From: Stutzerimonas stutzeri | Lineage (GTDB): Bacteria; Pseudomonadota; Gammaproteobacteria; Pseudomonadales; Pseudomonadaceae | DNA length: 64,000 nt | Direction of reading: 5' to 3' | Assembly: GCF_024448715.1 (NCBI RefSeq) | Contig: NZ_JAMOHZ010000002.1 | Coordinates: forward strand, 124,001-188,000 | Part shown: positions 1 through 64,000 of the stretch, one piece after another | How the letters are laid out: each line of letters begins with the position of its first letter | Numbering within the stretch: position 1 is the stretch's first letter | Translations under genes and position numbers: made by a program | Notes under the pieces: model-generated | Databases searched by the model: none | What the model saw: the letters and a program-made list of their open reading frames with translations, nothing else | What the model was told of the DNA's origin: nothing

Positions 1-471
1 AAGCTGATGTACTTCATGCAGGCAGCGGGCGAGCCGCTGCGCCTCAAGTACGTCCAAGCCGCCTATGGCCCTTACGCCGAGAATCTTCGCCACGTACTGC
101 GCGCGATTGAAGGTCACTTGGTAGCGGGCTATGCCGATGGGGGTGATGCACCCGACAAACCCCTAACGCTGGTGCCTGGCGCAGTCGATGAAGCTAATGC
201 CTTCCTGGAAGCGAATGCTGAAACCCGCGCCCGATTCGACCGGGTCGGAGAGCTGGTGGAAGGCTTTGAAACGCCCTTCGGCTTGGAGCTGCTTGCGACC
301 GTGCACTGGATCGTCAAAGAGGGTGATCCTGTTTCCAGCATCGAAGACGTAGTCGCCCGCACCTACGCCTGGAACACCCGCAAGAAGCAATTCACGCCAC
401 GCCAGATCGGTATCGCCGTAGATGTACTGGCAAGCAAAGGCTGGATCGAGCCCATAGCCCTGAGCGCCTGA
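1..471 (+). CDS. darG: DarG, DNA ADP-ribosylglycohydrolase antitoxin (3' part only)
   Basis: The reading frame is open from base 1, so this is the C-terminal 156 residues of a longer protein. The start KLMYFMQAAGEPLRL, followed by YGPYAENLRHVL and IEGH, matches the conserved C-terminal winged-helix-like region of DarG as I remember it. DarG's N-terminal macrodomain, which would lie upstream, removes ADP-ribose that the DarT toxin attaches to thymidines in single-stranded DNA. The catalytic domain and darT are outside the window. A type III Res gene follows about 110 bp downstream on the same strand, so DarTG probably lies inside a restriction-modification locus. The family call rests on this C-terminal domain alone. 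Confidence 0.72.
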   Translation, partial: KLMYFMQAAGEPLRLKYVQAAYGPYAENLRHVLRAIEGHLVAGYADGGDAPDKPLTLVPGAVDEANAFLEANAETRARFDRVGELVEGFETPFGLELLATVHWIVKEGDPVSSIEDVVARTYAWNTRKKQFTPRQIGIAVDVLASKGWIEPIALSA

Positions 472-583
472 AAAGCCCCTGAATCTGACTCCCCCATGCC
501 GCCTCGCAGCATGAGGGAGTCGAGCAGCTAACTGACAGTATTTCTCGCCCTTGCCTGAAGGCGAGCTTGAAAATGGATTGAAC

Positions 584-3500
584 ATGAAACTGCACTTCGA
601 GCCGGATCTCGACTATCAACTACAGGCTATCGAAGCGGTATGCGATCTGTTCCGTGGCCAGGAGGCGTGCCGTACCGAGTTCACGGTCACCATGAAGGCC
701 CCTGCCCCGTCCGAAAGCGACCCGAGCGACGCACCACAGCAGTTCGCCCTAGGCATTGCTGAATCCGACCTGGGCGTCGGCAACCGCCTGACGCTGCTTG
801 ACGACGAACTGCACAAGAACCTCAGTGACATCCAGTTGCGCGGTGGGCTACCGCCTTCCGGCATGCTCACCTCTGGCGACTTTACCGTCGAAATGGAGAC
901 AGGTACTGGGAAGACCTACGTTTATCTGCGCAGCATCTTCGAGCTGAATAAACGCTACGGCTTTACCAAGTTTGTCATCGTGGTGCCGTCGGTTGCGATC
1001 AAGGAAGGCGTCTATAAGTCCCTGCAGATCACCGAGGAACACTTCAAAAGCCTTTATGCCGGCGTGCCCTATGACTACTTCCTGTACGACTCGAACAAGC
1101 TCGGCGAAGTACGCAACTTTGCTACCAGCTCAACCATCCAGATCATGGTGGTGACCGTAGGTGCGATCAACAAGAAGGACGTCAACAACCTCTACAAGGA
1201 CAGCGAAAAAACCGGCGGCGAAAAGCCCATCGACCTAATCAAAGCAACCCGCCCGACCCTGATTGTCGACGAGCCGCAGAGCGTCGATGGGGGCCTTAAA
1301 GGGGCCGGCAAGACCGCATTGGATGCCATGAACCCGCTGTGCACCCTGCGCTATTCCGCAACCCACGTAGACAAGCACCACATGGTCTACCGGCTGGATG
1401 CGGTTGACGCCTACGAGCGCCGCCTGGTCAAACAGATCGAAGTGGCCTCGGCAACGATAGACGATGCCCACAACAAGCCGTTTGTGCGGCTGGTAGCGGC
1501 CAGCAACAAGCGCGGCACGATTTCAGCCAAAGTCGAGCTGGATCTGGGCACAGCCACAGGTGGCGTATCCACCCAAGAGGTCACGGTTTACGACGGCGAC
1601 GATCTGGAGCAGGCAACCAAGCGCGCCGTCTATAAAGACCTTCGCATCGGCGAAATCAACACCGCCAAAGGCGAGGAGTTCGTCGAGCTGCGCTACCCAG
1701 GTGGCGAGAAGTACCTGCGCATTGGTGAGGTCCATGGCGGCGTGGAACCGTTGGCGATTCAGCGCGAAATGATCCGCCGCACGATCAAGGAGCACCTGGA
1801 CAAGGAAAAGCGCTTCCGCCCCATGGGCATCAAGGTGCTGTCGCTATTTTTCATCGATACGGTCGAGCGTTATCGCCAGTACGACGCTGACGGCAATCCA
1901 GTGAAAGGCGTGTACGCGACCATCTTCGAAGAAGAATACAAACGTTTCGCCAAGCACCCGGACTACCAAAGCCTGTTCAGCGAGGTCGACTTCAACCACA
2001 GCGCTGAAGAGGTGCACAACGGCTACTTCTCCATCGACAAAAAGGGCGGCTGGTCTGACACCGCTGAGAATAACGCCGGCAACCGAGAAAACGCTGAGCG
2101 CGCCTACAACCTGATCATGAAGGACAAAGAAAAGCTGCTTACCTTCAGCACACCGCTGAAATTCATCTTTTCCCACTCGGCACTCAAGGAAGGCTGGGAC
2201 AACCCCAACGTGTTCCAGATCTGCACGCTGCGTGACATTCAATCCGAGCGTGAGCGCCGACAGACCATCGGTCGCGGCCTGCGGCTGTGCGTCAACCAGA
2301 ACGGTGAGCGAGTGCGTGGCTTTGAGGTGAATACCCTTACAGTCATAGCTACAGAGAACTACGAGGCCTTTGCCGAGAACCTGCAGAAAGAAATTGAGGC
2401 AGACACCGGCATCCGCTTCGGTATTGTCGAGCATCACCAGTTCGCAGCAGTCGTAGTCACCAATGCTAACGGCGAGTCAAAGCCACTTGGTTTTGAGCAG
2501 TCGAAGATACTGTGGGATTTCTTGCGAGCACAGCATTACGTCGATGCCAAGGGCAAGGTACAAGACTCGCTCAAACAGGCACTCAAAGACGGCCTGTTGC
2601 AGCTACCGCCTGAATTCGAGGCCCAGCGCTTGCAGATCATCGAACAGTTGAAAAAGGTCTCTGGCCGCCTGGAGATCAAGAATGCAGACGAGCGCCGTGC
2701 TATCCCTGCCCGCCAGGCCGTGCTGCAGAGCGAAGAGTTCAAAGCCCTGTGGGGTCGGATAAAGCATCAGACAACCTATCGCGTTGACTTCGATAACGAA
2801 AAACTGATCACCGATTGCATCGACAACTTGCAGAAGGCCCCCGCGGTATTCCGCCCTCGCCTTCAATGGCGTAAAGCAAATCTAGCCATCGGCAAGTCAG
2901 GCATAGAAGCTAGCGAGAAGAAAGGTGCTTATACCGTCAACCTGGACGAGAGCAATATCGAGCTGCCGGACATTCTGACCGACCTCCAAGATCGAACGCA
3001 CCTGACTCGCCGGACGCTGGTACGCATCCTCAGGGAAAGCAAGCGCCTGGACGATTTCAAGCGCAACCCTCAGCAATTTATCGAGCTGGCCGGCGAAATC
3101 ATCAACCGCTGCAAGCGCCTGGCGTTGGTCGATGGCATCAAGTACGTGAAGCTGGGCGATGAAAGTTTCTACGCCCAGGAACTGTTTGAGCAGCAGGAGC
3201 TGACCGGCTACCTGAAAAACATGCTGCTCAACACCGAGAAATCCGTCTACGAGCATGTAGTGTACGACTCAGCCATCGAGCGCGACTTCGCCCAAGCGCT
3301 GGAGCACAACGATGCCGTGAAGGTTTACGCAAAGCTGCCAGGCTGGTTCCGTATCCCCACCCCGCTCGGCAGCTATAACCCTGACTGGGCAATACTGGTA
3401 GAGCAAGACGGTGCCGAACGCGTCTACTTCGTGGTGGAAACCAAAAGCAGCCTGTTCAATGATGACCTACGCCCAATTGAGCAAGCCAAGATCGACTGCG

Positions 3501-3598
3501 GCGCTTCTCATTTCAGATTGCTTGCAACAAGTGAGGCCGGCTTGCGCTTTGGCCGAGCGAGTAGCGTGGATGACGTGATCGCGGGTGCGCTGGATTAG
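584..3598 (+). CDS. Type III restriction endonuclease, Res subunit
   Basis: This is a 1004-residue SF2 translocase-nuclease that cuts DNA together with a Mod methyltransferase. Visible motifs are Walker A ETGTGKT at about residues 105-111, DEPQ motif II at about 229-232, SAT motif III, and a motif V/VI stretch (EGWDNPN then QTIGRGLR) at about 550-580. The C-terminal PD-(D/E)xK nuclease has D934 in PDW, then E952 and K954 in VETK, as expected for Res. Length is normal and no frameshift is seen. I chose ATG 584 because homologues begin MKLHFEPDLDYQ; the longer frame from 551 adds 11 unconserved residues. No Mod gene is in view, so it should lie upstream of DarTG, outside the window. Confidence 0.9.
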   Translation: MKLHFEPDLDYQLQAIEAVCDLFRGQEACRTEFTVTMKAPAPSESDPSDAPQQFALGIAESDLGVGNRLTLLDDELHKNLSDIQLRGGLPPSGMLTSGDFTVEMETGTGKTYVYLRSIFELNKRYGFTKFVIVVPSVAIKEGVYKSLQITEEHFKSLYAGVPYDYFLYDSNKLGEVRNFATSSTIQIMVVTVGAINKKDVNNLYKDSEKTGGEKPIDLIKATRPTLIVDEPQSVDGGLKGAGKTALDAMNPLCTLRYSATHVDKHHMVYRLDAVDAYERRLVKQIEVASATIDDAHNKPFVRLVAASNKRGTISAKVELDLGTATGGVSTQEVTVYDGDDLEQATKRAVYKDLRIGEINTAKGEEFVELRYPGGEKYLRIGEVHGGVEPLAIQREMIRRTIKEHLDKEKRFRPMGIKVLSLFFIDTVERYRQYDADGNPVKGVYATIFEEEYKRFAKHPDYQSLFSEVDFNHSAEEVHNGYFSIDKKGGWSDTAENNAGNRENAERAYNLIMKDKEKLLTFSTPLKFIFSHSALKEGWDNPNVFQICTLRDIQSERERRQTIGRGLRLCVNQNGERVRGFEVNTLTVIATENYEAFAENLQKEIEADTGIRFGIVEHHQFAAVVVTNANGESKPLGFEQSKILWDFLRAQHYVDAKGKVQDSLKQALKDGLLQLPPEFEAQRLQIIEQLKKVSGRLEIKNADERRAIPARQAVLQSEEFKALWGRIKHQTTYRVDFDNEKLITDCIDNLQKAPAVFRPRLQWRKANLAIGKSGIEASEKKGAYTVNLDESNIELPDILTDLQDRTHLTRRTLVRILRESKRLDDFKRNPQQFIELAGEIINRCKRLALVDGIKYVKLGDESFYAQELFEQQELTGYLKNMLLNTEKSVYEHVVYDSAIERDFAQALEHNDAVKVYAKLPGWFRIPTPLGSYNPDWAILVEQDGAERVYFVVETKSSLFNDDLRPIEQAKIDCGASHFRLLATSEAGLRFGRASSVDDVIAGALD

Positions 3599-3672
3599 AT
3601 ACTTGGTCAGCACATAGACCCTGCCTAGTATCTGATGGCGCTTAAAGATTAAAGCAAGTAGCTGGATGTTCT

Positions 3673-5499
3673 CTAATCCGCATCGCCTTCGTCGGTTGCA
3701 TCATCGCGTAGGGGATAAAAGCCGTATCGCCCCTTGCTAAAGATACGTGTGAATGTAATAGGTTTGAGCTCTGCCGCCGTTTCTGGCTTGATCGGTTCGT
3801 TCTCGAGAACGATGACTTGACCACGCCCATGCCAAGTCGACATCCAGCTATAGAACCGGTCAACGATCGTCTTAGGCGGCACCTCATGCTCTTCGGTGGA
3901 GTCAGGATCCGCGTACGTCTTCAGTGGCGAGTCGAGGACGACTACGCCGAGATGGGGATGTCCTTTCTCAAGCGCGTGCTCCATCAGTGCAACCGCCAAA
4001 GAGGACAGGAACAAGCCCCTCACACCAGCGCCATAGCTCAGGCGTGAACGATCATCGATCCGCAGGTCACAGGACGGATCATCAAGAGAGATGTTCTGGA
4101 TAAAACTGAACCCCCAAGTGTTCAGCAATTCCTTGGCGCGATTGGCGACCTCACGACCAAATGCACCACCCTCGCGAACTACAGTAATACGTTTGCGCAC
4201 GGTCGCCTTCTTTAGGCGATCAATCTCGGCAACAAAATGTTGTATTTCGTCGAAATAGCTTAGTTGTTCAGACAGCTCTGAACGTCTCAACGCCAATATC
4301 TTCGGATTGGCAGAGAATTCAACACGGGTGTTATTTAGCACCATAGCTTCGCGGTTCTGCAGCACGTTGAGCTCAGCAGCAAGTGTCGAAGCGCGCGCGT
4401 TGAGATTACCGTGGCGGTCTCGCTCATGCTGTAGGGCTGCGAGCAAGCCCACTCGGAGCGAACGAATTTTTTCTGCTTCAGCAGCGATAGCTGCTCGATA
4501 GCGGCTCGGCGCCGCAGGGCGCAAATCGTCAGGATCCACCTGGCTTTCTGCTGGGGTTCCGCACAACGGGCAGTCTACCGTCGGGAGCTCCTGAAAGAAC
4601 GCCACTCCCTCGCTGGTACCTCCGAGGCGCGCCTGGTCGTTTGCATATTTCTCGTCAAGCAGTTCGAAGCGACCAATCATGGACCGCGAGTGGTTCCGCT
4701 CATTCTCAACCTGGCGCAATTCGTCGGAAACGTTCGTAAGCTGCCTGCGCAAGTCTTTCAGGGTAGAAGCACGCGCGTCGTACTGGCTCGTCATCGCCGA
4801 CAGAGTCGTATCCACCCGCTCCAGCGCCTCTTCCACCTCGTTGCGTTTTAAGTCTTTTGGCATAAGGGCTTCGATGCGCTTCAGGGCAGTCTCGGCAGCC
4901 TGTAATTCGCCTCGGGCGCGTTCAGTTTCGGTTGCGGACTTCCGAAGTTGGATGGCTGAATCATCAGTACCTGTCAAAAATAAATGGAACGCCGCTTCAT
5001 GCTTCGATGCTGCATAGGCGCTCCCCGCGATGGGCAGCTTGGCAGGAATGTTGGACTGCGACCACAACGACCAGTGGCGAAGATCGTCACCCGTCACGAC
5101 GCCACGCTTGCTGTGGTTGCGAAGAATTTGTTTGCCACTCGCCCCGCACAACTCAACGAGCAACTCCCCGAGCTCCCGGTCTAGCGGCTCGAACGATTGA
5201 TCCTTGTCATCACCGAGCACGCGCGTGTAGACGGCGGCGCCTCCGCCGGCTAGCCCCCGGCGTACTTCGTACTCATCCTCCGCGGTCTTGAACCGCAAGC
5301 GAAACTCCTGGTAGCCCTGCGTGAGCGGAAATGATTCGGGAAGGTCGTTACCTCCTAGCATGTACCAGAGACAGTCGTAGATATAGGACTTGCCGGTCTC
5401 GCTAGGGCCTCGAATCAGTTGCCGCCCGGGATGGAATAGGACCTCGGCGACCTCACGGTCTGGTCCATGGACGGACAGCGACGTGAGAATTATGCCCAT
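3673..5499 (-). CDS. SMC/Rad50-like ABC ATPase of an ABC-3C conflict system
   Basis: A 608-residue ATPase with Walker A GPSETGKS at residues 31-38 and a Walker B-like VVVLDSP with D523. Long helical segments lie on both sides of a CPLCG zinc-hook motif at 310-314, the layout of Rad50-type coiled-coil ATPases. It is the last gene of a minus-strand set after a restriction-like nuclease and a small middle protein. That is the composition of ABC three-component (ABC-3C) systems, predicted to act against invading DNA. ATG 5499 is preferred because a GGAGG site precedes it; it overlaps the upstream gene by 10 bp. The in-frame codon at 5544 would overlap that gene much further. A role as phage sensor or effector trigger is inferred from the family. 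Confidence 0.82.
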   Translation of the reverse strand: MGIILTSLSVHGPDREVAEVLFHPGRQLIRGPSETGKSYIYDCLWYMLGGNDLPESFPLTQGYQEFRLRFKTAEDEYEVRRGLAGGGAAVYTRVLGDDKDQSFEPLDRELGELLVELCGASGKQILRNHSKRGVVTGDDLRHWSLWSQSNIPAKLPIAGSAYAASKHEAAFHLFLTGTDDSAIQLRKSATETERARGELQAAETALKRIEALMPKDLKRNEVEEALERVDTTLSAMTSQYDARASTLKDLRRQLTNVSDELRQVENERNHSRSMIGRFELLDEKYANDQARLGGTSEGVAFFQELPTVDCPLCGTPAESQVDPDDLRPAAPSRYRAAIAAEAEKIRSLRVGLLAALQHERDRHGNLNARASTLAAELNVLQNREAMVLNNTRVEFSANPKILALRRSELSEQLSYFDEIQHFVAEIDRLKKATVRKRITVVREGGAFGREVANRAKELLNTWGFSFIQNISLDDPSCDLRIDDRSRLSYGAGVRGLFLSSLAVALMEHALEKGHPHLGVVVLDSPLKTYADPDSTEEHEVPPKTIVDRFYSWMSTWHGRGQVIVLENEPIKPETAAELKPITFTRIFSKGRYGFYPLRDDATDEGDAD

Positions 5500-5993
5500 G
5501 CACCACCTCCATCCCGCGCCATTAGCTCGAGTTCCGCTCCCCACAGGTGGCCGCTCGCAGCGAACTTAGAAGTCAGCTCGGAGGAGTCAACGTGTCCATA
5601 GCGCTCGGCTGCCCACGCGCAGCGCTGCTCTAACTCACGCAAGTACTTGGACGTCAGAGCTCCAGTCATAGCCCTAGCGATTTCTCCCGCATAGTAAGTG
5701 ATGCCATCTGTGCCCCATATCGCCGTTACTAAGCCCCGTGTGCTCATGAGATAGAGGCCTTGCTCAATCAGCTCGCGCCTACTCATGAGCTCTGCGCCAC
5801 GGAATGGGATGGGTGTATGTAGGCTGCTCGGGCCGTTCAGGTCAGCCGAATACACGATGGCATAGTCCAAAAGCACCAGCTTCTGAAGGTCCGCACCATG
5901 CGGCATGAGAGCCTGCAGGAGGTAGACCATGCGAATGCCGAGCTCGAACGGGGAGTTGAACACAGGCAAAGGGCGCCGTTTTACTTGACCCAC
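5490..5993 (-). CDS. ABC-3C system middle component
   Basis: A 167-residue protein with no enzyme motif that I can see. The start FNSPFELGIRMVYLLQA, the segment LVLLDYAIVYSADL and the later RRELIEQGLYLMSTRGLV match, from memory, the middle component (type 2 kind) that links the nuclease and ATPase of ABC-3C systems; the fold is winged-helix-like. It overlaps the upstream gene by 13 bp and the downstream ATPase by 10 bp, so the three genes are translationally coupled. Its role as an adaptor is inferred from family context. The subtype number is the least certain part of the call. Confidence 0.75.
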   Translation of the reverse strand: MGQVKRRPLPVFNSPFELGIRMVYLLQALMPHGADLQKLVLLDYAIVYSADLNGPSSLHTPIPFRGAELMSRRELIEQGLYLMSTRGLVTAIWGTDGITYYAGEIARAMTGALTSKYLRELEQRCAWAAERYGHVDSSELTSKFAASGHLWGAELELMARDGGGAWA

Positions 5994-7111
5994 CTGAGCC
6001 TCCTTTGGTTTACCAAATGGTGGCAGGTGCCTGGCAGATCCCCAGGCCGCAGCTTAGGAGTCAGATTACTGTCATTGACGACTAACTGTTGCGCTCCTTC
6101 GGTACCGGCCTCGAGCCGGTCTAGACTGCCCTTATGTCGAGGGCTATTGACCTTCGACTTGATGCCAACAAGCACCATGTCCAACAGCGCGTCGAACTCT
6201 GCTTCACCGTAGGTGTCTCGACTGAATATCTTCAGGCCTTCAGCACAGTAGAAAAATGCGCGCTGACTCTGGAAATGCTCCCCGCAGGAGTCTGAGTCCA
6301 TCAGCTCGTCCAGCGTCAGATCATCGCCGGTCAGCTCGGAATAGACCTTCAACAATTCTTCGACGTAGATTTGCTCCTGTGCGGTGGGCGTGTCGGGTGC
6401 CAAGGGATCATCACCGCGCTCGCCCTCAAAACCGAACAGCTCGAAGTGCGCCTTTTGATCCAACGCATGCCACTCAAGTATGTCTCGCGTCTGGCACTCC
6501 AAGATGTTCTTGAAATCGAAGTCCATCACAAGTTGTTCGATTGCCGGGGTTATCTCTTTAGCACGCCCCTTGAGTCCGGTCTTTTCCGCTCTCCAGTCAT
6601 CCAGTAATCGCTGCTTAAACTCGTCGGGCTTGCTCAGAAGGTTATGAAGGTCGTTGCCCACGCCGCGTGGCGCGCAGAGGTAGTAATACCGTGGCGCCGG
6701 ATATGTCTTCGCCTCCAGGTGCTTGAAAAACTTGATTAACTCTTTGAAAACATCGGTGGGCATCAATGCATGGTCGTAATGTTTACCTTGAAAAAGATCC
6801 CACTGATGCTCAGACAAAGCTGGAACCAGGCGCGCTTCGACGTCACGCCCGCCATCGCCGGCGCCGCCCAGCTGCTTGACGAACACGTATTTCGCCCCGT
6901 CGCCCAAAGGACGGTTTCGGCAAGCATGCTCAATGAGCTTTTCCCACTGATCGGAGTGAAATAGTAAGACCTGCGATGACGGCGGAATGACGCCGCGCTT
7001 GACCGCAAAGCCATTTTTCCGCTTCGATTTCCGGGGTGGATTGGTTTCCATACCATCAGGGCCGCACGTTTGGCGGAGGCTGACGCCCCCGCATTCAATT
7101 ACTAGGCACAT
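5981..7111 (-). CDS. ABC-3C system protein with N-terminal restriction-endonuclease-like domain
   Basis: First gene of the three-gene conflict operon, up to 376 residues. The N-terminal domain carries a GGAGDGGRDV stretch (D90) followed by FQGKHYD (Q108, K110). This is the GxD...QxK signature of Mrr-type PD-(D/E)xK nucleases, with Q replacing the middle acid as often happens in that group. The C-terminal half (about 220-340) is helical and is where ABC-3C effectors carry their shared C-terminal domain. The start is uncertain: ATG 7111 has a weak AGGG upstream, while ATG 7051 would remove 20 poorly conserved residues. The predicted role is the DNA-cleaving effector, released or activated by the ATPase. 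No cleavage specificity can be read from sequence. Confidence 0.75.
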   Translation of the reverse strand: MCLVIECGGVSLRQTCGPDGMETNPPRKSKRKNGFAVKRGVIPPSSQVLLFHSDQWEKLIEHACRNRPLGDGAKYVFVKQLGGAGDGGRDVEARLVPALSEHQWDLFQGKHYDHALMPTDVFKELIKFFKHLEAKTYPAPRYYYLCAPRGVGNDLHNLLSKPDEFKQRLLDDWRAEKTGLKGRAKEITPAIEQLVMDFDFKNILECQTRDILEWHALDQKAHFELFGFEGERGDDPLAPDTPTAQEQIYVEELLKVYSELTGDDLTLDELMDSDSCGEHFQSQRAFFYCAEGLKIFSRDTYGEAEFDALLDMVLVGIKSKVNSPRHKGSLDRLEAGTEGAQQLVVNDSNLTPKLRPGDLPGTCHHLVNQRRLRWVK

Positions 7112-7240
7112 AGCAGGCCCTAAGCCGACCAGCTTCCGCCGTTGTAGTTATCTCCAGCGATAGTGCCATAAGTTTGAGATTTCCACAGAGTCCTTCAGTG
7201 CAAGCAGAGATATGGTGCTTGGACCACGCAACGCAGAATT

Positions 7241-7262
7241 GGGGGGACAAGCGGGGGTACAA
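7241..7262 (+). repeat. Tandem G-tract direct repeats, possible recombinase arm sites
   Basis: Two direct copies of GGGGG(G/T)ACAA lie 12 bp apart (7241-7250 and 7253-7262), directly before an AT-rich stretch. Short G-tract repeats of this look often flank tyrosine-recombinase attachment sites of genomic islands. Nothing nearby encodes an integrase, so the assignment is only suggestive. Confidence 0.35.
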
Positions 7263-7316
7263 AAAAATACGATATGTAAATTAACTATAGAATCAAGCAC
7301 TTAAATATAGTAAAAC

Positions 7317-7339
7317 GCCGGCCACAAGCCGGCTTTTTT
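7317..7339 (+). terminator. Rho-independent terminator
   Basis: A perfect 6-bp stem GCCGGC / GCCGGC with a 5-base loop CACAA is followed by six T residues. The run of A before the stem lets it work in part on the other strand. No plus-strand gene ends just upstream, so it may be the terminator of a gene split from it by the island, or serve as an island boundary. Confidence 0.7.
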
Positions 7340-7622
7340 ATGCCTTTTGTTTTCGCAGCTTGGCAACTGATCCGCTTCCGAATGGCCACGTACCTGCCGC
7401 TCCCCTCATGCTAGCTTCCGGTCAGCTAGCACCGAGCACCATTGATGACAGGTGACAGGCTGTGCCGTCAGCTGCCACGTTTACCAGGCCTAACCGATCG
7501 TCGTGAAAGTCGCCCGCCCCAGCATCCGTCGATCGCACCTATAGACCAGCGACCTGGCGCTCATCGACGACTCGTGTAATACATAAAGGGCGACAGCCTC
7601 GAATGTCTCAACGGATCTTGCG

Positions 7623-9896
7623 ATGCCTACCACCTACAACACCGCATTGGTGAGCCTGTCCATCCTGATTGCCATTGCCGGCTCCTTCACGGCGCTCGAC
7701 CTAGCCAGCCGCGCACGAGCTGCAACAGGCTGGATGCAACACGCCTGGTTGTGCGCAGCAGCTGTATGCATGGGCGGCAGCATTTGGTCGATGCACTTTG
7801 TCGGGATGCTTGCGTTCGGCATGCCCGGCATGGAGATCCAATACGATCTGGCGCTTACCCTCTGGTCGCTGGTCGTGCCGATTGTGGTGACGGCGATCAG
7901 CTTTTTCGCAGTCGGCACCCAAGGGCTGGGCCGCAGGACGCTCGGGATCGGCGGACTGTTCATGGGTCTTGGAATTGGCGCAATGCACTACATGGGCATG
8001 GCCGCCATGACGATGCATGCCGAACTGTCCTATGACCCGCTGTGGGTCATCACTTCCTTCATCATTGCAATCGGCGCGGCCACCGTAGCGCTCTGGCTCT
8101 CCGCGCGGGGACGACGATTGTCGTTGCAGACTGTCTCCGCCGTGGCCATGGGGTTTGCCGTGGCCGGCATGCACTACTCGGCCATGGCAGGGGCGCGCTT
8201 CACGCCGATGGACGATGCGATGCCCGCAGCCTCCGGCAGCGGCCTGGACCTGATGACAATGGCGCTATCGGTCGCCGGCTCGACCTTCATCGTGCTGTTT
8301 TTCGGCCTTGCCGCCTCGATGCACGACAGGCGCATGGCGATCATCAGCGAGCGGGAAGCGGCGGCATTGCGCCAGAGCGAAGAACGGTTCCGCGAACTCT
8401 ATAGCAAGACACCGTTGCCCCTGCATTCGCTGGACGAAGAAGGCCGACTGGAGTCGGTCAGCGATGCCTGGCTGGTGTTGATGGGCCATCGCCGAGCGGA
8501 CGTGATCGGCCGGCCATTGATCAACTTCATGACCGAAAACTCTGCGCGTCAGATGCTAAGCCAGGATTGGCCTGTACTGCTCGAAACCGGCGAATGCCTC
8601 AACGCCGAATACCGCCTGGTGGCCAGGGCTGGCGCGTTCATCGATGTGCTGGCCTCCACGCGTCTCGAGCAGACCAATCGCGGCGCGCTCATTATCGGCG
8701 GTCTGGTGAACATCACCGAACGTCGGCATGCAGAGGCCGCGCTCCGTCAGGCCCAGAAAATGGAAGCGATCGGCAAGCTCACCGGCGGTATCGCTCATGA
8801 CTTCAATAACCTGCTCGCGGTAGTAGGTGGAAATCTCGAACTGCTTCGCAAACGGTTGCCGAACGACACAGCTCGTGTCGGTAGCCTGATCGAGAACGCG
8901 CTGCAGGCGACGCAACGCGGCTCAGGTCTGGTTCAACGCATGCTGGCCTTTGCCCGCAAGCAGGAGCTGAAACCTAGTTCCGTCGTGCTACCGGACGTGG
9001 TGTTGAACATGCGGGGGCTGCTGCAGCGCTCGGTCGAGGCCAACATCAACATTGAAACGCGGTTCCCTCTCAGCCTTCCGCCTGCTTACGTCGACGCGAA
9101 TCAGCTCGAAATGGTGCTGATCAACCTAGTCGTCAACGCAAGAGACGCCATGCAGGCAGGCGGCACGATCTGCATTGAAGGCCAACTGCGTGCATTCAGC
9201 CCATCGCCGGAACACCCGACGCAGGAGTTCGTCGCCTTGATCGTGCGCGACGACGGTGCCGGCATGAGCCCGGAGACGCTTGCCCGGGCAACCGAACCGT
9301 TCTACACGACCAAAGGACCAGGCAAGGGCACGGGCCTAGGCCTTTCAATGGCTCACGGCTTAGCCGAGCAGTCAGGGGGGCGACTAGTGATCGAGAGCAG
9401 CCTAGGCAAAGGGACAACAGTCGAGCTGTGGCTACCGCTGGGTGTTCACGCTTCAGCAACCACGCCGTCACCGGAGGTGGCAAACGAGCCCATCGTGACA
9501 TCCGTACCCGCGTTGTCGATTCTCGTCGTGGATGACGATCCCCTCGTGCTCGCCAACACGGCCGAGCTCCTGGAGGACCTGGGCCATCGGGTCACCGCAG
9601 TGAATGGCGGCGAAGCGGCCCTGACGATCCTTCGCCAGCAGGGGACTTTCGATATCCTGGTCACCGATCAGATGATGCCTGGAATGACTGGAACCCAGCT
9701 GGCCAAGATTGTAAAAGCTGAAAGGTCCGATCTGCCGGTCCTGTTGGTCAGCGGCTATGCGGAACTGTCGGAGGAAGGTCGCCCACTGCACACGCTGGCC
9801 AAGCCGTTCACACAGCATTCGCTCAACGTAGCGATCAGCGACACGCTCCGGCGTCCGAATTCGGGTGTCGTGGTGCCGCTGCACAACCGTCATTGA
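7623..9896 (+). CDS. MHYT-domain hybrid sensor histidine kinase/response regulator
   Basis: A 757-residue inner-membrane hybrid kinase. The N-terminal 240 residues hold seven hydrophobic segments with three MHYT-type units (MHFVGM, MHYMGMAAM, MHYSAMAG), a putative metal-binding sensor for O2, CO or NO. A PAS domain (about 258-375) comes next, then HisKA with AHDFNN (phospho-acceptor H392), an HATPase domain with GTGLGLSMAHG, and a C-terminal receiver domain with VVDDD and phospho-acceptor D682 in TDQMMPG. No partner regulator gene is adjacent, so its output is unknown; phosphotransfer to an Hpt protein elsewhere is possible. The ligand is not readable from sequence. Confidence 0.9.
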   Translation: MPTTYNTALVSLSILIAIAGSFTALDLASRARAATGWMQHAWLCAAAVCMGGSIWSMHFVGMLAFGMPGMEIQYDLALTLWSLVVPIVVTAISFFAVGTQGLGRRTLGIGGLFMGLGIGAMHYMGMAAMTMHAELSYDPLWVITSFIIAIGAATVALWLSARGRRLSLQTVSAVAMGFAVAGMHYSAMAGARFTPMDDAMPAASGSGLDLMTMALSVAGSTFIVLFFGLAASMHDRRMAIISEREAAALRQSEERFRELYSKTPLPLHSLDEEGRLESVSDAWLVLMGHRRADVIGRPLINFMTENSARQMLSQDWPVLLETGECLNAEYRLVARAGAFIDVLASTRLEQTNRGALIIGGLVNITERRHAEAALRQAQKMEAIGKLTGGIAHDFNNLLAVVGGNLELLRKRLPNDTARVGSLIENALQATQRGSGLVQRMLAFARKQELKPSSVVLPDVVLNMRGLLQRSVEANINIETRFPLSLPPAYVDANQLEMVLINLVVNARDAMQAGGTICIEGQLRAFSPSPEHPTQEFVALIVRDDGAGMSPETLARATEPFYTTKGPGKGTGLGLSMAHGLAEQSGGRLVIESSLGKGTTVELWLPLGVHASATTPSPEVANEPIVTSVPALSILVVDDDPLVLANTAELLEDLGHRVTAVNGGEAALTILRQQGTFDILVTDQMMPGMTGTQLAKIVKAERSDLPVLLVSGYAELSEEGRPLHTLAKPFTQHSLNVAISDTLRRPNSGVVVPLHNRH

Positions 9897-9937
9897 ACGC
9901 GCCCACTCGGCATCGGCACATTTCGACAATGCGGCAC

Positions 9938-9960
9938 AAAAAAGCCGGCTCGAGGCCGGC
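9938..9960 (-). terminator. Rho-independent terminator of the manganese catalase gene
   Basis: Read on the minus strand, a 6-bp stem GCCGGC / GCCGGC with a 5-base loop is followed by six T residues. It lies 80 bp past the catalase stop codon and also sits downstream of the convergent sensor kinase, where it could act weakly in the other direction. Confidence 0.72.
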
Positions 9961-10039
9961 TTCGAACGAGTATCAGCCACAAACGAAACGCAGCGTCGAG
10001 GCGCCCTGTCACAGACGTATCAGCACTGCGTTTCGCCCG

Positions 10040-10927
10040 TCAGGCTTTGCCTTTTTTTACCGCTTTGCCCGAGCCGAGGTCGGCTCCTGTCATGGGGTCT
10101 ACAGAGACATCGGATTGGGTCCGTACCGCCATTTGTTGCAGCACCTTCTGTTGATCTTTACTCAGATCCACAGACGGCTTGCCATCGCCACCGTCCACCG
10201 CCGGCTGCGGGTTCTCGACAAATTCCCATTCAGGCCCCTGGTTCCAAGGCCCGCGCAGGTCGCCCTCGCCTTGCGACAGGTTGTAGTAGACGTTGGCAAA
10301 TTCTGGCTCACCCGGCAGTTTGCCCTGAGGGAAATTGGGCTGAATGGCGTGCAGTGCTTTCTCGAACGATTTCTGGTGAGCGATTTCACGGGTCATCAAA
10401 AACTTAAGCGCGTCTTTAATACCTGGATCATCGGTCACGTTGATCAAGCGCTCGTAGACGATCTTGGCCCGCGCCTCGGCGGCAATGTTGGAACGCAGGT
10501 CCGCCGTCGGTTCGCCAATGGAGTCAACGTAGGCCGCCGTCCAGGGAACTCCGGCCGAGTTGGTCAGCGCCGGGCCGCCGCCGTACAGCAGCGATGTGAT
10601 GTGCGAGTCGTTGCCGCCGCCGGTCAGGGAGCGATACAGGTCAGCTTCCTTCTCCACACCCTCAGCCAAATCACCTTTGGCACCCTTGTTGAGCATGCCG
10701 ACGATGGAGCCGATGACCTCAAGGTGGCTTAGCTCTTCTGTAGAAATGTCCATGAGCATGTCTTTGCGACCTGGATCATCCTCAGATAAGCCTTGGACGA
10801 AATAGCGCATGGCAGCGGCTAACTCGCCCTGCGGTCCGCCGAATTGCTCAAGCATCAAGTTGGCCAGCCCGGGGTTCGGAGCAGCCACGCGCACGGTGTA
10901 TTGAAGTCGTTTGTTATGGACGAACAT
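10040..10927 (-). CDS. Manganese catalase
   Basis: A 295-residue non-haem catalase that dismutates hydrogen peroxide at a dimanganese centre. Expected metal ligands are all present: E35, the EELSH pair E65/H68, and E151 with H184. The N-terminal MFVHNKRLQYTV and the C-terminal extension rich in charged residues are family-typical. It is a single gene, with its own terminator downstream. Genes for a VKOR/SPW protein and an SDR follow in the same region on the other strand, a grouping I associate with general-stress loci in pseudomonads. Regulation is not visible; no clear promoter motif was found in 10928-11221, which holds no gene. Confidence 0.93.
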   Translation of the reverse strand: MFVHNKRLQYTVRVAAPNPGLANLMLEQFGGPQGELAAAMRYFVQGLSEDDPGRKDMLMDISTEELSHLEVIGSIVGMLNKGAKGDLAEGVEKEADLYRSLTGGGNDSHITSLLYGGGPALTNSAGVPWTAAYVDSIGEPTADLRSNIAAEARAKIVYERLINVTDDPGIKDALKFLMTREIAHQKSFEKALHAIQPNFPQGKLPGEPEFANVYYNLSQGEGDLRGPWNQGPEWEFVENPQPAVDGGDGKPSVDLSKDQQKVLQQMAVRTQSDVSVDPMTGADLGSGKAVKKGKA

Positions 10928-11221
10928 GGTTCACCTCTCAATTTTGGACTTCCCTAGAAACAGCCTCCTTTTTGGTCAGTTGGGACCCAGCGCACTTACC
11001 GCTGTAATCGCAGGCGACCCTATTGATGGAGTGCAACAAGCGGCAGCCGTCCGATTGTGTTTTTTAATAAGGGTGATGGAATTTGCCAATAGACCATCTC
11101 CGCCAGTTTGTTGTCGCTTGCGCCTCTCCTTGGTCTCAATCAGAGGAAGGCAAAAACCTGAACGTATTCAGACGGGGCGACTCTATCGTGATCACAGCAA
11201 TTGCCACTTTTGAGGTAATCG

Positions 11222-11752
11222 ATGCTCCAGCCCCAACGATTTTCCATAAGCCGATGCATGGCTGCGAAGCTTGCAGTACTGCTCCTATCGCTTGGCAGCG
11301 CGGCGGTTTTTGCCGATTCGCCGAAGGTTTTCGGTTGGGTTGAAGAAGGGCTGATTTTCCCGGAGAAGGTCGCCGTGAAGTTCAAGCTCGATACCGGGGC
11401 GCTGACTTCATCGATGCATGCTGAAAACATCGACCGATTCGAAAAGAATGGGGACGACTGGGTGCGCTTTACCCTCGAGATGGAAGACATCGATACCGAG
11501 AAGAAGATCGAGAAACGCCTAGAGCGCGAGGTGGTCCGCGACATCAAGGTACGCGGTGCCGGCGGCGCCGAGAAACGGCCTGTGGTGATGATGAAGGTAT
11601 GCCTGGGCAACACTATCTACGAAGAGCAATTTTCACTGAATGATCGCGACAAGATGAATTACCCGGTACTCGTTGGCCGCCGCACGTTGGAAACTGTCGG
11701 TCTCGTGGATTCGACCAAGACCTTTACGGTCGAGCCGGATTGCTCCGAATAG
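11222..11752 (+). CDS. Exported retropepsin-like protein (PF05618-type, 'ATP-dependent zinc protease' family)
   Basis: A 176-residue protein with an N-terminal signal peptide ending near VFADS (residue 32). FKLDTGALTSSMHA carries the DTGA active-site motif of the retropepsin-like family that databases label ATP-dependent zinc protease. LVGRRTLE near the C-terminus is also family-typical. The zinc-protease name is historical and weakly founded; the visible motif is that of an aspartic-type fold. ATG 11222 follows a GAGGT site. It probably acts in the periplasm, perhaps in envelope glutamate-ligase or stress functions, but no substrate can be given. Confidence 0.82.
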   Translation: MLQPQRFSISRCMAAKLAVLLLSLGSAAVFADSPKVFGWVEEGLIFPEKVAVKFKLDTGALTSSMHAENIDRFEKNGDDWVRFTLEMEDIDTEKKIEKRLEREVVRDIKVRGAGGAEKRPVVMMKVCLGNTIYEEQFSLNDRDKMNYPVLVGRRTLETVGLVDSTKTFTVEPDCSE

Positions 11753-11977
11753 ATAAGCCGACCCGCAAGCTCCGCCTACCTCCATCGGTAGCACAACGAG
11801 AATGAAGACCCCGAAAGCGCCACGATCCGTGCCGCTCGGTTCGCCTGCTAGCGTCCGTTTTCTGCAACTCACCCAAGCCATCCCTGTCAATTGAGCACGA
11901 CCCTGTCGCAGCCGTTGACGGAACGCCCGCTCGCAGCTGGTCGCGGAACCCAACCCATCTTCGTATGAGGAGAGTTC

Positions 11978-13438
11978 GTGGAGCATCAAGGGGAATACTT
12001 GAGACAGGCCGCCATGCCGTCGGATATGAGCATGGACGCGCACATGCAAATGATGGAGCGGCGCCGTCTCGCCACCCTGTGGTGCCATTTCGCTAACGCC
12101 TTGCTCGGTTTATGGGTGCTTAGCGCGCCGTTCATTTTCGGTTATACGAACATTTCGGCAAGCGACCTTGATCTCGCCCGTTTGACGACCGAGCGCGATT
12201 TGCCAGACGTGGCCACTCGCGCGCTGCTGATGACCTGGAGTGACGTCATCAGCGGTGCCCTGATCGTGTTGTTCTCGGTCCTTTCGCTGAAGCGAATCGC
12301 TTGGGCTCAGTGGGCGAACACGACGATGGGACTGTGGCTGATGTTCGCCCCGCTACTGTTCTGGACGCCGTCGCCGGCCAGCTATGGGAACGCTCTGTTG
12401 GTCGGCGGGCTGGTGATAGCCTTCTCCACGCTGGTGCCGATGATGCCCGGCATGAGCATGTCCGGGATGATGCAGAAGGCCGCGGTGCCACCGGGCTGGG
12501 ATTACAACCCGTCGACCTGGCTGCAGCGACTGCCGATCGCGATTCTCGCCGTGATCGGCATTCTGCTGGCGCGCTATCTCGCCGCCTACCAACTCGGTCA
12601 TACCGCCAATGCCTGGGACCCGTTCTTTGGCAGTCAGCCCAACGGCACGGAAACCATAATCACCTCCGATATGTCCCGCGCCTGGCCGGTGCCCGACGCC
12701 GGAGTCGGCGTCATGGCTTACATGATCGAGCTGCTGATGGCGGTGATGGGCGATGCACGCCGCTGGCGGACCATGCCCTGGATGGTCGCCGCGTTCGGCG
12801 TGGTGGTAGTACCGCTGGGCGCGGTGAGCATCTTCTTCATCATCGCCCAGCCGATCTTCATCAATACCTGGTGCACCCTGTGCCTGATCCAGGCCTTGGC
12901 GATGCTGGTGATGATGCCCTACGCGCTGGATGAACTCGTCGCCATGGGGCAGTTTCTGAAGGATGCTCGCCGCCGCGGCAAACCGTTCTGGAAAACATTT
13001 TTCCAGGGCGATGCCATGGACGGTGCGCGCGAAGACAACACGCCCGAGTTCGATGGCAGCCTGTCGGCCATGACATTGAAGGGGCTTCGCGGGGTCAACT
13101 TGCCTTGGGGGCTCACGCTGCTTTGTGCAATCGGCGTCTGGCTGATGTGCACGCGGCTGATCTTCGGTACCGAAGGTGCGATGGCTAACAGCGACCACCT
13201 CATGGGCTCGTTGCTGATCACCGTCTCGGTGCTGGCCTTCGCCGAGGTCGCGCGACCGCTGCGTTTCCTCAATTTCCCGATTGGCGCCTGGTTGATCGCC
13301 GCGCCCTCATTTCTCGAGGGCGCCGGTTTTGCCGCCACCGTTGGTAGCTTGATCGCCGGTGTGCTGGTGATCGGCATGAGCCTGCCGCGCGGGCCGATTC
13401 GTCATCGCTATGCCGGCTGGAACAGGCTGCTGCGTTAA
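11978..13438 (+). CDS. VKOR-family membrane protein with SPW repeats
   Basis: A 486-residue polytopic membrane protein. Residues about 30-150 and the C-terminal 370-470 hold SPW-type hydrophobic repeat units (LWVLSAPFIFG, GLWLMFAPLLF, GAWLIAAPSF). The middle is a vitamin K epoxide reductase-like domain with redox motif WCTLC (C299, C302). VKOR homologues in bacteria re-oxidise periplasmic disulphide-forming enzymes through quinones. The start is GTG 11978, eight bases after a GAGGAG site. It lies 23 bp before an SDR gene and is probably cotranscribed with it. A partner Dsb-like protein is not nearby, so the substrate is unknown. Confidence 0.85.
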   Translation: MEHQGEYLRQAAMPSDMSMDAHMQMMERRRLATLWCHFANALLGLWVLSAPFIFGYTNISASDLDLARLTTERDLPDVATRALLMTWSDVISGALIVLFSVLSLKRIAWAQWANTTMGLWLMFAPLLFWTPSPASYGNALLVGGLVIAFSTLVPMMPGMSMSGMMQKAAVPPGWDYNPSTWLQRLPIAILAVIGILLARYLAAYQLGHTANAWDPFFGSQPNGTETIITSDMSRAWPVPDAGVGVMAYMIELLMAVMGDARRWRTMPWMVAAFGVVVVPLGAVSIFFIIAQPIFINTWCTLCLIQALAMLVMMPYALDELVAMGQFLKDARRRGKPFWKTFFQGDAMDGAREDNTPEFDGSLSAMTLKGLRGVNLPWGLTLLCAIGVWLMCTRLIFGTEGAMANSDHLMGSLLITVSVLAFAEVARPLRFLNFPIGAWLIAAPSFLEGAGFAATVGSLIAGVLVIGMSLPRGPIRHRYAGWNRLLR

Positions 13439-13461
13439 CTCGATCCAGACAGGAGTTTTTT

Positions 13462-14460
13462 ATGAGCGACCGCGGACTGGCTGCTGTGGTTTGTGGAGGC
13501 ACCGCTGGCGTGGGCCGCGCAACGGCCCATGCATTGGCGCGGGCAGGCTTTCGCGTTGCCGTGATTGCGCGCGGCGAACAGGGCCTGTCTGACACGCGCG
13601 ACGAACTTGAAGCTGCCGGCGCCAAGGTCCTGGCCATTTCCGCCGACGTTGCCGACGCTGGAGCGATCGATCAGGCGGCCGAACGAATCGAGGCAGAACT
13701 GGGGCCGATTGAAATCTGGGTCAACGCCGCCATGGCGACTGTATTCGGACCGGTCAACAAGATCAGCGCCGCGGAATTCAAGCGCGTGACCGAAGTGACC
13801 TATCTGGGCTTCGTTCACGGCACGCTGGCCGCGCTGCGATATATGGAGGCGCGCAATCGCGGCACCATCGTCCAGGTGGGTTCGGCATTGTCCTATCGGG
13901 CGATTCCCCTGCAGTCGGCCTATTGCGCGGCCAAGTTCGCCATTCGCGGTTTTACCGATTCGCTGCGTTGCGAACTGATCCATACCAACAGCCGGGTGCG
14001 GCTGACAATGGTCCAGTTACCGGCGCACAACACGCCGCAGTTCGACTGGTCGCGTAACAAAATGCAAAAACGTCCACAGCCGGTCCCGCCGATCCATACG
14101 CCCGAGGTCGCGGCTCGCGCGATTGTCCGCGCTGCAACCGATGCGCCGCGCGAATTGTGGCTCGGACGCGCGTCGTTCCAGGCGATCATCGGCAATATGT
14201 TCATGCCCGGCCTGCTCGATAGGATGATGGCCAAACAAGCCTGGAGCGGCCAGATGACCGATGAGCCGACCACCGCCGAGCAGCCAGACAATCTGTTCCA
14301 GCCTGTAGAAGGCTTGCATCGTCTCGAAGGCCGTTTCGGCGATCAGGCGAAGGGCAAGGCGCTGGCCATGAGCGCCGAAACGGTAGGCAAGCTGGCCGCC
14401 GCCGGACTGGCGCTGGTGGCTGTGGCTGCCGTGGTGCTGGTTGCAGCCATTGCCAACTAG
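13462..14460 (+). CDS. SDR-family oxidoreductase with C-terminal membrane anchor
   Basis: A 332-residue short-chain dehydrogenase. The nucleotide-binding motif GGTAGVG lies at 12-18, a serine near 141 (VGSALS), and the catalytic YCAAK at Y154/K158. After the catalytic domain come about 80 residues ending in a single hydrophobic segment (LAAAGLALVAVAAVVLVAA), which should anchor it to the inner membrane. The start has a clear AGGAG site. It follows the VKOR/SPW gene by 23 bp. The substrate is unknown. Similar SDR proteins recur in stress or biofilm clusters with SPW proteins, but that is context only. Confidence 0.85.
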   Translation: MSDRGLAAVVCGGTAGVGRATAHALARAGFRVAVIARGEQGLSDTRDELEAAGAKVLAISADVADAGAIDQAAERIEAELGPIEIWVNAAMATVFGPVNKISAAEFKRVTEVTYLGFVHGTLAALRYMEARNRGTIVQVGSALSYRAIPLQSAYCAAKFAIRGFTDSLRCELIHTNSRVRLTMVQLPAHNTPQFDWSRNKMQKRPQPVPPIHTPEVAARAIVRAATDAPRELWLGRASFQAIIGNMFMPGLLDRMMAKQAWSGQMTDEPTTAEQPDNLFQPVEGLHRLEGRFGDQAKGKALAMSAETVGKLAAAGLALVAVAAVVLVAAIAN

Positions 14461-14466
14461 GCGTGC

Positions 14467-15084
14467 CTAGCGGGACGTACGCAACTCCTGCCGTGCCTGA
14501 CGTACCACCGAGAAACCGGCAGACAACGCCAGCCCGGCCATGATCAGCGCCACAACAAAATCAGGCCAGCCAGAACCGGTACCGAACACACCGGCCGCTG
14601 CGATCATCACGGCGATGTTACCGATTGCGTCGTTGCGGCTGCACAACCAGACGGAACGCATGTTGGAGTCGCCCTCACGAAAGGCGTAAAGCATCAGCGC
14701 CACGACGACATTGGCAACCAACGCCAGCGCGCCGATGACGCCCATAGTGAGTGGCTCCGGCACGACGTCGGCATAGATCGACCAACCGGCGCGGGCGACG
14801 ACGAAAACCCCGAAGGCGAGCATCGACAACCCCTTCACCATTGCGGCGCGTGAGCGCCACACCAGCCCCATCGACAGCACGACCAGGGTGATGCCGTAGT
14901 TGGCGGCGTCGCCGGCGAAATCGATGGCATCGGCCAGCAGCGAGACCGAGCCAGCGCGTAAGCCACTGACGATTTCCACGACAAACATGGACAGGTTGAT
15001 CGCCAGCGCAATCCACAGGGCATTGCGAAAGCGCGGGCTGACCGCCTGGGTTGAACAACCGGAATCACAGCATCTCGACGACAT
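14467..15084 (-). CDS. Cation transporter, CDF-like, under CadR-type control
   Basis: A 205-residue membrane protein with about six hydrophobic segments that resembles the membrane half of cation diffusion facilitators. It has acidic residues in transmembrane positions (ADAIDFAGD and SRNDAIGN) where CDF proteins bind metal, but no cytoplasmic C-terminal domain. The N-terminus is cysteine-rich (CCDSGC), which could bind metal. It is divergent from a CadR/PbrR-like regulator, with a MerR-type operator-promoter between them driving this gene. An AGGAGG site lies 7 bases before ATG 15084. Export of Cd, Zn or Pb is inferred from the regulator. Confidence 0.8.
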   Translation of the reverse strand: MSSRCCDSGCSTQAVSPRFRNALWIALAINLSMFVVEIVSGLRAGSVSLLADAIDFAGDAANYGITLVVLSMGLVWRSRAAMVKGLSMLAFGVFVVARAGWSIYADVVPEPLTMGVIGALALVANVVVALMLYAFREGDSNMRSVWLCSRNDAIGNIAVMIAAAGVFGTGSGWPDFVVALIMAGLALSAGFSVVRQARQELRTSR

Positions 15085-15113
15085 GGAATGCCTCCTGAAC
15101 TATATTCGGAGCC

Positions 15114-15144
15114 ATTGCACACCCTGGAGCGGCTCCAGGGTCAA
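15114..15144 (-). promoter_or_regulatory. MerR-type operator and promoter with 19-bp spacer
   Basis: On the minus strand, -35 TTGACC (15139-15144) and -10 TGCAAT (15114-15119) are separated by 19 bp. Most of that spacer is covered by the perfect dyad ACCCTGGAGC-N-GCTCCAGGGT at 15121-15141, which also overlaps the -35 box. An over-long spacer with a central dyad is the hallmark of MerR-family promoters, which need the regulator to untwist them. It reads towards the cation transporter. Confidence 0.85.
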
Positions 15145-15191
15145 GCCCATTTCGGTCAGTCAACGATCGCAGCATTAAGAAGGAGGCCATG

Positions 15192-15617
15192 ATGCGCATA
15201 GGTGAGCTGAGCACGGCGGCAGACGTCGATGTCGAGACGATCCGCTACTACGAGAAGGTCGGCTTGATGCCGGCCCCGGAACGGGGAGCCAACGGCTACC
15301 GGTCCTACTCATCGAAGCAACTCGCGCATTTGGTATTCATCCGTCATTGCCGGGCGCTGGACATCGGACTGGCCGATGTCCGACGACTGCTGGAATTCTC
15401 CAGCCATCCGGATGCCAGCTGTAGCGATATCAATCTGCTGATCGATGAGCAGCTCGAGCGCGTCCGCACGCGTCTGGAAAGCCTCCATGCGCTGGAGCGA
15501 CAGCTCCAGGACCTACGTAGCTGCTGCGCCGGTAGTCAATCGTCCGGTGGCTGCGGCATCCTCGACGAACTGGCCAGTACCCGCCTGGATGAAGCTCGAA
15601 GTCCATCCGACAAATAG
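15192..15617 (+). CDS. cadR: MerR-family heavy-metal regulator, CadR/PbrR-like
   Basis: A 141-residue regulator with an N-terminal MerR helix-turn-helix (IGELSTAADVDVETIRYYE), a dimerisation helix, and a C-terminal metal-binding region with C77, C111/C112 and C121. The cysteine pattern and GCGIL motif match Cd(II)/Pb(II)-responsive CadR rather than ZntR or CueR. ATG 15192 is preferred over 15189 because the AGGAGG site (15181-15186) is 5 bases from the former and only 2 from the latter. It probably activates the divergent transporter gene from the dyad at 15121-15141. Which metal it senses in vivo is inferred. Confidence 0.85.
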   Translation: MRIGELSTAADVDVETIRYYEKVGLMPAPERGANGYRSYSSKQLAHLVFIRHCRALDIGLADVRRLLEFSSHPDASCSDINLLIDEQLERVRTRLESLHALERQLQDLRSCCAGSQSSGGCGILDELASTRLDEARSPSDK

Positions 15618-15682
15618 AGCCGCACGCTTGGCTCAGCGGGACGGCAGCGATAATCTGCGTCCTTTTGCCGCGAGCCCATCCG

Positions 15683-16453
15683 ATGCCCCTGTTCGACATA
15701 TTGCTGCTCATCGCCGCCGGTTTCGCAGCGGGTGGAATGAATGCCCTGGCGGGCGGCGGTACCTTCTTCTCCTTCCCTGCGCTGCTGGCAACGGGTCTTC
15801 CTCCGGTCACGGCGAACGCGACCAACGCCGTGGCGCTCTGGCCCGCCAGCGTCGCCGCCGCCTGGGCCGCGCGCTCGGCGCTGCGTCCGCTGGGCCGCTA
15901 TTTGATCCCACTGTTGCTGGCCGGATTGGGCGGCGGCCTGCTCGGTGGTCTGTTATTGCTGGCCAGCGGCGACGACGTGTTCAGCCTGCTGATCCCCTGG
16001 TTGCTGCTGCTCGCCACCGCACTGTTCGCCGCAAGTCCCTGGCTGAGCCGCTGGCTGGCGGCACGGCGCAAGGAAGAAAACGCAGTGCCTCCGCACGCTC
16101 CGGCATCGCTCGCCGCACATGGCCTGGTTTCGATCTACGGTGGTTATTTCGGTGCAGGCATGGGCATTTTGCAGTTGGCGGCATTTTCCATCGAAGGTCA
16201 TCAGTTGGTTCGCGCCAACGCGCTGAAGAACCTTATATCGGCCGTGATCTACAGCGTCGCCACGGCCACCTTCATCATCGCCGGTCGGGTGAGCGGGTAC
16301 GAACTGGCGATCCTGCTGATCGGCACCGCGCTCGGCGGCTACGCTGGCGGCGCGCTGAGCAAGAAGCTACCCGCCAATTGGTTGCGGGTCTTCGTCATCC
16401 TGGTTGGCAGCTTCATGACGCTCTATTACTTCCAGGCGGTTTACTGGCGGTAA
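15683..16453 (+). CDS. TauE/SafE-family membrane transporter
   Basis: A 256-residue polytopic inner-membrane protein with about eight hydrophobic segments and the repeated glycine-rich motifs of the TauE/SafE (sulfite exporter) family: [18 protein letters not shown] near the N-terminus and [12 protein letters not shown] in the second half. ATG 15683 replaces the TTG at 15667, since it gives the family-typical start MPLFDILLL. No sulfur-metabolism gene is adjacent, so the transported compound is unknown. It stands between the metal regulator and xseB as a single gene. Confidence 0.85.
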
Positions 16454-16550
16454 CCGACAGGCGCGTAGCCCGCTTGGTGTATGGCTTATGCCGCCCAGCT
16501 CTGCTAGTGTCGCGACCGTTTTACAGCCGCCGCAAAGAACAGGTTCCGCC

Positions 16551-16793
16551 ATGGCCCGCAAGAAAGTCGCCCTCGATTTCGAACAATCCCTCGCCGAGCT
16601 GCAACAGCTGGTCGAGCGTCTGGAAAGCGGCGAGCTGTCGCTGGAAGACTCGCTGACCTGTTTCGAACAGGGAATCGGCTTGACCCGCGACTGTCAGGCC
16701 GCGCTCAGCCAGGCCGAACAGAAAGTACAGATCCTGCTCGAACGCGACGGCAAGCTGCAAGAAGCGCCGTTCGAGGTGGATCCCGAAGCATGA
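16551..16793 (+). CDS. xseB: Exodeoxyribonuclease VII small subunit
   Basis: An 80-residue acidic helical protein with the family pattern [20 protein letters not shown], then [13 protein letters not shown]. XseB binds XseA to form the single-strand exonuclease VII. ATG 16551 gives the normal length. It overlaps ispA by 4 bp (ATGA), and xseB-ispA-dxs is the common order in pseudomonads and enterics. Confidence 0.95.
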
Positions 16794-17677
16794 TCGGCGA
16801 CTACCAGAAACACTGTCAGCAACGCGTCGACAACTGCCTCGAGACGCTCTTCGCCCCCCCCCGCCCGCAACTCGAACGCCTTTACCAAGCCATGCGCTAC
16901 AGCGTCATGAACGGTGGCAAGCGCGTGCGCCCGCTGCTGGTCTATGCCGCCTGCGAGGCGCTTGAAGGAGACAGTGCACAGGCCGATGGCGCAGCCTGCG
17001 CCGTCGAGCTGATCCACGCCTATTCGCTGGTTCACGATGACCTGCCGGCCATGGACGACGACGATCTGCGCCGCGGCCAGCCGACGACGCACAAGGCCTT
17101 CGACGAAGCCTGCGCGATCCTTGCCGGCGATGGCCTGCAAAGCCTTGCGTTCGAAGCGCTGGCAGCCGATGTACGCAATCCGCAGGACCCCGCGCTGCGC
17201 CTGGAGATGGTTATCAGCCTCGCTCGCGCAGCCGGCCCGGCCGGTATGGTCGGTGGGCAGGCCATCGACCTGGGTTCGGTGGGCCGCAAGCTCGACCGCA
17301 GCGCGTTGGAACTGATGCATCGGCACAAAACCGGCGCGCTGATCGAGGCCAGCGTTCGTCTCGGCGCCCTCGCCAGCGGCCGTGCCGATGCCGACAAGCT
17401 GGCCGCTCTGCAGCAATACGCGCAGGCAATCGGTCTGGCCTTTCAGGTGCAGGACGACATTCTCGACGTGGAAAGCGACACCGCCACTCTAGGCAAACAC
17501 CAAGGCGCCGATATCGCCCGCGACAAACCCACCTACCCCGCGCTGCTCGGCATGGACGCGGCAAAGGCCTATGCAGTGGAGTTGCGCGATCTTGCACTCG
17601 AAGCCGTCGTTTCCTTCGGTAGAAGCGCCGAACCGTTGCGCCAGCTGGCCCGCTTTATCGTCGAACGCCGCAACTGA
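16790..17677 (+). CDS. ispA: Farnesyl diphosphate synthase
   Basis: A 295-residue class I prenyltransferase that condenses dimethylallyl and isopentenyl diphosphates to farnesyl diphosphate. The first aspartate-rich motif is [10 protein letters not shown] beginning at residue 83 and the second is DDILD at 222-226. GGKRVRP near the N-terminus binds diphosphate. It overlaps xseB by 4 bp and precedes dxs by about 120 bp, so synthesis of precursors and chain elongation are encoded together. Confidence 0.95.
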
Positions 17678-17795
17678 GCCACACGGATCGTTGCGCTGGC
17701 ACGACCTGGCGGCAACCGTTGATGCTTGAGTCGTTCTTCTCGCTGTAACCATCGGGTAAACTGCGGCTCTTTTTTCAGCCAAAACGACTCGTTCG

Positions 17796-19691
17796 ATGCC
17801 CAAGACGTTCCATGAGATTCCTCGGGTCCGCCCTGCGACGCCCGTTCTAGATCGCGCGGCCACTCCCGAGCAACTGCGCCGGCTGGGCGAAGCGGAACTT
17901 GAAGAACTCGCCAACGAACTGCGGCAGGACTTGCTTTATAGCGTAGGCCGCACCGGCGGACACTTCGGCGCCGGGCTCGGCGTAATCGAGCTGACCATCG
18001 CCCTGCACTACGTTTACGACACGCCCGGCGACCGTCTGGTCTGGGACGTCGGCCATCAAGCCTATCCACACAAGATCCTCACCGGTCGCCGCGAACGCAT
18101 GGCCAGCCTGCGCCAGAAAGACGGTCTGGCAGCCTTTCCGCGCCGCAGCGAAAGCGAGTACGACACCTTTGGCGTCGGCCATTCCAGCACCTCGATCAGT
18201 GCCGCCCTGGGTATGGCCATCGCTGCTCGCCTGCAGGGGAAAAAGCGCAAGTCGATCGCCGTGATCGGCGACGGCGCGCTCACCGCCGGCATGGCCTTCG
18301 AGGCCCTGAACCACGCCCCTGAAGTCGGCGCCGACATGCTGGTCGTGCTCAACGACAACGACATGTCGATCTCGCGCAACGTTGGCGGTCTGTCCAACTA
18401 TCTCGCCAAGATCCTCTCCAGCCGCACCTACTCGAGCATGCGCGAGGGCAGTAAGAAGGTCCTGTCGCGTCTGCCAGGCGCCTGGGAAATCGCCCGCCGC
18501 ACCGAGGAATATGCCAAGGGCATGTTGGTCCCCGGCACGCTTTTCGAGGAGCTTGGCTGGAACTACATCGGCCCCATCGATGGCCACGACCTACCGACCC
18601 TGATCGCCACCCTGCGCAACATGCGCGACCTCTCCGGGCCGCAGTTTCTGCACGTGGTGACCAAGAAGGGCAAAGGCTTCGCCCCGGCGGAAGTCGATCC
18701 GATTACCTGGCATGCCATTAGCAAGCTGGAACCCGTCGGCGCTCCAGCGGCCCCTAAAAAGCCCAGCGGCCCGAAATACTCCAACGTCTTCGGTCAATGG
18801 CTATGCGACATGGCCGCCGCTGATCCGCGCTTGGCAGGCATTACTCCGGCCATGAAGGAAGGCTCCGACCTGGTCGACTTCAGCGAGCGCTACCCGGATC
18901 GCTACTTCGATGTCGCCATCGCCGAGCAGCACGCCGTGACATTGGCGGCCGGCATGGCCTGTGAAGGCGCCAAACCGGTGGTAGCGATCTATTCGACGTT
19001 CCTGCAGCGTGCCTACGATCAACTGATCCATGACGTCGCCGTGCAGAACCTGGACGTGCTGTTCGCCATCGACCGCGCCGGCTTGGTCGGCGAAGACGGC
19101 CCAACCCACGCCGGCAGTTTCGACCTCACCTATTTGCGCTGCATCCCCGGCATGCTGGTGATGACCCCGAGCGACGAGAACGAGATGCGCCGAATGCTCA
19201 CCACTGGCTATCACTTCGAAGGTCCCGCCGCGGTGCGTTATCCACGCGGCACCGGCCCGAACGCGATGATCGAGCCCGGCCTCGAACCGCTGGAAATCGG
19301 CAAGGGTGTGGTTCGTCGCGAAGGCAAGCGAGTTGCCCTGCTGGTGTTTGGCGTGCAACTGCCGGAAGCCCTCCAGGTTGCTGAAACCCTGGACGCAACC
19401 GTCGTCGACATGCGCTTCGTCAAACCGCTGGATGAGGCTCTGGTACGCCAACTAGCTGCCGATCACGAACTGCTGGTGACCGTCGAGGAAAATAGCATCA
19501 CAGGCGGTGCCGGCAGCGCGGTGGGCGAGTTTCTCGCCGCTGAAAACCTGCAGAAGCCCATCCTGCATCTAGGCTTGCCGGACTATTACGTCGAGCACGC
19601 CAAGCCCAGCGAAATGCTCGCGGAGTGCGGGCTGGACGCCGCGGGTATCGAGGCATCGATACGCGCACGCCTGGCGGCTTTGGGCGCGTAG
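17796..19691 (+). CDS. dxs: 1-Deoxy-D-xylulose-5-phosphate synthase
   Basis: A 631-residue thiamine-diphosphate enzyme that joins pyruvate and glyceraldehyde 3-phosphate, the first step of the MEP isoprenoid pathway. The ThDP/Mg motif starts with GDG at 158-160 and runs into [12 protein letters not shown]. The catalytic glutamate is E377 in AIAEQHAVT. The C-terminal transketolase domain is complete. Dxs also supplies precursor for thiamine and pyridoxal, which fits its position near cofactor genes. The start is ATG 17796. Confidence 0.97.
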
Positions 19692-20069
19692 CCTCAGAGC
19701 CATCACGTCGCCACGGATGGCTGCGAAGCGGGTTGCTCGCCTTTACTATGCTCGGTAGGTAAAGGGTTTGTGTAGGGTGGGCTTCAGCCCACCAATGCTT
19801 TGACAACCCTATGTGGCGGGCATCTGATTGAACTGCCGCGCTCGTTCATAGTGAACGCAACCGGACGTTGAGCCGGTGGGCTGAAGCGGACCGCCGCCCG
19901 GCCCACCCTACGCTCACATCCTGACCAAGCGGACCAATCCACTAGCGCCGAAAGCCGCATCCAGACCCAAACGGTCTGCTCTGATCAACAACGCCTTGCT
20001 CTGAGGCGCCCATTCTATCGCTTGTCTTTCACCACTCCAGGCCGTAAGGTTCGCGCGTTTTTCCTATCC
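19692..20069. other. Intergenic stretch between dxs and the cobalamin riboswitch
   Basis: No gene is supported in these 378 bases. They hold two copies of the GTAGGGTGGGC-type palindromic repeat (listed separately), and the remainder up to the riboswitch shows no recognisable promoter. Confidence 0.6.
19772..19911. repeat. Pair of GTAGGGTGGGC palindromic repeats (REP-like)
   Basis: A short hairpin unit GTAGGGTGGGCTTCAGCCCACC lies at 19772-19793. A second, inverted and longer unit at 19875-19911 reads GGTGGGCTGAAGCGG ... GGCCCACCCTAC. Each can fold on itself and the two can pair with each other. The same unit recurs at 39709-39730 and 40136-40238, always between genes, so this is a dispersed intergenic repeat family. 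Confidence 0.75.
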
Positions 20070-20265
20070 GCCCAGGTGTGCACGACCGCAAGGTCCGCAT
20101 TAAACGGGAAGCCGGTGCGCTCGAACGAGCAAGGCCGGCGCTGCCCCCGCAACGGTAATCGACCGTGATCCATGGATCACCGCCCGCTCAACCGCCACTG
20201 TGTCCAGACACGGGAAGGCGAGCGCGGTGCGCGTCGAAAGCCCGGAGACCGGCCTGACGGATTCG
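20070..20265 (+). promoter_or_regulatory. Cobalamin riboswitch
   Basis: The region has the conserved parts of an adenosylcobalamin-type aptamer: ACGGGAAGCCGGTG, then GCTGCCCCCGCAACGGTAA, and the B12 box GCCACTG (20194-20200) ... GGGAAGGC (20212-20219), followed by AAGCCCGGAGACCGGCC. It lies about 110 bp before btuB and reads the same way, so high cobalamin should reduce btuB expression. The edges are approximate. Confidence 0.93.
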
Positions 20266-20375
20266 ACTGGTGTTGCGGAGGGCAGCACCGTCAAGCGCGG
20301 TCGCCTGTCACTACGCCCCGTCGCTTGTTCCTGCCCTCCTCAAAAGCTCTGTTCTTTTGAGGATTCGATAAAAAA

Positions 20376-22244
20376 ATGAAGTATTCCCGTCTCGCTCTGA
20401 CCGTTGCGCTTATACCAACCGCTCACGTATTGGCCGATACCCTCGACGCCGGATATCAGCTGCCAGGCATGGTCATCACCTCAGCGCGCCAGGCCGAACG
20501 GCGTGAACTAGCAATCGCTGCCAATACTGTATTCACGCGCAATGACATCGAGCGTTTGCAGGCACGTAGCGTGCCGGAACTCCTTCGGCGCGTACCGGGT
20601 GTCAGCATATCCACCGCCGGAGGGCTGCCGTCGCTGTCCGTGCGCGGCACCGGAACGGCGCAAACCCTGGTTCTGCTGGATGGACAGCGCATCGCTTCTT
20701 CGACCAGTGGCTTCGCCCGGCTCGATTATTTAGCGATAGACAACATCGACCGCGTGGAGGTTATTCGTGGCCCACGCTCGGCACTCTACGGCGCAGACGC
20801 CGTCGGCGGCGTGATTCAGGTATTCACCCGAGGCGGAAAACCAGGTCTGCATCCAGAAATACGGGTGACGGCCGGAAGCGACCAGACATTCCAACGTAGC
20901 CTCAATCTATCAACCGGCACCGAGCAGACTCGCGTCCATATCGGTGCCAGTCTCGATGAGACGGCCGGCTTCGACATCACTCGTGATGGCCAGGGCGCAG
21001 ATAGCGACCACGACGGCCAGCGTAATCGCGCGCTACACCTCAAACTCGATCATGAGCTAAACCGCGACTGGAAAGCCGGCCTTAGCCTCAACGACCAACG
21101 CGGCGAGAACGAATACGACGATGCTTACGAATTCGCTCCTGGCACTCCGCAAGACGAGTTCCGCCTCAGCAGCTACAGCGGCTACCTCGACGGTCAGTTG
21201 GGCGAACGTTGGAGCAGCCGCCTGGAGCTCGGTCGCAGCTTCGACCGCAACAAGGTGGTCGGTGCAGCCAGCGATTGGAACAACGGGCAGCTTGAAACTA
21301 CGCGCCACTCCGCTGCTTGGATCAACCGCATCAACCTCGCCGGAGGGCAACAGCTCACGCTCGGCAGCGACTGGTACGAAGACCGCCTCGACGCAACCAC
21401 CGCCTACGAAGAGGACAGCCGCGACAACTTGGCCTTCTTCGCCCAGCACAGCTATCAAGGTGATCGTTTCGGCACTGAACTGGGCTTGCGCCATGACGAC
21501 AACCAGCAGTTCGGCAGCCATAACAGTTTGAATGCGGCCTTCAGCTTGCCAGTCGGCGAGTCGCAGCGTTGGATTCTCAGCTACGGCGAAGGCTTCCGTG
21601 CACCTACCTTCTCTGATCTCTATTACCCCGGAGCGGGCAATCCCGACCTGGCACCCGAGACCTCGAAAACTTACGAATTGCAATGGCGCGGCGACTTCGA
21701 GCCGGCCCGGCTAGAGGTCGCGCTCTATCGCACCGACGTGGAAGACATGATTGCCTGGGATGGCGCTGCCAACCGCCCGGAGAACATCGCCCAGGCGCGC
21801 ATCAACGGCTTCGAGGCAAGTGTGGCGCGCGAACTGCTCGGATGGCAGGGCAGCCTGGCCCTCAGCCTGATCGACCCGCGCGACCGAGATAGCGGCCGAA
21901 CCCTGGCCCGCCGGGCGAAACGCTCGCTGAGTCTCGACCTGGATCGTACGTTCAATGCGCTTTCGGCTGGCGCCAGCTGGCATGTTTCGAGCAGCCGTTA
22001 CGATGACGCAGCCAACTCCAGGCAGCTGTCCGGCTACGGCGTCGTCGACTTGCGGGCTGGTTGGCAAAGCCATGCCGAGCTGCGCTGGGAAGCGAAGCTA
22101 AATAACCTGTTCGACCGTGAATACGCTCTGGCGACCTATGACCGCCCCACCGGCCCGTCCTGGATGGACCCGGTGCAGAACTACGCTTATCGCGAGGCCG
22201 GCCGCACCGTCTTATTCGCGGTCACGTGGTCGCCTTATTTATAA
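20376..22244 (+). CDS. btuB: TonB-dependent outer-membrane vitamin B12 receptor
   Basis: A 622-residue outer-membrane protein with a signal peptide of about 20 residues, a TonB-box-like MVITSA near residue 34, a plug domain (VPELLRRVPGVSI, SVRGTG, VEVIRGPRSALYGADAVGGV) and a 22-strand barrel that ends in an aromatic-rich C-terminus (FAVTWSPYL). Size and plug sequence are those of BtuB. The cobalamin riboswitch upstream supports the substrate. The periplasmic binding protein gene btuF lies convergently next to it. No BtuCD permease genes are in view. Confidence 0.93.
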   Translation: MKYSRLALTVALIPTAHVLADTLDAGYQLPGMVITSARQAERRELAIAANTVFTRNDIERLQARSVPELLRRVPGVSISTAGGLPSLSVRGTGTAQTLVLLDGQRIASSTSGFARLDYLAIDNIDRVEVIRGPRSALYGADAVGGVIQVFTRGGKPGLHPEIRVTAGSDQTFQRSLNLSTGTEQTRVHIGASLDETAGFDITRDGQGADSDHDGQRNRALHLKLDHELNRDWKAGLSLNDQRGENEYDDAYEFAPGTPQDEFRLSSYSGYLDGQLGERWSSRLELGRSFDRNKVVGAASDWNNGQLETTRHSAAWINRINLAGGQQLTLGSDWYEDRLDATTAYEEDSRDNLAFFAQHSYQGDRFGTELGLRHDDNQQFGSHNSLNAAFSLPVGESQRWILSYGEGFRAPTFSDLYYPGAGNPDLAPETSKTYELQWRGDFEPARLEVALYRTDVEDMIAWDGAANRPENIAQARINGFEASVARELLGWQGSLALSLIDPRDRDSGRTLARRAKRSLSLDLDRTFNALSAGASWHVSSSRYDDAANSRQLSGYGVVDLRAGWQSHAELRWEAKLNNLFDREYALATYDRPTGPSWMDPVQNYAYREAGRTVLFAVTWSPYL

Positions 22245-22255
22245 GCAAGAACAAC

Positions 22256-22289
22256 GCTGAACCGGACAGGGTAACCGACCCGGTTCAGC
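22256..22289. terminator. Possible bidirectional hairpin between btuB and btuF
   Basis: A perfect 10-bp stem GCTGAACCGG / CCGGTTCAGC with a 14-base loop lies between the two convergent stop codons. There is no T-run on either side, so it is not a classic intrinsic terminator, though the position fits an end-of-transcript structure. Confidence 0.4.
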
Positions 22290-23088
22290 GGTCCGCTCCA
22301 GCCATCAAACGGCAGAGCTTTTCGATCGCGCCGAGCATCTGGAAGCTCGGCCGCTCCAGTCCCTTGTCAGGCACTTCCCACAGCTGGCCCTTTCGCACCG
22401 CTGCAAGCTGCGGCCAGTCCTTCCATTCGGATAACTGCGCGCCGCTGCCAGCGAAGATCACGTCCGGATTGCGCGAAAGCACCGACTCGATGCTGACCTG
22501 CGGCGCCGGCAGACGAAGATCGGCGAACACATTGCGGCCGCCGCAGACTTCGATAGCGTCACTGATGATTTGCCGCCCGCCGACTGTATACAGCGGGCGA
22601 TTCCAGATTTGATAGAACACCGCCAGCGGCTGCTCGCGGTGATAGCGCTGGCGCAGTTGATCCAGGCCCTCGGCGAACTGCTTCTGTAATTTGCGGCCCT
22701 GCTCGGCCCGCCCGACCCGCTCGCCGATCAGCGCGAACTGCCCAGCCAATTGCTCGAGCGAGGTCGGTTGCGCAACGAGCACCGGAATGTCGAATTGCGT
22801 AAGCTGGTCGCGTTGCGCGCGGCTGATGCTGTCGGGCCAGAGCAGTACCAAGGTGGGTTGCAGCGCGAGAAGGCTTTCCATTTCCAGCTGACCGATCCGC
22901 CCTACCGAAGGCACTCCGGTCAGCGCTGTCGGTCGATGCCCACCGTCGAGCACGCCGACCAACAGATCGGCTGAGTCCAGCTCCAACATGATTTCGCTAA
23001 GAGAAGGTGCCAGGCTGACAACCCGCTCCGCCGCGATCAGCAAAGGCGAAATCAGTAACGCAACGAACAGCAGCAGCGCGCGCGTCAT
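22285..23088 (-). CDS. btuF: Periplasmic cobalamin-binding protein
   Basis: A 267-residue protein with a signal peptide (LLLFVALLISPLLIA), then VVSLAPSLSEIMLEL, the usual start of BtuF-type class III binding proteins. It has GVPSVGRIGQLEMESLLALQPTLVL and a C-terminal LWEVPDKGLERPS. It would pass B12 from BtuB to a permease. ATG 23088 overlaps the upstream gene by 4 bp; the longer frame to 23256 lacks a signal peptide at its start. Neighbouring btuB with riboswitch supports the substrate. Confidence 0.88.
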   Translation of the reverse strand: MTRALLLFVALLISPLLIAAERVVSLAPSLSEIMLELDSADLLVGVLDGGHRPTALTGVPSVGRIGQLEMESLLALQPTLVLLWPDSISRAQRDQLTQFDIPVLVAQPTSLEQLAGQFALIGERVGRAEQGRKLQKQFAEGLDQLRQRYHREQPLAVFYQIWNRPLYTVGGRQIISDAIEVCGGRNVFADLRLPAPQVSIESVLSRNPDVIFAGSGAQLSEWKDWPQLAAVRKGQLWEVPDKGLERPSFQMLGAIEKLCRLMAGADR

Positions 23089-23504
23089 TGCAACTGACGC
23101 GGAACGCGATAAAGCACCAGCAATGCGAGGCTGCCACAGACCAACAGCAACTGGGCGACGGGTTCGAGTCCGAATGGCGCGCCGATCGCAGCCAGCCAGG
23201 CCGGCAAGGCCGCGACCCGCAAGGCGCGCAGCCGGGTGGCACGCAATACGGTCCAAGCCGTGGGCTCGGCATCGCTGCTCAAAACCTTCTCAGTAGCGAT
23301 CAACGCATGCTTGTAGGCGGTAAAACGGGGCAGATTGAGAAATAGCGTAGCAAGGCCGATTACGAACAACGGCAAGGCGAGACGTTCACCGAGGCGGCCA
23401 GCCAGTTCGGGAAGCTGGCTGGTGATCAACACGGGTATGACGATAAATAACAGATACAGCCAACCATCACGTGACAGCTGGCGGCGCGCGGCAGTGCGGT
23501 TCAC
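23085..23504 (-). CDS. Small membrane protein of the ribA-btuF operon (PA4046-like)
   Basis: A 139-residue protein with about four hydrophobic segments ([53 protein letters not shown]) and a basic N-terminus. It has no motif I can name. It is coupled to ribA upstream and btuF downstream by 4-bp overlaps, so it is expressed with them. A membrane protein occupies this place in other pseudomonads as I remember. A role in cobalamin uptake is possible from context but not shown by sequence. Confidence 0.75.
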
Positions 23505-24118
23505 GACTGCTCGGCTTCGCCCTGGTGAATCTCGCCGAGCATATGGCCGAGCTTGCCGGCTTTGGTGGCGAGGTATTTGCGGTTGTGCGGGTTGTGCGCA
23601 ACCTCCAGCGGCATGCGTTCGGCAACGCGGATGCCGAAGCCCTGCAACGCCTTCACTTTGCGCGGGTTATTGGTCATCAACTTGATCTCGGCAATACCCA
23701 AATGTTCGAGCATTGGCAGGCAGATCGCGTAGTCGCGCATGTCGGGGGCAAAGCCGAGACGCTCGTTGGCTTCGACAGTGTCGGCGCCGGCATCCTGCAG
23801 TTCGTAGGCGCGGATCTTGTTCAGCAGGCCGATACCGCGGCCTTCCTGGCGCAGATAAAGCAGCGCGCCGCGTCCTTCTTCGGAAATCGCACGCAGCGCA
23901 GCCTCAAGCTGAAATCCGCAATCGCAGCGCAGACTGAACAGAGCATCGCCCGTCAGGCATTCTGAATGCAGACGACCCAGTACAGGCTTGCCGTCTGCGA
24001 CATCACCCAGCGTCAGTACGACATGTTCCTTACCAGTGTCCTGATCGAGAAAACCATGCATGGTGAACACGCCGAACGGCGTCGGCAGTTTGGAAGCGGC
24101 GACGAACACGACAGACAC
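23501..24118 (-). CDS. ribA: GTP cyclohydrolase II
   Basis: A 205-residue zinc enzyme that opens GTP to the first riboflavin precursor. Zinc cysteines C54, C65 and C67 lie in [16 protein letters not shown], and RQEGRGIG carries the catalytic arginine region. The start is GTG 24118, 8 bases after a GGAG site. It gives exactly the usual length and the usual start [13 protein letters not shown]; an ATG at 24151 would add 11 non-conserved residues. The gene heads the ribA-PA4046-like-btuF operon. Confidence 0.95.
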
Positions 24119-24265
24119 CGGAGAGACTCCAGAAAGGGGAAAAGCGGACATTGTAACAGCAGATACAAGCTTGAAGCTCAGGCCAGCCCAAGGATTCGCC
24201 GATACGCCATTTATTACAAAGCTCGTCCGTAGCGATGCTTCAAGCTACCGACTTTCCTTCAACTT

Positions 24266-24913
24266 TCAAATTTTGGATTCGAGCTTCAGCACACCCTGAT
24301 CCTCGCGCCAGCTAACCCTCCCGAGAAAGCTCATTCCGAGCAACGCCTCGGACGGCGACGCGCCTTCGACTACCACGGCTTCGACGCCCAGCACATCAAT
24401 CGCGCCGACCTTTACGCTGTTGAAATTCACCCGCCAGGCTTTTGCCGTCCCGCTGGCAGTACTGACTACCATCTGCTTGCCATCGACGCGGTAATCGATG
24501 CCCAGACGCCGCGCCTGAATTTCATTGATCGCCACCGAGGTGGCGCCGGTATCGACGAGAAACTGCACCGGCTGGCCATTGATCGAGCCGGCGACCCAGT
24601 AGTGGCCGCCCTGCCCCTGGGCGATGCTTAGCTGCCTGCGATCAGGCTCGGCAAAGCCGGCACTCAGCTCACGGCTGAGCCCATAACTACGCTCGACACC
24701 CTCGATGCGCAACACCGCACCCCTCGAGTCGGCGCTGACTACTTCGACGCCTCCCGGACCTACCTGGCCGACCCGGACCAATTTGCGCTGACCATCCACG
24801 TTCACCACGGCGGCACCTGGAAATAGCCCGACCACCTGAACCCGTGGCGCGGCCGCGCCGGCAAACGAGAGCAATGACAAGGTAGAAATTAATATGAGGG
24901 CAACGGAACGCAT
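24266..24913 (-). CDS. Retropepsin-like aspartic protease, TIGR02281 family
   Basis: A 215-residue exported protein with a signal peptide (MRSVALILISTLSLLSFAGAA) and a C-terminal clan AA domain. The active-site motif is FLVDTGATSVAINE, with a C-terminal LLGMSFLGRVSW block. It sits alone between ribA and pgpA. It is likely a periplasmic or membrane-facing protease with unknown substrate. ATG 24913 is chosen over 24949 since it begins the signal peptide. It is the second DTGA-type exported protein in this window, unrelated in detail to the one at 11222. Confidence 0.85.
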   Translation of the reverse strand: MRSVALILISTLSLLSFAGAAAPRVQVVGLFPGAAVVNVDGQRKLVRVGQVGPGGVEVVSADSRGAVLRIEGVERSYGLSRELSAGFAEPDRRQLSIAQGQGGHYWVAGSINGQPVQFLVDTGATSVAINEIQARRLGIDYRVDGKQMVVSTASGTAKAWRVNFNSVKVGAIDVLGVEAVVVEGASPSEALLGMSFLGRVSWREDQGVLKLESKI

Positions 24914-25000
24914 GGGCGGCGGCTTCCTTGAAACGAGGCAGAGCGGCATTCTTCCATGAGCCCTATCGTCGATACAGCGATCAGACGCACAGGTCGAACC

Positions 25001-25501
25001 TCAGCTCAGCAACATCACCGCAAGATGCATCAGGCCGCACGCAGCGAAGCCGGCCAGAATATCGTCGAGCATGATTCCCAGGCCGCCGTGCACATCGCGA
25101 TCGACCCAACTGATCGGCCATGGCTTGGCGATATCCAGCAGGCGAAACACGACGAATCCAAGCACCAGCCAGTACCAGCCTTCTGGTACCAGCCAGAAGG
25201 TGATCCAGATACCCGCGAATTCGTCCCAAACGATGCCTTCATGATCATGCACGCCCAGATCCTGGGCAACCTTGCCGCACAACCAGACCCCGAACAGCAT
25301 GCTGGCGAGAATCAACAGCCCGTAAGCCCAAGGCGGCAACATCTGCCACAGCGGTACGAAAGCCAGCGCCAGCAGCGAACCCCAGGTGCCGGGCGCTTTG
25401 GGTAATGTTCCGGAGCCCAATCCGAACGCCAAGTTGTGCCAGGGATTGCTCCACACCGATAGCGGAATCGGCTCGGCAGTAGACTGCAGGGAATCAGTCA
25501 A
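25001..25501 (-). CDS. pgpA: Phosphatidylglycerophosphatase A
   Basis: A 166-residue inner-membrane enzyme that removes phosphate from phosphatidylglycerophosphate. It has the family's GSGTLPKAPGTWGSLLAL near the N-terminus and the metal-binding acidic motif HDHEGIVWDEFAGIWI, plus DRDVHGGLGIMLDD. The start is TTG 25501 with AGGA 8 bases upstream. It lies downstream of thiL in the pgpA-thiL-nusB-ribH-ribB run. Confidence 0.93.
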   Translation of the reverse strand: MTDSLQSTAEPIPLSVWSNPWHNLAFGLGSGTLPKAPGTWGSLLALAFVPLWQMLPPWAYGLLILASMLFGVWLCGKVAQDLGVHDHEGIVWDEFAGIWITFWLVPEGWYWLVLGFVVFRLLDIAKPWPISWVDRDVHGGLGIMLDDILAGFAACGLMHLAVMLLS

Positions 25502-25540
25502 GCGGCTGTCCTCTCTGTTTTGACGGAGCTATCGAGCCGC

Positions 25541-26500
25541 TCAGCCACTGAAATGGTTGTAACCCTGACTGGCGAACGTGATGGCTCTGCCATCGGCAGC
25601 CAGCAGCTGCACGCCATCGCCCGTCGCAACGCGACCGATCGCGTGAATCGGCCAGCCGGCGGCCAGCAATGCAGGCAGCTCATCGCTGGGTAAGGTAAAT
25701 GCGAGCACGTAATCATCACCGCCGGCCAGCCCGTACTGCAGCGCCTGGTTGCGCCCGCAGAACCGCACCAGCGCATCCGACACCGGCAGTTTTTCCTGTT
25801 CGATGCACAACAGGACACCGGACGCGGTGGCGATATGCCCGCAATCGGCCAATAGACCATCGGAAATATCCAGCGCCGAAGTCGCCTTGCCGCGCAACGC
25901 TTGACCCAGCGCCAGCTGCGGTTGTGGCAACCAGTAGTGCCGAAGCAATATCGCCGCCTCGGCCGTCCCCTGCTTTCGCTCGCCCAATATGATCGGCAGC
26001 GCGCCGGCCGCATCGCCAAGAGTTCCGCCTACACAGAGCAAATCCCCCGGCTGCGCGCCGCTGCGCACCAGCGCCTCACCAGCCGGCACCCGACCGAACA
26101 CCGTCAACGTCATACTCAGCGGGCCGCGCGTGGTATCGCCGCCAATCAGGCGCATGGCGCAGCCAGTCGCCATCGCGTCCAGACCGCGAGCAAACTCGGA
26201 AAGCCAGCCGGAGTCGGCCGTAGGAAGCGTCAGCGCTAGGGTAAAACCGATCGGTGTAGCGCCCATCCCGGCAAGATCGCTGGTCGATACAGCGAGCGCG
26301 CGTTGACCAAGGAGATAGGGGTCGCAAGGGTCGGGGAAATGTACTCCAGCGACCAGGGTGTCAGTAGATACCGTGAGTTGCTCACCAGCCGAAAGCGCCA
26401 GCAAGGCGCAATCATCACCGATACCCAACACGACATCGCCGCCAGCCCTGGCACAAGCGGCGGCGGCGAAATAGTGGCGGATCAGCTCGAACTCACCCAT
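25541..26500 (-). CDS. thiL: Thiamine-monophosphate kinase
   Basis: A 319-residue enzyme that phosphorylates thiamine phosphate to the active cofactor thiamine diphosphate. GEFELIRHYF at the N-terminus, GIGDDCALL for Mg-ATP and LIGGDTTRGP are typical. ALDISDGLLADCGHIA is the second metal motif. ATG 26500 gives the family start and lies 13 bp after nusB; the longer frame to 26578 would overlap nusB. It is in the same operon as nusB. Confidence 0.95.
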   Translation of the reverse strand: MGEFELIRHYFAAAACARAGGDVVLGIGDDCALLALSAGEQLTVSTDTLVAGVHFPDPCDPYLLGQRALAVSTSDLAGMGATPIGFTLALTLPTADSGWLSEFARGLDAMATGCAMRLIGGDTTRGPLSMTLTVFGRVPAGEALVRSGAQPGDLLCVGGTLGDAAGALPIILGERKQGTAEAAILLRHYWLPQPQLALGQALRGKATSALDISDGLLADCGHIATASGVLLCIEQEKLPVSDALVRFCGRNQALQYGLAGGDDYVLAFTLPSDELPALLAAGWPIHAIGRVATGDGVQLLAADGRAITFASQGYNHFSG

Positions 26501-26513
26501 CGCTCGGGCAGGC

Positions 26514-26999
26514 TCAGCGCTTGTGAGCGCTGACCTCGGCGCTACGCAGGCTGGGTGCCAGCTTGTCCAGTACGCCATTGACGAACTTATGCCCGTCGGT
26601 TGCCCCGAACACTTTCGCCAACTCGATACCTTCGTTGATCACCACGCGGTAGGGCACATCGATGCGCTGCATCAGCTCGTAAGTGGACAGACGCAGGATT
26701 GCGAGCTCCACCGGATCGAGCTCTTCCAGCGGGCGATCGAGGTGCGGCACGATGGCGCCGTCGACTTCGGTCTTGGCACGCGCAACACCGGTCAGCAGCT
26801 CGTGAAAATAGTTGCCATCGACGCCGGAAAAATCGTTGTCGACGCGAAACTGCGCCTCGATTTCGTTCAAGCTCTGGCCCGCCATGTGCCACTGGTACAG
26901 CGCCTGCATCGCCAGGCTGCGCGCGACGCGGCGCGTCGCGATCTTGCCCTTGGCCTTCGGCTGCGGGGCGTCCTGGCTGTCGTCGTGATTGAGGCTCAC
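26514..26999 (-). CDS. nusB: Transcription antitermination protein NusB
   Basis: A 161-residue all-helical protein that pairs with NusE (S10) in rRNA antitermination. [15 protein letters not shown] at the start and [17 protein letters not shown] with [12 protein letters not shown] near the end are strongly conserved. The start is GTG 26999, which overlaps the ribH stop by 4 bp and follows a GGAGG site. A longer frame to 27182 would read through most of ribH antisense to its coding sense and is not credible. Confidence 0.95.
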
Positions 27000-27472
27000 T
27001 TGGCCTCCAGCTGCGCCAGCAGGCTCACCATTTCCAGAGCGGAGAGCGCGGCTTCGGCGCCCTTGTTGCCAGCCTTGGTGCCGGAACGCTCGATTGCCTG
27101 CTCGATGGAATCGACAGTCAGCACGCCGAAGGCGACCGGCACGCCGAACTCCATGGAAACCTGGGCCAGGCCTTTGGTGCATTCGCCGGCGACGTATTCG
27201 AAGTGCGGAGTGCCGCCACGAATGACCGCGCCGAGGGCGATGATGGCGTCGTATTCACCCTGCTGGGCGACTTTCTGCGCCACCAGCGGAATTTCGAAGG
27301 CACCCGGCGCACGGATGATGGTGATGGCGTCTTCCGGGATACCGTGGCGCACCAGCGCATCGACAGCGCCGCTCACCAGACTTTCGACGACGAAGCTGTT
27401 GAAACGGCCCACTACGAGGGCGAATTTGCCCTGCGGGGCGATGAAGGTACCTTCGATGGTCTTCAGGGACAT
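26996..27472 (-). CDS. ribH: 6,7-Dimethyl-8-ribityllumazine synthase
   Basis: A 158-residue enzyme that makes lumazine from the ribityl-uracil and the four-carbon butanone phosphate. [22 protein letters not shown] and [14 protein letters not shown] (with the catalytic histidine) are typical. It lies between ribB and nusB, with the intra-operon hairpin at 27502-27526 before it, and overlaps nusB by 4 bp. Confidence 0.96.
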
Positions 27473-27501
27473 GGGTGATTTCTCATCTCTTTAAAGAACG
27501 A

Positions 27502-27526
27502 AGGCGCCGCGACTCGCGCGGCGCCT
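27502..27526 (-). terminator. Hairpin between ribB and ribH, possible attenuator
   Basis: On the minus strand a perfect 10-bp stem AGGCGCCGCG / CGCGGCGCCT with a 5-base loop is followed by the partly U-rich TCGTTCTTTAAA. It lies just after the ribB stop codon and could reduce the amount of downstream ribH, nusB, thiL and pgpA transcript. Confidence 0.5.
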
Positions 27527-27530
27527 CTGA

Positions 27531-28610
27531 TTATTCGGCAGGCAGGTATTCTACAACTTCCAGATCAAAGCCGGATATCGCATTGAACTTCATCGGCGAA
27601 CTCATCAGGCGCATCTTGCGCACGCCGAGGTCACGGAGGATCTGCGAACCGGCACCGACGGTGCTGTAGGTTGCCGGAGTCGGCAGTTGTTGACGGTTGA
27701 GTTGCGCCAGCAACTGCGGACCGGTCAGCGGGTTGCCCAGCAGCAGCACCACGCCGCTACCGGCTTTGGCCACTTCGCTCATTGCCGCTCGCAGGCTCCA
27801 GCGTCCCGGCACGGTCACCAGCAGCAGATCGCGCAGCGGCTCCATGTTATGCACGCGCACCAACGTCGGATTCTCCGGCGAAATATCGCCACGGGTCAGC
27901 GCCATGTGCACCGTATCCTCGACACCGTCGCGGTAGGTGACCAGCTTGAACTGACCCAACTCGGTTTCCAGCGGCTGCTCGGAAACCCGCTCGACGGTGC
28001 GTTCGTGAATCATGCGGTAGTGGATCAGGTCAGCGATGGTGCCGATCTTCAGCCCATGTTGCTCGGCGAACAGCTCCAGCTCCGGGCGACGCGCCATGGT
28101 GCCGTCGTCGTTCATGATTTCGCAGATCACGCCGGACGGTTCGAAACCGGCCATACGCGCCAGATCACAGGCGGCTTCGGTGTGACCGGCACGCGCCAGT
28201 ACGCCGCCGGGCTGAGCCATCAGCGGGAATATGTGACCGGGGCTGACAATGTCCTCGGCCTGGGCATCCTTCGCCACCGCGGCCTGTACGGTGCGCGCGC
28301 GGTCGGCGGCGGAGATGCCGGTGGTCACGCCAACCGCGGCCTCAATGGATACGGTGAATTTGGTGCCGAACCCGGAGCCATTGCGCGGCGCCATCAGCGG
28401 CAGCTGAAGGAGTTCGCAACGCTCGCGAGTCATCGGCATGCAGATCAGACCACGTGCGAAACGGGCCATGAAGTTGATGTGCTCGGCGGTCACGCATTCG
28501 GAGGCGACGATGATGTCGCCCTCGTTCTCGCGATCCTCGTCATCCATGAGGATGACCATCTTGCCAGCGCGGATGTCTTCGATCAGTTCTTCAGCGGTGT
28601 TCAGAGCCAT
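27531..28610 (-). CDS. ribB: 3,4-Dihydroxy-2-butanone-4-phosphate synthase with degenerate GTP cyclohydrolase II-like domain
   Basis: A 359-residue protein. The N-terminal 200 residues form the DHBP synthase domain: DDEDRENEGD, then GHTEAACDLARMAG, and catalytic residues in RNGSGFGTKF. The C-terminal half resembles RibA in outline (VHNMEPLRDLL, STVGAGSQILRDLGV) but contains none of the three zinc cysteines and no RQEGRGIG motif, so it should lack cyclohydrolase activity. A separate ribA lies at 23501. Such RibBX-type proteins are common in pseudomonads. It precedes ribH, follows ribE by 13 bp, and is in the FMN riboswitch operon. Confidence 0.93.
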   Translation of the reverse strand: MALNTAEELIEDIRAGKMVILMDDEDRENEGDIIVASECVTAEHINFMARFARGLICMPMTRERCELLQLPLMAPRNGSGFGTKFTVSIEAAVGVTTGISAADRARTVQAAVAKDAQAEDIVSPGHIFPLMAQPGGVLARAGHTEAACDLARMAGFEPSGVICEIMNDDGTMARRPELELFAEQHGLKIGTIADLIHYRMIHERTVERVSEQPLETELGQFKLVTYRDGVEDTVHMALTRGDISPENPTLVRVHNMEPLRDLLLVTVPGRWSLRAAMSEVAKAGSGVVLLLGNPLTGPQLLAQLNRQQLPTPATYSTVGAGSQILRDLGVRKMRLMSSPMKFNAISGFDLEVVEYLPAE

Positions 28611-28623
28611 GGTGGCCGAGTCC

Positions 28624-29286
28624 TTATTTATTCAGGTAGCCGTGTTCGGCCAGGAAGCTTTCCGTCAGGCCCGAGGCATTCGGCTCGGTCGCCTTGTCAC
28701 CCATCAGCAGGCGCTCCAGATAACGCGCCAGTAGATCCACTTCCAGATTTACCTGCCGCCCGGGGCGGTAGTCGACCATGATGGTTTCGGCCAGCGTGTG
28801 CGGGACGATGGTGAGCTCGAACTCCGCGCCGTTCACGGTATTTACCGTCAGGCTGGTGCCGTCGACCGTGATCGAACCTTTAAGCGCGATGTACTTGGCC
28901 AACTCACGCGGCGCGCGGATGCGGAATTGAACGGCGCGGGCATTTTCCTCACGCGCAACTACTTCGCCGACGCCGTCGACATGGCCACTAACGAGATGCC
29001 CGCCGAGGCGGCTGGACGGCGTCAGGGCCTTTTCCAGGTTCACCCGGCTGCCAGCCTTGAGATCGACGAAGGCAGTACGGGCCAAGGTTTCGCGACTGAC
29101 GTCAGCCCAGAATCCATTGCCGGGCAATTCCACGGCAGTCAGGCAGACGCCATTGACCGCGATGCTGTCGCCGAGCTTGACGTCGGCCAGATCCAGCTTG
29201 CCGGTTTCGACCAGCACACGGACGTCGCCGCCCTTTGGCGTCATCGCACGAATGGTCCCGATGGACTCGATTATTCCTGTGAACAT
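28624..29286 (-). CDS. ribE: Riboflavin synthase alpha subunit
   Basis: A 220-residue enzyme that dismutates two lumazines to riboflavin. It has two homologous barrel halves: the first begins MFTGIIESIGTIR and has NGVCLTAV; the second has DGTSLTVNTV and HTLAETI. ATG 29286 follows a GGGAGG site at 5 bases. An FMN riboswitch precedes it by about 120 bp on the same strand. It is the first gene of the rib-nus-thi operon after the riboswitch. Confidence 0.96.
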   Translation of the reverse strand: MFTGIIESIGTIRAMTPKGGDVRVLVETGKLDLADVKLGDSIAVNGVCLTAVELPGNGFWADVSRETLARTAFVDLKAGSRVNLEKALTPSSRLGGHLVSGHVDGVGEVVAREENARAVQFRIRAPRELAKYIALKGSITVDGTSLTVNTVNGAEFELTIVPHTLAETIMVDYRPGRQVNLEVDLLARYLERLLMGDKATEPNASGLTESFLAEHGYLNK

Positions 29287-29408
29287 GCGGCCTCCCGTGG
29301 AAGGCTGTTGAAACGATGCATATGACCAACTCCTGTTTTGGATAAAACAGGGCGCTGCAGATCGATAGGGAGTGGACGCGCGCACGGAAGGCGCCGTCAA
29401 GGCATCCC

Positions 29409-29549
29409 GCTCTCTCTTTATCCGGACTATACCGTCGGCCCCGGAATCACACCGGGTCTGCTGACCTTGCCTGAGCAAGCGCTCGCGGGCTAGACACTTG
29501 ACAGCGCCATTACCGCCGGTGGGGAATCTCACCCCGCCCTGAGAACGTG
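29409..29549 (-). promoter_or_regulatory. FMN riboswitch (RFN element)
   Basis: On the minus strand the conserved RFN segments appear in order: TTCTCAGGGCGGGGTGA, then CCCCACCGGCGGTAATGG, a variable stem containing GCCCGCGAGCGC, GTGTGATTCCGGGGCCGACGG, and TATAGTCCGGATAAAGAGAG. This is a complete aptamer. It lies upstream of ribE and should lower expression of ribE-ribB-ribH when FMN is high. The expression platform is within the 120 bp before ATG 29286 and was not resolved. Confidence 0.95.
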
Positions 29550-29925
29550 GGTCGGTTAGGACCCGGCGCAGTTTTTACCACAGATGAGCCGGCTCTGCAG
29601 CCGGCAAACGACCGTTTGACTGTGCAGCAGAAAAAATAATCGAGCTCGATCCGAGCCAGCGATGCTGTCCAAACAACTTTCAAGCGCAACGTGAAACTCC
29701 CGTTGTGCTTGTTTGTCCATAAGCATCGCATCGCCCCATACGGAAGCGGCCGCCGCGACGGTCCAGGCGATGACAGCAAGACGATCAGGATGGAACGTCG
29801 CTCCGGCATTACGTCGTACCGATACGCCGAGCCAGGATCAGCTCGTAATTTGGCGATCCCCCGTGCAGATCAGGCCGCGATCAGGAACACGCTCCGGACC
29901 AGTACATGTGCCGAGAGGGATGGGT
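29550..29925. other. Intergenic stretch between the FMN riboswitch and the divergent oxygenase gene
   Basis: These 376 bases should carry the promoter of the minus-strand rib operon and that of the plus-strand oxygenase. A dyad GCCGGCT / AGCCGGC lies at 29588-29605 but has no T-run. A plus-strand frame is open from 29713 but its first 70 codons look non-coding (arginine- and serine-rich, no conservation I recognise). Confidence 0.5.
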
Positions 29926-30693
29926 ATGTCAGGGGTTACGGCTATGGATATGTCGGCTACGCAACGGGCGGTCGAAGTCGACGACAACGGCTTTGCGGTT
30001 CTGGAAAATTTCTTGTCCCCGGAGCTGCTCGAACAAGGCCGGGCCTTTATTGAGCAACAGGCAGAAATCCGCCTGGGTGAATATTTCGCCGTTCACGGCA
30101 TTGAGGCAATGAACGGCAGCGTGCTGGCGACACTTGCCGCTTCCGCGCCACTCAGAGAAATGCTCGTTGATCTCTACCGAGCGCAGACCGGTAAGGAGCC
30201 GTCACCAACCGAACAGGTTTTCCCGGTGATTCGCTGTCTGCAAGGCACAAGCGGCCTCAAACAATCGCATTTCTACCACTTCGACGCGACAGCGATCACC
30301 GCCCTGCTTCCATTGTTCATTCCGACCGAGGGCGAGCATTGTGGTGACCTGATCATCTTCCCGAACATCCGGCGGGTTCGCTTCAACGCACTGCGTAACG
30401 TGATCGAAAAGGCACTGATGCATAACACTGCCAGCCAGAAAATGATTGCGTTGGCCGTCAGGCGCGGGTGGTTGCGGCCGATCCGGCTGAAGTTGATACC
30501 GGGCAATCTCTATCTGTTCTGGGGCTACCGCAGTCTGCATGCCAACGACCAATGCGACCCCAACATGCTCCGCGCCACCGCCCTGTTTCACTTCGGCAAC
30601 CCTCACCATGACAGCCTGCTCGCCCGGCTGGTGCTCGGAACGAACAAGCGGCGCGCCAAGCTGGATCACAACGGGTTGCGACCGGCAAACTGA
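29926..30693 (+). CDS. Putative 2-oxoglutarate/Fe(II)-dependent oxygenase-like protein
   Basis: A 255-residue protein that starts DNGFAVLENFLSPELL, the typical opening of phytanoyl-CoA/2OG-Fe(II) oxygenases. An HFD motif (HxD) follows at about residue 120. A distal SLHAN histidine and LRAT arginine follow GNLYLFWGYR, as in the iron- and 2-oxoglutarate-binding triad. ATG 29926 is preferred for its GAGAGGG site 6 bases upstream; ATG 29944 is also possible. It lies between ribD and the riboswitch, in the opposite direction, splitting what is usually an adjacent ribD-ribE pair. The substrate is unknown. Confidence 0.65.
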   Translation: MSGVTAMDMSATQRAVEVDDNGFAVLENFLSPELLEQGRAFIEQQAEIRLGEYFAVHGIEAMNGSVLATLAASAPLREMLVDLYRAQTGKEPSPTEQVFPVIRCLQGTSGLKQSHFYHFDATAITALLPLFIPTEGEHCGDLIIFPNIRRVRFNALRNVIEKALMHNTASQKMIALAVRRGWLRPIRLKLIPGNLYLFWGYRSLHANDQCDPNMLRATALFHFGNPHHDSLLARLVLGTNKRRAKLDHNGLRPAN

Positions 30694-30732
30694 GTACCGG
30701 ATGACCGAAAGTGCTCGGTCGTCTACGCGGGG

Positions 30733-31842
30733 TCAGCCAGCCGGACGGGCGATAATCCGCCAGTCATCACCGAACGCGCGGATATCCTCAATCTTCAGCT
30801 CGCGCGCCTCGCTCATGCGCGCCAGTGGCAGGTCGAGCAGCGGCCGAGCCGACGAGCCGAGAAACTTGGCAGCGACAAATATCTGGTATTCGTCGATCAG
30901 GCCCAAAGCAGCGAAGGCGCCAGCCAGGCGCGGGCCGGCTTCGAGCAGCACTTCGTTGGTTCCACGACTGGCCAGTTCGCTCAGTAGGCCGCGCAGATCC
31001 ACGCGGCCATCGGGGCTCGCCAGCGTCAATAGCTCGTGGCCAGAAGCAACGTAATCCTCGGTGCGCCCGGTAGCGGAGGTCGCCACCAATGCTGGACCGG
31101 CCTGAAAAAAAGGCGCATCCAGCGGCACTCGCAAACGACCGTCGACCAGCACGCGTAGCGGCGGGCGCTGCAAGGCCAGCGCGGTTAGCTCGCTATCCAG
31201 CCCCAACTCAGCGGCACGTACCGTCAGCCGTGCATTATCCACCAGCACCGTGTCGGCACCTGTCAGCACCACGCTGGACTGTGCACGCAGGCGCTGCACC
31301 TCCGCACGAGCTGCCGGGCCGGTGATCCATTGGCTTTCGCCACTGGCCATGGCGGTGCGGCCATCGAGGCTCATCGCAAGTTTCGCGCGCAGGTAAGGCA
31401 GACCGGTTTCCATACGCTTGACGAAGCCGGCGTTCAGTGCCCGCACTTCGTTTTCCAGTACGCCGCTGGTGACCTCGATGCCAACGCTACGTAACCGAGC
31501 CAGACCGCGGCCGGCCACCTGCGGATTGGGGTCCTGCATGGCAGCGACTACGCGTGCGACACCAGCCGTGACCAACGCTTCGGCGCAGGGCGGCGTCCGT
31601 CCGTGGTGGCTGCAAGGTTCGAGCGTGACATAAGCGGTAGCGCCGCGCGCGCGTTCACCGGCCTGACGCAGCGCATGTACTTCGGCGTGTGGCTCGCCAG
31701 CACGCACATGCCAGCCTTCACCAACCAGCTCGCCGTCGGCAACGATCACACAGCCGACGCGGGGATTGGGATGCGTCGAATACAGTCCCTTACGCGCCAA
31801 TTGCAGCGCGCGAGCCATCCAGGCGTGATCGGACGTGTTCAT
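30733..31842 (-). CDS. ribD: Bifunctional riboflavin deaminase/reductase
   Basis: A 369-residue enzyme for the second and third steps of riboflavin synthesis. The N-terminal deaminase has zinc ligands H52, C77 and C86, with the catalytic E54 in PHAEVHAL and [11 protein letters not shown]. The C-terminal reductase domain (from about 147) has [17 protein letters not shown] and [12 protein letters not shown]. It overlaps nrdR by 4 bp (nrdR-ribD is a common pair). It does not follow the riboswitch and is therefore not under its direct control. Confidence 0.96.
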
Positions 31843-32306
31843 TCGCTCTTTGCGGGCTCGCGGGATATACGTTCGATTTCCTCTCGGAACTCGTTGAGGT
31901 CCTGGAAGCGCCGATAAACCGAGGCGAAGCGGATATAGGCGACTTCATCGAGCTTTTGCAGCTCGACCATCACCAGCTCGCCCAGCACCCGTGACTTGAT
32001 CTCGCGTTCACCCGTGGCGCGCAGCCTGTGTTTGATGTGCGCGATCGCTTCTTCCAGGCGCTCGACGCTGACCGGACGTTTTTCCAGCGCGCGCTGCATG
32101 CCGGCGCGCAGCTTTTCCTCGTCGAACGGCTGGCGGCTGCCGTCCTGTTTGATCAGCCGCGGCATCACCAGTTCAGCGGTTTCGAAGGTGGTAAAGCGCT
32201 CGCCGCAGGCGAGGCATTCACGGCGGCGGCGCACCTGATCGCCCTCGGCCACAAGGCGCGAATCGATGACTTTGGTGTCATGTGCACCACAGAAGGGACA
32301 ATGCAT
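31839..32306 (-). CDS. nrdR: Transcriptional repressor NrdR
   Basis: A 155-residue regulator of ribonucleotide reductase genes. A zinc ribbon with C3, C6, C31 and C34 (MHCPFC and CLAC) is followed by an ATP-cone domain (about 49-139). It senses ATP/dATP and binds NrdR boxes near nrd genes elsewhere. It is cotranscribed with ribD by a 4-bp overlap. Confidence 0.97.
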
Positions 32307-32420
32307 GGTTTAGAGCTGTCAGACGTCGGGAGAGCCATGGTAGCGCATCCCGTCGGCAAGACAAATCGAGCGGATTGTTGCTATACAGGCGCGTGTTAAA
32401 GCCATCTTCAGGAGCTGTCC

Positions 32421-32849
32421 GTGCGGTTACGCCCCTTTGTTTTGCCCGCTTTGCTGTTGCTGCTGGCTGGCTGTTCGAGCCAGGAGGCCCAGCGCCCCAC
32501 CGCGCCTGTCACCTTCGAGGACCCGCCTCGGGCGACCACCCCGATGCACGAGCTGCATGGCAGCCTGATCGGCGTCCCGGCCGACAGCGAAGTCGAACTG
32601 GCCCTGCTGGAAGTCAACCGCCGTGACCAACCCGATCGTTTATTAAGCAACGTGAAATTGAAAGGTCGTGGCGGTGAGTTGCCGTTCATTCTCAAGTTCA
32701 ACGCTGAGAATTTCCCTAAGGACCAACAGGTCGAACTGCGAGGTCGCGTAACCCGCTCCGGGCAGCTGATCATGCGCCTGCCGGCCGTGCTCGTGAGCAG
32801 CCCAGCCAGCCAATCTCTGGGCCCGCTACGACTGGTACCCGCACCTTGA
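32421..32849 (+). CDS. YbaY-family outer-membrane-type lipoprotein
   Basis: A 142-residue protein with a lipobox LLAGC (C18) after a hydrophobic signal, then a single YbaY-like beta-sandwich domain ([44 protein letters not shown]). Start GTG 32421 has AGGAG six bases upstream. The function of the family is not known to me beyond envelope localisation. The stop overlaps the next start (TTGA). Confidence 0.82.
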
Positions 32850-33529
32850 CGCCACCCGCTGCGCTGCAGAAGGCGCTGGCCGAACTACTCGGCGAGGCCC
32901 GTTTAAGCGTCGAGAGCTTGCCTGACACCGATATTCGCCTGTGGCTGATCGATGCCGCGAACATGGACCGTGCTTTCAGCCCAGAGGAAACCCGGCGAAT
33001 CCTGAACGAGCCGCCCTATTGGTGTTTCTGCTGGGCCAGCGGCCTGGTGCTGTCGCGCTGGATCGCGGAGCGCCCCGAGTGGGTGCGCGGCAAGCGTGTG
33101 TTGGATTTCGGCGCGGGCTCCGGCGTCGCGGCGATCGCCGCAGCCAAGGCGGGCGCGGCGGAAGTGGTCGCGTGCGATCTCGATCCACTGGCCCTGGCTG
33201 CTTGTCGCGCGAATGCCGAGCTCAACGGCGTCCAGTTGAGTTATTCCGATGATTTTTTCGCCGAGGCCGATCGCTACGACCTAATCATCGTCGCCGACGT
33301 ACTCTACGACCGCGCCAACCTGCCACTGCTGGACCAGTTCCTGAGCCGCGGCCGCGAAGCGCTGGTTGCAGATTCACGGGTGCGCGACTTCAAGCACCCG
33401 TTGTACAGCCGACTGGAAATACTCGATGCATGCACCTGGCCAGATTTGGCCGAGCCAGCGGAATTCCGCCGGGTCAGCCTTTACCACGCCGAGAGACACG
33501 CCGAGGCTAAATCCCTGGCTGTCGGCTGA
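32846..33529 (+). CDS. Class I SAM-dependent methyltransferase (ETFB-lysine/nicotinamide N-methylase-like)
   Basis: A 227-residue methyltransferase with motif [17 protein letters not shown], a motif II acidic ACDLDPLA, and motif [12 protein letters not shown]. The LWLIDAAN...[11 protein letters not shown] start resembles lysine methyltransferases of the ETFB/METTL20 type. The start is TTG 32846, overlapping the ybaY-type gene by 4 bp, which also supports a shared transcript. Substrate is not readable; a protein lysine is the best guess. Confidence 0.75.
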
Positions 33530-33595
33530 GGTCTACCGCTGGCAGTCGGCGTCTTTCGTCACTGCTGCATAAGGCGAGCACCAAAGGAGGACGTC

Positions 33596-34126
33596 ATGAC
33601 CACCGAGAAGCCCCTGCGTCTGTTCTTCGCGCTCCCCTGCCCGCCCGCGCTAGTGGAGGCCATCTGTAGTTGGCGCGACAGCCAACACTTCGACGGTCGC
33701 CCCGTCGCGCCGGCCAACCTGCACCTCACGCTGGCCTTTCTCGGCGGCCAGCCGGCTGCGAAGCTGGACGGCCTGAAGCAGCTCGGCAGTCATCTGCGCG
33801 CCGACGCATTCATGCTGCGGCTGGACCAGTTGCAGACGATCGGCCATGGCTTTACCTGCCTGATACCGAGCCAGGTACCGCCACCGTTGAGCCAACTGGT
33901 CGAGCAGTTGCATGCTGGGCTCTGCGTCCACGGTTTCGCCCTCGATTCGCGGCCTTTTCTGCCGCACGTGACGCTGTCGCGCGAGGCGCAGGTGCGGCCA
34001 GACGCCAATCCCCCCGCATTCAAATGGTCGGTGGAACGCTTCGGTCTCTTCCTGTCTGAAAACACCGAAAACGGCGTGCACTACCGCGAGCTGGAGAACT
34101 GGCCGCTGACGGCGCCGAGCGGCTGA
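33596..34126 (+). CDS. thpR: RNA 2',3'-cyclic phosphodiesterase
   Basis: A 176-residue 2H phosphoesterase with two HxT motifs, HLTL (H43) and HVTL (H124), and the N-terminal LRLFFAL. It opens 2',3'-cyclic phosphate termini of RNA. A strong AAAGGAGG site precedes ATG 33596. It stands alone between the methyltransferase and the thioredoxin-TPR gene. Confidence 0.92.
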   Translation: MTTEKPLRLFFALPCPPALVEAICSWRDSQHFDGRPVAPANLHLTLAFLGGQPAAKLDGLKQLGSHLRADAFMLRLDQLQTIGHGFTCLIPSQVPPPLSQLVEQLHAGLCVHGFALDSRPFLPHVTLSREAQVRPDANPPAFKWSVERFGLFLSENTENGVHYRELENWPLTAPSG

Positions 34127-34215
34127 AGACCGGCTCGCGCCACTTGCTTCCGCTTCGGCGCGCCCCCACTTAACATGCACGCCTCTATTCGCATGCGCCC
34201 ATTCCGAGACCTCCG

Positions 34216-35085
34216 ATGAGCCAGACCCCTTACATTTTCGACGTCAGCAGCGCCAACTTCGAGCAACTGGTGCTGGAAAACTCCTTTCACAAGCCGGTGC
34301 TGGTGGACTTCTGGGCCGAGTGGTGCGCGCCCTGCAAAGCGCTGATGCCACTGCTGGCGAAGATCACCGAGGAGTATCAGGGCGAGCTGCTGCTGGCGAA
34401 GGTCAACTGCGATATCGAGCAGGATGTCGTGGCCCGCTTCGGCGTGCGCAGCCTGCCAACCGTGGTGCTATTCAAGGACGGTCAACCGGTCGACGGTTTC
34501 GCCGGAGCTCAACCGGAGTCGGCCATCCGCGCCATGCTCGAACCCCACGTGCAACTACCAGCTGCGCCGGATGCCGATCTGCTGGAAGCTGCCCAGGCGC
34601 TGTTCGCCGAGGGCCGCATCGGTGAGGCTGAAAGCCTGCTCAAGCAGCTCCTCGCCGAGGACAACGAGAACGCTGCCGCGCTGATTCTTTACGCGCGCTG
34701 TCTGGCCGAACGCGGCGAGCTGGGCGAGGCGGAAACGGTGCTCGGCGCGGTCAAGGGCGACGAGCATAAACAGGCGCTGGCTGGCGCCCGCGCTCAGCTG
34801 GCATTCCTTCGCCAAGCCAATGACCTACCGGAAGTCGCCGACCTCAAGAGCCGTCTGGCGCAGAACGACGAAGATGACGAGGCGGCCTACCAGCTGGCGA
34901 TCCAGCAGCTGGCACGCCAGCAACACGAAGCGGCTTTGGACGGCTTGCTAAAGTTGTTCGTGCGCAATCGCAATTACGCCGACGGCCTGCCGCACAAGAC
35001 GCTGCTGCAGGTGTTCGACCTGCTGGGCACCGACCACCCGCTGGTCACGACTTACCGGCGCAAGCTGTATCAGGCGATTTATTGA
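34216..35085 (+). CDS. cnoX: Thioredoxin-TPR co-chaperone (CnoX/YbbN)
   Basis: A 289-residue protein with an N-terminal thioredoxin fold and a C-terminal TPR region with four helical hairpins (about 125-289). The redox motif is WCAPC (C37, C40), so it has both cysteines, unlike the E. coli form that has SXXC. CnoX protects unfolded proteins from over-oxidation and hands them to GroEL. It starts at ATG 34216. Confidence 0.92.
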   Translation: MSQTPYIFDVSSANFEQLVLENSFHKPVLVDFWAEWCAPCKALMPLLAKITEEYQGELLLAKVNCDIEQDVVARFGVRSLPTVVLFKDGQPVDGFAGAQPESAIRAMLEPHVQLPAAPDADLLEAAQALFAEGRIGEAESLLKQLLAEDNENAAALILYARCLAERGELGEAETVLGAVKGDEHKQALAGARAQLAFLRQANDLPEVADLKSRLAQNDEDDEAAYQLAIQQLARQQHEAALDGLLKLFVRNRNYADGLPHKTLLQVFDLLGTDHPLVTTYRRKLYQAIY

Positions 35086-35168
35086 ACTGAAATGCTTGCG
35101 TACATGAGCGCGGCAGGCTTGTTCGTAGAAGTTACGTGCTGACGATGCCGATGATGCTGCGTCTTAAA

Positions 35169-35236
35169 TCGCGAGCAAGCTCGCTCCTACAAGACAACAA
35201 CCATACTCTTTCCTAGGAGCGAGCTTGCTCGCGAAC
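35169..35236. repeat. REP pair, inverted
   Basis: Two palindromic units face each other: TCGCGAGCAAGCTCGCTCCTAC at 35169-35190 and its reverse complement TAGGAGCGAGCTTGCTCGCGA at 35214-35234. This is the classic GGAGCGAGCTTGCTCGCGAA REP of pseudomonads arranged as a pair. A similar pair lies at 41753-41828. Such elements are moved by RAYT transposases; none is in this window. Confidence 0.88.
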
Positions 35237-35298
35237 GCAGCCCCCGCAGGATCGCTGGTGAGCCAGGGCCTACTGACTACGCCGATACTCGCCCTGTT

Positions 35299-35892
35299 CT
35301 AGATTCCCATCTTTCGAAGCAGCTCCGCACAATCACGGGCATGCAAATCGGTCAGCTCGGGCCAAGGATTTTCCGGGACGTTGACCAGCACGCCACGAGC
35401 GCCAGCCGCCTTTGCACATTCGAGATCGAAGCGGTAGTCCCCCACCATCACCAGTTCGCGCTGCGGCACCGACCATTTTTCGGCGAGGTGCAACAAACCG
35501 CCCGGATCGGGTTTGGGTGGTGCCTCGTCACGGCCGAGGATGTCTTCGGACGCAAAGCAGTCGCCCATGCCCACCGCCTGCAAAGTCACTAAGGCCAGCT
35601 CGTGAGCATTGCGCGTCAGCACACCGAGGCGGCAGCCACGATCACGTAGCGCATGTAGCAGTTCGAGCGCGCCCGGTGCAGGCGTGGCGGCGTAGGCCAA
35701 TTCCCGTTCGTGTTCCAGCAGCCAAGCGCGCTTGGCTGCCGCTTCGTCAGCCGGCAGTGCGGCGAGGTGATGAAGGATGTCGTCGTCTTCGGGAATGTCC
35801 AGCGCCCGCTTGATTGCCGGAAAGTCATGCACGGCGATGGTCAGGGTGCCGTCCATATCGAACACCCAATGCCGCGCCTGAGCAAAATTCAC
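35299..35892 (-). CDS. HAD-superfamily phosphatase
   Basis: A 197-residue HAD hydrolase with motif I DMDGT (D12, D14), motif II TRNA (94-97), motif III K in APPKPDPGG and motif IV GDYRFDLECA. The cap is small and helical. It resembles phosphoglycolate phosphatase-like enzymes, but the substrate is not determined. It overlaps tesB by 4 bp and is in the same operon. Confidence 0.88.
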   Translation of the reverse strand: MNFAQARHWVFDMDGTLTIAVHDFPAIKRALDIPEDDDILHHLAALPADEAAAKRAWLLEHERELAYAATPAPGALELLHALRDRGCRLGVLTRNAHELALVTLQAVGMGDCFASEDILGRDEAPPKPDPGGLLHLAEKWSVPQRELVMVGDYRFDLECAKAAGARGVLVNVPENPWPELTDLHARDCAELLRKMGI

Positions 35893-36758
35893 TTCCAGTC
35901 CTCACGCACGCGAATCAGCCCTTCCTGAGCCACCGAAGCAACCAATTGGCCGGCGCGGTTGAAGATGCTGCCACGGGCGAATCCGCGGGCGTTGCCGGCC
36001 CATGGGCTGTCCATCGAATATAGCAGCCAGTCGTCGGCGCGGACTTCGCGGTGGAACCAGAGCGCATGGTCGAGGCTCGCCAGCTGGATAAACTTGCTCC
36101 ACGAACTGACACCGTGGGGCTGCAGCGCGGTGCCGATGAAGCTGAAGTCCGAGGCATAGGCCATCAGATATTTGTGCAGCGCCGGATTCTCCGGCAGCGA
36201 GCCATCGGCACGGAACCAGACGTGACGGATCGGCTCGATCGGCTGAGGGTTGGTTGGGTCCTGCAATGTCACAGGACGGATTTCGATGGGCTTGGGCCGA
36301 CGCAGTTTTTCGGCGACTCGCTCGGGCACCAGCGGCGCCAACTTGTGCATCAGTTCCCACTCGCTTAGCAGGTTCTCCGGACCGACTACCTCAGGCATCT
36401 GCAACTGATGCTCGAAACCCGTCTCGTCCGCCTGGAACGAGGCACTGCACGTAAAGATGGTCTGGCCTTTCTGAATGGCACTCACGCGGCGGGTGGTGAA
36501 ACTGCCGCCGTCGCGCACCCGGTCGACGTCGTAGACCACCGGCAGATGGGAATCGCCGGGACGAAGAAAATACCCGTGCATCGAATGCACATGCCGTTCC
36601 GGCGCGACCGTCTGACTGGCGGCAGACAGCGCCTGACCGACCACCTGGCCGCCGAACAGCTGCGGAAAACCCAGATCCTGGCTAGCGCCGCGAAACAGGT
36701 TTTCCTCGATGCGTTCCAGCGACAGCAGGTTCACCAGGGTATCGAGTGTGTCGGTCAT
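35889..36758 (-). CDS. tesB: Acyl-CoA thioesterase II
   Basis: A 289-residue double-hotdog thioesterase. It starts TDTLDTLVNLLSLERIEENLFRG and has QLFGGQVVGQAL and VHSMHGYFLRPGD in the first half; the second half has DHALWFHR and GLIRVRED at the end. The family catalytic D/T/Q triad region is present (ASLDHALWFH). ATG 36758 follows an AAGGA site. It hydrolyses medium and long acyl-CoA. It precedes the HAD gene. Confidence 0.95.
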   Translation of the reverse strand: MTDTLDTLVNLLSLERIEENLFRGASQDLGFPQLFGGQVVGQALSAASQTVAPERHVHSMHGYFLRPGDSHLPVVYDVDRVRDGGSFTTRRVSAIQKGQTIFTCSASFQADETGFEHQLQMPEVVGPENLLSEWELMHKLAPLVPERVAEKLRRPKPIEIRPVTLQDPTNPQPIEPIRHVWFRADGSLPENPALHKYLMAYASDFSFIGTALQPHGVSSWSKFIQLASLDHALWFHREVRADDWLLYSMDSPWAGNARGFARGSIFNRAGQLVASVAQEGLIRVREDWK

Positions 36759-36834
36759 GGGTTCTTCCTTTATACGGGCACGGGGCAAGCCGGCAATGTT
36801 ACGGATTCCTCCGGATGCGCTCCAGCAATTGCGC

Positions 36835-37410
36835 TTATCGTCGCGTATCTATCCAATTGTCGCGCTGTAATCGATACAACACGTGGGGGCGCAACGGATG
36901 CCCCTCTGCAAGTGCTGGATGCTCGAAGTCGCCTAGCGGGTCCTTTTGCATGCCGAGCGCGCACATCAACTGACAGGACGGTTCGTTGAGCCCAGCGGTA
37001 TACGCAACCACTTCAGGAAGCCGTAGCCGCTCGAATGCGCAGGCCAGCGCCGCCCCGGCCGCTTCGCGCGCCAGACCCTGCCCCCAATATTCATGAGCAA
37101 GCCGCCAGCCGATTTCCACTGCCGGGCAAAAGGCCAATTGTAGGCGGCTCCAGGCCAACCCCGTCATACCGACGAAGCGCCCGTCATCCTTGCGCTCCAG
37201 CGCCCAGTAACCGAAGCCGTGGCGAGCAAAATGTATACGGCAGCGCGCCATCGTTGCCGCACTTTCGTCGCGTGAAAGCGGCGCCGGAAAATAACGCATC
37301 ACCAGCGGATCGCCGCACATTTGCGCCAATGAATCGAGATCAGCGTCTCGCCAGCCACGTAGTCGCAGGCGTGGCGTTTCCAGGTCAATGCGCTCCATCG
37401 GTCCTTCCAT
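36835..37410 (-). CDS. GNAT-family N-acetyltransferase
   Basis: A 191-residue acetyltransferase of the RimJ/RimL-like type. It opens with ERIDLETPRLRLRGWRDADL and has the acetyl-CoA loop region EYWGQGLAREAAGAALACAF. ATG 37410 has AAGGA five bases upstream; ATG 37398 is possible. Substrate unknown. Confidence 0.88.
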   Translation of the reverse strand: MEGPMERIDLETPRLRLRGWRDADLDSLAQMCGDPLVMRYFPAPLSRDESAATMARCRIHFARHGFGYWALERKDDGRFVGMTGLAWSRLQLAFCPAVEIGWRLAHEYWGQGLAREAAGAALACAFERLRLPEVVAYTAGLNEPSCQLMCALGMQKDPLGDFEHPALAEGHPLRPHVLYRLQRDNWIDTRR

Positions 37411-37476
37411 GCTGTTTCCTTGAGGGGTTTGCTGCCGAATCGGCATACTTGCGGCTGACCATTCGGGCGCCGATCA

Positions 37477-38397
37477 ATGTCTTTACCGTTGGTGTTCCAC
37501 GACGACTACAGCCCACCGCTGCCGCCAGGGCATCGCTTCCCCATGGAGAAATTCCGGCTGCTGCGCGATCACCTGGTCGATAGCGGTTTGACCACAGACG
37601 AAGCGCTGTTGCGCCCTGAACTTTGTCCGATTGATGTTCTCGCGCTGGCCCATGATCGGGCGTACGTCGAACGCTACTGCAGTGGCGACATGAGCCGCGA
37701 CGAGCTGCGTCGCCTGGGCCTGCCCTGGAGTCCGCAATTGGCGCAGCGCACCGTCCGCGCTGTGGGCGGCTCGCTGCTGGCTGCGGAACTCGCGTTGAAA
37801 CACGGGCTGGCCTGTCATCTGGCCGGCGGCACGCACCATGCCCATTACGATCACGCTTCGGGCTTCTGCATCTTCAATGATTTGGCGGTGATCGCGTTGT
37901 CGCTGCTCGAAAGCGGCCGGGTCGGTCGCGTGCTGATCTTCGATTGCGACGTGCATCAGGGCGACGGCACCGCGCGGATTCTCGAAAATATCGCCGACGC
38001 CGTAACGGTTTCACTGCACTGCGAGAAGAACTTCCCAACACGCAAGGCGCGAAGCGATTGGGACGTCGGTCTGGCTGCCGGGCTCGGCGACGCCGACTAT
38101 CTAAAGGTAGTCGACGACACGCTCAATTACCTGCTGCCGCTGTATCAGCCGGATCTGGTGCTCTATGACGCGGGCGTCGACGTACACCGTGACGATGCGC
38201 TGGGTCTGCTCAACCTCAGCGACGAAGGCCTGGCGATGCGCGACAGTGCGGTGATCGAGCATTGCCTGGGTCGTGGCATTCCGGTGGTCGGCGTGATCGG
38301 CGGCGGCTACGACAAGGACCGCGCCTTGCTCGCCCGACGCCATGCACAGCTGAATTTCAGCGCGGCCGAGGCATGGCAGCGCTACGGGCTGGGCTGA
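37477..38397 (+). CDS. Histone-deacetylase-family (acetylpolyamine amidohydrolase-like) protein
   Basis: A 306-residue zinc deacylase of the class II HDAC/AcuC group. Catalytic H120/H121 (GGTHHAHYDH), metal ligands D156, D158 and H160 (DCDVHQGDG) and a later YDAGVDVHRDD are present. GGYD replaces the usual catalytic tyrosine region (GGGYDKD). It stands between the GNAT gene (divergent) and a flavoprotein. Physiological substrate unknown. Confidence 0.92.
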   Translation: MSLPLVFHDDYSPPLPPGHRFPMEKFRLLRDHLVDSGLTTDEALLRPELCPIDVLALAHDRAYVERYCSGDMSRDELRRLGLPWSPQLAQRTVRAVGGSLLAAELALKHGLACHLAGGTHHAHYDHASGFCIFNDLAVIALSLLESGRVGRVLIFDCDVHQGDGTARILENIADAVTVSLHCEKNFPTRKARSDWDVGLAAGLGDADYLKVVDDTLNYLLPLYQPDLVLYDAGVDVHRDDALGLLNLSDEGLAMRDSAVIEHCLGRGIPVVGVIGGGYDKDRALLARRHAQLNFSAAEAWQRYGLG

Positions 38398-38443
38398 ACA
38401 GCCGCTACAATGCCCGTCCCGTGACGTTCGCCAGGCCACTGCC

Positions 38444-39679
38444 ATGACACCGCCAGCCCCTTCCTCCCGCATCGCCATCATCGGCGGCGGCCCCGCCGGC
38501 CTGATGGCGGCCGAGGTGCTGAGCCAGGCCGGCGTGGCGGTGGACCTGTACGACGCCATGCCCTCGGTGGGCCGCAAGTTCCTGCTGGCCGGCGTCGGCG
38601 GCATGAACATCACCCATGCCGAGGATTTCACCGCGTTCATCGGCCGCTACCGCGAACGGGCCGGCGAGCTGCGCCCGTTGCTCGAAGCCTTCGGCCCCAA
38701 CGCGTTGCGCGACTGGATACACGGCCTGGGTATCGACACCTTCGTCGGCAGCTCCGGCCGCGTCTTCCCCACCGATATGAAGGCTGCGCCGCTGCTACGC
38801 GCCTGGCTCAAGCGCCTGCGCGAAAACAGCGTGCATATCCATACTCGCCAGCGCTGGCTGGGCTGGAGCGAAGACGGACGGCTGCGTATCTCCGGTCCCA
38901 ATGGCGAAAGCCTGCTCGCCCCGGATGCCACGCTGCTCGCCCTGGGCGGCGGCAGCTGGGCGCGGCTGGGTTCCGACGGCGCCTGGGTGCCGCTGCTGCA
39001 GGCTCGCGGCATCGCCATCGCACCGCTGCAGCCAGCCAACTGTGGTTTCGAGGTGGCCGGCTGGAGTGCGCATCTGGTCGAACGCTTCGCTGGCGCCCCG
39101 CTGAAGACCGTCACTCTCGCGCTGCTCGGCGAAACCCCGCGCAAGGGCGAATTCGTTCTCACCGCAAAGGGCATCGAAGGCAGCCTGGTCTACGCACTCT
39201 CGGCGCAAATCCGCGAGCGCATAAACCAGCAAGGCTCGGCCTGCATCCTGCTCGACCTGCTGCCGGATCGTTCGCAGCAACAGATCGCCACCGCCCTGGC
39301 CAAACCGCGCGGCTCGCATTCCATGGCCAAGCACCTGCACCGCCAGCTGCGCCTGGATGGCGCCAAGGCCGCCCTGTTGCGCGAACTGGCGCCAGCGGAC
39401 GCCTTCGACGACCCGCAACGCCTGGCGAACGCAATAAAAGCGTTGCCAATCACGCTGCTGCGCCCGCGCCCATTGGATGAAGCCATCAGCAGCGCGGGCG
39501 GCGTACAGTTCGGAGCGCTGGACGAAAATCTGATGCTGCGCCAGCTCCCGGGCATGTTCTGCGCTGGCGAAATGATGAACTGGGAAGCCCCCACTGGCGG
39601 CTATCTGCTCACCGCCTGCTTCGCCAGCGGACGTGCGGCGGCCGAGGGGATATTGCGTTGGCTGCGCGCACGCGGGTAG
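38444..39679 (+). CDS. TIGR03862-family flavoprotein (HI0933-like oxidoreductase)
   Basis: A 411-residue FAD protein with the N-terminal GGGPAGLMAAE dinucleotide-binding motif and the HI0933-type block GRKFLLAGVGGMNITH. It ends with FCAGEMMNWEAPTGGYLLTACFASGRAAA. The redox partner and reaction are unknown; the family is annotated as NAD(P)/FAD-dependent oxidoreductase. It follows the deacetylase by 46 bp. Confidence 0.9.
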   Translation: MTPPAPSSRIAIIGGGPAGLMAAEVLSQAGVAVDLYDAMPSVGRKFLLAGVGGMNITHAEDFTAFIGRYRERAGELRPLLEAFGPNALRDWIHGLGIDTFVGSSGRVFPTDMKAAPLLRAWLKRLRENSVHIHTRQRWLGWSEDGRLRISGPNGESLLAPDATLLALGGGSWARLGSDGAWVPLLQARGIAIAPLQPANCGFEVAGWSAHLVERFAGAPLKTVTLALLGETPRKGEFVLTAKGIEGSLVYALSAQIRERINQQGSACILLDLLPDRSQQQIATALAKPRGSHSMAKHLHRQLRLDGAKAALLRELAPADAFDDPQRLANAIKALPITLLRPRPLDEAISSAGGVQFGALDENLMLRQLPGMFCAGEMMNWEAPTGGYLLTACFASGRAAAEGILRWLRARG

Positions 39680-39708
39680 ACCAGCGCAAACGCCGCAGAA
39701 CTCACCCC

Positions 39709-39730
39709 GTAGGGTGGGTTTTAACCCACC
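39709..39730. repeat. GTAGGGTGGGT palindromic repeat
   Basis: The unit GTAGGGTGGGTTTTAACCCACC folds as a hairpin. It lies just after the flavoprotein stop and belongs to the family found at 19772-19911 and 40136-40238. Confidence 0.7.
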
Positions 39731-39775
39731 ACAAATACGTTATCCAACGTCACCCCGCTGCGCCATTTCCACGGT

Positions 39776-40081
39776 CTACCTCTCCCGTTCCATCCGGATT
39801 TCAACCAGTCGCTCGTCGATAAAGCGCAGATGGTAGTACGCGCCATTTCTCGGCCCATATACCCAGCGATCAACCTTGACGGCGCCCCACTGAGGAACGC
39901 CGTCGCTTCGCAGCACTGGCCCCTCGGAGGTTTGATCGTCGGCGGAGCCGCACTTGGCCTCGACCTGCTCGCTCGTATCATCCAGCTGAACCAGGCCGGT
40001 GCCACATCTCATGGATGCTTGTGCACCGGTGCAGAAGAACGAGCCGGATAACAGGATCACCGCTATCGTCTTGCTTCCCAT
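39776..40081 (-). CDS. DUF2845 exported protein
   Basis: A 101-residue protein with a signal peptide (MGSKTIAVILLSGSFFCTGAQA) and a small domain containing MRCGTGLVQL and VEAKCGSADDQ, then VDRWVYGPRNGAYYHLRF and RLVEIRMER, the pattern of DUF2845. Two cysteines probably form a disulphide. It is likely periplasmic; function unknown. Confidence 0.82.
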   Translation of the reverse strand: MGSKTIAVILLSGSFFCTGAQASMRCGTGLVQLDDTSEQVEAKCGSADDQTSEGPVLRSDGVPQWGAVKVDRWVYGPRNGAYYHLRFIDERLVEIRMERER

Positions 40082-40135
40082 ATCTCATCACCTCGAACCC
40101 TGACCTCGGTGCATCGTCCCACAAATACTCGGCTC

Positions 40136-40238
40136 GTAGGGTGGGTCGGGCGGCGTTCCGCTTCAGCCCACCGCCAAGAAGAGCTATCGGAACAGGACTT
40201 ATGGGTGGGTTGAAGCAGAGCGCGACCGGGGGGCCTAC
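40136..40238. repeat. Two GTAGGGTGGG-type palindromic repeats
   Basis: The first unit (40136-40172) begins GTAGGGTGGGTCGGGCGG and ends TTCAGCCCACC. A second, more divergent unit (about 40203-40238) begins GGGTGGGTTGAAGC and ends GGGGCCTAC. Between DUF2845 and rhlE. Confidence 0.65.
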
Positions 40239-40312
40239 AGATTGATCGCCGCCCCGGCTCCGCGTGAAAGTCATGCCGCGACTGGCATCGCCATTCAACC
40301 TGTCCGAATTTA

Positions 40313-41638
40313 CTAGCGCTTCTTCGCGGGCTTCGCCCCGCCCAGGCTCGGCACCTTGCGGATCGGTTTGGCGTTGGGCTTCTCGCTTTCATCGAACCAG
40401 TTGCCCAGGTGGATACGGCCTTTGCCGGCGGCTTCCTTGGGCTTTTTCGGTTTCTTCGGCTTCTTGATGATCAGCCCGCCGGGCTGTGTCGTAGGTACTC
40501 GATGATCAGGAACGAAGCCCGGTTCGTCGTGCCGCGGTAAGACCTGTTGAATTAGCGTCTCGATTGCCGCGAGCTGATCGACTTCGTCGGCGGCGACCAG
40601 CGATACCGCTTCACCTGTAGCACCGGCACGGCCGGTGCGGCCAATCCGGTGCACGTAGTCTTCAGCGACGATAGGCAGGTCGAAGTTGACTACTTGCGGC
40701 AGATCGTGGATATCCAACCCGCGCGCCGCCACGTCAGTTGCGACCAATACCTGCACCTCACCCGCCTTGAAACGTTCCAGTGCGCGCAATCGTGAAGCCT
40801 GCGGCTTGTCGCCATGGATCGCATCGCTGGAAATCCCCTGCGCCTGCAACTCATCCACGAGCTGATCGACACCCTTGCGCGTCTTGACGAACACCAGCAC
40901 CTGGCCCCAGCGCTTTTCCGCCAGAAGATGCAGGAACAGCTCGGACTTGCGCCTCTTGTCCACCGGCACCAGCCACTGCTTGACCGTCTTTGCGGCAGCG
41001 TTGCGCGGGCTGACTTCGATCGATAGCGGGTCGCGCAGCAACTCGCCAGCCATCTGCCGGATCGCATCGGAGAAGGTCGCGGAGAACAGCAGGGTCTGGC
41101 GCTTTTTCGGCAGCGCGCTGAACAGCGCGTCCAACTCTTCCGAGAAGCCGAGGTCGAGCATGCGATCGGCTTCATCCAACACCAATGCCTGCACCTGAGC
41201 GAACTTCACCGCGTTCTGTCGATACAGATCCAGCAACCGCCCCGGGGTCGCCACCAGCACGTCGATACCCTTGCGCAGGGCCATCATCTGCGGATTGATG
41301 CTGACGCCGCCATAGACTGCATAGGTGCGCAGCGGCAGGTTCTGCCCGTAAACGCGGAAGCTTTCGTGTACCTGTTCGGCCAGTTCACGGGTCGGCACCA
41401 GCACCAGCGCGCGGATCGAGTTGCTGGTCACCTGAGCGCCTTCCTGGGTCAGGCGCTGCAACAACGGCAGCGCGAAGCCAGCAGTCTTGCCGGTACCGGT
41501 CTGCGCGGCGGCCATCAGATCGCGGCCCTTGAGCACGGCCGGGATCGCCTTGGTCTGAACCGGCGTCGGCTTGGTGTAATCGAGTGATTCGAGGGTACGC
41601 AGCAGCGGATCGATCAGGCCCAGGGAGGCGAAGGTCAT
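40313..41638 (-). CDS. rhlE: DEAD-box RNA helicase, RhlE-like
   Basis: A 441-residue helicase with the Q motif (FASLGL...YTKPTPVQ), Walker A AQTGTGKT at 45-52, PTRELA, DEAD in VLDEADRM, SAT, and motif VI HRIGRTGRAG. The C-terminal tail is basic and lysine/proline-rich (KKPKKPKKPKEA), as in RhlE proteins that bind RNA nonspecifically. It acts in ribosome assembly or RNA decay. The start is ATG 41638. Confidence 0.92.
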   Translation of the reverse strand: MTFASLGLIDPLLRTLESLDYTKPTPVQTKAIPAVLKGRDLMAAAQTGTGKTAGFALPLLQRLTQEGAQVTSNSIRALVLVPTRELAEQVHESFRVYGQNLPLRTYAVYGGVSINPQMMALRKGIDVLVATPGRLLDLYRQNAVKFAQVQALVLDEADRMLDLGFSEELDALFSALPKKRQTLLFSATFSDAIRQMAGELLRDPLSIEVSPRNAAAKTVKQWLVPVDKRRKSELFLHLLAEKRWGQVLVFVKTRKGVDQLVDELQAQGISSDAIHGDKPQASRLRALERFKAGEVQVLVATDVAARGLDIHDLPQVVNFDLPIVAEDYVHRIGRTGRAGATGEAVSLVAADEVDQLAAIETLIQQVLPRHDEPGFVPDHRVPTTQPGGLIIKKPKKPKKPKEAAGKGRIHLGNWFDESEKPNAKPIRKVPSLGGAKPAKKR

Positions 41639-41752
41639 GAGGGTAACCGGACGATAAAAAACGAGGTTGGCAGTTTACCCGAGGCAGGACATATCTACGG
41701 AAGCGGAATGCGTGACAGCGGCAGATTCGCGAGTAGGGTTCGGGCTGGATTT

Positions 41753-41828
41753 GTAGGAGCCAGCTTGCTGGCGAAGGCCGCAGCACGCCATGAGACCTGG
41801 CACGTTTCGCGAGCAAGCTCGCTCCTAC
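41753..41828. repeat. REP pair, inverted
   Basis: GTAGGAGCCAGCTTGCTGGCGAA at 41753-41775 and an inverted copy CGCGAGCAAGCTCGCTCCTAC at 41808-41828 form a pair of the same family as 35169-35236, with a two-base change in the first unit (CAGC/GCTGG in place of GAGC/GCTCG) that keeps the stem paired. Confidence 0.85.
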
Positions 41829-41870
41829 GGATTGCGAATGGACGCCGTAGCCGCCCTCCAACTTGCAACC

Positions 41871-42347
41871 TCAACCGCGCAACAGCAACCTGCCCTCGAT
41901 CGGCACGTAACGCGTGGCGGCGCGGATCAGCGAGTTTGCCGTCAGGCCCGGGGCGCCGTAGGCCGTGGCTTCTGCACCACCGGCACGCACGCGATCGAGC
42001 AGCAGGTCGAAGTCGCCATCGCCGGAGGCCAGCACCACTTCGTCTACGCGCCCCGCGGCGTCCAGCACATCGATGGTGATGCCGACATCCCAGTCGCCCT
42101 TGGCCGAGCCATCGCTGCGCTGGATGTAGGGTTTCAGTTTCACGGTGAAGCCGAGGTTGCGCAGGATCTGCTGGAATTGCTGCTGTTTGGCGTCGCCGCG
42201 GTCGATGGCATAGGCATAGGCCTCGACGATCTCGCCGCGCTCGCTGACCTCGGCCCACAGGGCGGAATAGTTGAAATGGCAGCCGTGGGCCTGGCGCACC
42301 GTGTAATAGAGGTTCTGCACATCGGCAAACAAGGCGATCTTTTTCAC
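41871..42347 (-). CDS. NYN-domain (LabA-like) protein
   Basis: A 158-residue PIN-like NYN domain protein. KIALFADVQNLYY carries the first aspartate, GDWDVGITIDV the second, and LASGDGDFDLLLDRVR the third and fourth acidic positions of a metal-dependent RNase fold. The start is GTG 42347; a longer frame to 42479 has a poorly conserved N-terminus. Likely an RNase or RNA-binding protein; target unknown. Confidence 0.85.
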   Translation of the reverse strand: MKKIALFADVQNLYYTVRQAHGCHFNYSALWAEVSERGEIVEAYAYAIDRGDAKQQQFQQILRNLGFTVKLKPYIQRSDGSAKGDWDVGITIDVLDAAGRVDEVVLASGDGDFDLLLDRVRAGGAEATAYGAPGLTANSLIRAATRYVPIEGRLLLRG

Positions 42348-42610
42348 GCAGCGGCCTGAACGATTGGGAGGTCGGCCAGTATGGACGGCAAAATCGTTGC
42401 TGTCGTCGGTACCCTGCAGTTGCAGCCTATGGGCAAAATGGCTATGTGTCCGCCCTGCATCTGACCGAGTCACGATCACGTGCGCTTATGGAAAAAGAGC
42501 ACGACTCAAACCTATAGAGAGCATCTTGAGACGCGGCATAGCCCAGCGCAGTCGCTATCGACGACCTGCTAAAGTGCGCGCCTTGATTTTCCGAGATTGT
42601 TTCGACTGCA

Positions 42611-43291
42611 ATGAATGTCCTATCGATCCTCCGCGACGCCTGGTTCTTCTATTCCCGCAATCTAGCTTCCATCGCACGCCTCTGCCTGCCGCTGATCGCG
42701 CTGGAGAGTTGCACCAGGCTGATTGTCGAGCACTGGTTCGGCAAGGGTGCGTTGCCGGCGCAGGAGTTGCTGGTCGGCATGATCTTTTATCCGCTGTACA
42801 TCGGCGCGTTGATTCTGTTTCTCGACGCACGTAGCCGCGGCCATGCGCCCCCGCTGCGCGAGGTGCTGGCTCGTGCGCTGCCGCTCTGGCCGTCCTTGGC
42901 GGTGCTGGCCGGGCTGGGCACGCTGCTGATCATGCTTGGTGCTTCGCTGTTCGTGCTGCCTGGGCTCTGGATCATGGTCAAGATCGCCTTTGCCGAGTAT
43001 CTCCTGGTGCTGCGCGGCTTGAACCCGCTGGCCGCGCTGAAAGAGAGTTTCCTGCAGACTCGCGGGCATTTTCTGCTGCTGCTCGGCTGCATCCTCGCCG
43101 TGCTGCTGCCGCTATGGATTCTCGAAGCCTGGCTTGCCGCACATTTCTGGGCCGGCGAGACGCCGCCCGGATTGCTTGCCGTGCTGGTCGATAGCGCCGT
43201 CGGGCTGGTGCAACTGCTGGCGACGGTGGTGCTGTTCCGCTGCTTCATGCTGTGCAGCGGGCCAGCCGTCAGCCTTGAGGAAAAAAACTAG
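42611..43291 (+). CDS. YciC-like inner-membrane protein
   Basis: A 226-residue protein with six hydrophobic segments (UPF0259/YciC type), starting NVLSILRDAWFFYSRNLASI. No enzymatic motif. It starts at ATG 42611, after a 100-bp gap from the NYN promoter region. Function unknown. Confidence 0.78.
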   Translation: MNVLSILRDAWFFYSRNLASIARLCLPLIALESCTRLIVEHWFGKGALPAQELLVGMIFYPLYIGALILFLDARSRGHAPPLREVLARALPLWPSLAVLAGLGTLLIMLGASLFVLPGLWIMVKIAFAEYLLVLRGLNPLAALKESFLQTRGHFLLLLGCILAVLLPLWILEAWLAAHFWAGETPPGLLAVLVDSAVGLVQLLATVVLFRCFMLCSGPAVSLEEKN

Positions 43292-43357
43292 CGACCAGAC
43301 GGCAAGCGGCAATCTACCGAGCTAGGCTTGGCTGTCCACGCCTCAGAGGACCCCGCC

Positions 43358-43792
43358 ATGGCCGAACAGAATCCCAGCATCCTTTCCCACGTCTCCCTCG
43401 GCAGCAACCGCTTCGAGCAGGCCTGCGCCTTCTATGACGAGGCGCTCGCAACGCTTGGCTGCAAACGCATCCTGGCCCATCCAGGCGCGGTAGCCTGGGG
43501 CCGCGAATATCCGGAGTTCTGGGTGCAAACGCCCATAGACGGCCAGCCGGCCAATGTCGGCAACGGTACGCATATCGGCTTCTTCGCCCCGGACAAGGCA
43601 TCCGTCGATGCATTCCATCGTGCCGCGCTGGCCGCGGGCGCAACCGACGAAGGCGCCCCTGGACCGAGAGAGGAATACGGTGCGCCCTATTACGGCTGCT
43701 TCCTGCGCGACCTCGACGGTCACAAGATCGAAGCGGCGTATTGGGATATGGAGCTGGTCCAGCAGCTGTACGGCGACGCCACGACGAGTTAA
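43358..43792 (+). CDS. VOC-family glyoxalase-like protein
   Basis: A 144-residue protein with two beta-alpha-beta-beta-beta modules. It has HVSLGSNRFEQACAFYDEAL at the start and FLRDLDGHKIEAAY near the end. Metal ligands may be H (HVSLG) and E (KIEAAY). ATG 43358 lies 8 bases after GAGGA and is preferred over an upstream TTG at 43328. Substrate unknown; these proteins include dioxygenases and resistance proteins. Confidence 0.88.
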   Translation: MAEQNPSILSHVSLGSNRFEQACAFYDEALATLGCKRILAHPGAVAWGREYPEFWVQTPIDGQPANVGNGTHIGFFAPDKASVDAFHRAALAAGATDEGAPGPREEYGAPYYGCFLRDLDGHKIEAAYWDMELVQQLYGDATTS

Positions 43793-43812
43793 CTGGCGCC
43801 TTGTGAGACCTT

Positions 43813-44631
43813 CTAACCGGCCAGACGTGGCAGCAGCAGGTGTTCGAACACCCTTGGAAAACAGCGCGCCACCAGCCGTGCGCGCCAGTCGAGGTTCGAC
43901 ATCACTAACAGACGACGACGCTTCAGCGCGCCTTGGTAGATGGCCTCGGCAACATCCTGCGGCGCCGCCACACGGCCCATGGTCAGCGCCGGCTGCGGCG
44001 CAGTGGAGCCGTCGCCGACCAGCACGTTCTTGCGCAGACCAGTGGCGGTGTAGCCCGGACAAACCAGCATCACATTCACACCGGTATCCGTCAGCTCGCT
44101 ACGCAGCGTTTCGAACAGGCCATGCAGTGCATGTTTGCTGGCGTTGTAAGCGCCGCGATCGGGTACCGGTGCGTATTGCGAAAGCGAGCTGAGCACGATG
44201 ATCTGCCCACGACGCGCCAGCAGGCTTGGTAGTGCGGCCTGGGTGCAATGCAGGGCGCCGTAGAAATTCACCGCCATGATCCGCTCGAACACCGCCAAGT
44301 GGGTGTCGGCGACACGGCTGCGGTGTGTGATGCCCGCATTGTTGACCAGCACGTCGATACCGCCGAAGCGCTCGACCACCAGCGCCACCGCCTGCTGAAC
44401 GGCGATCACGTCTGATACATCGCAGCGCAGTCCCAGTGCGTCGGCGTTGTGGTGGTCGGCCAGATGCTGCACCAAGCCATCGAGTGCGTTCTGATCGAGA
44501 TCGAAGATCACCAGCCGCGCGCCAGCCTGGGCCATCCGCTCGGCCAGGGCGCGGCCGATCCCCGCGCAGCCGCCTGTGATCAGTACGACCTTGCGATCGA
44601 ACACCTTGCTGGCGAATACCTTGCGATACAT
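43813..44631 (-). CDS. SDR-family NAD(P)-dependent oxidoreductase
   Basis: A 272-residue short-chain dehydrogenase with ITGGCAGIG for the nucleotide, NNAG, a serine in LSSLSQY, and YNASK catalytic motif. The C-terminal VARCFPRVFEHLLLPRL is hydrophobic-basic. ATG 44631 follows GGAG by 6 bases and is preferred over 44643. Substrate unknown. Confidence 0.88.
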   Translation of the reverse strand: MYRKVFASKVFDRKVVLITGGCAGIGRALAERMAQAGARLVIFDLDQNALDGLVQHLADHHNADALGLRCDVSDVIAVQQAVALVVERFGGIDVLVNNAGITHRSRVADTHLAVFERIMAVNFYGALHCTQAALPSLLARRGQIIVLSSLSQYAPVPDRGAYNASKHALHGLFETLRSELTDTGVNVMLVCPGYTATGLRKNVLVGDGSTAPQPALTMGRVAAPQDVAEAIYQGALKRRRLLVMSNLDWRARLVARCFPRVFEHLLLPRLAG

Positions 44632-44847
44632 AAACCACTCCATCCGGGGCTGAACAGGGCGCTAGAGCTGGGTGCCCTCATACTTCAGCATAGTCAGCCT
44701 GGCGATGCCCCGCCCCGCCTGCTGGCAATCACCCGGCTCGGTGTGCAGCGGAATTGACTAACGGGACTAGCCAAACAGGCCACTAGACAGCGCAGCACCT
44801 GCCAACCATGCTTGGTTGGCGCAAATCACAAGGGGCAGCGAATTACC

Positions 44848-45591
44848 TTGAAGCCTTTACTCTGCATATTGTTCGCACTCTTTCTGTGGGGGCCTTGCTT
44901 CGCGGCATCCGAGCCTGGAACCCCGCGAACCCTAACCGTCGGTTATTACGATTTTCCGCCGGCCATCTACAGCGATGCGCAAGGCCGACCGCAGGGGCCG
45001 CTGGTTGACCTCGTCCACCGTGTGTTTACCCAGTCCGGTTATCGAGCGCGGTTCCGCGCGCTGCCGAGTGCGCGCCTGTATGCGGCGTTGAAGGAAGGCA
45101 CCATCGATCTCTGGCCGGGTGCGCCGGGCAAACCTGAGCTCGCTGCCGACACGCTCGTGGGTCAGGAAACGCTCGCGCAGATCAGCCTCAATCTTTATCA
45201 CCGGCCCGACACTCCACCGCCCCAAGTGCCGAAAAGCCTCGCCAAGCGTGGCGTCATCGTCATCAATGGCTATAACTACTGGCCCGCCGTGAACCAGATG
45301 CTGCACGACCCGCAGCTGGATATTCGCCTGCACCGCACCAGCAGCCATGCCTCCGCGCTGGAGATGCTGCGGCACCGACGCGCTAACTATCTGCTCGACT
45401 ACCAGATTCCGGTGAACCAGGCGCTGCAGCGCCTCGGTATGCAGACGCTACCGCACGTGGAGATCCACAAGATGCCGATTCGCTTCATCGTGTCGCGTCG
45501 GTTGACCGACAGCCAGGCCGTCATCGACGCGCTGGATCGCGCCTACGCCGAAATGGCCGCGGCTGGCGAAGACCTGAGTTTGCCGGAATGA
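44848..45591 (+). CDS. Periplasmic substrate-binding protein, SBP_bac_3-like
   Basis: A 247-residue exported protein: signal peptide (KPLLCILFALFLWGPCFAAS), then TLTVGYYDFPPAIYSDAQGRPQGPLVDLVHRVF, the start of amino-acid-type binding proteins. No permease genes are adjacent, so it may be a lone sensor-type protein. The start TTG 44848 gives a proper signal peptide; the longer frame uses TTG 44812, and neither has a strong ribosome site. Confidence 0.78.
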   Translation: MKPLLCILFALFLWGPCFAASEPGTPRTLTVGYYDFPPAIYSDAQGRPQGPLVDLVHRVFTQSGYRARFRALPSARLYAALKEGTIDLWPGAPGKPELAADTLVGQETLAQISLNLYHRPDTPPPQVPKSLAKRGVIVINGYNYWPAVNQMLHDPQLDIRLHRTSSHASALEMLRHRRANYLLDYQIPVNQALQRLGMQTLPHVEIHKMPIRFIVSRRLTDSQAVIDALDRAYAEMAAAGEDLSLPE

Positions 45592-45667
45592 TCCAGCGGG
45601 AAGCGGGTAAGCATGAATGACCGCTGGGAAGCGGCAAGCTTTTCGCTTCTAGCTTCAAGATTCTTTT

Positions 45668-47812
45668 TTATGTCCCGCGCGGCTTGGCTCGCGCGGTAGG
45701 CTCGGCGACCAGCGGATCGTCCGGCCAATAATGTTTGGGGTAGCGACCCTTGAGGTTTTTCTTCACTTCGACGTAGGTATTGGCCCAGAAGCTGGCCAGA
45801 TCCTGAGTCACCTGCACTGGTCGGCGCGCCGGCGACAACAGGTGCAGCTTGACCGCTTGGCGCCCGCCGGCGATGCGTGGCGTGTCGCCCAGCCCGAACA
45901 GCTCTTGTAGCCGCACCGCCAGTACCGGTGGCGACTCGCTGTAATCGAGCCGCACCCGCGAACCGGAAGGCACGGCGATGGCGACCGGCGCCAGCTCGTC
46001 GAGACGCTGCGACAACGGCCAAGGCAACAGGCTGGCGAGCATGCTTCGCAGGTCCAACTGAGCGAAGTGAGCCAGCCGCGAAACCTTGCCCAGGTACGGC
46101 AGCAGCCAATCCTCCAGCCGCGCCAGCAGCGCGGCGTCGCTGACGTCGGGCCACTCGCTGGCGCCGCTGGTATCCAGATCGATCTGCCGGAGCAAGGCAA
46201 TGCGCGCCTGCCACTGGCGCAGTTCCGGCGTCCACGGCAGCAGCTCCAGCCCCTTACGGCGGACCAGCCCGAGCAGGGCGCGGCCTCGCGCTTCGTCATC
46301 CAGCCCAGGCAAGGGCTCACGGCTGAGCACCAGCTCGCCAACCCGCCGCTGCCGCTCGGCACGCAGCACACCCTCGCGCTCGTCCCATTCCAGCTCGTCG
46401 CGTTGGCTGACCTGCTCGGCCAGCACGTCTTCGAACAATTTCGGATCCAGCGCCGCGGCGCGGTAGATGCGTTCCTCGCGCTGGCCCTGGCGACTGCCCA
46501 GCTCAGCAATCACCAGCCAGGGCTCCTTCATCAGCGCATCCGGTTCGCCGAATACCGCTGCCCGACCGTTGGCCAGGCGATATTCGCCACCGCCCTCACG
46601 GCGCTGCCGAGCGATCCGGTCGGGATAGGCGAACGCAAGCAGCGCGCCGTGCCAGCGATGATCGGTGGGATCGGCCGACGCCGCCCCCGATGCGCCACGT
46701 AGCAGGCCACGAAACTGCCGGGCGAGCTGGCGCACCCGCTGCGCACCGGCATGCCGTCCCGCGCTGCCGTCGAGCAGCCCGAGACGCGTAGAGATGTCCG
46801 TACCGCCGCCGCGCTGGATGTCACGCTCGACCAGCAATGCGGAGAGGTCGGCCGCCAGCTGTGCGAGACCCAGCGCCTGTCCGCGCAACAGCAAATGGGC
46901 GATGCGCGGATGCGCTGGCAGCTCGGCCATGGCCTGGCCGTGGGCAGTCAATTGCCAACTGCCGCGAGCGTTACGGCTGAGCGCGCCCAGGCGCTGAAGC
47001 AGGTCCTGCGCCTGCGCATAAGCGGCAGCCGGCGGCGCATCCAGCCAGGCAAGTTCATCCGGCTCGACGCCCCAACGCGCCAGCTGCAGCGCCACCCCGG
47101 CCAGATCGGCCTGCAGAATCTCCGCTTCGCCATAGACGGCCAGCTGCGCATGCTGATCCTCCGACCACAGCCGGTAACACGCACCCGGTTCCAGGCGTCC
47201 GGCACGGCCGGCACGCTGTGTCGCCGAAGCGCGGGAGATGCGTCGAGTTTCCAGGCGGGTCATACCGCTGCCGGGATCAAAACGCGGCACGCGCGCCAAT
47301 CCGGCATCGACCACCACCCGCACGCCTTCTATGGTCAGGCTGGTTTCGGCGATGTTGGTCGCCAGCACAACCTTGCGCTTGCCGACAGGCGCCGGTTCGA
47401 TAGCCGCACGCTGGGTGGCCAGCTCCAGTTCGCCATGCAAGGGGCACAGCATTACCTCGCTTCGATCCGCCAGTTGCTCGGCCAGGGCGTCGTTCACGCG
47501 GCGGATTTCGGCCTGGCCGGGCAGGAAGACCAGCACGCTGCCGGTTTCTTCATCCAGCGCCTGCAGGACCGTTTGCACCACTCTCGGCTCGATGCGCTCG
47601 CCTGGCTGGAACGGCCGCCCCCAACGTTGGACGACGGGATACATGCGCCCTTCGCTGCGCACCACAGGCGCATCATCGAGCAGGCTGGATAGCCGTGCGC
47701 CTTCCAGCGTGGCGGACATCAGCAGAAGCTTGAGCGGCTCATCGCGCAGTAACACGCGGGCGTTGAGCGTCAGCGCCAGGGCCAGATCGGCATCCAGACT
47801 GCGCTCAAGCAC
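45668..47812 (-). pseudogene. hrpB: hrpB, 5'-truncated by a mobile element
   Basis: This is the C-terminal 714 residues of the ATP-dependent helicase HrpB. It begins at ERSLDADLALAL, where intact HrpB has DEYH...LDADLALAL (motif II). The N-terminal 130 or so residues, including Walker A GAGKT and motif II DExH, are missing. The remainder (SAT motif, QRAGRAGR motif VI, helicase C-terminal domains) is intact. Sequence right of the gcgctc at 47801-47806 is that of the inserted element. A GTG at 47812 could start translation, but without Walker A and DExH the protein would not be an active helicase. The composition matches the core genome, so this is the original host copy. Confidence 0.9.
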
Positions 47813-47830
47813 TTTGCCACTTGCCAGATG
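47801..47830. other. Left junction of the mobile element in hrpB (candidate attL)
   Basis: Homology to hrpB is lost within the motif II codons. On the minus strand the host reads CTT GAG CGC AGT CTG GAT, where a normal HrpB has a CAC/CAT histidine codon before GAG. The element side runs rightwards from about 47807. Direct repeats flanking such elements are expected; the second copy would be beyond this window. Confidence 0.6.
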
Positions 47831-50194
47831 TTGTCAAACTCTTCCAGTATCCTTCTATTCCGGGCATTTCATGGAAATAATCTCAAGGATAAATCTTTGA
47901 CAGTCATCAAACATATGCAGTCGTTGGTGAACTATCGCTTTAGCGTCATACCTCCAGATGTCGTGGACCTCATGCAGCGTTGCGCCGCGATCAACGCTGC
48001 GGAAAAAGCTAATCACCTCGTGAAGGTCTTCGAAGCCTACTGCCAAGTCACCGGCACCGTGATCACTTATCTGTCTCTCTCCTCCCCATCATTTCTTAAT
48101 GTCATGAAAGGCTTTCTCGGATCGTTAGCCGACCAATCTCTGCTCGTCCTAAACGGTACGAGCAGACAGCGCTACGCCAGGGGATTCGTCATGCTGTTGG
48201 ATGAAATGCGTAAGGAGATCCCACTTTTGCCCTCCTTATCTCGAATGGAGGTTTATCCCCGTTACAACCAGCACGTTTGGGAGCAGGAAAAGCAGCACCT
48301 CGACGCAAAGTCAGTTCGCTACTGGAATGGCTGGCCTGTTCAAGGCCGCAAAGAAGCAATCAGCTTCATTCCGATCAACCTAATCTGGAACTCCCACGGC
48401 GAGGAGTTTGCCGAAGAGATTTATAAGAACTATCGCCAGAATGCGCAAAAACATCTTGCACCTGCGCACTCTGACTTCAATTTGTTTTTGCTCTTTCTCT
48501 CACAAAATGCTGAGCGCTGGCCCAGTACCAGTTTCCAGCACCCTATGCAGATCAAGAATCTCTTCATCGATTACTTACTCTTCAACTTCAAGCAAGCACT
48601 GGAAGTAGGTACTGACATCGCAAATCGGACGCGTTCCTATGCGAAGTTCATCCATACTATAGATGAGGCGTTCATCCAATCGGGAATTTGGACCCGGCCA
48701 TTCGCTGGTGAGTTACCGCGCCCGACTTCCGCCTCTACGCCTGGCTCCCATACCAATCTCAGAACGACAGCTGATGGCACCATTGTTAAAGACAAGCTCA
48801 TAACTTCCGTACCGCTGCAGCTAACCGACTCCGAAGCAATAGAAATAATATTTAAAAGAATCCTAGAAGATAACCAGATAGTAGTGAAATGGGCTGAAAA
48901 ACGACTCTTTAGCATCCGCAAGAAACAAATCAATCGAGATCAACTTTCGCTCACAGGGACACCAATCACAAAAATAAGCCGACGACTTGCAAGCATCAAT
49001 GAAGTCGGAGAGAACAACTTATGTGCAACATTCAAAAAATTTGGGCTAGCTTATCTTAGAGAGCATGCAAACAAGATTCTTTGGCAAACAACGAAAGATG
49101 ATGCAGCCAAATTATTTGCCCTCCCCAAACCCAGCGACTTCTTCGCCCTGCAGTTGCTACTCACTTACCATCATCCCTGCTTGACAGAAAGCTTCTTCGA
49201 TAACCTCGAGCTCTACGACAAACGGGGAAATCTTTCTGGATTCCTGAAGACAGACAGCGGCTATCAACTTATTGGATACAAAGATCGCAAAGGAGGCAAA
49301 TTGAGTGAGCAAAAAATCGACCTTACTCCTCGGCAGGCCGTATGGGTTCGCCGAGTAATTTCACTAACTGAACCCCTTCGGGAAGAACTTCGCAATGCAG
49401 ACGATAATGCATGGCGGTATTTATTTATTCACTGCCAGCGAGCCATCTGTTATCCAAAAAAGCCGAAGATATTCAAGATCAAGCCATGCATGATAGATCG
49501 TCACCAGCAGATAATTGACGAATTTTCAACTATTTCTGGCCGAGACGAAAACACCATCCGAGAGTTTATTTCACGTGTTTCGGTGACATCGCTGCGAGCA
49601 TCCAGTGGAGTTGAAGTTTACCTAAAGACTAACAGCGTAGAAACTATGGCTAAGGCTATCGGGCATACTGGATATAACTCTTCTTTGCTGAGTAGTTACC
49701 TACCGGAACCTATCCTTGCATTTTTCCAGACCCGATGGATTCGAATTTTCCAGCGCGGCATTATTTGCGAAGCCATGAAGGACAGCCCTCGCTTACTAGA
49801 AGTCGCAAGATTCCAAAACATGGAGGAACTTCATGAGTTCCTAAAACACCATGCTCTACGAGAAATTCCAGATCATATCCGGAACCCCGAGCACATGAAA
49901 ATGGCGGATTCAAAACAGCGGGACATCCAGCATATTGACCAGGCTGATCGTGTACTTATCTCGATCGACAGCGGAGTGCTTACTGCCCTCCTTTCATTAA
50001 AAGAAGCCGTTTGCAGCGCTAGCACCCCGTCCAAACTGTGCTCTAAAGCTATTTACTGGTCGAATTTCACCGACTTGGTAGTACGAGAGATTGAAGATGG
50101 CTACAACAGTGACCTTCAAGATCACCTACACATCGCGCGAAAGCACGTCAGCGCTTCACACATGGAGAATCTGATCTATGCATCTACCCCCTGA
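47828..50194 (+). CDS. ginA: GinA-like recombinase, large integrase-family protein with altered active site
   Basis: A protein of up to 788 residues, first of the four-gene operon. The C-terminal part has integrase-like order: TSLR (T587, R590) in place of HxxR, GH at H613 and a candidate tyrosine at Y624 in SSYLP. The expected His is Thr, so activity may differ from a standard integrase. The N-terminal 500 residues are helical and lack a motif I know. The start is uncertain: ATG 47828 lies 22 bp inside the left junction with no ribosome site. TTG 47897, with AAGGA 7 bases upstream, would give 765 residues and a more credible start. It overlaps ginB by 17 bp. The name follows the GInt scheme as I remember it. 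Confidence 0.72.
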   Translation: MLSNSSSILLFRAFHGNNLKDKSLTVIKHMQSLVNYRFSVIPPDVVDLMQRCAAINAAEKANHLVKVFEAYCQVTGTVITYLSLSSPSFLNVMKGFLGSLADQSLLVLNGTSRQRYARGFVMLLDEMRKEIPLLPSLSRMEVYPRYNQHVWEQEKQHLDAKSVRYWNGWPVQGRKEAISFIPINLIWNSHGEEFAEEIYKNYRQNAQKHLAPAHSDFNLFLLFLSQNAERWPSTSFQHPMQIKNLFIDYLLFNFKQALEVGTDIANRTRSYAKFIHTIDEAFIQSGIWTRPFAGELPRPTSASTPGSHTNLRTTADGTIVKDKLITSVPLQLTDSEAIEIIFKRILEDNQIVVKWAEKRLFSIRKKQINRDQLSLTGTPITKISRRLASINEVGENNLCATFKKFGLAYLREHANKILWQTTKDDAAKLFALPKPSDFFALQLLLTYHHPCLTESFFDNLELYDKRGNLSGFLKTDSGYQLIGYKDRKGGKLSEQKIDLTPRQAVWVRRVISLTEPLREELRNADDNAWRYLFIHCQRAICYPKKPKIFKIKPCMIDRHQQIIDEFSTISGRDENTIREFISRVSVTSLRASSGVEVYLKTNSVETMAKAIGHTGYNSSLLSSYLPEPILAFFQTRWIRIFQRGIICEAMKDSPRLLEVARFQNMEELHEFLKHHALREIPDHIRNPEHMKMADSKQRDIQHIDQADRVLISIDSGVLTALLSLKEAVCSASTPSKLCSKAIYWSNFTDLVVREIEDGYNSDLQDHLHIARKHVSASHMENLIYASTP

Positions 50195-52283
50195 ACTCGA
50201 TTTTCTTTCGCCTTTTCTAATCAAGGCTAAAGAAGAATATCGATCGGCCTGTTGGCTTCTCAGCGACTTCGATGATCCAGTGTGGAGGATTAGCTTTGAA
50301 TTCAAAACATATAAAGAGCTTGACTGGAGGGTAGTATTGGATGACGGAAGCACTCTTACGGAATCCAGACACAAACAACTGCTCGACAGCTTCAAGTATT
50401 ACTTGACGTCTTGCACACGCATTTCTTCCAGTTTTCTTGCAGAAGCGAAAGGTCAGCGACAGCAGCACAAGCGCTTTCGCGCTGCATGTCATATCATTGA
50501 CTTACTGCTCATAAATAGCAAACGCTACAAGCTATCCTCTCATGGACTTGGCGGGCTTACGAGTGGTAACTTAATTGAAATTCTAGAGACGATAGCATCA
50601 ACCCCACATACTACAGAGTCAATATACAATTGGACTAATCGAGCACGCGAATACTGCCTTGATTTAGTTAAACGCACCGATTCCAACGAGATCTCAATCG
50701 TACTGAAGAGCCTTCCAGAAATTGGATTGATCACTAATGAGCAATTGGACGATGACATACTAGGAATATCTTATGACCTAATTCCTCAGGTACGGGCGGC
50801 TCTATACTTAAGAAATTTCTATCACAACCAAGTTCCCTATGGCAAACAGCCGAATACCTTTTTGCTCGCCCAGGATATTTACCATGATACCCTACGAGGC
50901 AAGAGCCTCGCCAAGCCCGTTCACCCAATCCTCTGCTTCAACAGTGACACCAGTACTTTTAAAAAGGAATACCGAAGTGCGCCCGTAAAAAGTGGGCAGC
51001 ATGAGAGAATGATAGACAATACCTACTATTTCTATCGTTCAACTTTATACAGCCTTGGGTTGTTACATGAAATCCCGCTTCCAAGCCCTCCCCTAGAGGC
51101 CCTAATTGAGGCTGAACGCTATATGCCTGATTTGTCGACCCTGGGTAGGTTTCGCACTGTTCCGTCCGACATCGTATTCAAGGCTGTACGTCAAGCGATA
51201 GAGTTCCACCTCGATCACGGACAAGAAATCACTAAAGCTTTCTGTCGAGTTGCACTCGAGTGCCGCAAGCGCAACATATCTCCAAGCTCTCTTACGCATG
51301 AAGAGGTACAATATCTAGTTGGTCAAAAACTGGCATCTCTGGGAGTAAATAGACTATGTCTTTCGACTCGTGTGCGTGGTTCAGCCAAGTCCAAAACTCG
51401 CTCCAACGTGAAGGGTAAAAAAAACGAGTATTTCGAAAACCTAAGACGCAATTCTGGTCTATATGAACTCATAATGGTTTACATCGGGTGCATACAGTTG
51501 ACTATTGGCGTGCTTATGGCCCGACGCGCTAGCGAGTTGTATGAATTAAAAGCAGCCGATTGCCTTGACGAAACTGAGACGTGGCTCATGTTTAAAAACG
51601 CAAAGAGCACTCGCCACCTCTTCGGTCATCGTCGCAGGCAAGCGCGCCCCATCGAACCCATAGCCGTAGACATGGTAAAGACTCTCATTAGGATGCAGAA
51701 GGTTCTGCAACGGATAGGTTACATCCGTAAGCTTAAAACCCTTTTCGCCGTTCCTACTGTAACAGGCGCACCGAATCTCACGGAATCGTCCGTTACCGTG
51801 TACAACCGCAACCTCGACATGTTCTGTGACTATTTCGAAACACCTCTAAACGCAGCTGGTGAGCGATACTATTTCCGCCAGCACCAAATGCGTCGTTTTT
51901 TTGCAATGTTGTTCTTTTACTGCGGCAGTTTCGCCAAACTCGACACGCTGCAATGGATGCTGGGACATGCGGATCCAAAGCATGTCTACCATTACATTAC
52001 CGAATCAACCGACGGATCCGTGTTAGCCAGTGCCAAGGCACACTATGTAGCCGAACAACTGCATATGGGCAATGTTGAGAATTACCTCGCCCTCGCCGAA
52101 TTACTCAAGAAACGGCACGGGACAGAAGACTTCAATCTGATAGATACCCATGATCTAGAAGACCAGATTCAAGACTTGCTAGTTGAGGGCTGGGTGGAAA
52201 TCGAGCCGGAATTCTTCACGGATCACCAGGGCCACAAGTTCAAGGTAGTGGCCCGCCTGATTTTAACTGAGGAAACAGCATGA
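50178..52283 (+). CDS. ginB: GinB-like tyrosine recombinase
   Basis: A 701-residue protein with a complete tyrosine recombinase C-terminal domain: R449/R450 in ARRASELYEL, HxxR (H569, R572), H597 in MLGHADPK and nucleophile Y604 or Y606. The first 400 residues are long helical arms likely used for DNA binding. It overlaps ginA by 17 bp and ginC by 4 bp, as expected for an operon. The gene is AT-richer than the core genome around it. Confidence 0.85.
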   Translation: MHLPPELDFLSPFLIKAKEEYRSACWLLSDFDDPVWRISFEFKTYKELDWRVVLDDGSTLTESRHKQLLDSFKYYLTSCTRISSSFLAEAKGQRQQHKRFRAACHIIDLLLINSKRYKLSSHGLGGLTSGNLIEILETIASTPHTTESIYNWTNRAREYCLDLVKRTDSNEISIVLKSLPEIGLITNEQLDDDILGISYDLIPQVRAALYLRNFYHNQVPYGKQPNTFLLAQDIYHDTLRGKSLAKPVHPILCFNSDTSTFKKEYRSAPVKSGQHERMIDNTYYFYRSTLYSLGLLHEIPLPSPPLEALIEAERYMPDLSTLGRFRTVPSDIVFKAVRQAIEFHLDHGQEITKAFCRVALECRKRNISPSSLTHEEVQYLVGQKLASLGVNRLCLSTRVRGSAKSKTRSNVKGKKNEYFENLRRNSGLYELIMVYIGCIQLTIGVLMARRASELYELKAADCLDETETWLMFKNAKSTRHLFGHRRRQARPIEPIAVDMVKTLIRMQKVLQRIGYIRKLKTLFAVPTVTGAPNLTESSVTVYNRNLDMFCDYFETPLNAAGERYYFRQHQMRRFFAMLFFYCGSFAKLDTLQWMLGHADPKHVYHYITESTDGSVLASAKAHYVAEQLHMGNVENYLALAELLKKRHGTEDFNLIDTHDLEDQIQDLLVEGWVEIEPEFFTDHQGHKFKVVARLILTEETA

Positions 52284-52903
52284 GCAGGGCGTCGCGAGCA
52301 AGCCTAGTGGCTGCCGGCGTCAAGGCGCTTCATGTTCTGCTTGTGCAGATCATTCAACGGCCAGTGCAATTCAGTAAGGATGCCGATCTCCACCTCGCCC
52401 TAAAAAGCCAAGGAAGTCTCGCAAAACTCGAGCGATCTATAGCGAGCGAGAAAGACGAGCCACTAATAACTTACCCTATGAGCTTGAACAGCCTGAAGAC
52501 ACATGCTAATGAAAACCTAGTTGGTGGCTTCAAAGCACTAAATGATCTACGCCTCAAAGCTCTCGAGGCGCTTGAATTTGCGGAGAAACGGCAGCAACAC
52601 GCCAATAAACGAAGCAAGTCAGGGTTAACAAGAAAGGTCGAGCAGCTGGAACAGGAACTGGAGATGCAGCGGCAGACGAATGTGATATTGCTTCGCGCAC
52701 TATCCGAGTCAATGACTCAGCTCACCAACATACGCGACGCAGCGGACGACAAGATCCGAGCAAAGCGGACCCACGATGCCCTCCACACTTTACGGGCCAT
52801 ATTGAGCATGGGCATGCCACCGTTCAATCAAGTAGAAAATTATTCCGAAGCTCACGCTCCGATAGCGGACGTTGCCAATATCTCGGACTACCGCAAAGGC
52901 TAG
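52280..52903 (+). CDS. ginC: GinC-like small helical protein
   Basis: A 207-residue protein with a predicted coiled coil around residues 100-145 (KVEQLEQELEMQRQTNVILL and neighbours). No catalytic motif. In GInts one small helix-loop-helix protein is essential for integration and excision; position and size fit that role. It overlaps ginB by 4 bp and is 3 bp before ginD. Confidence 0.78.
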   Translation: MSRASRASLVAAGVKALHVLLVQIIQRPVQFSKDADLHLALKSQGSLAKLERSIASEKDEPLITYPMSLNSLKTHANENLVGGFKALNDLRLKALEALEFAEKRQQHANKRSKSGLTRKVEQLEQELEMQRQTNVILLRALSESMTQLTNIRDAADDKIRAKRTHDALHTLRAILSMGMPPFNQVENYSEAHAPIADVANISDYRKG

Positions 52904-52906
52904 CGC

Positions 52907-54340
52907 ATGAATAGTCGATTAACCCGTAAGCTTTACAGCCTCTTGGGCGAATTCAAGACATTCAGCCACTTTTCGGTCGACCGCTTGAGTACCCGTGATG
53001 CCACTAACATGCCGTTTATGATCTGGCCAAACGGTTCGCCCTGTTTAATTGGCAACCTGTATATGCAATCCCTGTTGAGTCGCAAGGGACGTGGAAAGCA
53101 AGGGCTATCGCGAAAGGGACAGAAAGGCGGATCAATGGGAGAGTACGCCTCAAAATTGAGTCAACTGCTACGAAAGTGCTATCGAGATAGTCTCGACCCC
53201 ATCACCCTGCAAGATGGAAAGTTTACTGATTACATTGATGAGATTCGAAAGGAGACCTCGAGTTTCAATCCGGCGGTAACAAAGAAATCGGAGACCTCAG
53301 TAGTTGCCACGGGAAAAGTTTGGCTAGATTTTCTAGGCTTCGTTGGCCGGTTATATGGCATTCCTAACTTTGTTTCTCCTGAAGGGTCAATACGGGCCAG
53401 GGAGGAAAAGTATGTCGCCGCGTCCCGAAATGGGAGAAATATCTATCGGACTTACTTGACGCATCACTCGTTCGGAGAGTCGCACAGAGAACACCGCAGA
53501 AACCCGATCACGAAAGAGCAGATTCAGCAACTGAAAGCCGCCATCCGGAAGGATAAGAGCCCTGCGTTTGTGAAGGTAAGACGTGCCTGCATGATTGAAC
53601 TTTTCAGCGATACAGGTGGAAGGCGCACCGAAGTTGCAAACCTTAAGGTGGATGATGTACTGAGAGCATTGGAAATGGAACATCCCGTACTACGCCTGGA
53701 CACGCTCAAACAGGCCGAGGGAGCCGAGCGCTACGTTCCCGTCTTTTCTACTGCGCTAAAAAAACTCAAACAGTACATAGAAGTGGAGCGACGCAAAATC
53801 ATGCGCACTGTGTACAAAGGCGTAAAGGATCATGGGTATTTCTTCGTCTCTGCGACAACGGGTCGCCCGCTCACAAGCGGCGCAATATCAAACGAGATCA
53901 ATCATCTGCGCAAAGTAGCCGGCATCGAGTCCCAAGTCTGCGCGCACATGTTCCGTCATGCCTTCATCACCAATCTCTTCATTCGCTTCATCAAACGCCA
54001 CCAACTCACCAATGAAGACGACTTCCGGCGTGCGCTACTTGATAGCCAGACATTCCTGGCTGAGGTAATCAGTTGGACAGGTCATCTCACATCACAATCG
54101 GCCGAGTACTACATCAACTTGGCCTTCCGCGATTTGGCTGGATACACGGAAACAGTAAGTTCAGTTCACCTGGTCATGGCGATGGACAAGTACTTCTCAG
54201 AGGAGAACGAATTGCTCGCCCTCCTTGAAGAAGGTATGCCGGTCACCGAGTACATTCAGCGACTCAAAGTGCTGCAGAAGATGGCGAATAAGGACTTTGA
54301 GATTGCTCGCCAGCGGGAGTCTTCACTCACTCGCACATGA
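52907..54340 (+). CDS. ginD: GinD-like tyrosine recombinase
   Basis: A 477-residue tyrosine recombinase with the full catalytic set: R239/R240 (GGRRTEVANL), HxxR (H347, R350 in HMFRHAFI), GH H393 (WTGHLTS) and nucleophile Y401 or Y402 (AEYYINLAF). The C-terminal tail about 415-477 is helical and is repeated in degraded form at 55247-55477. It is the last gene of the operon; the following 200 bp are AT-rich. Confidence 0.85.
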   Translation: MNSRLTRKLYSLLGEFKTFSHFSVDRLSTRDATNMPFMIWPNGSPCLIGNLYMQSLLSRKGRGKQGLSRKGQKGGSMGEYASKLSQLLRKCYRDSLDPITLQDGKFTDYIDEIRKETSSFNPAVTKKSETSVVATGKVWLDFLGFVGRLYGIPNFVSPEGSIRAREEKYVAASRNGRNIYRTYLTHHSFGESHREHRRNPITKEQIQQLKAAIRKDKSPAFVKVRRACMIELFSDTGGRRTEVANLKVDDVLRALEMEHPVLRLDTLKQAEGAERYVPVFSTALKKLKQYIEVERRKIMRTVYKGVKDHGYFFVSATTGRPLTSGAISNEINHLRKVAGIESQVCAHMFRHAFITNLFIRFIKRHQLTNEDDFRRALLDSQTFLAEVISWTGHLTSQSAEYYINLAFRDLAGYTETVSSVHLVMAMDKYFSEENELLALLEEGMPVTEYIQRLKVLQKMANKDFEIARQRESSLTRT

Positions 54341-54547
54341 GGGGCGGGCCGTGGGATCTACGCCAGTTCTGTCATGCACGGTTGCGCTTTTCGTAAGGTC
54401 TAATCGGAGCGTTGAAGGATGGTATAAATTTCTAGAATCGCACGCAGCCTAGCATGAGCCAGTTGTTCTATTTCTAATCTTTTGCTTGCAGTACCCAACA
54501 AAGTAACTTACTTTTTTAATTCACCAGCATTAACATTAAGGCAATAC

Positions 54548-55246
54548 CTATGGCTTTCTCGGCTTAGCTCTTGCAGTAGCCTCGGCCACAAGTGGATCCT
54601 CAGGCCAGTAATGCTTGGGGTACCTACCTCGTAAATCTTTCTTCACTTCCGCGTAGGTATTGCGCCAGAAGCTCGCCAGGTCCTGGGTGACCTGCACAGC
54701 AGGTGCAGCTTGACGCCTGGCGACCGTTGGCGATGCGCGGGGTATCGGCCAGGCCGAACAGCTCCTGCAGGCGCACGGCGAGTACCGGCATCTCGTCGCT
54801 GTAGTCCAGGCGGATACGGGAACCGGACGGCACTTCCAGCGTACGCGGCGCCAGTTCGGCCAGCGGCCCCTCGAACAGCGCCGGGTCGAGGTCGGCGGCG
54901 AGGTAGATGCGCTCCTCGCGCTGGCCCTGGCGACTGCCGAGGTCGGCGATCACCAGCCAGGGCTGTTTCATCAACGCATCCGGCTCGCCAAAGGTCGCCG
55001 CGCTGCCGTTGGCCAGGCGGTAATCGGCACCGCCCGCGCGGCGTTGCTGGGCGATGCGGTCCGGGTAGGCGAAGGCCAGCAGGCAGCCGAGCCAGCGCGG
55101 GTAATCCGGATCGGCCACCGGCTCGCTGGCCGGGCCGCGCAGCTAGGAGCGGAACTGCCGCGCCAGCTGGCGGGCGCGCTGCACGCCGCCACGAGCGCCG
55201 CGCGCGGCCTTGTCGTCACCGGCCAACAGGGCCAGGGGGTTGTCCT
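54548..55246 (-). pseudogene. hrpB remnant, C-terminal, with stop, deletion and frameshift
   Basis: The minus-strand reading from 55246 runs QLARQFRS, then a TAG stop (about 55144), then LRGPASEPVADPDYPRW, then AFAYPDRIAQQRR to LAADLDPALFEG. After that it jumps straight to LAELAPRTLEVPSGSR, losing about 170 residues. Near 54700-54710 a frameshift breaks LHLL; the normal frame resumes at VTQDLASFW and ends AKPRKP-stop at 54548. It is a different hrpB allele from the copies at 45668 and 55535, with host-like GC. It is joined at its 5' edge to a ginD remnant. Confidence 0.85.
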
Positions 55247-55477
55247 GACTCTGTAGAGCGCTACATTCACCTAGCCTTCGAGAAGGTATCGAACTATCAC
55301 ACTACGGTTTCCTCGGTTTACATGATCAAGGCGATTGAAGTCTTTGACCAAAGCCAAGAGAAACTTCTGAACGACTTGAAGGCAGGAATGCCTGTTGCCG
55401 AGTACGCAACAAAGCTTGCAAAGCTCAAGAAGTTTCGTAATGAAGACTTTGAAATTGCCAAGGCACGCGCCACGTAA
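55247..55477 (+). pseudogene. ginD remnant (C-terminal about 75 codons)
   Basis: DSVERYIHLAFEKVSNYHTTVSSVYM ... is split here to stay short: VERYIHLAFEKV and VSSVYMIKAIEVF align with AEYYINLAFRDL and VSSVHLVMAMDKY of GinD at 52907-54340. The end NEDFEIAKARAT matches NKDFEIARQRES. Everything upstream, including the HxxR and GH motifs, is missing. It belongs to a second, more diverged gin operon. It lies 57 bp from the C-terminal end of the intact hrpB, an arrangement close to that after ginD. Confidence 0.85.
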
Positions 55478-55534
55478 ACTTGGTCGCTTCTTATCTCGAT
55501 CTCTAGATTTTTCTTGGCTTCGCTCGGGCGGCAG

Positions 55535-58057
55535 TCATTGCTTTCTAGGCTTACTCCTAGCGGTTGGTTCTGCTTCCATAGGGTTATCAGGCCACCAGTG
55601 TTTGGGGTATCGACCCTTTAGATCTTTCTTTACTTCAATGTAAGTGTTGGCCCAAAAGCTGGCGAGATCTTGAGTAACCTGTACGGGTCTGCGGGCTGGA
55701 GACAGTAGATGCAGTAGCACCCCCTGACGGCCTCCTGCTACACGTGGAGTGTCAGCCAGGCCAAACAGCTCCTGTAGCCTCACAGCAAGCACGGGTGGGT
55801 GTTCTGAGTAATCAATCGCAATGCGCGAGCCAGAAGGCACCTGCAGCGCTTTGGGGGCAAGTTCATCGAGGCGTGCAGGTAACGGCCAAGGCAGTAAACC
55901 AAAAAGGATGCTTCGGAGATCCAAGTCGGCGAAATGACTGAGTCGGCTGACTTTATCCAGATACGGTCCCAGCCACTCTTCAAGTGAGCTCAGGAGTGCG
56001 GTATCTGACAGATCAGGCCACTCACTTTCACCCTTTTGCTCGAGATCCAGACCACGAAGAAGAGACACTCGTGCCTGCCACTGACGAAGATCCGGTGTCC
56101 ACGGTAGCAGCTCCATGCCCTTGCGACGTACGAGGCCGACCAAGGCCTTAAAACGAGCCTCTTCATCAAGCCCAGGAATGGCCGCTCGACTCAGTACCAG
56201 CTCACCCACACGCTGCTGACGCTCGGCTTTCAATACACCTTCGCGTTCATCCCACTCGAGTTCATCACGCTGGCTTACCTGCTCGGCAAGCAGAGTGTCG
56301 AATAGCTGGGGATCAAGTGCTGCGGCAATGTAGATGCGCTCCTCTCTCTGACCTTGTCTGCTCCCAAGATCTGCAATGACTAGCCAAGGTTCTTTCATCA
56401 GTGCGTCAGGCTCGCCAAACTGAGCGGCACGACCATTTGCCAATCGGTACTCAGCTCCACCATCGCGTCGCTGACGAGCAACTCGGTCGGGATAAGCGAA
56501 GGCCAAGAGCCCCCCTTGCCACCGTGGATGATCAGGGTCTGCCACAGGCTCAGATACCGGGCCGCGTAGATATCCCCTGAACTGTCTCGCTAGCTGACGG
56601 GTTCGTTGAACAGCCCCTCGACTAGCGCGTGAGGACGCTTCATTACCCAATACACTAATACGATCATGAAGGTCGGCGCCGGTACCGCGGAGGATATCCT
56701 TTTCTCCAAGCAGCGCCGCGATGTCACAGGCGAGGTTACCAAGTCCGAATGCCTGGCCACGGAGCAACAGATGCGCGATTCGAGGATGTGCAGGTAACTC
56801 AGCCATAGCTTGGCCATGGGCAGTAATAACACCACGCTCATCTAATGCTCCTAGCCGGATGAGCAGGTCACGAGCTTGCGCATAAGCTGCTACAGGAGGC
56901 GAATCTAACCAAGCCAAATCGTCAGGCTGCACGCCCCATCGTGCTAGCTGCAGCGCGAGTCCAGATAGGTCTGCCTGCAAAATTTCGGCAGCGTCGTATG
57001 CAGCAAGCTGGTCATGTTGCGATTCCGACCAGAGTCGATAGCAAACACCTGGTTCGAGGCGTCCTGCGCGGCCAGCACGTTGCGTAGCTGCCGCTCGAGA
57101 AACACGTTGCGTATCCAGGCGAGTCATACCACTGACAGGGTCAAAGCGCGGCACGCGGGCCAGTCCAGCGTCCACTACGACGCGAACGCCGTCGATGGTT
57201 AAGCTTGTTTCGGCTATGTTGGTGGCAAGCACCACTTTGCGTTTGCCTTGTGGCGCGGGTTCGATAGCAGCTCGCTGGGACGATAGGTCAAGTTCGCCAT
57301 GGAGCGGACAAAGCATAATGTTCTCTTGGCCCTTCAGTTGATCTTTCAACTGCTCGTTAACCCGGCGTATTTCAGCCTGACCGGGAAGGAATACAAGGAT
57401 GCTCCCGCTTTGTTCAGATAGGGCCTGCAGGCAGATCTGAATCACGCGTGGCTCGACGAACTCACCGAGTTGATAAGGTCTCCCCCAATACGTGGTGACC
57501 GGGAACATACGACCGTCGCTCGTCACTATTGGAGCGTCGTTCAGGAGCTTAGAAAGGCGATCCCCCTCAAGCGTTGCAGACATGAGAAGGATCTTAAGAG
57601 GTTGGCTTTCGTCCCTCAGAAGCTCACGGCCGTTAAGGCAAAGTGCTAAGGCTAAATCTGCGTCGAGCGTACGAAGATGGTATTCATCGAAGATGACAAC
57701 CCCAACACCGTCGAGGGCAGGATCCTCTTGTAAACGACGGGACAGGATGCCCTCGGTGACGACTTCAACTCGGGTTTTCGGACCGACTTTGCTTTCCAAG
57801 CGAATCCGGTACCCGATGGTTTCACCTACTCTCTCACCCAATTCGCTAGCTAGACGCTCAGCCGCAGCTCGAGCAGCAAGACGCCTCGGCTCGAGCATCA
57901 AGATGGTTTGGGTTCCAAGCCATGCCTCATTCAATAGAGCGAGGGGAACTCGGGTTGTCTTACCCGCTCCTGGAGGAGCTTCAAGGACAGCTTCATTTCG
58001 CTCTGCCAATGCTGAGCGAAGGGCAGGCAGAGCAACGTCGATAGGGAGAAAGCTCAT
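55535..58057 (-). CDS. hrpB: ATP-dependent helicase HrpB, intact, probably carried by the element
   Basis: An 840-residue DExH helicase. Walker A PPGAGKTTR and motif II DEYH (about residues 124-127 from this start), SATLEG, QRAGRAGRLEPG and the HrpB C-terminal domain are all present. ATG 58057 gives the family start SFLPIDVALPALR; the GTG at 58075 adds six residues. Codon and base composition are lower in GC than the host fragment at 45668, and many synonymous codons differ. It would replace the function of the interrupted host gene. HrpB's cell role is not clear, perhaps RNA processing. Confidence 0.92.
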   Translation of the reverse strand: MSFLPIDVALPALRSALAERNEAVLEAPPGAGKTTRVPLALLNEAWLGTQTILMLEPRRLAARAAAERLASELGERVGETIGYRIRLESKVGPKTRVEVVTEGILSRRLQEDPALDGVGVVIFDEYHLRTLDADLALALCLNGRELLRDESQPLKILLMSATLEGDRLSKLLNDAPIVTSDGRMFPVTTYWGRPYQLGEFVEPRVIQICLQALSEQSGSILVFLPGQAEIRRVNEQLKDQLKGQENIMLCPLHGELDLSSQRAAIEPAPQGKRKVVLATNIAETSLTIDGVRVVVDAGLARVPRFDPVSGMTRLDTQRVSRAAATQRAGRAGRLEPGVCYRLWSESQHDQLAAYDAAEILQADLSGLALQLARWGVQPDDLAWLDSPPVAAYAQARDLLIRLGALDERGVITAHGQAMAELPAHPRIAHLLLRGQAFGLGNLACDIAALLGEKDILRGTGADLHDRISVLGNEASSRASRGAVQRTRQLARQFRGYLRGPVSEPVADPDHPRWQGGLLAFAYPDRVARQRRDGGAEYRLANGRAAQFGEPDALMKEPWLVIADLGSRQGQREERIYIAAALDPQLFDTLLAEQVSQRDELEWDEREGVLKAERQQRVGELVLSRAAIPGLDEEARFKALVGLVRRKGMELLPWTPDLRQWQARVSLLRGLDLEQKGESEWPDLSDTALLSSLEEWLGPYLDKVSRLSHFADLDLRSILFGLLPWPLPARLDELAPKALQVPSGSRIAIDYSEHPPVLAVRLQELFGLADTPRVAGGRQGVLLHLLSPARRPVQVTQDLASFWANTYIEVKKDLKGRYPKHWWPDNPMEAEPTARSKPRKQ

Positions 58058-58215
58058 ACGAATTTTACAGTACACAAGGAGGACTGACAGAGATGATCAC
58101 GCATATCAGAGCGAATGGCTCCTTTCTTGTGAAAAGTGCTGGAAGGTCTGATCGCCACACACATCATCACCATCGAGGCCGAGTGATCGAGTACGCAAGT
58201 CGCATCCACGTACGC

Positions 58216-58800
58216 TCACACAAGGCTCAATGTCGACCGCATCCATGCCGGCATCTTGCAGGCCCGGAGCTTCATCAGCTCTTCGCCGCTCAGCGCTCTA
58301 ACAATCTTGGAAACCACATTAGCGGACAGCCCTTCTTTCCCGATGTAGTAGAGAGCAGTAAGCGCCACACCTACCGTCGTGCCGGCGTGCTGCAAGCGAT
58401 CCTTGGATACGTGGCGGAGGCGAACCACCGCATTGCCAACCTTGATCTCGCGAGTAGATCCGCTGGTGTAAAAGGTCGGCAACACCTGCATCTGTGTGCT
58501 GAGGCCCAACCTCCGAACAGCCTCCGCGCCGTGTATCTGGATCGTCTCGCCGCTCGCCTTCGTGATGACCTCCATGACAGCCAGCGGACTCGGGCGCACC
58601 ACCCTGCCGGTGTACTTGCTCATTTTGGGGCGCATGTAGACACCGCGAGCTACTCGCTCCAGCGTGCCTGATTGCACCAGCCTAGAAAGCGCTTTATCAA
58701 TCGACGCACGGGAACCGATCTGCGCGAACACCGCGCCGGCAAAGGGCCTCCCCTTTGGCATGTGCTTGACTCGATTTAAAATAGCTTGTGCGACGGACAT
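58216..58800 (-). CDS. AbiEi-like/DUF6088 antitoxin-type protein
   Basis: A 194-residue protein with an N-terminal winged helix (LNRVKHMPKGRPFAG, ASIDKALSRLVQSGTLERVARGVYMRP) and a C-terminal domain with IQIHGAEAVRRLGLS. It matches DUF6088/AbiEi-type antitoxins, which repress and neutralise an AbiEii nucleotidyltransferase toxin. The toxin gene normally follows at once; here the next 140 bp on the same strand encode no such protein and then hrpB begins. The partner is therefore missing from this locus. Confidence 0.78.
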   Translation of the reverse strand: MSVAQAILNRVKHMPKGRPFAGAVFAQIGSRASIDKALSRLVQSGTLERVARGVYMRPKMSKYTGRVVRPSPLAVMEVITKASGETIQIHGAEAVRRLGLSTQMQVLPTFYTSGSTREIKVGNAVVRLRHVSKDRLQHAGTTVGVALTALYYIGKEGLSANVVSKIVRALSGEELMKLRACKMPAWMRSTLSLV

Positions 58801-58966
58801 ATGAGCCCCAAAAAGTCAGAATCCACATATTTTCTGACGCCCACAAAAACTATAAGCCCTGCCAAAAACGGGACCTCCAGGCCAGCCACAGGGCACAGAG
58901 GGACAGCAAGGTCAACACTCACTGTGCGGCCACGGAACCGGTCCCTCACACAGCCTCGCTGAGTAA

Positions 58967-59257
58967 TCAGTCAGGTTCGACTAGAGCTCTCAACTCCTCA
59001 CCAACCTTCTCCAGGAGCTGCTCAAAACTTTCAGGAGCTTCGGATCCAAGCAAGTAGGTCAGGGCCAAGAGGGTGACCGGATGAGTGTCGAGCACCGTGC
59101 AGAGGCTATCGAGCTTTTCGAGAGTCGGGCTCGTTGCCCCGCGCTCCAGCATGCTGACGAAGGTACGGCTGCTAACGAGCGAGAAATCTTCCTGCGCCAG
59201 CCCCCTACGGTGCCGCACGAATCTCAACGCTTTCCCGAACGAATCCCGGACTTCCAT
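58967..59257 (-). CDS. XRE-family helix-turn-helix regulator
   Basis: A 96-residue DNA-binding protein: FGKALRFVRHRRGLAQEDFSLVSSRTFVSMLERGATSPTL... is shortened here; GLAQEDF and SRTFVSMLERG form the helix-turn-helix. ATG 59257 has a GGAG site upstream; the frame to 59347 adds a hydrophobic leader unlike the family. A hypothetical gene starts divergently about 105 bp away, so this may regulate it. Confidence 0.78.
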   Translation of the reverse strand: MEVRDSFGKALRFVRHRRGLAQEDFSLVSSRTFVSMLERGATSPTLEKLDSLCTVLDTHPVTLLALTYLLGSEAPESFEQLLEKVGEELRALVEPD

Positions 59258-59361
59258 TTTGCTGCTCCGCAAAATGGAAAGATGAAGCGCGATTGAACAA
59301 TATATGACTACAAAATATATTGTGCACCAATCAAACACAATTCTCATTAGGTGATTGCCGC

Positions 59362-59808
59362 GTGTTCAAGACCAGCCGAAATGCGGAGCTGCTCCCCGGG
59401 CTCTCAACAGCGCCAGATGGCGTCCAGTTCTGGTCATATGTCGAGCTAGAGGTGACCTGGCTCTGGTTCTATTTGCAGATCGTTGAGGACGATGGAAACG
59501 AGGCCTTTCGAAGCATGCTAATGGTCCCGTCGGTTCCATTGCTGGAACAGGTCATAGCTGCGCAGACTGAGCACGCCTGGCTGGAGCAGGCGTATCTTGT
59601 GAATCCAGGGCACATGAACAAGGCTGGTCGTTGGATGATGGAGCCATTGCTGGAGATTAGCTCCATTCGAGACGCTCAAGGTAATGTGCTTGGGCATCAG
59701 TACAGAGTGGAAGGCGATCGCACGTACTCAACCTCAGCGAGTCAGCCTCTCGATACTCGGATGAGTACCCACGTGATCTTCTCTGCGGCATTGCATCTGC
59801 GAGGCTAG
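59362..59808 (+). CDS. Hypothetical protein divergent from the XRE regulator
   Basis: A 148-residue protein, not recognised. It has aromatic-rich FWSYVELEVTWLWFYLQIVEDD near the start, split by charged residues, with no signal peptide. GTG 59362 has AGGTGA 7 bases upstream; GTG 59320 is also possible. Its cargo position and AT-richer codon use suggest acquisition with the element. Confidence 0.6.
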   Translation: MFKTSRNAELLPGLSTAPDGVQFWSYVELEVTWLWFYLQIVEDDGNEAFRSMLMVPSVPLLEQVIAAQTEHAWLEQAYLVNPGHMNKAGRWMMEPLLEISSIRDAQGNVLGHQYRVEGDRTYSTSASQPLDTRMSTHVIFSAALHLRG

Positions 59809-59827
59809 GTGCGTATTTCGGCCCATC

Positions 59828-59925
59828 GTGACCGGCCTTTTCGCTAACGCATGACCACTCATTTCGCTAACAACGTGACCAATTTCCAGCCTACTTCGAA
59901 ACAGGCGGTCACGGTTTAGCGAAAT
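59828..59925. repeat. IS21-like terminal repeats without a transposase
   Basis: Three copies of a 19-20 base motif TTTCGCTAA-N-(CG)TGACC: two direct (about 59839-59855 and 59862-59880) and one inverted (59907-59924, GGTCACGGTTTAGCGAAA). Multiple terminal repeats of this style are typical of IS21-family ends. Only 26 bp lie between the facing copies, so the IS body is gone or only an end remains. Confidence 0.5.
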
Positions 59926-59989
59926 ACTTCCCCCCGTTGCGCATGACCTGACTCGACCGCCATGTTGCGTAGATACAGGAGCTACCACC

Positions 59990-60448
59990 ATGCATGCAGC
60001 ATCCAAAACCCTTGCATTCTCAAAGGATCAGGGCAGCGTGATTCTCCGAACGGCACTGAGAATCCTAGAGAAATGGAAGTCTACTACTGAGCAGGTGTGC
60101 AGTATTCTTCGTGTCTCGCGCAGCAGCATTTCCCATGCTCAGCAGGGCAAGGGCGTGGAACTCGACTTCGATCAACTGGAGCGGGCCAGCATCGTATTGA
60201 ACTGCCACGCCAGCTTGCGACTGGTCTTTGATAACCCTGAGAACGTCTACGGTTTTGCGGGCAAGGAAAACCACAACGATTTCTTTAATGGCCGTAAACC
60301 GTTGGAAATCATGGCGCAGGGCGACCTCATGTCCCTGTTCGAGACTTACAAGGGGATTGACGCCCTTTGTAGGGCTGGTGAGCTTAACCAAGAGGGGATA
60401 GGTCGAATGCAAACGGTGGTCAGCAACAAAGCAAGTGCTGATCAGTGA
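59990..60448 (+). CDS. MbcA/ParS/Xre-type antitoxin domain protein
   Basis: A 152-residue protein with an N-terminal helix-turn-helix (TTEQVCSILRVSRSSISHAQ) and a C-terminal MbcA/ParS/Xre toxin-binding domain (NHNDFFNGRKPLEIMAQGDLM then FETYKGIDAL). Such antitoxins pair with RES-domain toxins; none follows. An AGGAG site precedes ATG 59990. Confidence 0.78.
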   Translation: MHAASKTLAFSKDQGSVILRTALRILEKWKSTTEQVCSILRVSRSSISHAQQGKGVELDFDQLERASIVLNCHASLRLVFDNPENVYGFAGKENHNDFFNGRKPLEIMAQGDLMSLFETYKGIDALCRAGELNQEGIGRMQTVVSNKASADQ

Positions 60449-60576
60449 AAGAGGAACCCCGCCGCGTCAGGATAGTTGTCGTGTGAGCGTGTCATGCTGC
60501 CTTTGATGATTGCGGCAGTACCGCCTCCCGTTCCGGATTGGCGCAGCAAAAGACTTGATTCGAATTCGGAGGAAAC

Positions 60577-60810
60577 ATGGGTATTTCGTATTACCGTGCA
60601 TGTTTGGAGACCCGGCAATATGTCTGGGTTGGCAGGCTTGAGCCACAGGGGGCGGTGCCGGTGGCGGACGCCGGAGGCTCCATCGCCATGTTCGCGCTGG
60701 AGAATCGGAACAAACCGTTGATCGTCGTGAGCGAAAGCCATCCGATCCTCGAAGAGGGAATGGAGTGGTCGCCGCCGGCAACGCAAGAAACGTGCAGGGG
60801 ACAACCTTGA
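60577..60810 (+). CDS. Small hypothetical protein
   Basis: A 77-residue protein starting MGISYYRACLETRQYVWVG. A perfect GGAGG site lies 5 bases before ATG 60577, which supports translation. No motif is recognised. Antisense frames here are poorer. Confidence 0.5.
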   Translation: MGISYYRACLETRQYVWVGRLEPQGAVPVADAGGSIAMFALENRNKPLIVVSESHPILEEGMEWSPPATQETCRGQP

Positions 60811-60911
60811 CAAACCAAAGCCAACCGCATCTCCAGACACTCGTCGCATTTCCAATCATGGCACAGGTCGTCGATGGACAGCTTGAAGTGTTGGCGCTGA
60901 TGGGAAATTGA
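60807..60911 (+). CDS. Possible 34-residue peptide, coupled to the upstream gene
   Basis: TTG 60807 overlaps the stop of the 77-residue gene (TTGA) and opens a 34-codon frame ending at 60911. Only the overlap supports it. The remainder of 60912-61150 holds nothing I can identify. Confidence 0.2.
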   Translation: MTNQSQPHLQTLVAFPIMAQVVDGQLEVLALMGN

Positions 60912-61150
60912 CCCAGTCGGATTGCTGATTTCTGCATCTGCAACTGTCGATAAGTTTATCAGCGCAGTTGCTTTTGAATCCTCCCTTCGATAGCCCAGTT
61001 CAGTTGTCGAAGACCTGCCACATCCACCGCTGGCATGGTGCACCAGACCATGCTTGAGCTGACGCAGCGGCGCTTGCAAATTGGCAAAAGGCACTCCGTT
61101 GTGCAGTGCCCCCCCGCCGCCCTCTTTAATACGAACACGAGAACTGCCCG

Positions 61151-61432
61151 ATGACAGAGCCCCATAAAGACACCATTTGCGATGTATGCGCTACCAGTAC
61201 GAGGGTGCCGGGATACGGCGAGCAGTTCGGGACGCTCCAGGCGCTCTGGGGCTATGGCGCAGGGCATGATGGCGAGCGCTATCGAGTCAATCTATGCGAA
61301 AGTTGCTTTTTCGCGGCGCTAGCGTTTTTGAAGCAGGAGCGCCGCACGCAGAATCTGTTCAGCGATGAGCAGCCCTGCGAGGAACGCCCATTCGGACTAG
61401 TCGCCTGTGATGACTACTTTGGTGATTCGTAG
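61151..61432 (+). CDS. Small protein with two CxxC motifs (zinc ribbon-like)
   Basis: A 93-residue protein with CDVC (about residues 10-13) and CESC (about 49-52), spaced like a zinc ribbon or treble clef. The sequence between is glycine-rich. Found in cargo; function unknown. Confidence 0.55.
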   Translation: MTEPHKDTICDVCATSTRVPGYGEQFGTLQALWGYGAGHDGERYRVNLCESCFFAALAFLKQERRTQNLFSDEQPCEERPFGLVACDDYFGDS

Positions 61433-61539
61433 CCATATCGCAGAGATGAGGTTGTTGGCTCGCCAGCATCGAACTCAGGCCATGTCAGCACCACTCCTCG
61501 CTACAATGGCGTCACCCGCAATCGCTCTAGGGATCTCGC

Positions 61540-61812
61540 TTGACTGACGCAAAACTCATTGAAGCCGAGATGCGGCGCGCACTTGGCCTAGACCCCGCTC
61601 CTTCGAAATCGAAGCAGCCAATACCCAAACAGCACTCCACCTTCACACTCGTTGAATTGAGCGTGCGCAAGAACGGTGGCTCGCCATTCCGCTTCGAGCA
61701 CAGCTCCCGCTCCATCAGTACACTCGCTGCCCAACTCGAGGCCGAGAAAGCGGCTCGAGAGAAAGGGTATGAAGTCTGGGTCGTGTTGGATATCAGGCAG
61801 GTTTCATCATAG
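61540..61812 (+). CDS. Small hypothetical protein
   Basis: A 90-residue charged protein, no motif recognised, starting at TTG 61540 with AGGGA six bases upstream. It has a long helix in the second half (STLAAQLEAEKAAREKGYEV). Confidence 0.45.
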   Translation: MTDAKLIEAEMRRALGLDPAPSKSKQPIPKQHSTFTLVELSVRKNGGSPFRFEHSSRSISTLAAQLEAEKAAREKGYEVWVVLDIRQVSS

Positions 61813-61953
61813 AACTGAAACAGTCGCCAGTCAGGCCAATCTCGCTGACTGCTCTGGGGCAATGAACGCCTGAATCAACTAGAGCGAATCAATTCGCACT
61901 CGGGCAGCTCTTGGCTTATACCTGTTTCTTCCAGGGTAGGCTGCCTCAAGCGC

Positions 61954-62272
61954 TTACGTTACCGTCCATAACTGATCAATCCGCGTCGTATTGCTCGGGC
62001 TCATCATCTCCCGCCGCATGCCCTCAGTCCGGTTTCACCGGCACCCCTGCAGATCGCATGGTTCCCCGTCCCCATCGCGCATTGATCGCATCCATCACGC
62101 CCATCACCCGCTCGGCAGTCACTGGCGGTGTAGCGACGCACGGGTCGTCCAGAGACAGGGTGACCTCGATGTGATCCTCGGCCGGCGAGGGGAAGCCAGA
62201 GGCGATCGGACTCAGGAACAGGGGCAGCCGCTGGATGGACGCGCGCAGCGGGCCGAGCGGTGTCAAACTCAT
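61954..62272 (-). pseudogene. umuD-umuC deletion remnant
   Basis: The start from ATG 62272 is UmuD-like: LPLFLSPIASGFPSPAEDHIE contains the auto-cleavage region (residues about 15-35) and is followed by LSLDD. It then jumps, in frame, to the UmuC C-terminus VMGVMDAINARWGRGTMRSAGV. Just after KPD an extra base shifts the frame to a stop (TGA 62024-62026); read past it, MRREMMSPS and TTRIDQLW follow. About 1.3 kb of umuD 3' and umuC is missing. This is a decayed SOS polymerase V operon. Confidence 0.8.
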
Positions 62273-62398
62273 GATGACGGCTTCAAAAATACTGTATCTG
62301 TTGCTGCCGATGCATTTTTGACCCACATGCCGGTATTTCATTGCCCCAGTTTCGAACGCTGAACTCGCTGTTGCATTTCAACTTTTAAGACTGCTGGG

Positions 62399-63163
62399 TT
62401 GGGTCTGCATAGCGTCGGCACCCGGGTCAAAAAATCATCGGCGGAAACAGTTACGTATCTAGCCGACCGCCAAGCGAACCGGAAAGCCATTGCAAATATC
62501 GGCTTGGATCAGCATGTGCCATGGGACATGCTTAAACAGCTGAAGGCCCATCAGCCGCGAAACTGGCAATACCTGATCCAACGCCATCTGTCCGAGGGGA
62601 TCAAGCAGGAAAGCGGTGCCCAGTACATGACCGTCTTCTTCATTCGTCCGGCCGGCAGCAACCCGATGGCCTATTGGTTTATCCATCTGGCGAACAACTA
62701 CCGCGCTAATGATGTGATGAAGAAGATCCACTGGAAATACGGCAACAACTTTTCCCATATGCTGTCGCCTTCCAGCTTTTTTGGTTACGACGCCAATCGG
62801 GATATCGCCGTGACAGGTCAGCACGATTTGCTGCTGGATGAGCACCACTTCGACGATGCCACGGATGACCGCATCCGTGGCGAGCTTTCAGAGCTCTTGC
62901 CTAAGCAGGTCTACGAGGTTGAACGGCAACCTTTTCTGGGCCTGATGAGTGGATTGACCAATTACACCATGGCTGACGAGCTTCGTGTAAAGCAGGCGCT
63001 CGGTATGGCTGTCGCGACCGGTGATCTGCTGGCGATCGGCAAAGATGGCAAAACTAAGCGCCGCAAGGGCACAAGCATCAAATCTACTGACATTTTGATA
63101 GCGCCCCCGCAGCGACCCATCTTCTTCCTGCCGCCACTGAATAAGTATAACTCAGAAGGCTAG
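62399..63163 (+). CDS. TcmP-like protein, probably 5'-truncated
   Basis: A 254-residue frame beginning at TTG 62399. YWFIHLANNYRANDVMKKIHW and HMLSPSSFFGYD resemble the C-terminal half of three-Cys-motif partner (TcmP) proteins; the N-terminal domain is absent and the first 30 residues look unlike a natural start. It may be a truncated gene. The call is from memory of the family pattern. Confidence 0.5.
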   Translation: MGLHSVGTRVKKSSAETVTYLADRQANRKAIANIGLDQHVPWDMLKQLKAHQPRNWQYLIQRHLSEGIKQESGAQYMTVFFIRPAGSNPMAYWFIHLANNYRANDVMKKIHWKYGNNFSHMLSPSSFFGYDANRDIAVTGQHDLLLDEHHFDDATDDRIRGELSELLPKQVYEVERQPFLGLMSGLTNYTMADELRVKQALGMAVATGDLLAIGKDGKTKRRKGTSIKSTDILIAPPQRPIFFLPPLNKYNSEG

Positions 63164-63228
63164 GCTCGGCCCGGGACAGACCAGGTAGAGTAGTTGGCCC
63201 ATCGAGAGAAGATAGCTGCTATTACACT

Positions 63229-63909
63229 CTAGGCGTCTGGCGCGTCGATCAAATAGCCCATCCCACGAGCTGTTTGTATGAGCTTCGGCTCGAATTCATC
63301 ATCAATTTTCGCTCTCAGCCGCCGTACCGCCACCTCGATCACATTGGTGTCGCTATCGAAGTTCATGTCCCATACCTGGGAGGCAATGAGCGATTTGGAC
63401 AGGACTTCCCCGCGACGCCTAAGCAATAGCTCAAGAAGTGCGAATTCCTTGGCGGTTAGGTCTATGCGTTTCCCCGAGCGCGTAACCCGACGTCTCAGCA
63501 GATCCATCTCAAGGTCGAGGAGCTTGAGTATCGTTTGGTTGGGAGCATGGTTGCCGCGGCGAAGCAACGTACGGATCCTGGCGAGCAATTCGGAGAATGC
63601 AAACGGCTTGATAAGATAATCATCAGCGCCCAGCTCCAACCCCTTTACGCGATCCTGTACCCCATCTCTGGCGGTGAGGAAAAGCACGGGGACCTCATTA
63701 CCGGCCGCGCGGACTTTCTGTAAAACCTGCCACCCATCCAAACCAGGCATCATCACATCTAAGATGAGCAGGTCGTATGCCGCATTAAGCGCATGCTGAG
63801 CAGCATCGGTCCCATTCAGAACCCGATCGACAGTGAAGCCCGCCTCAGTGAGCCCCTGCTGTAGGTAGGTGCCCGTTTTCGGCTCATCTTCAGCAACAAG
63901 AAGCTTCAT
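63229..63909 (-). CDS. czcR: Heavy-metal response regulator, CzcR/CopR-like
   Basis: A 226-residue OmpR-family regulator. Receiver domain: acidic EDEP at 7-10, phospho-acceptor D51 in [13 protein letters not shown]101 in YLIKPF. C-terminal winged helix: [21 protein letters not shown] and [17 protein letters not shown]. The partner kinase czcS usually follows on the same strand, but a convergent TcmP-like gene lies there instead. A palindromic motif lies 60-80 bp upstream. Genes it controls are probably beyond the right edge. Confidence 0.88.
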
Positions 63910-63972
63910 TGAAAGTACTCCGCCTGCATTGAGATCACAGTGTGCCGACTCTCAGATCTTGCAGCCAGTACC

Positions 63973-63986
63973 TTACAGAAACGTAA
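63973..63986. promoter_or_regulatory. Palindrome upstream of czcR, candidate regulator box
   Basis: TTAC-AGAAAC-GTAA is a 4-base inverted repeat with a 6-base centre, in the region between czcR and what is probably a divergent metal-efflux operon outside the window. OmpR-type metal regulators of this group use TTAC...GTAA-like boxes. No binding evidence. Confidence 0.5.
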
Positions 63987-64000
63987 TGCCCGCATCATCT

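Follow-up and report, generated by a model that had tools for sequence, protein, structure and literature searches.

Many mobile islands limit the harm they do by use of gene ends or intergenic sites, and islands in tRNA, tmRNA and dusA genes supply the gene end. Restoration of the target gene is described for tRNA and tmRNA gene islands (Islander, PMC4383910), and site-specific insertion into a gene for the dusA islands (PMC4482086). The GInt elements are described as genomic islands with three integrases, which enter ssb and genes of an ABC transporter and a ribonucleotide reductase (PMC5385486). Imperfect direct repeats of 10–11 nt at the ends, and excision as a circle that depends on all four genes, belong to the same description. 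The SEs are strand-biased circularizing integrative elements with the gene order intA-tfp-intB-srap (PMC10214605). There are no occurrences of hrpB in the main text of either the GInt or the SE paper. Tn552-II carries tnpABC and a tgl (target-gene-like) gene, and the suggestion made by its authors is that the disrupted gene is rescued (PMC12486829). In P. aeruginosa, hrpB is named as a gene of genomic-island integration, with carried hrpB unmentioned in the section concerned (PMC8373256); the word hrpB is absent from those of the sources cited there that were searched. A search of the open-licence PMC literature, without supplements, found no description of hrpB carriage by an element.

The island analyzed here is 80.4 kb long and lies within the DEFHERS codons of the host hrpB gene. 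Its left part is in the window, i.e. the whole 64,000-nucleotide stretch of DNA that was analyzed. We consider it likely that this is an element within an element, which broke hrpB and then replaced it with a recoded copy that would be a poor target. What is new here is a recoding of the insertion point in the hrpB that the element carries. The features of the window are as follows.

45668–47806, minus strand: host hrpB, 3′ part (residues 135–844), cut at the DEFH/ERS codons; terminus CTGCGCTC
47807–47827, unstranded: outer element (type A), left end, AAGCACTTTGCCA..., identical in G028, with its inner portion shared with G081
47828–54340, plus strand: four-gene recombinase operon, orf1–orf4
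47828–50194, plus strand: orf1, 788 aa; best PDB folds are tyrosine recombinases (XerH, Cre; weak, E 0.007–0.01)
50178–52283, plus strand: orf2, 701 aa; large tyrosine recombinase
52280–52903, plus strand: orf3, 207 aa; small protein whose sole family lead is a weak match to one PHROG of unknown function
52907–54340, plus strand: orf4, 477 aa; tyrosine recombinase
about 54554–55226, minus strand: decayed hrpB 3′ part, residues about 475–598 and 736–845, with one internal stop
55241–55477, plus strand: orf4 tail of a type C element (inner element), 94–97% DNA identity to type C
55535–58057, minus strand: inner element's cargo hrpB, intact and in the host-gene orientation; frame open from GTG 58075
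57668–57688, minus strand: recoded target site in the cargo hrpB, where DEYHLRT replaces DEFHERS (residues 130–136)
58216–64000, unstranded: further cargo, comprising an AbiEi-antitoxin-like/DUF6088 gene (58216–58800, minus strand), a TcmP-partner-like gene and a response regulator

The five pieces of the original prediction, i.e. the host hrpB part, the operon, the decayed hrpB part, the second orf4 tail and the intact hrpB, were all found at their positions in the order and on the strands given. The island runs past the window as far as C2:252178, and genes for copper and cation efflux are found on the way. An hrpB 5′ piece was expected to the right of base 64000, and a host hrpB 5′ fragment of residues 5–134 is present on the same contig at G000:C2:252176–252565, at the right end of the island; it complements the host 3′ part.

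The operon at the left end has four co-oriented genes, and these define the element family. The first encodes a large degenerate protein that is recombinase-like, the second a large tyrosine recombinase, the third a small protein and the fourth another tyrosine recombinase. Pfam and PHROG searches with orf1 gave no match. Inspection of its catalytic set by eye shows one R, H and Y to be invariant, with the first R and first H not seen. In orf2 the set R..HxxR..H..Y was found by eye in the 90% consensus. The order degenerate-large, full-large, small, full-short holds in the window and in the other compared loci that have the whole operon. The second orf4 tail displays 42–43% identity to the window's own orf4.

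Within the DEFHERS box, the insertion point is between the codons for H and E. A search for other genomes with such an operon beside hrpB, as had been proposed, found 37 with a cut hrpB in Stutzerimonas and Pseudomonas (12/56 Stutzerimonas, and 16/21 and 9/39 in two further genome sets). Junctions on one or both sides are at the same point in all 37, with small variation of the host bases. Each of the 37 also has an intact extra hrpB, which bears out the proposal that hrpB is both target and cargo, and the extra copy is on the strand of the host gene in 36/36 comparable cases. All 20 orf4-negative Pseudomonas genomes used as a control have a single uncut hrpB. Ten genomes have an orf4 relative (31–47% identity) together with an uncut hrpB, and none of them has an extra copy.

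The count of 37 takes in G088, where the contig ends within the host fragment and the record is named as a Planctomycetaceae bin. It omits G060, which has two equal-scoring intact hrpB genes on two contigs and was taken as an assembly duplicate; G169, with an intact cargo hrpB, where the host hrpB is present only as a broken piece on a different contig; G372, where hrpB is frameshifted and uncut; and G032 and G075, where host 5′ fragments are without a matching 3′ fragment. It also omits G415 (another family), where hrpB has its cut at the same point and an element-like end adjoins it; the contig stops at the cut and no intact hrpB copy is listed. G032 displays the right half of the same composite with the intact hrpB absent, thus hrpB may be dispensable in this genome.

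The intact hrpB of the window encodes 846 aa (55535–58057/58075) and is an NCBIfam HrpB equivalog (E = 0). Cargo and target belong to one gene family, and the intact copy might have arisen by local duplication from the host hrpB, or be random cargo unrelated to the target. This has a very small probability, and local duplication is already refuted, in line with the original prediction. Identity of the intact copy is 77% to the host 3′ part as against 96–100% to copies in other genomes, the decayed piece has 95–98% protein identity to the cargo hrpB of another element (type B), and host and cargo genes fall in separate groups in trees. Random cargo also does not agree with an extra hrpB in every cut genome and in none of the ten with an uncut gene.

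A second site, at the 3′ end of hrpB, is used by an element found in G018, G342 and G306. Its gene order is SE-like by eye. By profile comparison with the window operon only the first of its four proteins has a match, to orf4, thus it represents a different family. Insertion at the hrpB 3′ end is less harmful than at the DEFH box, and an hrpB is carried in only 3/7 genomes with this site in use. Two further loci were inspected. At L060 the gene left of the operon, a putative target, is single copy in the genome and displays no sign of target replacement. The same gene is present in G084 as two broken pieces. Providencia IncT plasmids have the same operon order beside umuDC; these were not counted as a case of replacement, for umuC-like genes are in at least 5000 plasmid records.

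The recoding of the insertion point was absent from the original prediction. In the window the codon for residue 134 is at 57674–57676. HER is changed to HLR, HSR or HIR in 39/39 cargo hrpB copies read, which take in those of G169 and of G081, whose element is outside hrpB. HER is kept in 47/49 chromosomal hrpB genes not cut at the box and in 26/26 outgroup genes; the box states refer to these 49 and 26 genes, other listed uncut genes being outside the count. The 15-bp core at 21 distinct cargo sites has 4–9 mismatches to the host consensus, as against 0–3 in 45 of the 47 HER hosts and 5 in the other two. There is a slight overlap, with one cargo site at 4, five cargo sites at 5 and two hosts at 5.

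These changes suggest that recoding of the cargo hrpB would give immunity to re-insertion. A possible but rather unlikely alternative is replacement without selected immunity, where the motif was inherited from one or two HLRN-like donor lineages and has no role against insertion. The N-terminal group with 31 of the 33 distinct cargo proteins includes the chromosomal hrpB of G008 and G009, which have no adjoining element and have HLRN at the box. The elements at the 3′ end have the same change, HER being absent in 3/3 copies. This cargo is recoded at the DEFH box and not at its own site, which is as compatible with shared descent or exchange as with selection. In addition, a P. aeruginosa megaplasmid element outside hrpB carries an hrpB with intact HERS, thus recoding is not universal. 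Against inheritance alone, type B, which forms a separate group, has the same E-to-L change, and L, S and I are all found at the position. The change is on the crossover codon. Among 158 conserved columns, that of residue 134 is alone in falling to 0% in the 33 distinct cargo proteins. Two chimeric hrpB genes are present, in G075 and G079. The mosaic copy in G079 has kept the N part with the recoded site while the remainder is host-like, and G075 seems to have lost the operon by recombination.

The tree of the N part shows two origins of cargo hrpB, and a one-clade arrangement has a borderline AU p of 0.038. The tree of the whole protein puts cargo copies in four places, part of which the split trees attribute to mosaicism; two origins and no more are therefore claimed. 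The ten type-B cargo copies are almost one sequence. Together with the placement of 31/33 proteins in one group this means that the cargo copies are not independent, and there were perhaps only two independent recodings. The cargo hrpB is complete, diverged and under purifying selection, with dN/dS of 0.06–0.13 in six of eight cargo pairs, those where it is defined. Type B elements are at least 99.9% identical in six comparisons and the host hrpB parts there differ by 3–22%, which points to recent spread of elements between species.

The nested structure of the island, as originally predicted, is supported, with some qualifications. Both ends of the outer element are type A. The right end of the inner element, at about C2:248798, is type C; it adjoins eight hrpB codons (LVIFDEFH), is 3.4 kb inside the outer right end, and the same inner junction is present in G028 and G032. 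On the opposite side are the decayed hrpB and the type-C orf4 tail. We read the decayed gene as the hrpB that the outer element carried, disrupted first by the nested insertion and afterwards by a deletion. The left junction of the inner element has been lost by deletion, and the two hrpB remnants resemble different lineages, the left one being type-B-like and the right one not. Thus the inner hrpB may be a mosaic, or its history may be more complex.

Both the missing junction and the unlike remnants, as well as the existence of chimeric hrpB genes, would agree with an absence of nesting, where recombination between tandem elements or accretion brought together the hrpB remnant and the tail. 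We regard this as improbable. Tandem insertion as the simplest model was rejected, as it predicts a type-C outer end, and both outer ends are type A with the type-C right end internal. The shared junction, and the position of that end beside hrpB codons, also argue for a type-C element that would lie within the hrpB of a type-A element. The LVIFDEFH codons were also considered as part of a transposase and this was rejected. The ten plasmid matches listed, out of 92 plasmid records, stop at residue 171 of 179, where these codons begin; six of them have the annotation IS4 family transposase. A Pfam search with the LVIFDEFH frame had no hit.

The following sequence of events is proposed. The element would enter the DEFHERS box site-specifically, between the H and E codons, and break the helicase gene. 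Its own complete, diverged hrpB, oriented as the broken gene, would then take the place of that gene. With DNA and protein changed at the insertion point, the cargo copy should be a poor substrate for its own recombinases, and the element could persist, with no second loss of hrpB when it encounters other copies of itself. In this strain a type-C element appears to have inserted in the hrpB carried by a type-A element. A later deletion, and a rearrangement with an IS4-type transposase gene, would have removed most of the inner hrpB and most of the inner operon and left the type-C hrpB as the working copy. The nested insertion struck a carried hrpB whose box codons are now gone, thus immunity may be partial.

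The target, boundaries, cargo copy, co-orientation, recoding, geometry of nesting and recent spread between species can be read from the DNA itself; that the cargo hrpB works, that its benefit is rescue, and that recoding gives immunity, we infer from the same source. We hold it somewhat probable that islands of this family break hrpB, supply a working copy whose site was recoded at least twice, persist and stack, and so make the host allele element-borne. The family strikes a conserved helicase gene in its catalytic core, and appears to compensate with a whole, site-free substitute. If the immunity is real, the arrangement would be a counterpart in nature of recoded-rescue designs. It would also offer an element a simple means of making its own loss difficult, and would let a mobile allele take the place of a core chromosomal gene in different species. 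A host that loses the operon by recombination would then keep a recoded, insertion-resistant allele.

With respect to known systems, the family resembles GInt in that site-specific islands with varied cargo have at one end a recombinase operon of four genes, where tyrosine recombinases of both full and degenerate type are encoded. As in GInt, three integrase-like proteins (orf1 by weak fold match only) and one small protein are encoded in a putative operon. The integrases and the small protein agree with the name ginABCD given in the original prediction, but the order does not. The described order is ginA-ginB-ginC-ginD with the small gene last; here the small gene is third and a full tyrosine recombinase fourth, which sets the family apart. 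SE are likewise described with two RHRY recombinases, of which one is ordinary and the other large, in addition to a degenerate recombinase and a small protein (PMC10214605). Unlike SE, and comparing by the description of order, the arrangement here would resemble tfp-intB-srap-intA.

As described for Tn552-II, the element carries a homologue of its own target gene, here in 37/37 cut genomes. Unlike the account of tgl, which keeps the att sequence, the site here is recoded in all copies read, an att-like site being retained in the one plasmid element outside hrpB. Tn552-II is described as one transposon with a YolD-like gene, whereas the elements here are a family across two genera with a helicase gene. 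Entry into a gene is site-specific, as in the published accounts of the tRNA, tmRNA and dusA islands. Unlike those islands, a whole separate gene is supplied here and the host gene stays broken.

The 4.6-Mb genome of Stutzerimonas stutzeri (G000) contains the window at positions 124001–188000 of contig C2. Re-examination of the window showed five pieces at 45668–58057, as the original prediction had them. From left to right these are:

(-) strand, leftmost: 3′ part of the host (chromosomal target) hrpB, residues 135–844
(+) strand, right of the host hrpB 3′ part: four co-oriented genes of 788, 701, 207 and 477 aa (the recombinase operon orf1–orf4, at the left end of the element)
(-) strand, right of the operon: decayed hrpB 3′ part
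55241–55477, (+) strand: tail of a second 477-aa-type gene
(-) strand, rightmost: intact hrpB of 846 aa (the element-carried copy, or cargo hrpB)

The intact hrpB displays HrpB domains. An AbiEi-antitoxin-like/DUF6088 gene follows directly at window positions 58216–58800. A whole-genome search with the intact protein shows host hrpB residues 5–134 at C2:252176–252565 (-), which complement the left fragment; an hrpB 5′ piece to the right of window base 64000 had been anticipated. In the DEFHERS box of the host gene, which we take to be the helicase motif II region, the cut separates the H codon from the E codon after it. Since the complementary 5′ fragment sits at the right end, the island is placed at C2:171807 to about 252178 (80.4 kb). 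The uncut relatives G033 and G070 have one hrpB each, flanked by the same neighbors (a substrate-binding gene, a small lipoprotein-like gene and fieF). Island cargo at loci L010–L012 includes a multicopper oxidase, a CusS-type kinase, two RND pumps, a cation efflux protein, a pyridine-nucleotide reductase with a heavy-metal-associated domain and a Tn3 transposase.

Searching the genome collection with orf4 yielded 34 loci, of which 26 are strong matches. The hrpB 3′ part is directly left of the operon in 22 of the 26; of the other four, L057 has the element elsewhere, L059 is at a contig end, and L060 and L061 are at other sites. Cut genes and extra copies were counted by whole-genome searches with the cargo hrpB as query. 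In Stutzerimonas, hrpB is split at this position in 12 of 56 genomes, and all 12 have an intact extra hrpB. The same holds for 16/16 cut genomes among 21 picked individually, by handle, and for 9/9 among 39 further Pseudomonas genomes, 19 of which have orf4 relatives; the 20 orf4-negative genomes of the 39, taken as controls, each display one uncut hrpB. Pooled, an intact extra hrpB is present in 37 of 37 genomes cut at the DEFHERS box. No extra hrpB was found in the ten genomes that have an orf4 relative (31%–47% identity) and an uncut hrpB (G083, G084, G100, G144, G145, G194, G226, G242, G319 and G358). Among 298 evenly sampled Pseudomonas genomes, 28 have an orf4 relative and at least 16 have a cut hrpB (20 of the orf4-negative genomes checked).

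The cargo hrpB is on the strand of the host pieces in all 36 readable genomes; G094, with hrpB pieces on different contigs, is outside this count. In 11 of the 36 (G085, G086, G087, G089, G090, G092, G093, G095, G157, G255 and G332) it ends less than 300 bp from the host 5′ fragment, thus the host promoter might reach the cargo copy.

Left and right junctions were each read in 36 of the 37 cut genomes, with at least one in every genome. At the left, host CTGCG(C/T)T, or variants such as CTACGCT and CTTCTTT, is followed by the element; at the right, the element is followed by (A/G)TG and the host codons for E and F. Three element types distinguished by their end sequences, A, B and C, bear on the window. 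Type A ends are AAGCACTTTGCCA ... TGGCAAAAC.

G000 has a type A end at each outer boundary of the island. A right end of type C lies 3.4 kb inward of the outer right one, at about C2:248798, and the codons after it spell LVIFDEFH, the sequence on the 5′ side of a target hrpB; this junction is also present in G028 and G032. Because hrpB motif II codons are directly at an element end, LVIFDEFH is read as an hrpB remnant. A transposase origin of these codons is ruled out, as matches to the transposase in the adjoining frame end at residue 171 of 179, where LVIFDEFH starts (10 of 10 among the plasmid matches listed). The tail at 55241–55477 has 94%–97% DNA identity to type C orf4, and the decayed hrpB has 86%–88% (DNA) and 95%–98% (protein) identity to type B cargo hrpB. 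The nested insertion first proposed from the window is thus supported, and the arrangement of ends argues that a type C element sat inside the hrpB carried by a type A element. A deletion would then have fused the type A element's hrpB, at about codon 475, with the inner orf4 at about codon 395. The hrpB that received the insertion was probably a mosaic, since its two remnants do not resemble one lineage. G014 and G169 have comparable remains, in which an orf4, or its tail, adjoins an hrpB end. Of the composite seen in G000, locus L112 of G032 has the right half, and no intact hrpB was found in that genome. At L150 and L173 (G178:C85), two operon ends are stacked within 3.5 kb: one orf4, and after it the orf3–orf4 pair of another, distant element.

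The cargo genes are altered at the target site itself. The box in 39 cargo hrpB reads DEYHLRN (13), DEYHLRS (10), DEYHLRT (6), DEFHLRN (5), DEFHSRN (3), DEFHIRN (1) or DEFHLRS (1); HER is present in none. HER is found in 47 of 49 fetched chromosomal hrpB not cut at the box, the exceptions being G008 and G009 (HLRN, hrpB at its normal locus), and in 26/26 from the wider order. Of 158 alignment columns with at least 95% conservation in both hosts and outgroups, a single one drops to 0% in cargo (33 distinct proteins): residue 134, the crossover E. Over 15 core bases, 21 distinct cargo sites have 4–9 mismatches to the host consensus; host sites with HER have 0–3 in 45 of 47 and five in the other two.

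In a tree of the N-terminal part with the site left out, cargo genes fall in two places, and a single clade is rejected at a borderline p of 0.038. The C-terminal part groups differently, which shows that cargo hrpB genes are mosaic. The G079 cargo hrpB is cargo-like to about residue 350 and host-like beyond. The sole hrpB of G075 (L098, L111) is type B cargo as far as residue 280 or so and resembles the host gene afterwards; no operon was found in the 12 kb fetched around it, and the host 5′ fragment is stranded at a type B right end. Judged by sequence, this is the product that would be expected of recombination between cargo and host hrpB.

The dN/dS values are 0.06–0.13 in six of eight cargo hrpB pairs and undefined in two. 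The type B element, from orf1 to hrpB, has at least 99.9% identity in six comparisons in which the host hrpB parts differ by 3%–22%; near-identical elements in diverged hosts show recent movement between species. The 10.3-kb type A composite core is 99.9% identical among G000, G028 and G081. The left flank of the element in G081 is a sequence other than hrpB, and this genome has a whole hrpB on a separate contig. A related element is located in a tellurite-resistance cluster of the P. aeruginosa megaplasmid pPA1609-475 (L274, NZ_CP090650.1 143000–191000). Its hrpB keeps the HERS box and represents an unrecoded state of the cargo; the megaplasmid is a possible vehicle. On a Providencia IncT plasmid (L276, NZ_CP145930.1), the same four-gene order is found next to umuDC and a gene for a class A beta-lactamase. 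In one genome from a different bacterial family (L251, G415:C35), hrpB is cut at the same point beside what by eye is an element-like end, where the contig stops.

A different operon adjoins codon about 826 of hrpB in G018, G342 and G306 and is followed by its own hrpB. Its proteins in G018 are 496, 636, 683 and 142 aa, and in profile comparison only the first matches the DEFH-box operon (orf4). By coordinates, a relative of this first gene is beside the hrpB 3′ end in G005, G011, G023 and G025, with no further extra hrpB in these four; the single extra copy in G025 adjoins the DEFH-box operon. Thus hrpB is carried at the 3′-end site in 3/7 genomes, whereas it is carried in 37/37 at the DEFH box. 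As the host protein is nearly complete at the 3′-end site, replacement would matter less there, and the difference supports rescue of the interrupted gene at the DEFH box. In G342 (L238–L239) and G306 (L253), a single hrpB holds elements of both kinds, one at the DEFH box and the other near codon 826, and each genome has two intact extra hrpB.

A literature search of open-licence PMC texts, main text only, found no published hrpB carriage or recoded target. One sentence names hrpB as an island site (PMC8373256). Tn552-II carries a gene like its target gene, for which rescue was suggested, and keeps the att copy (PMC12486829). The nearest known systems are the GInts (PMC5385486), the SEs (PMC10214605) and Tn554-like elements; the operon order found here matches neither that of GInts nor that of SEs.
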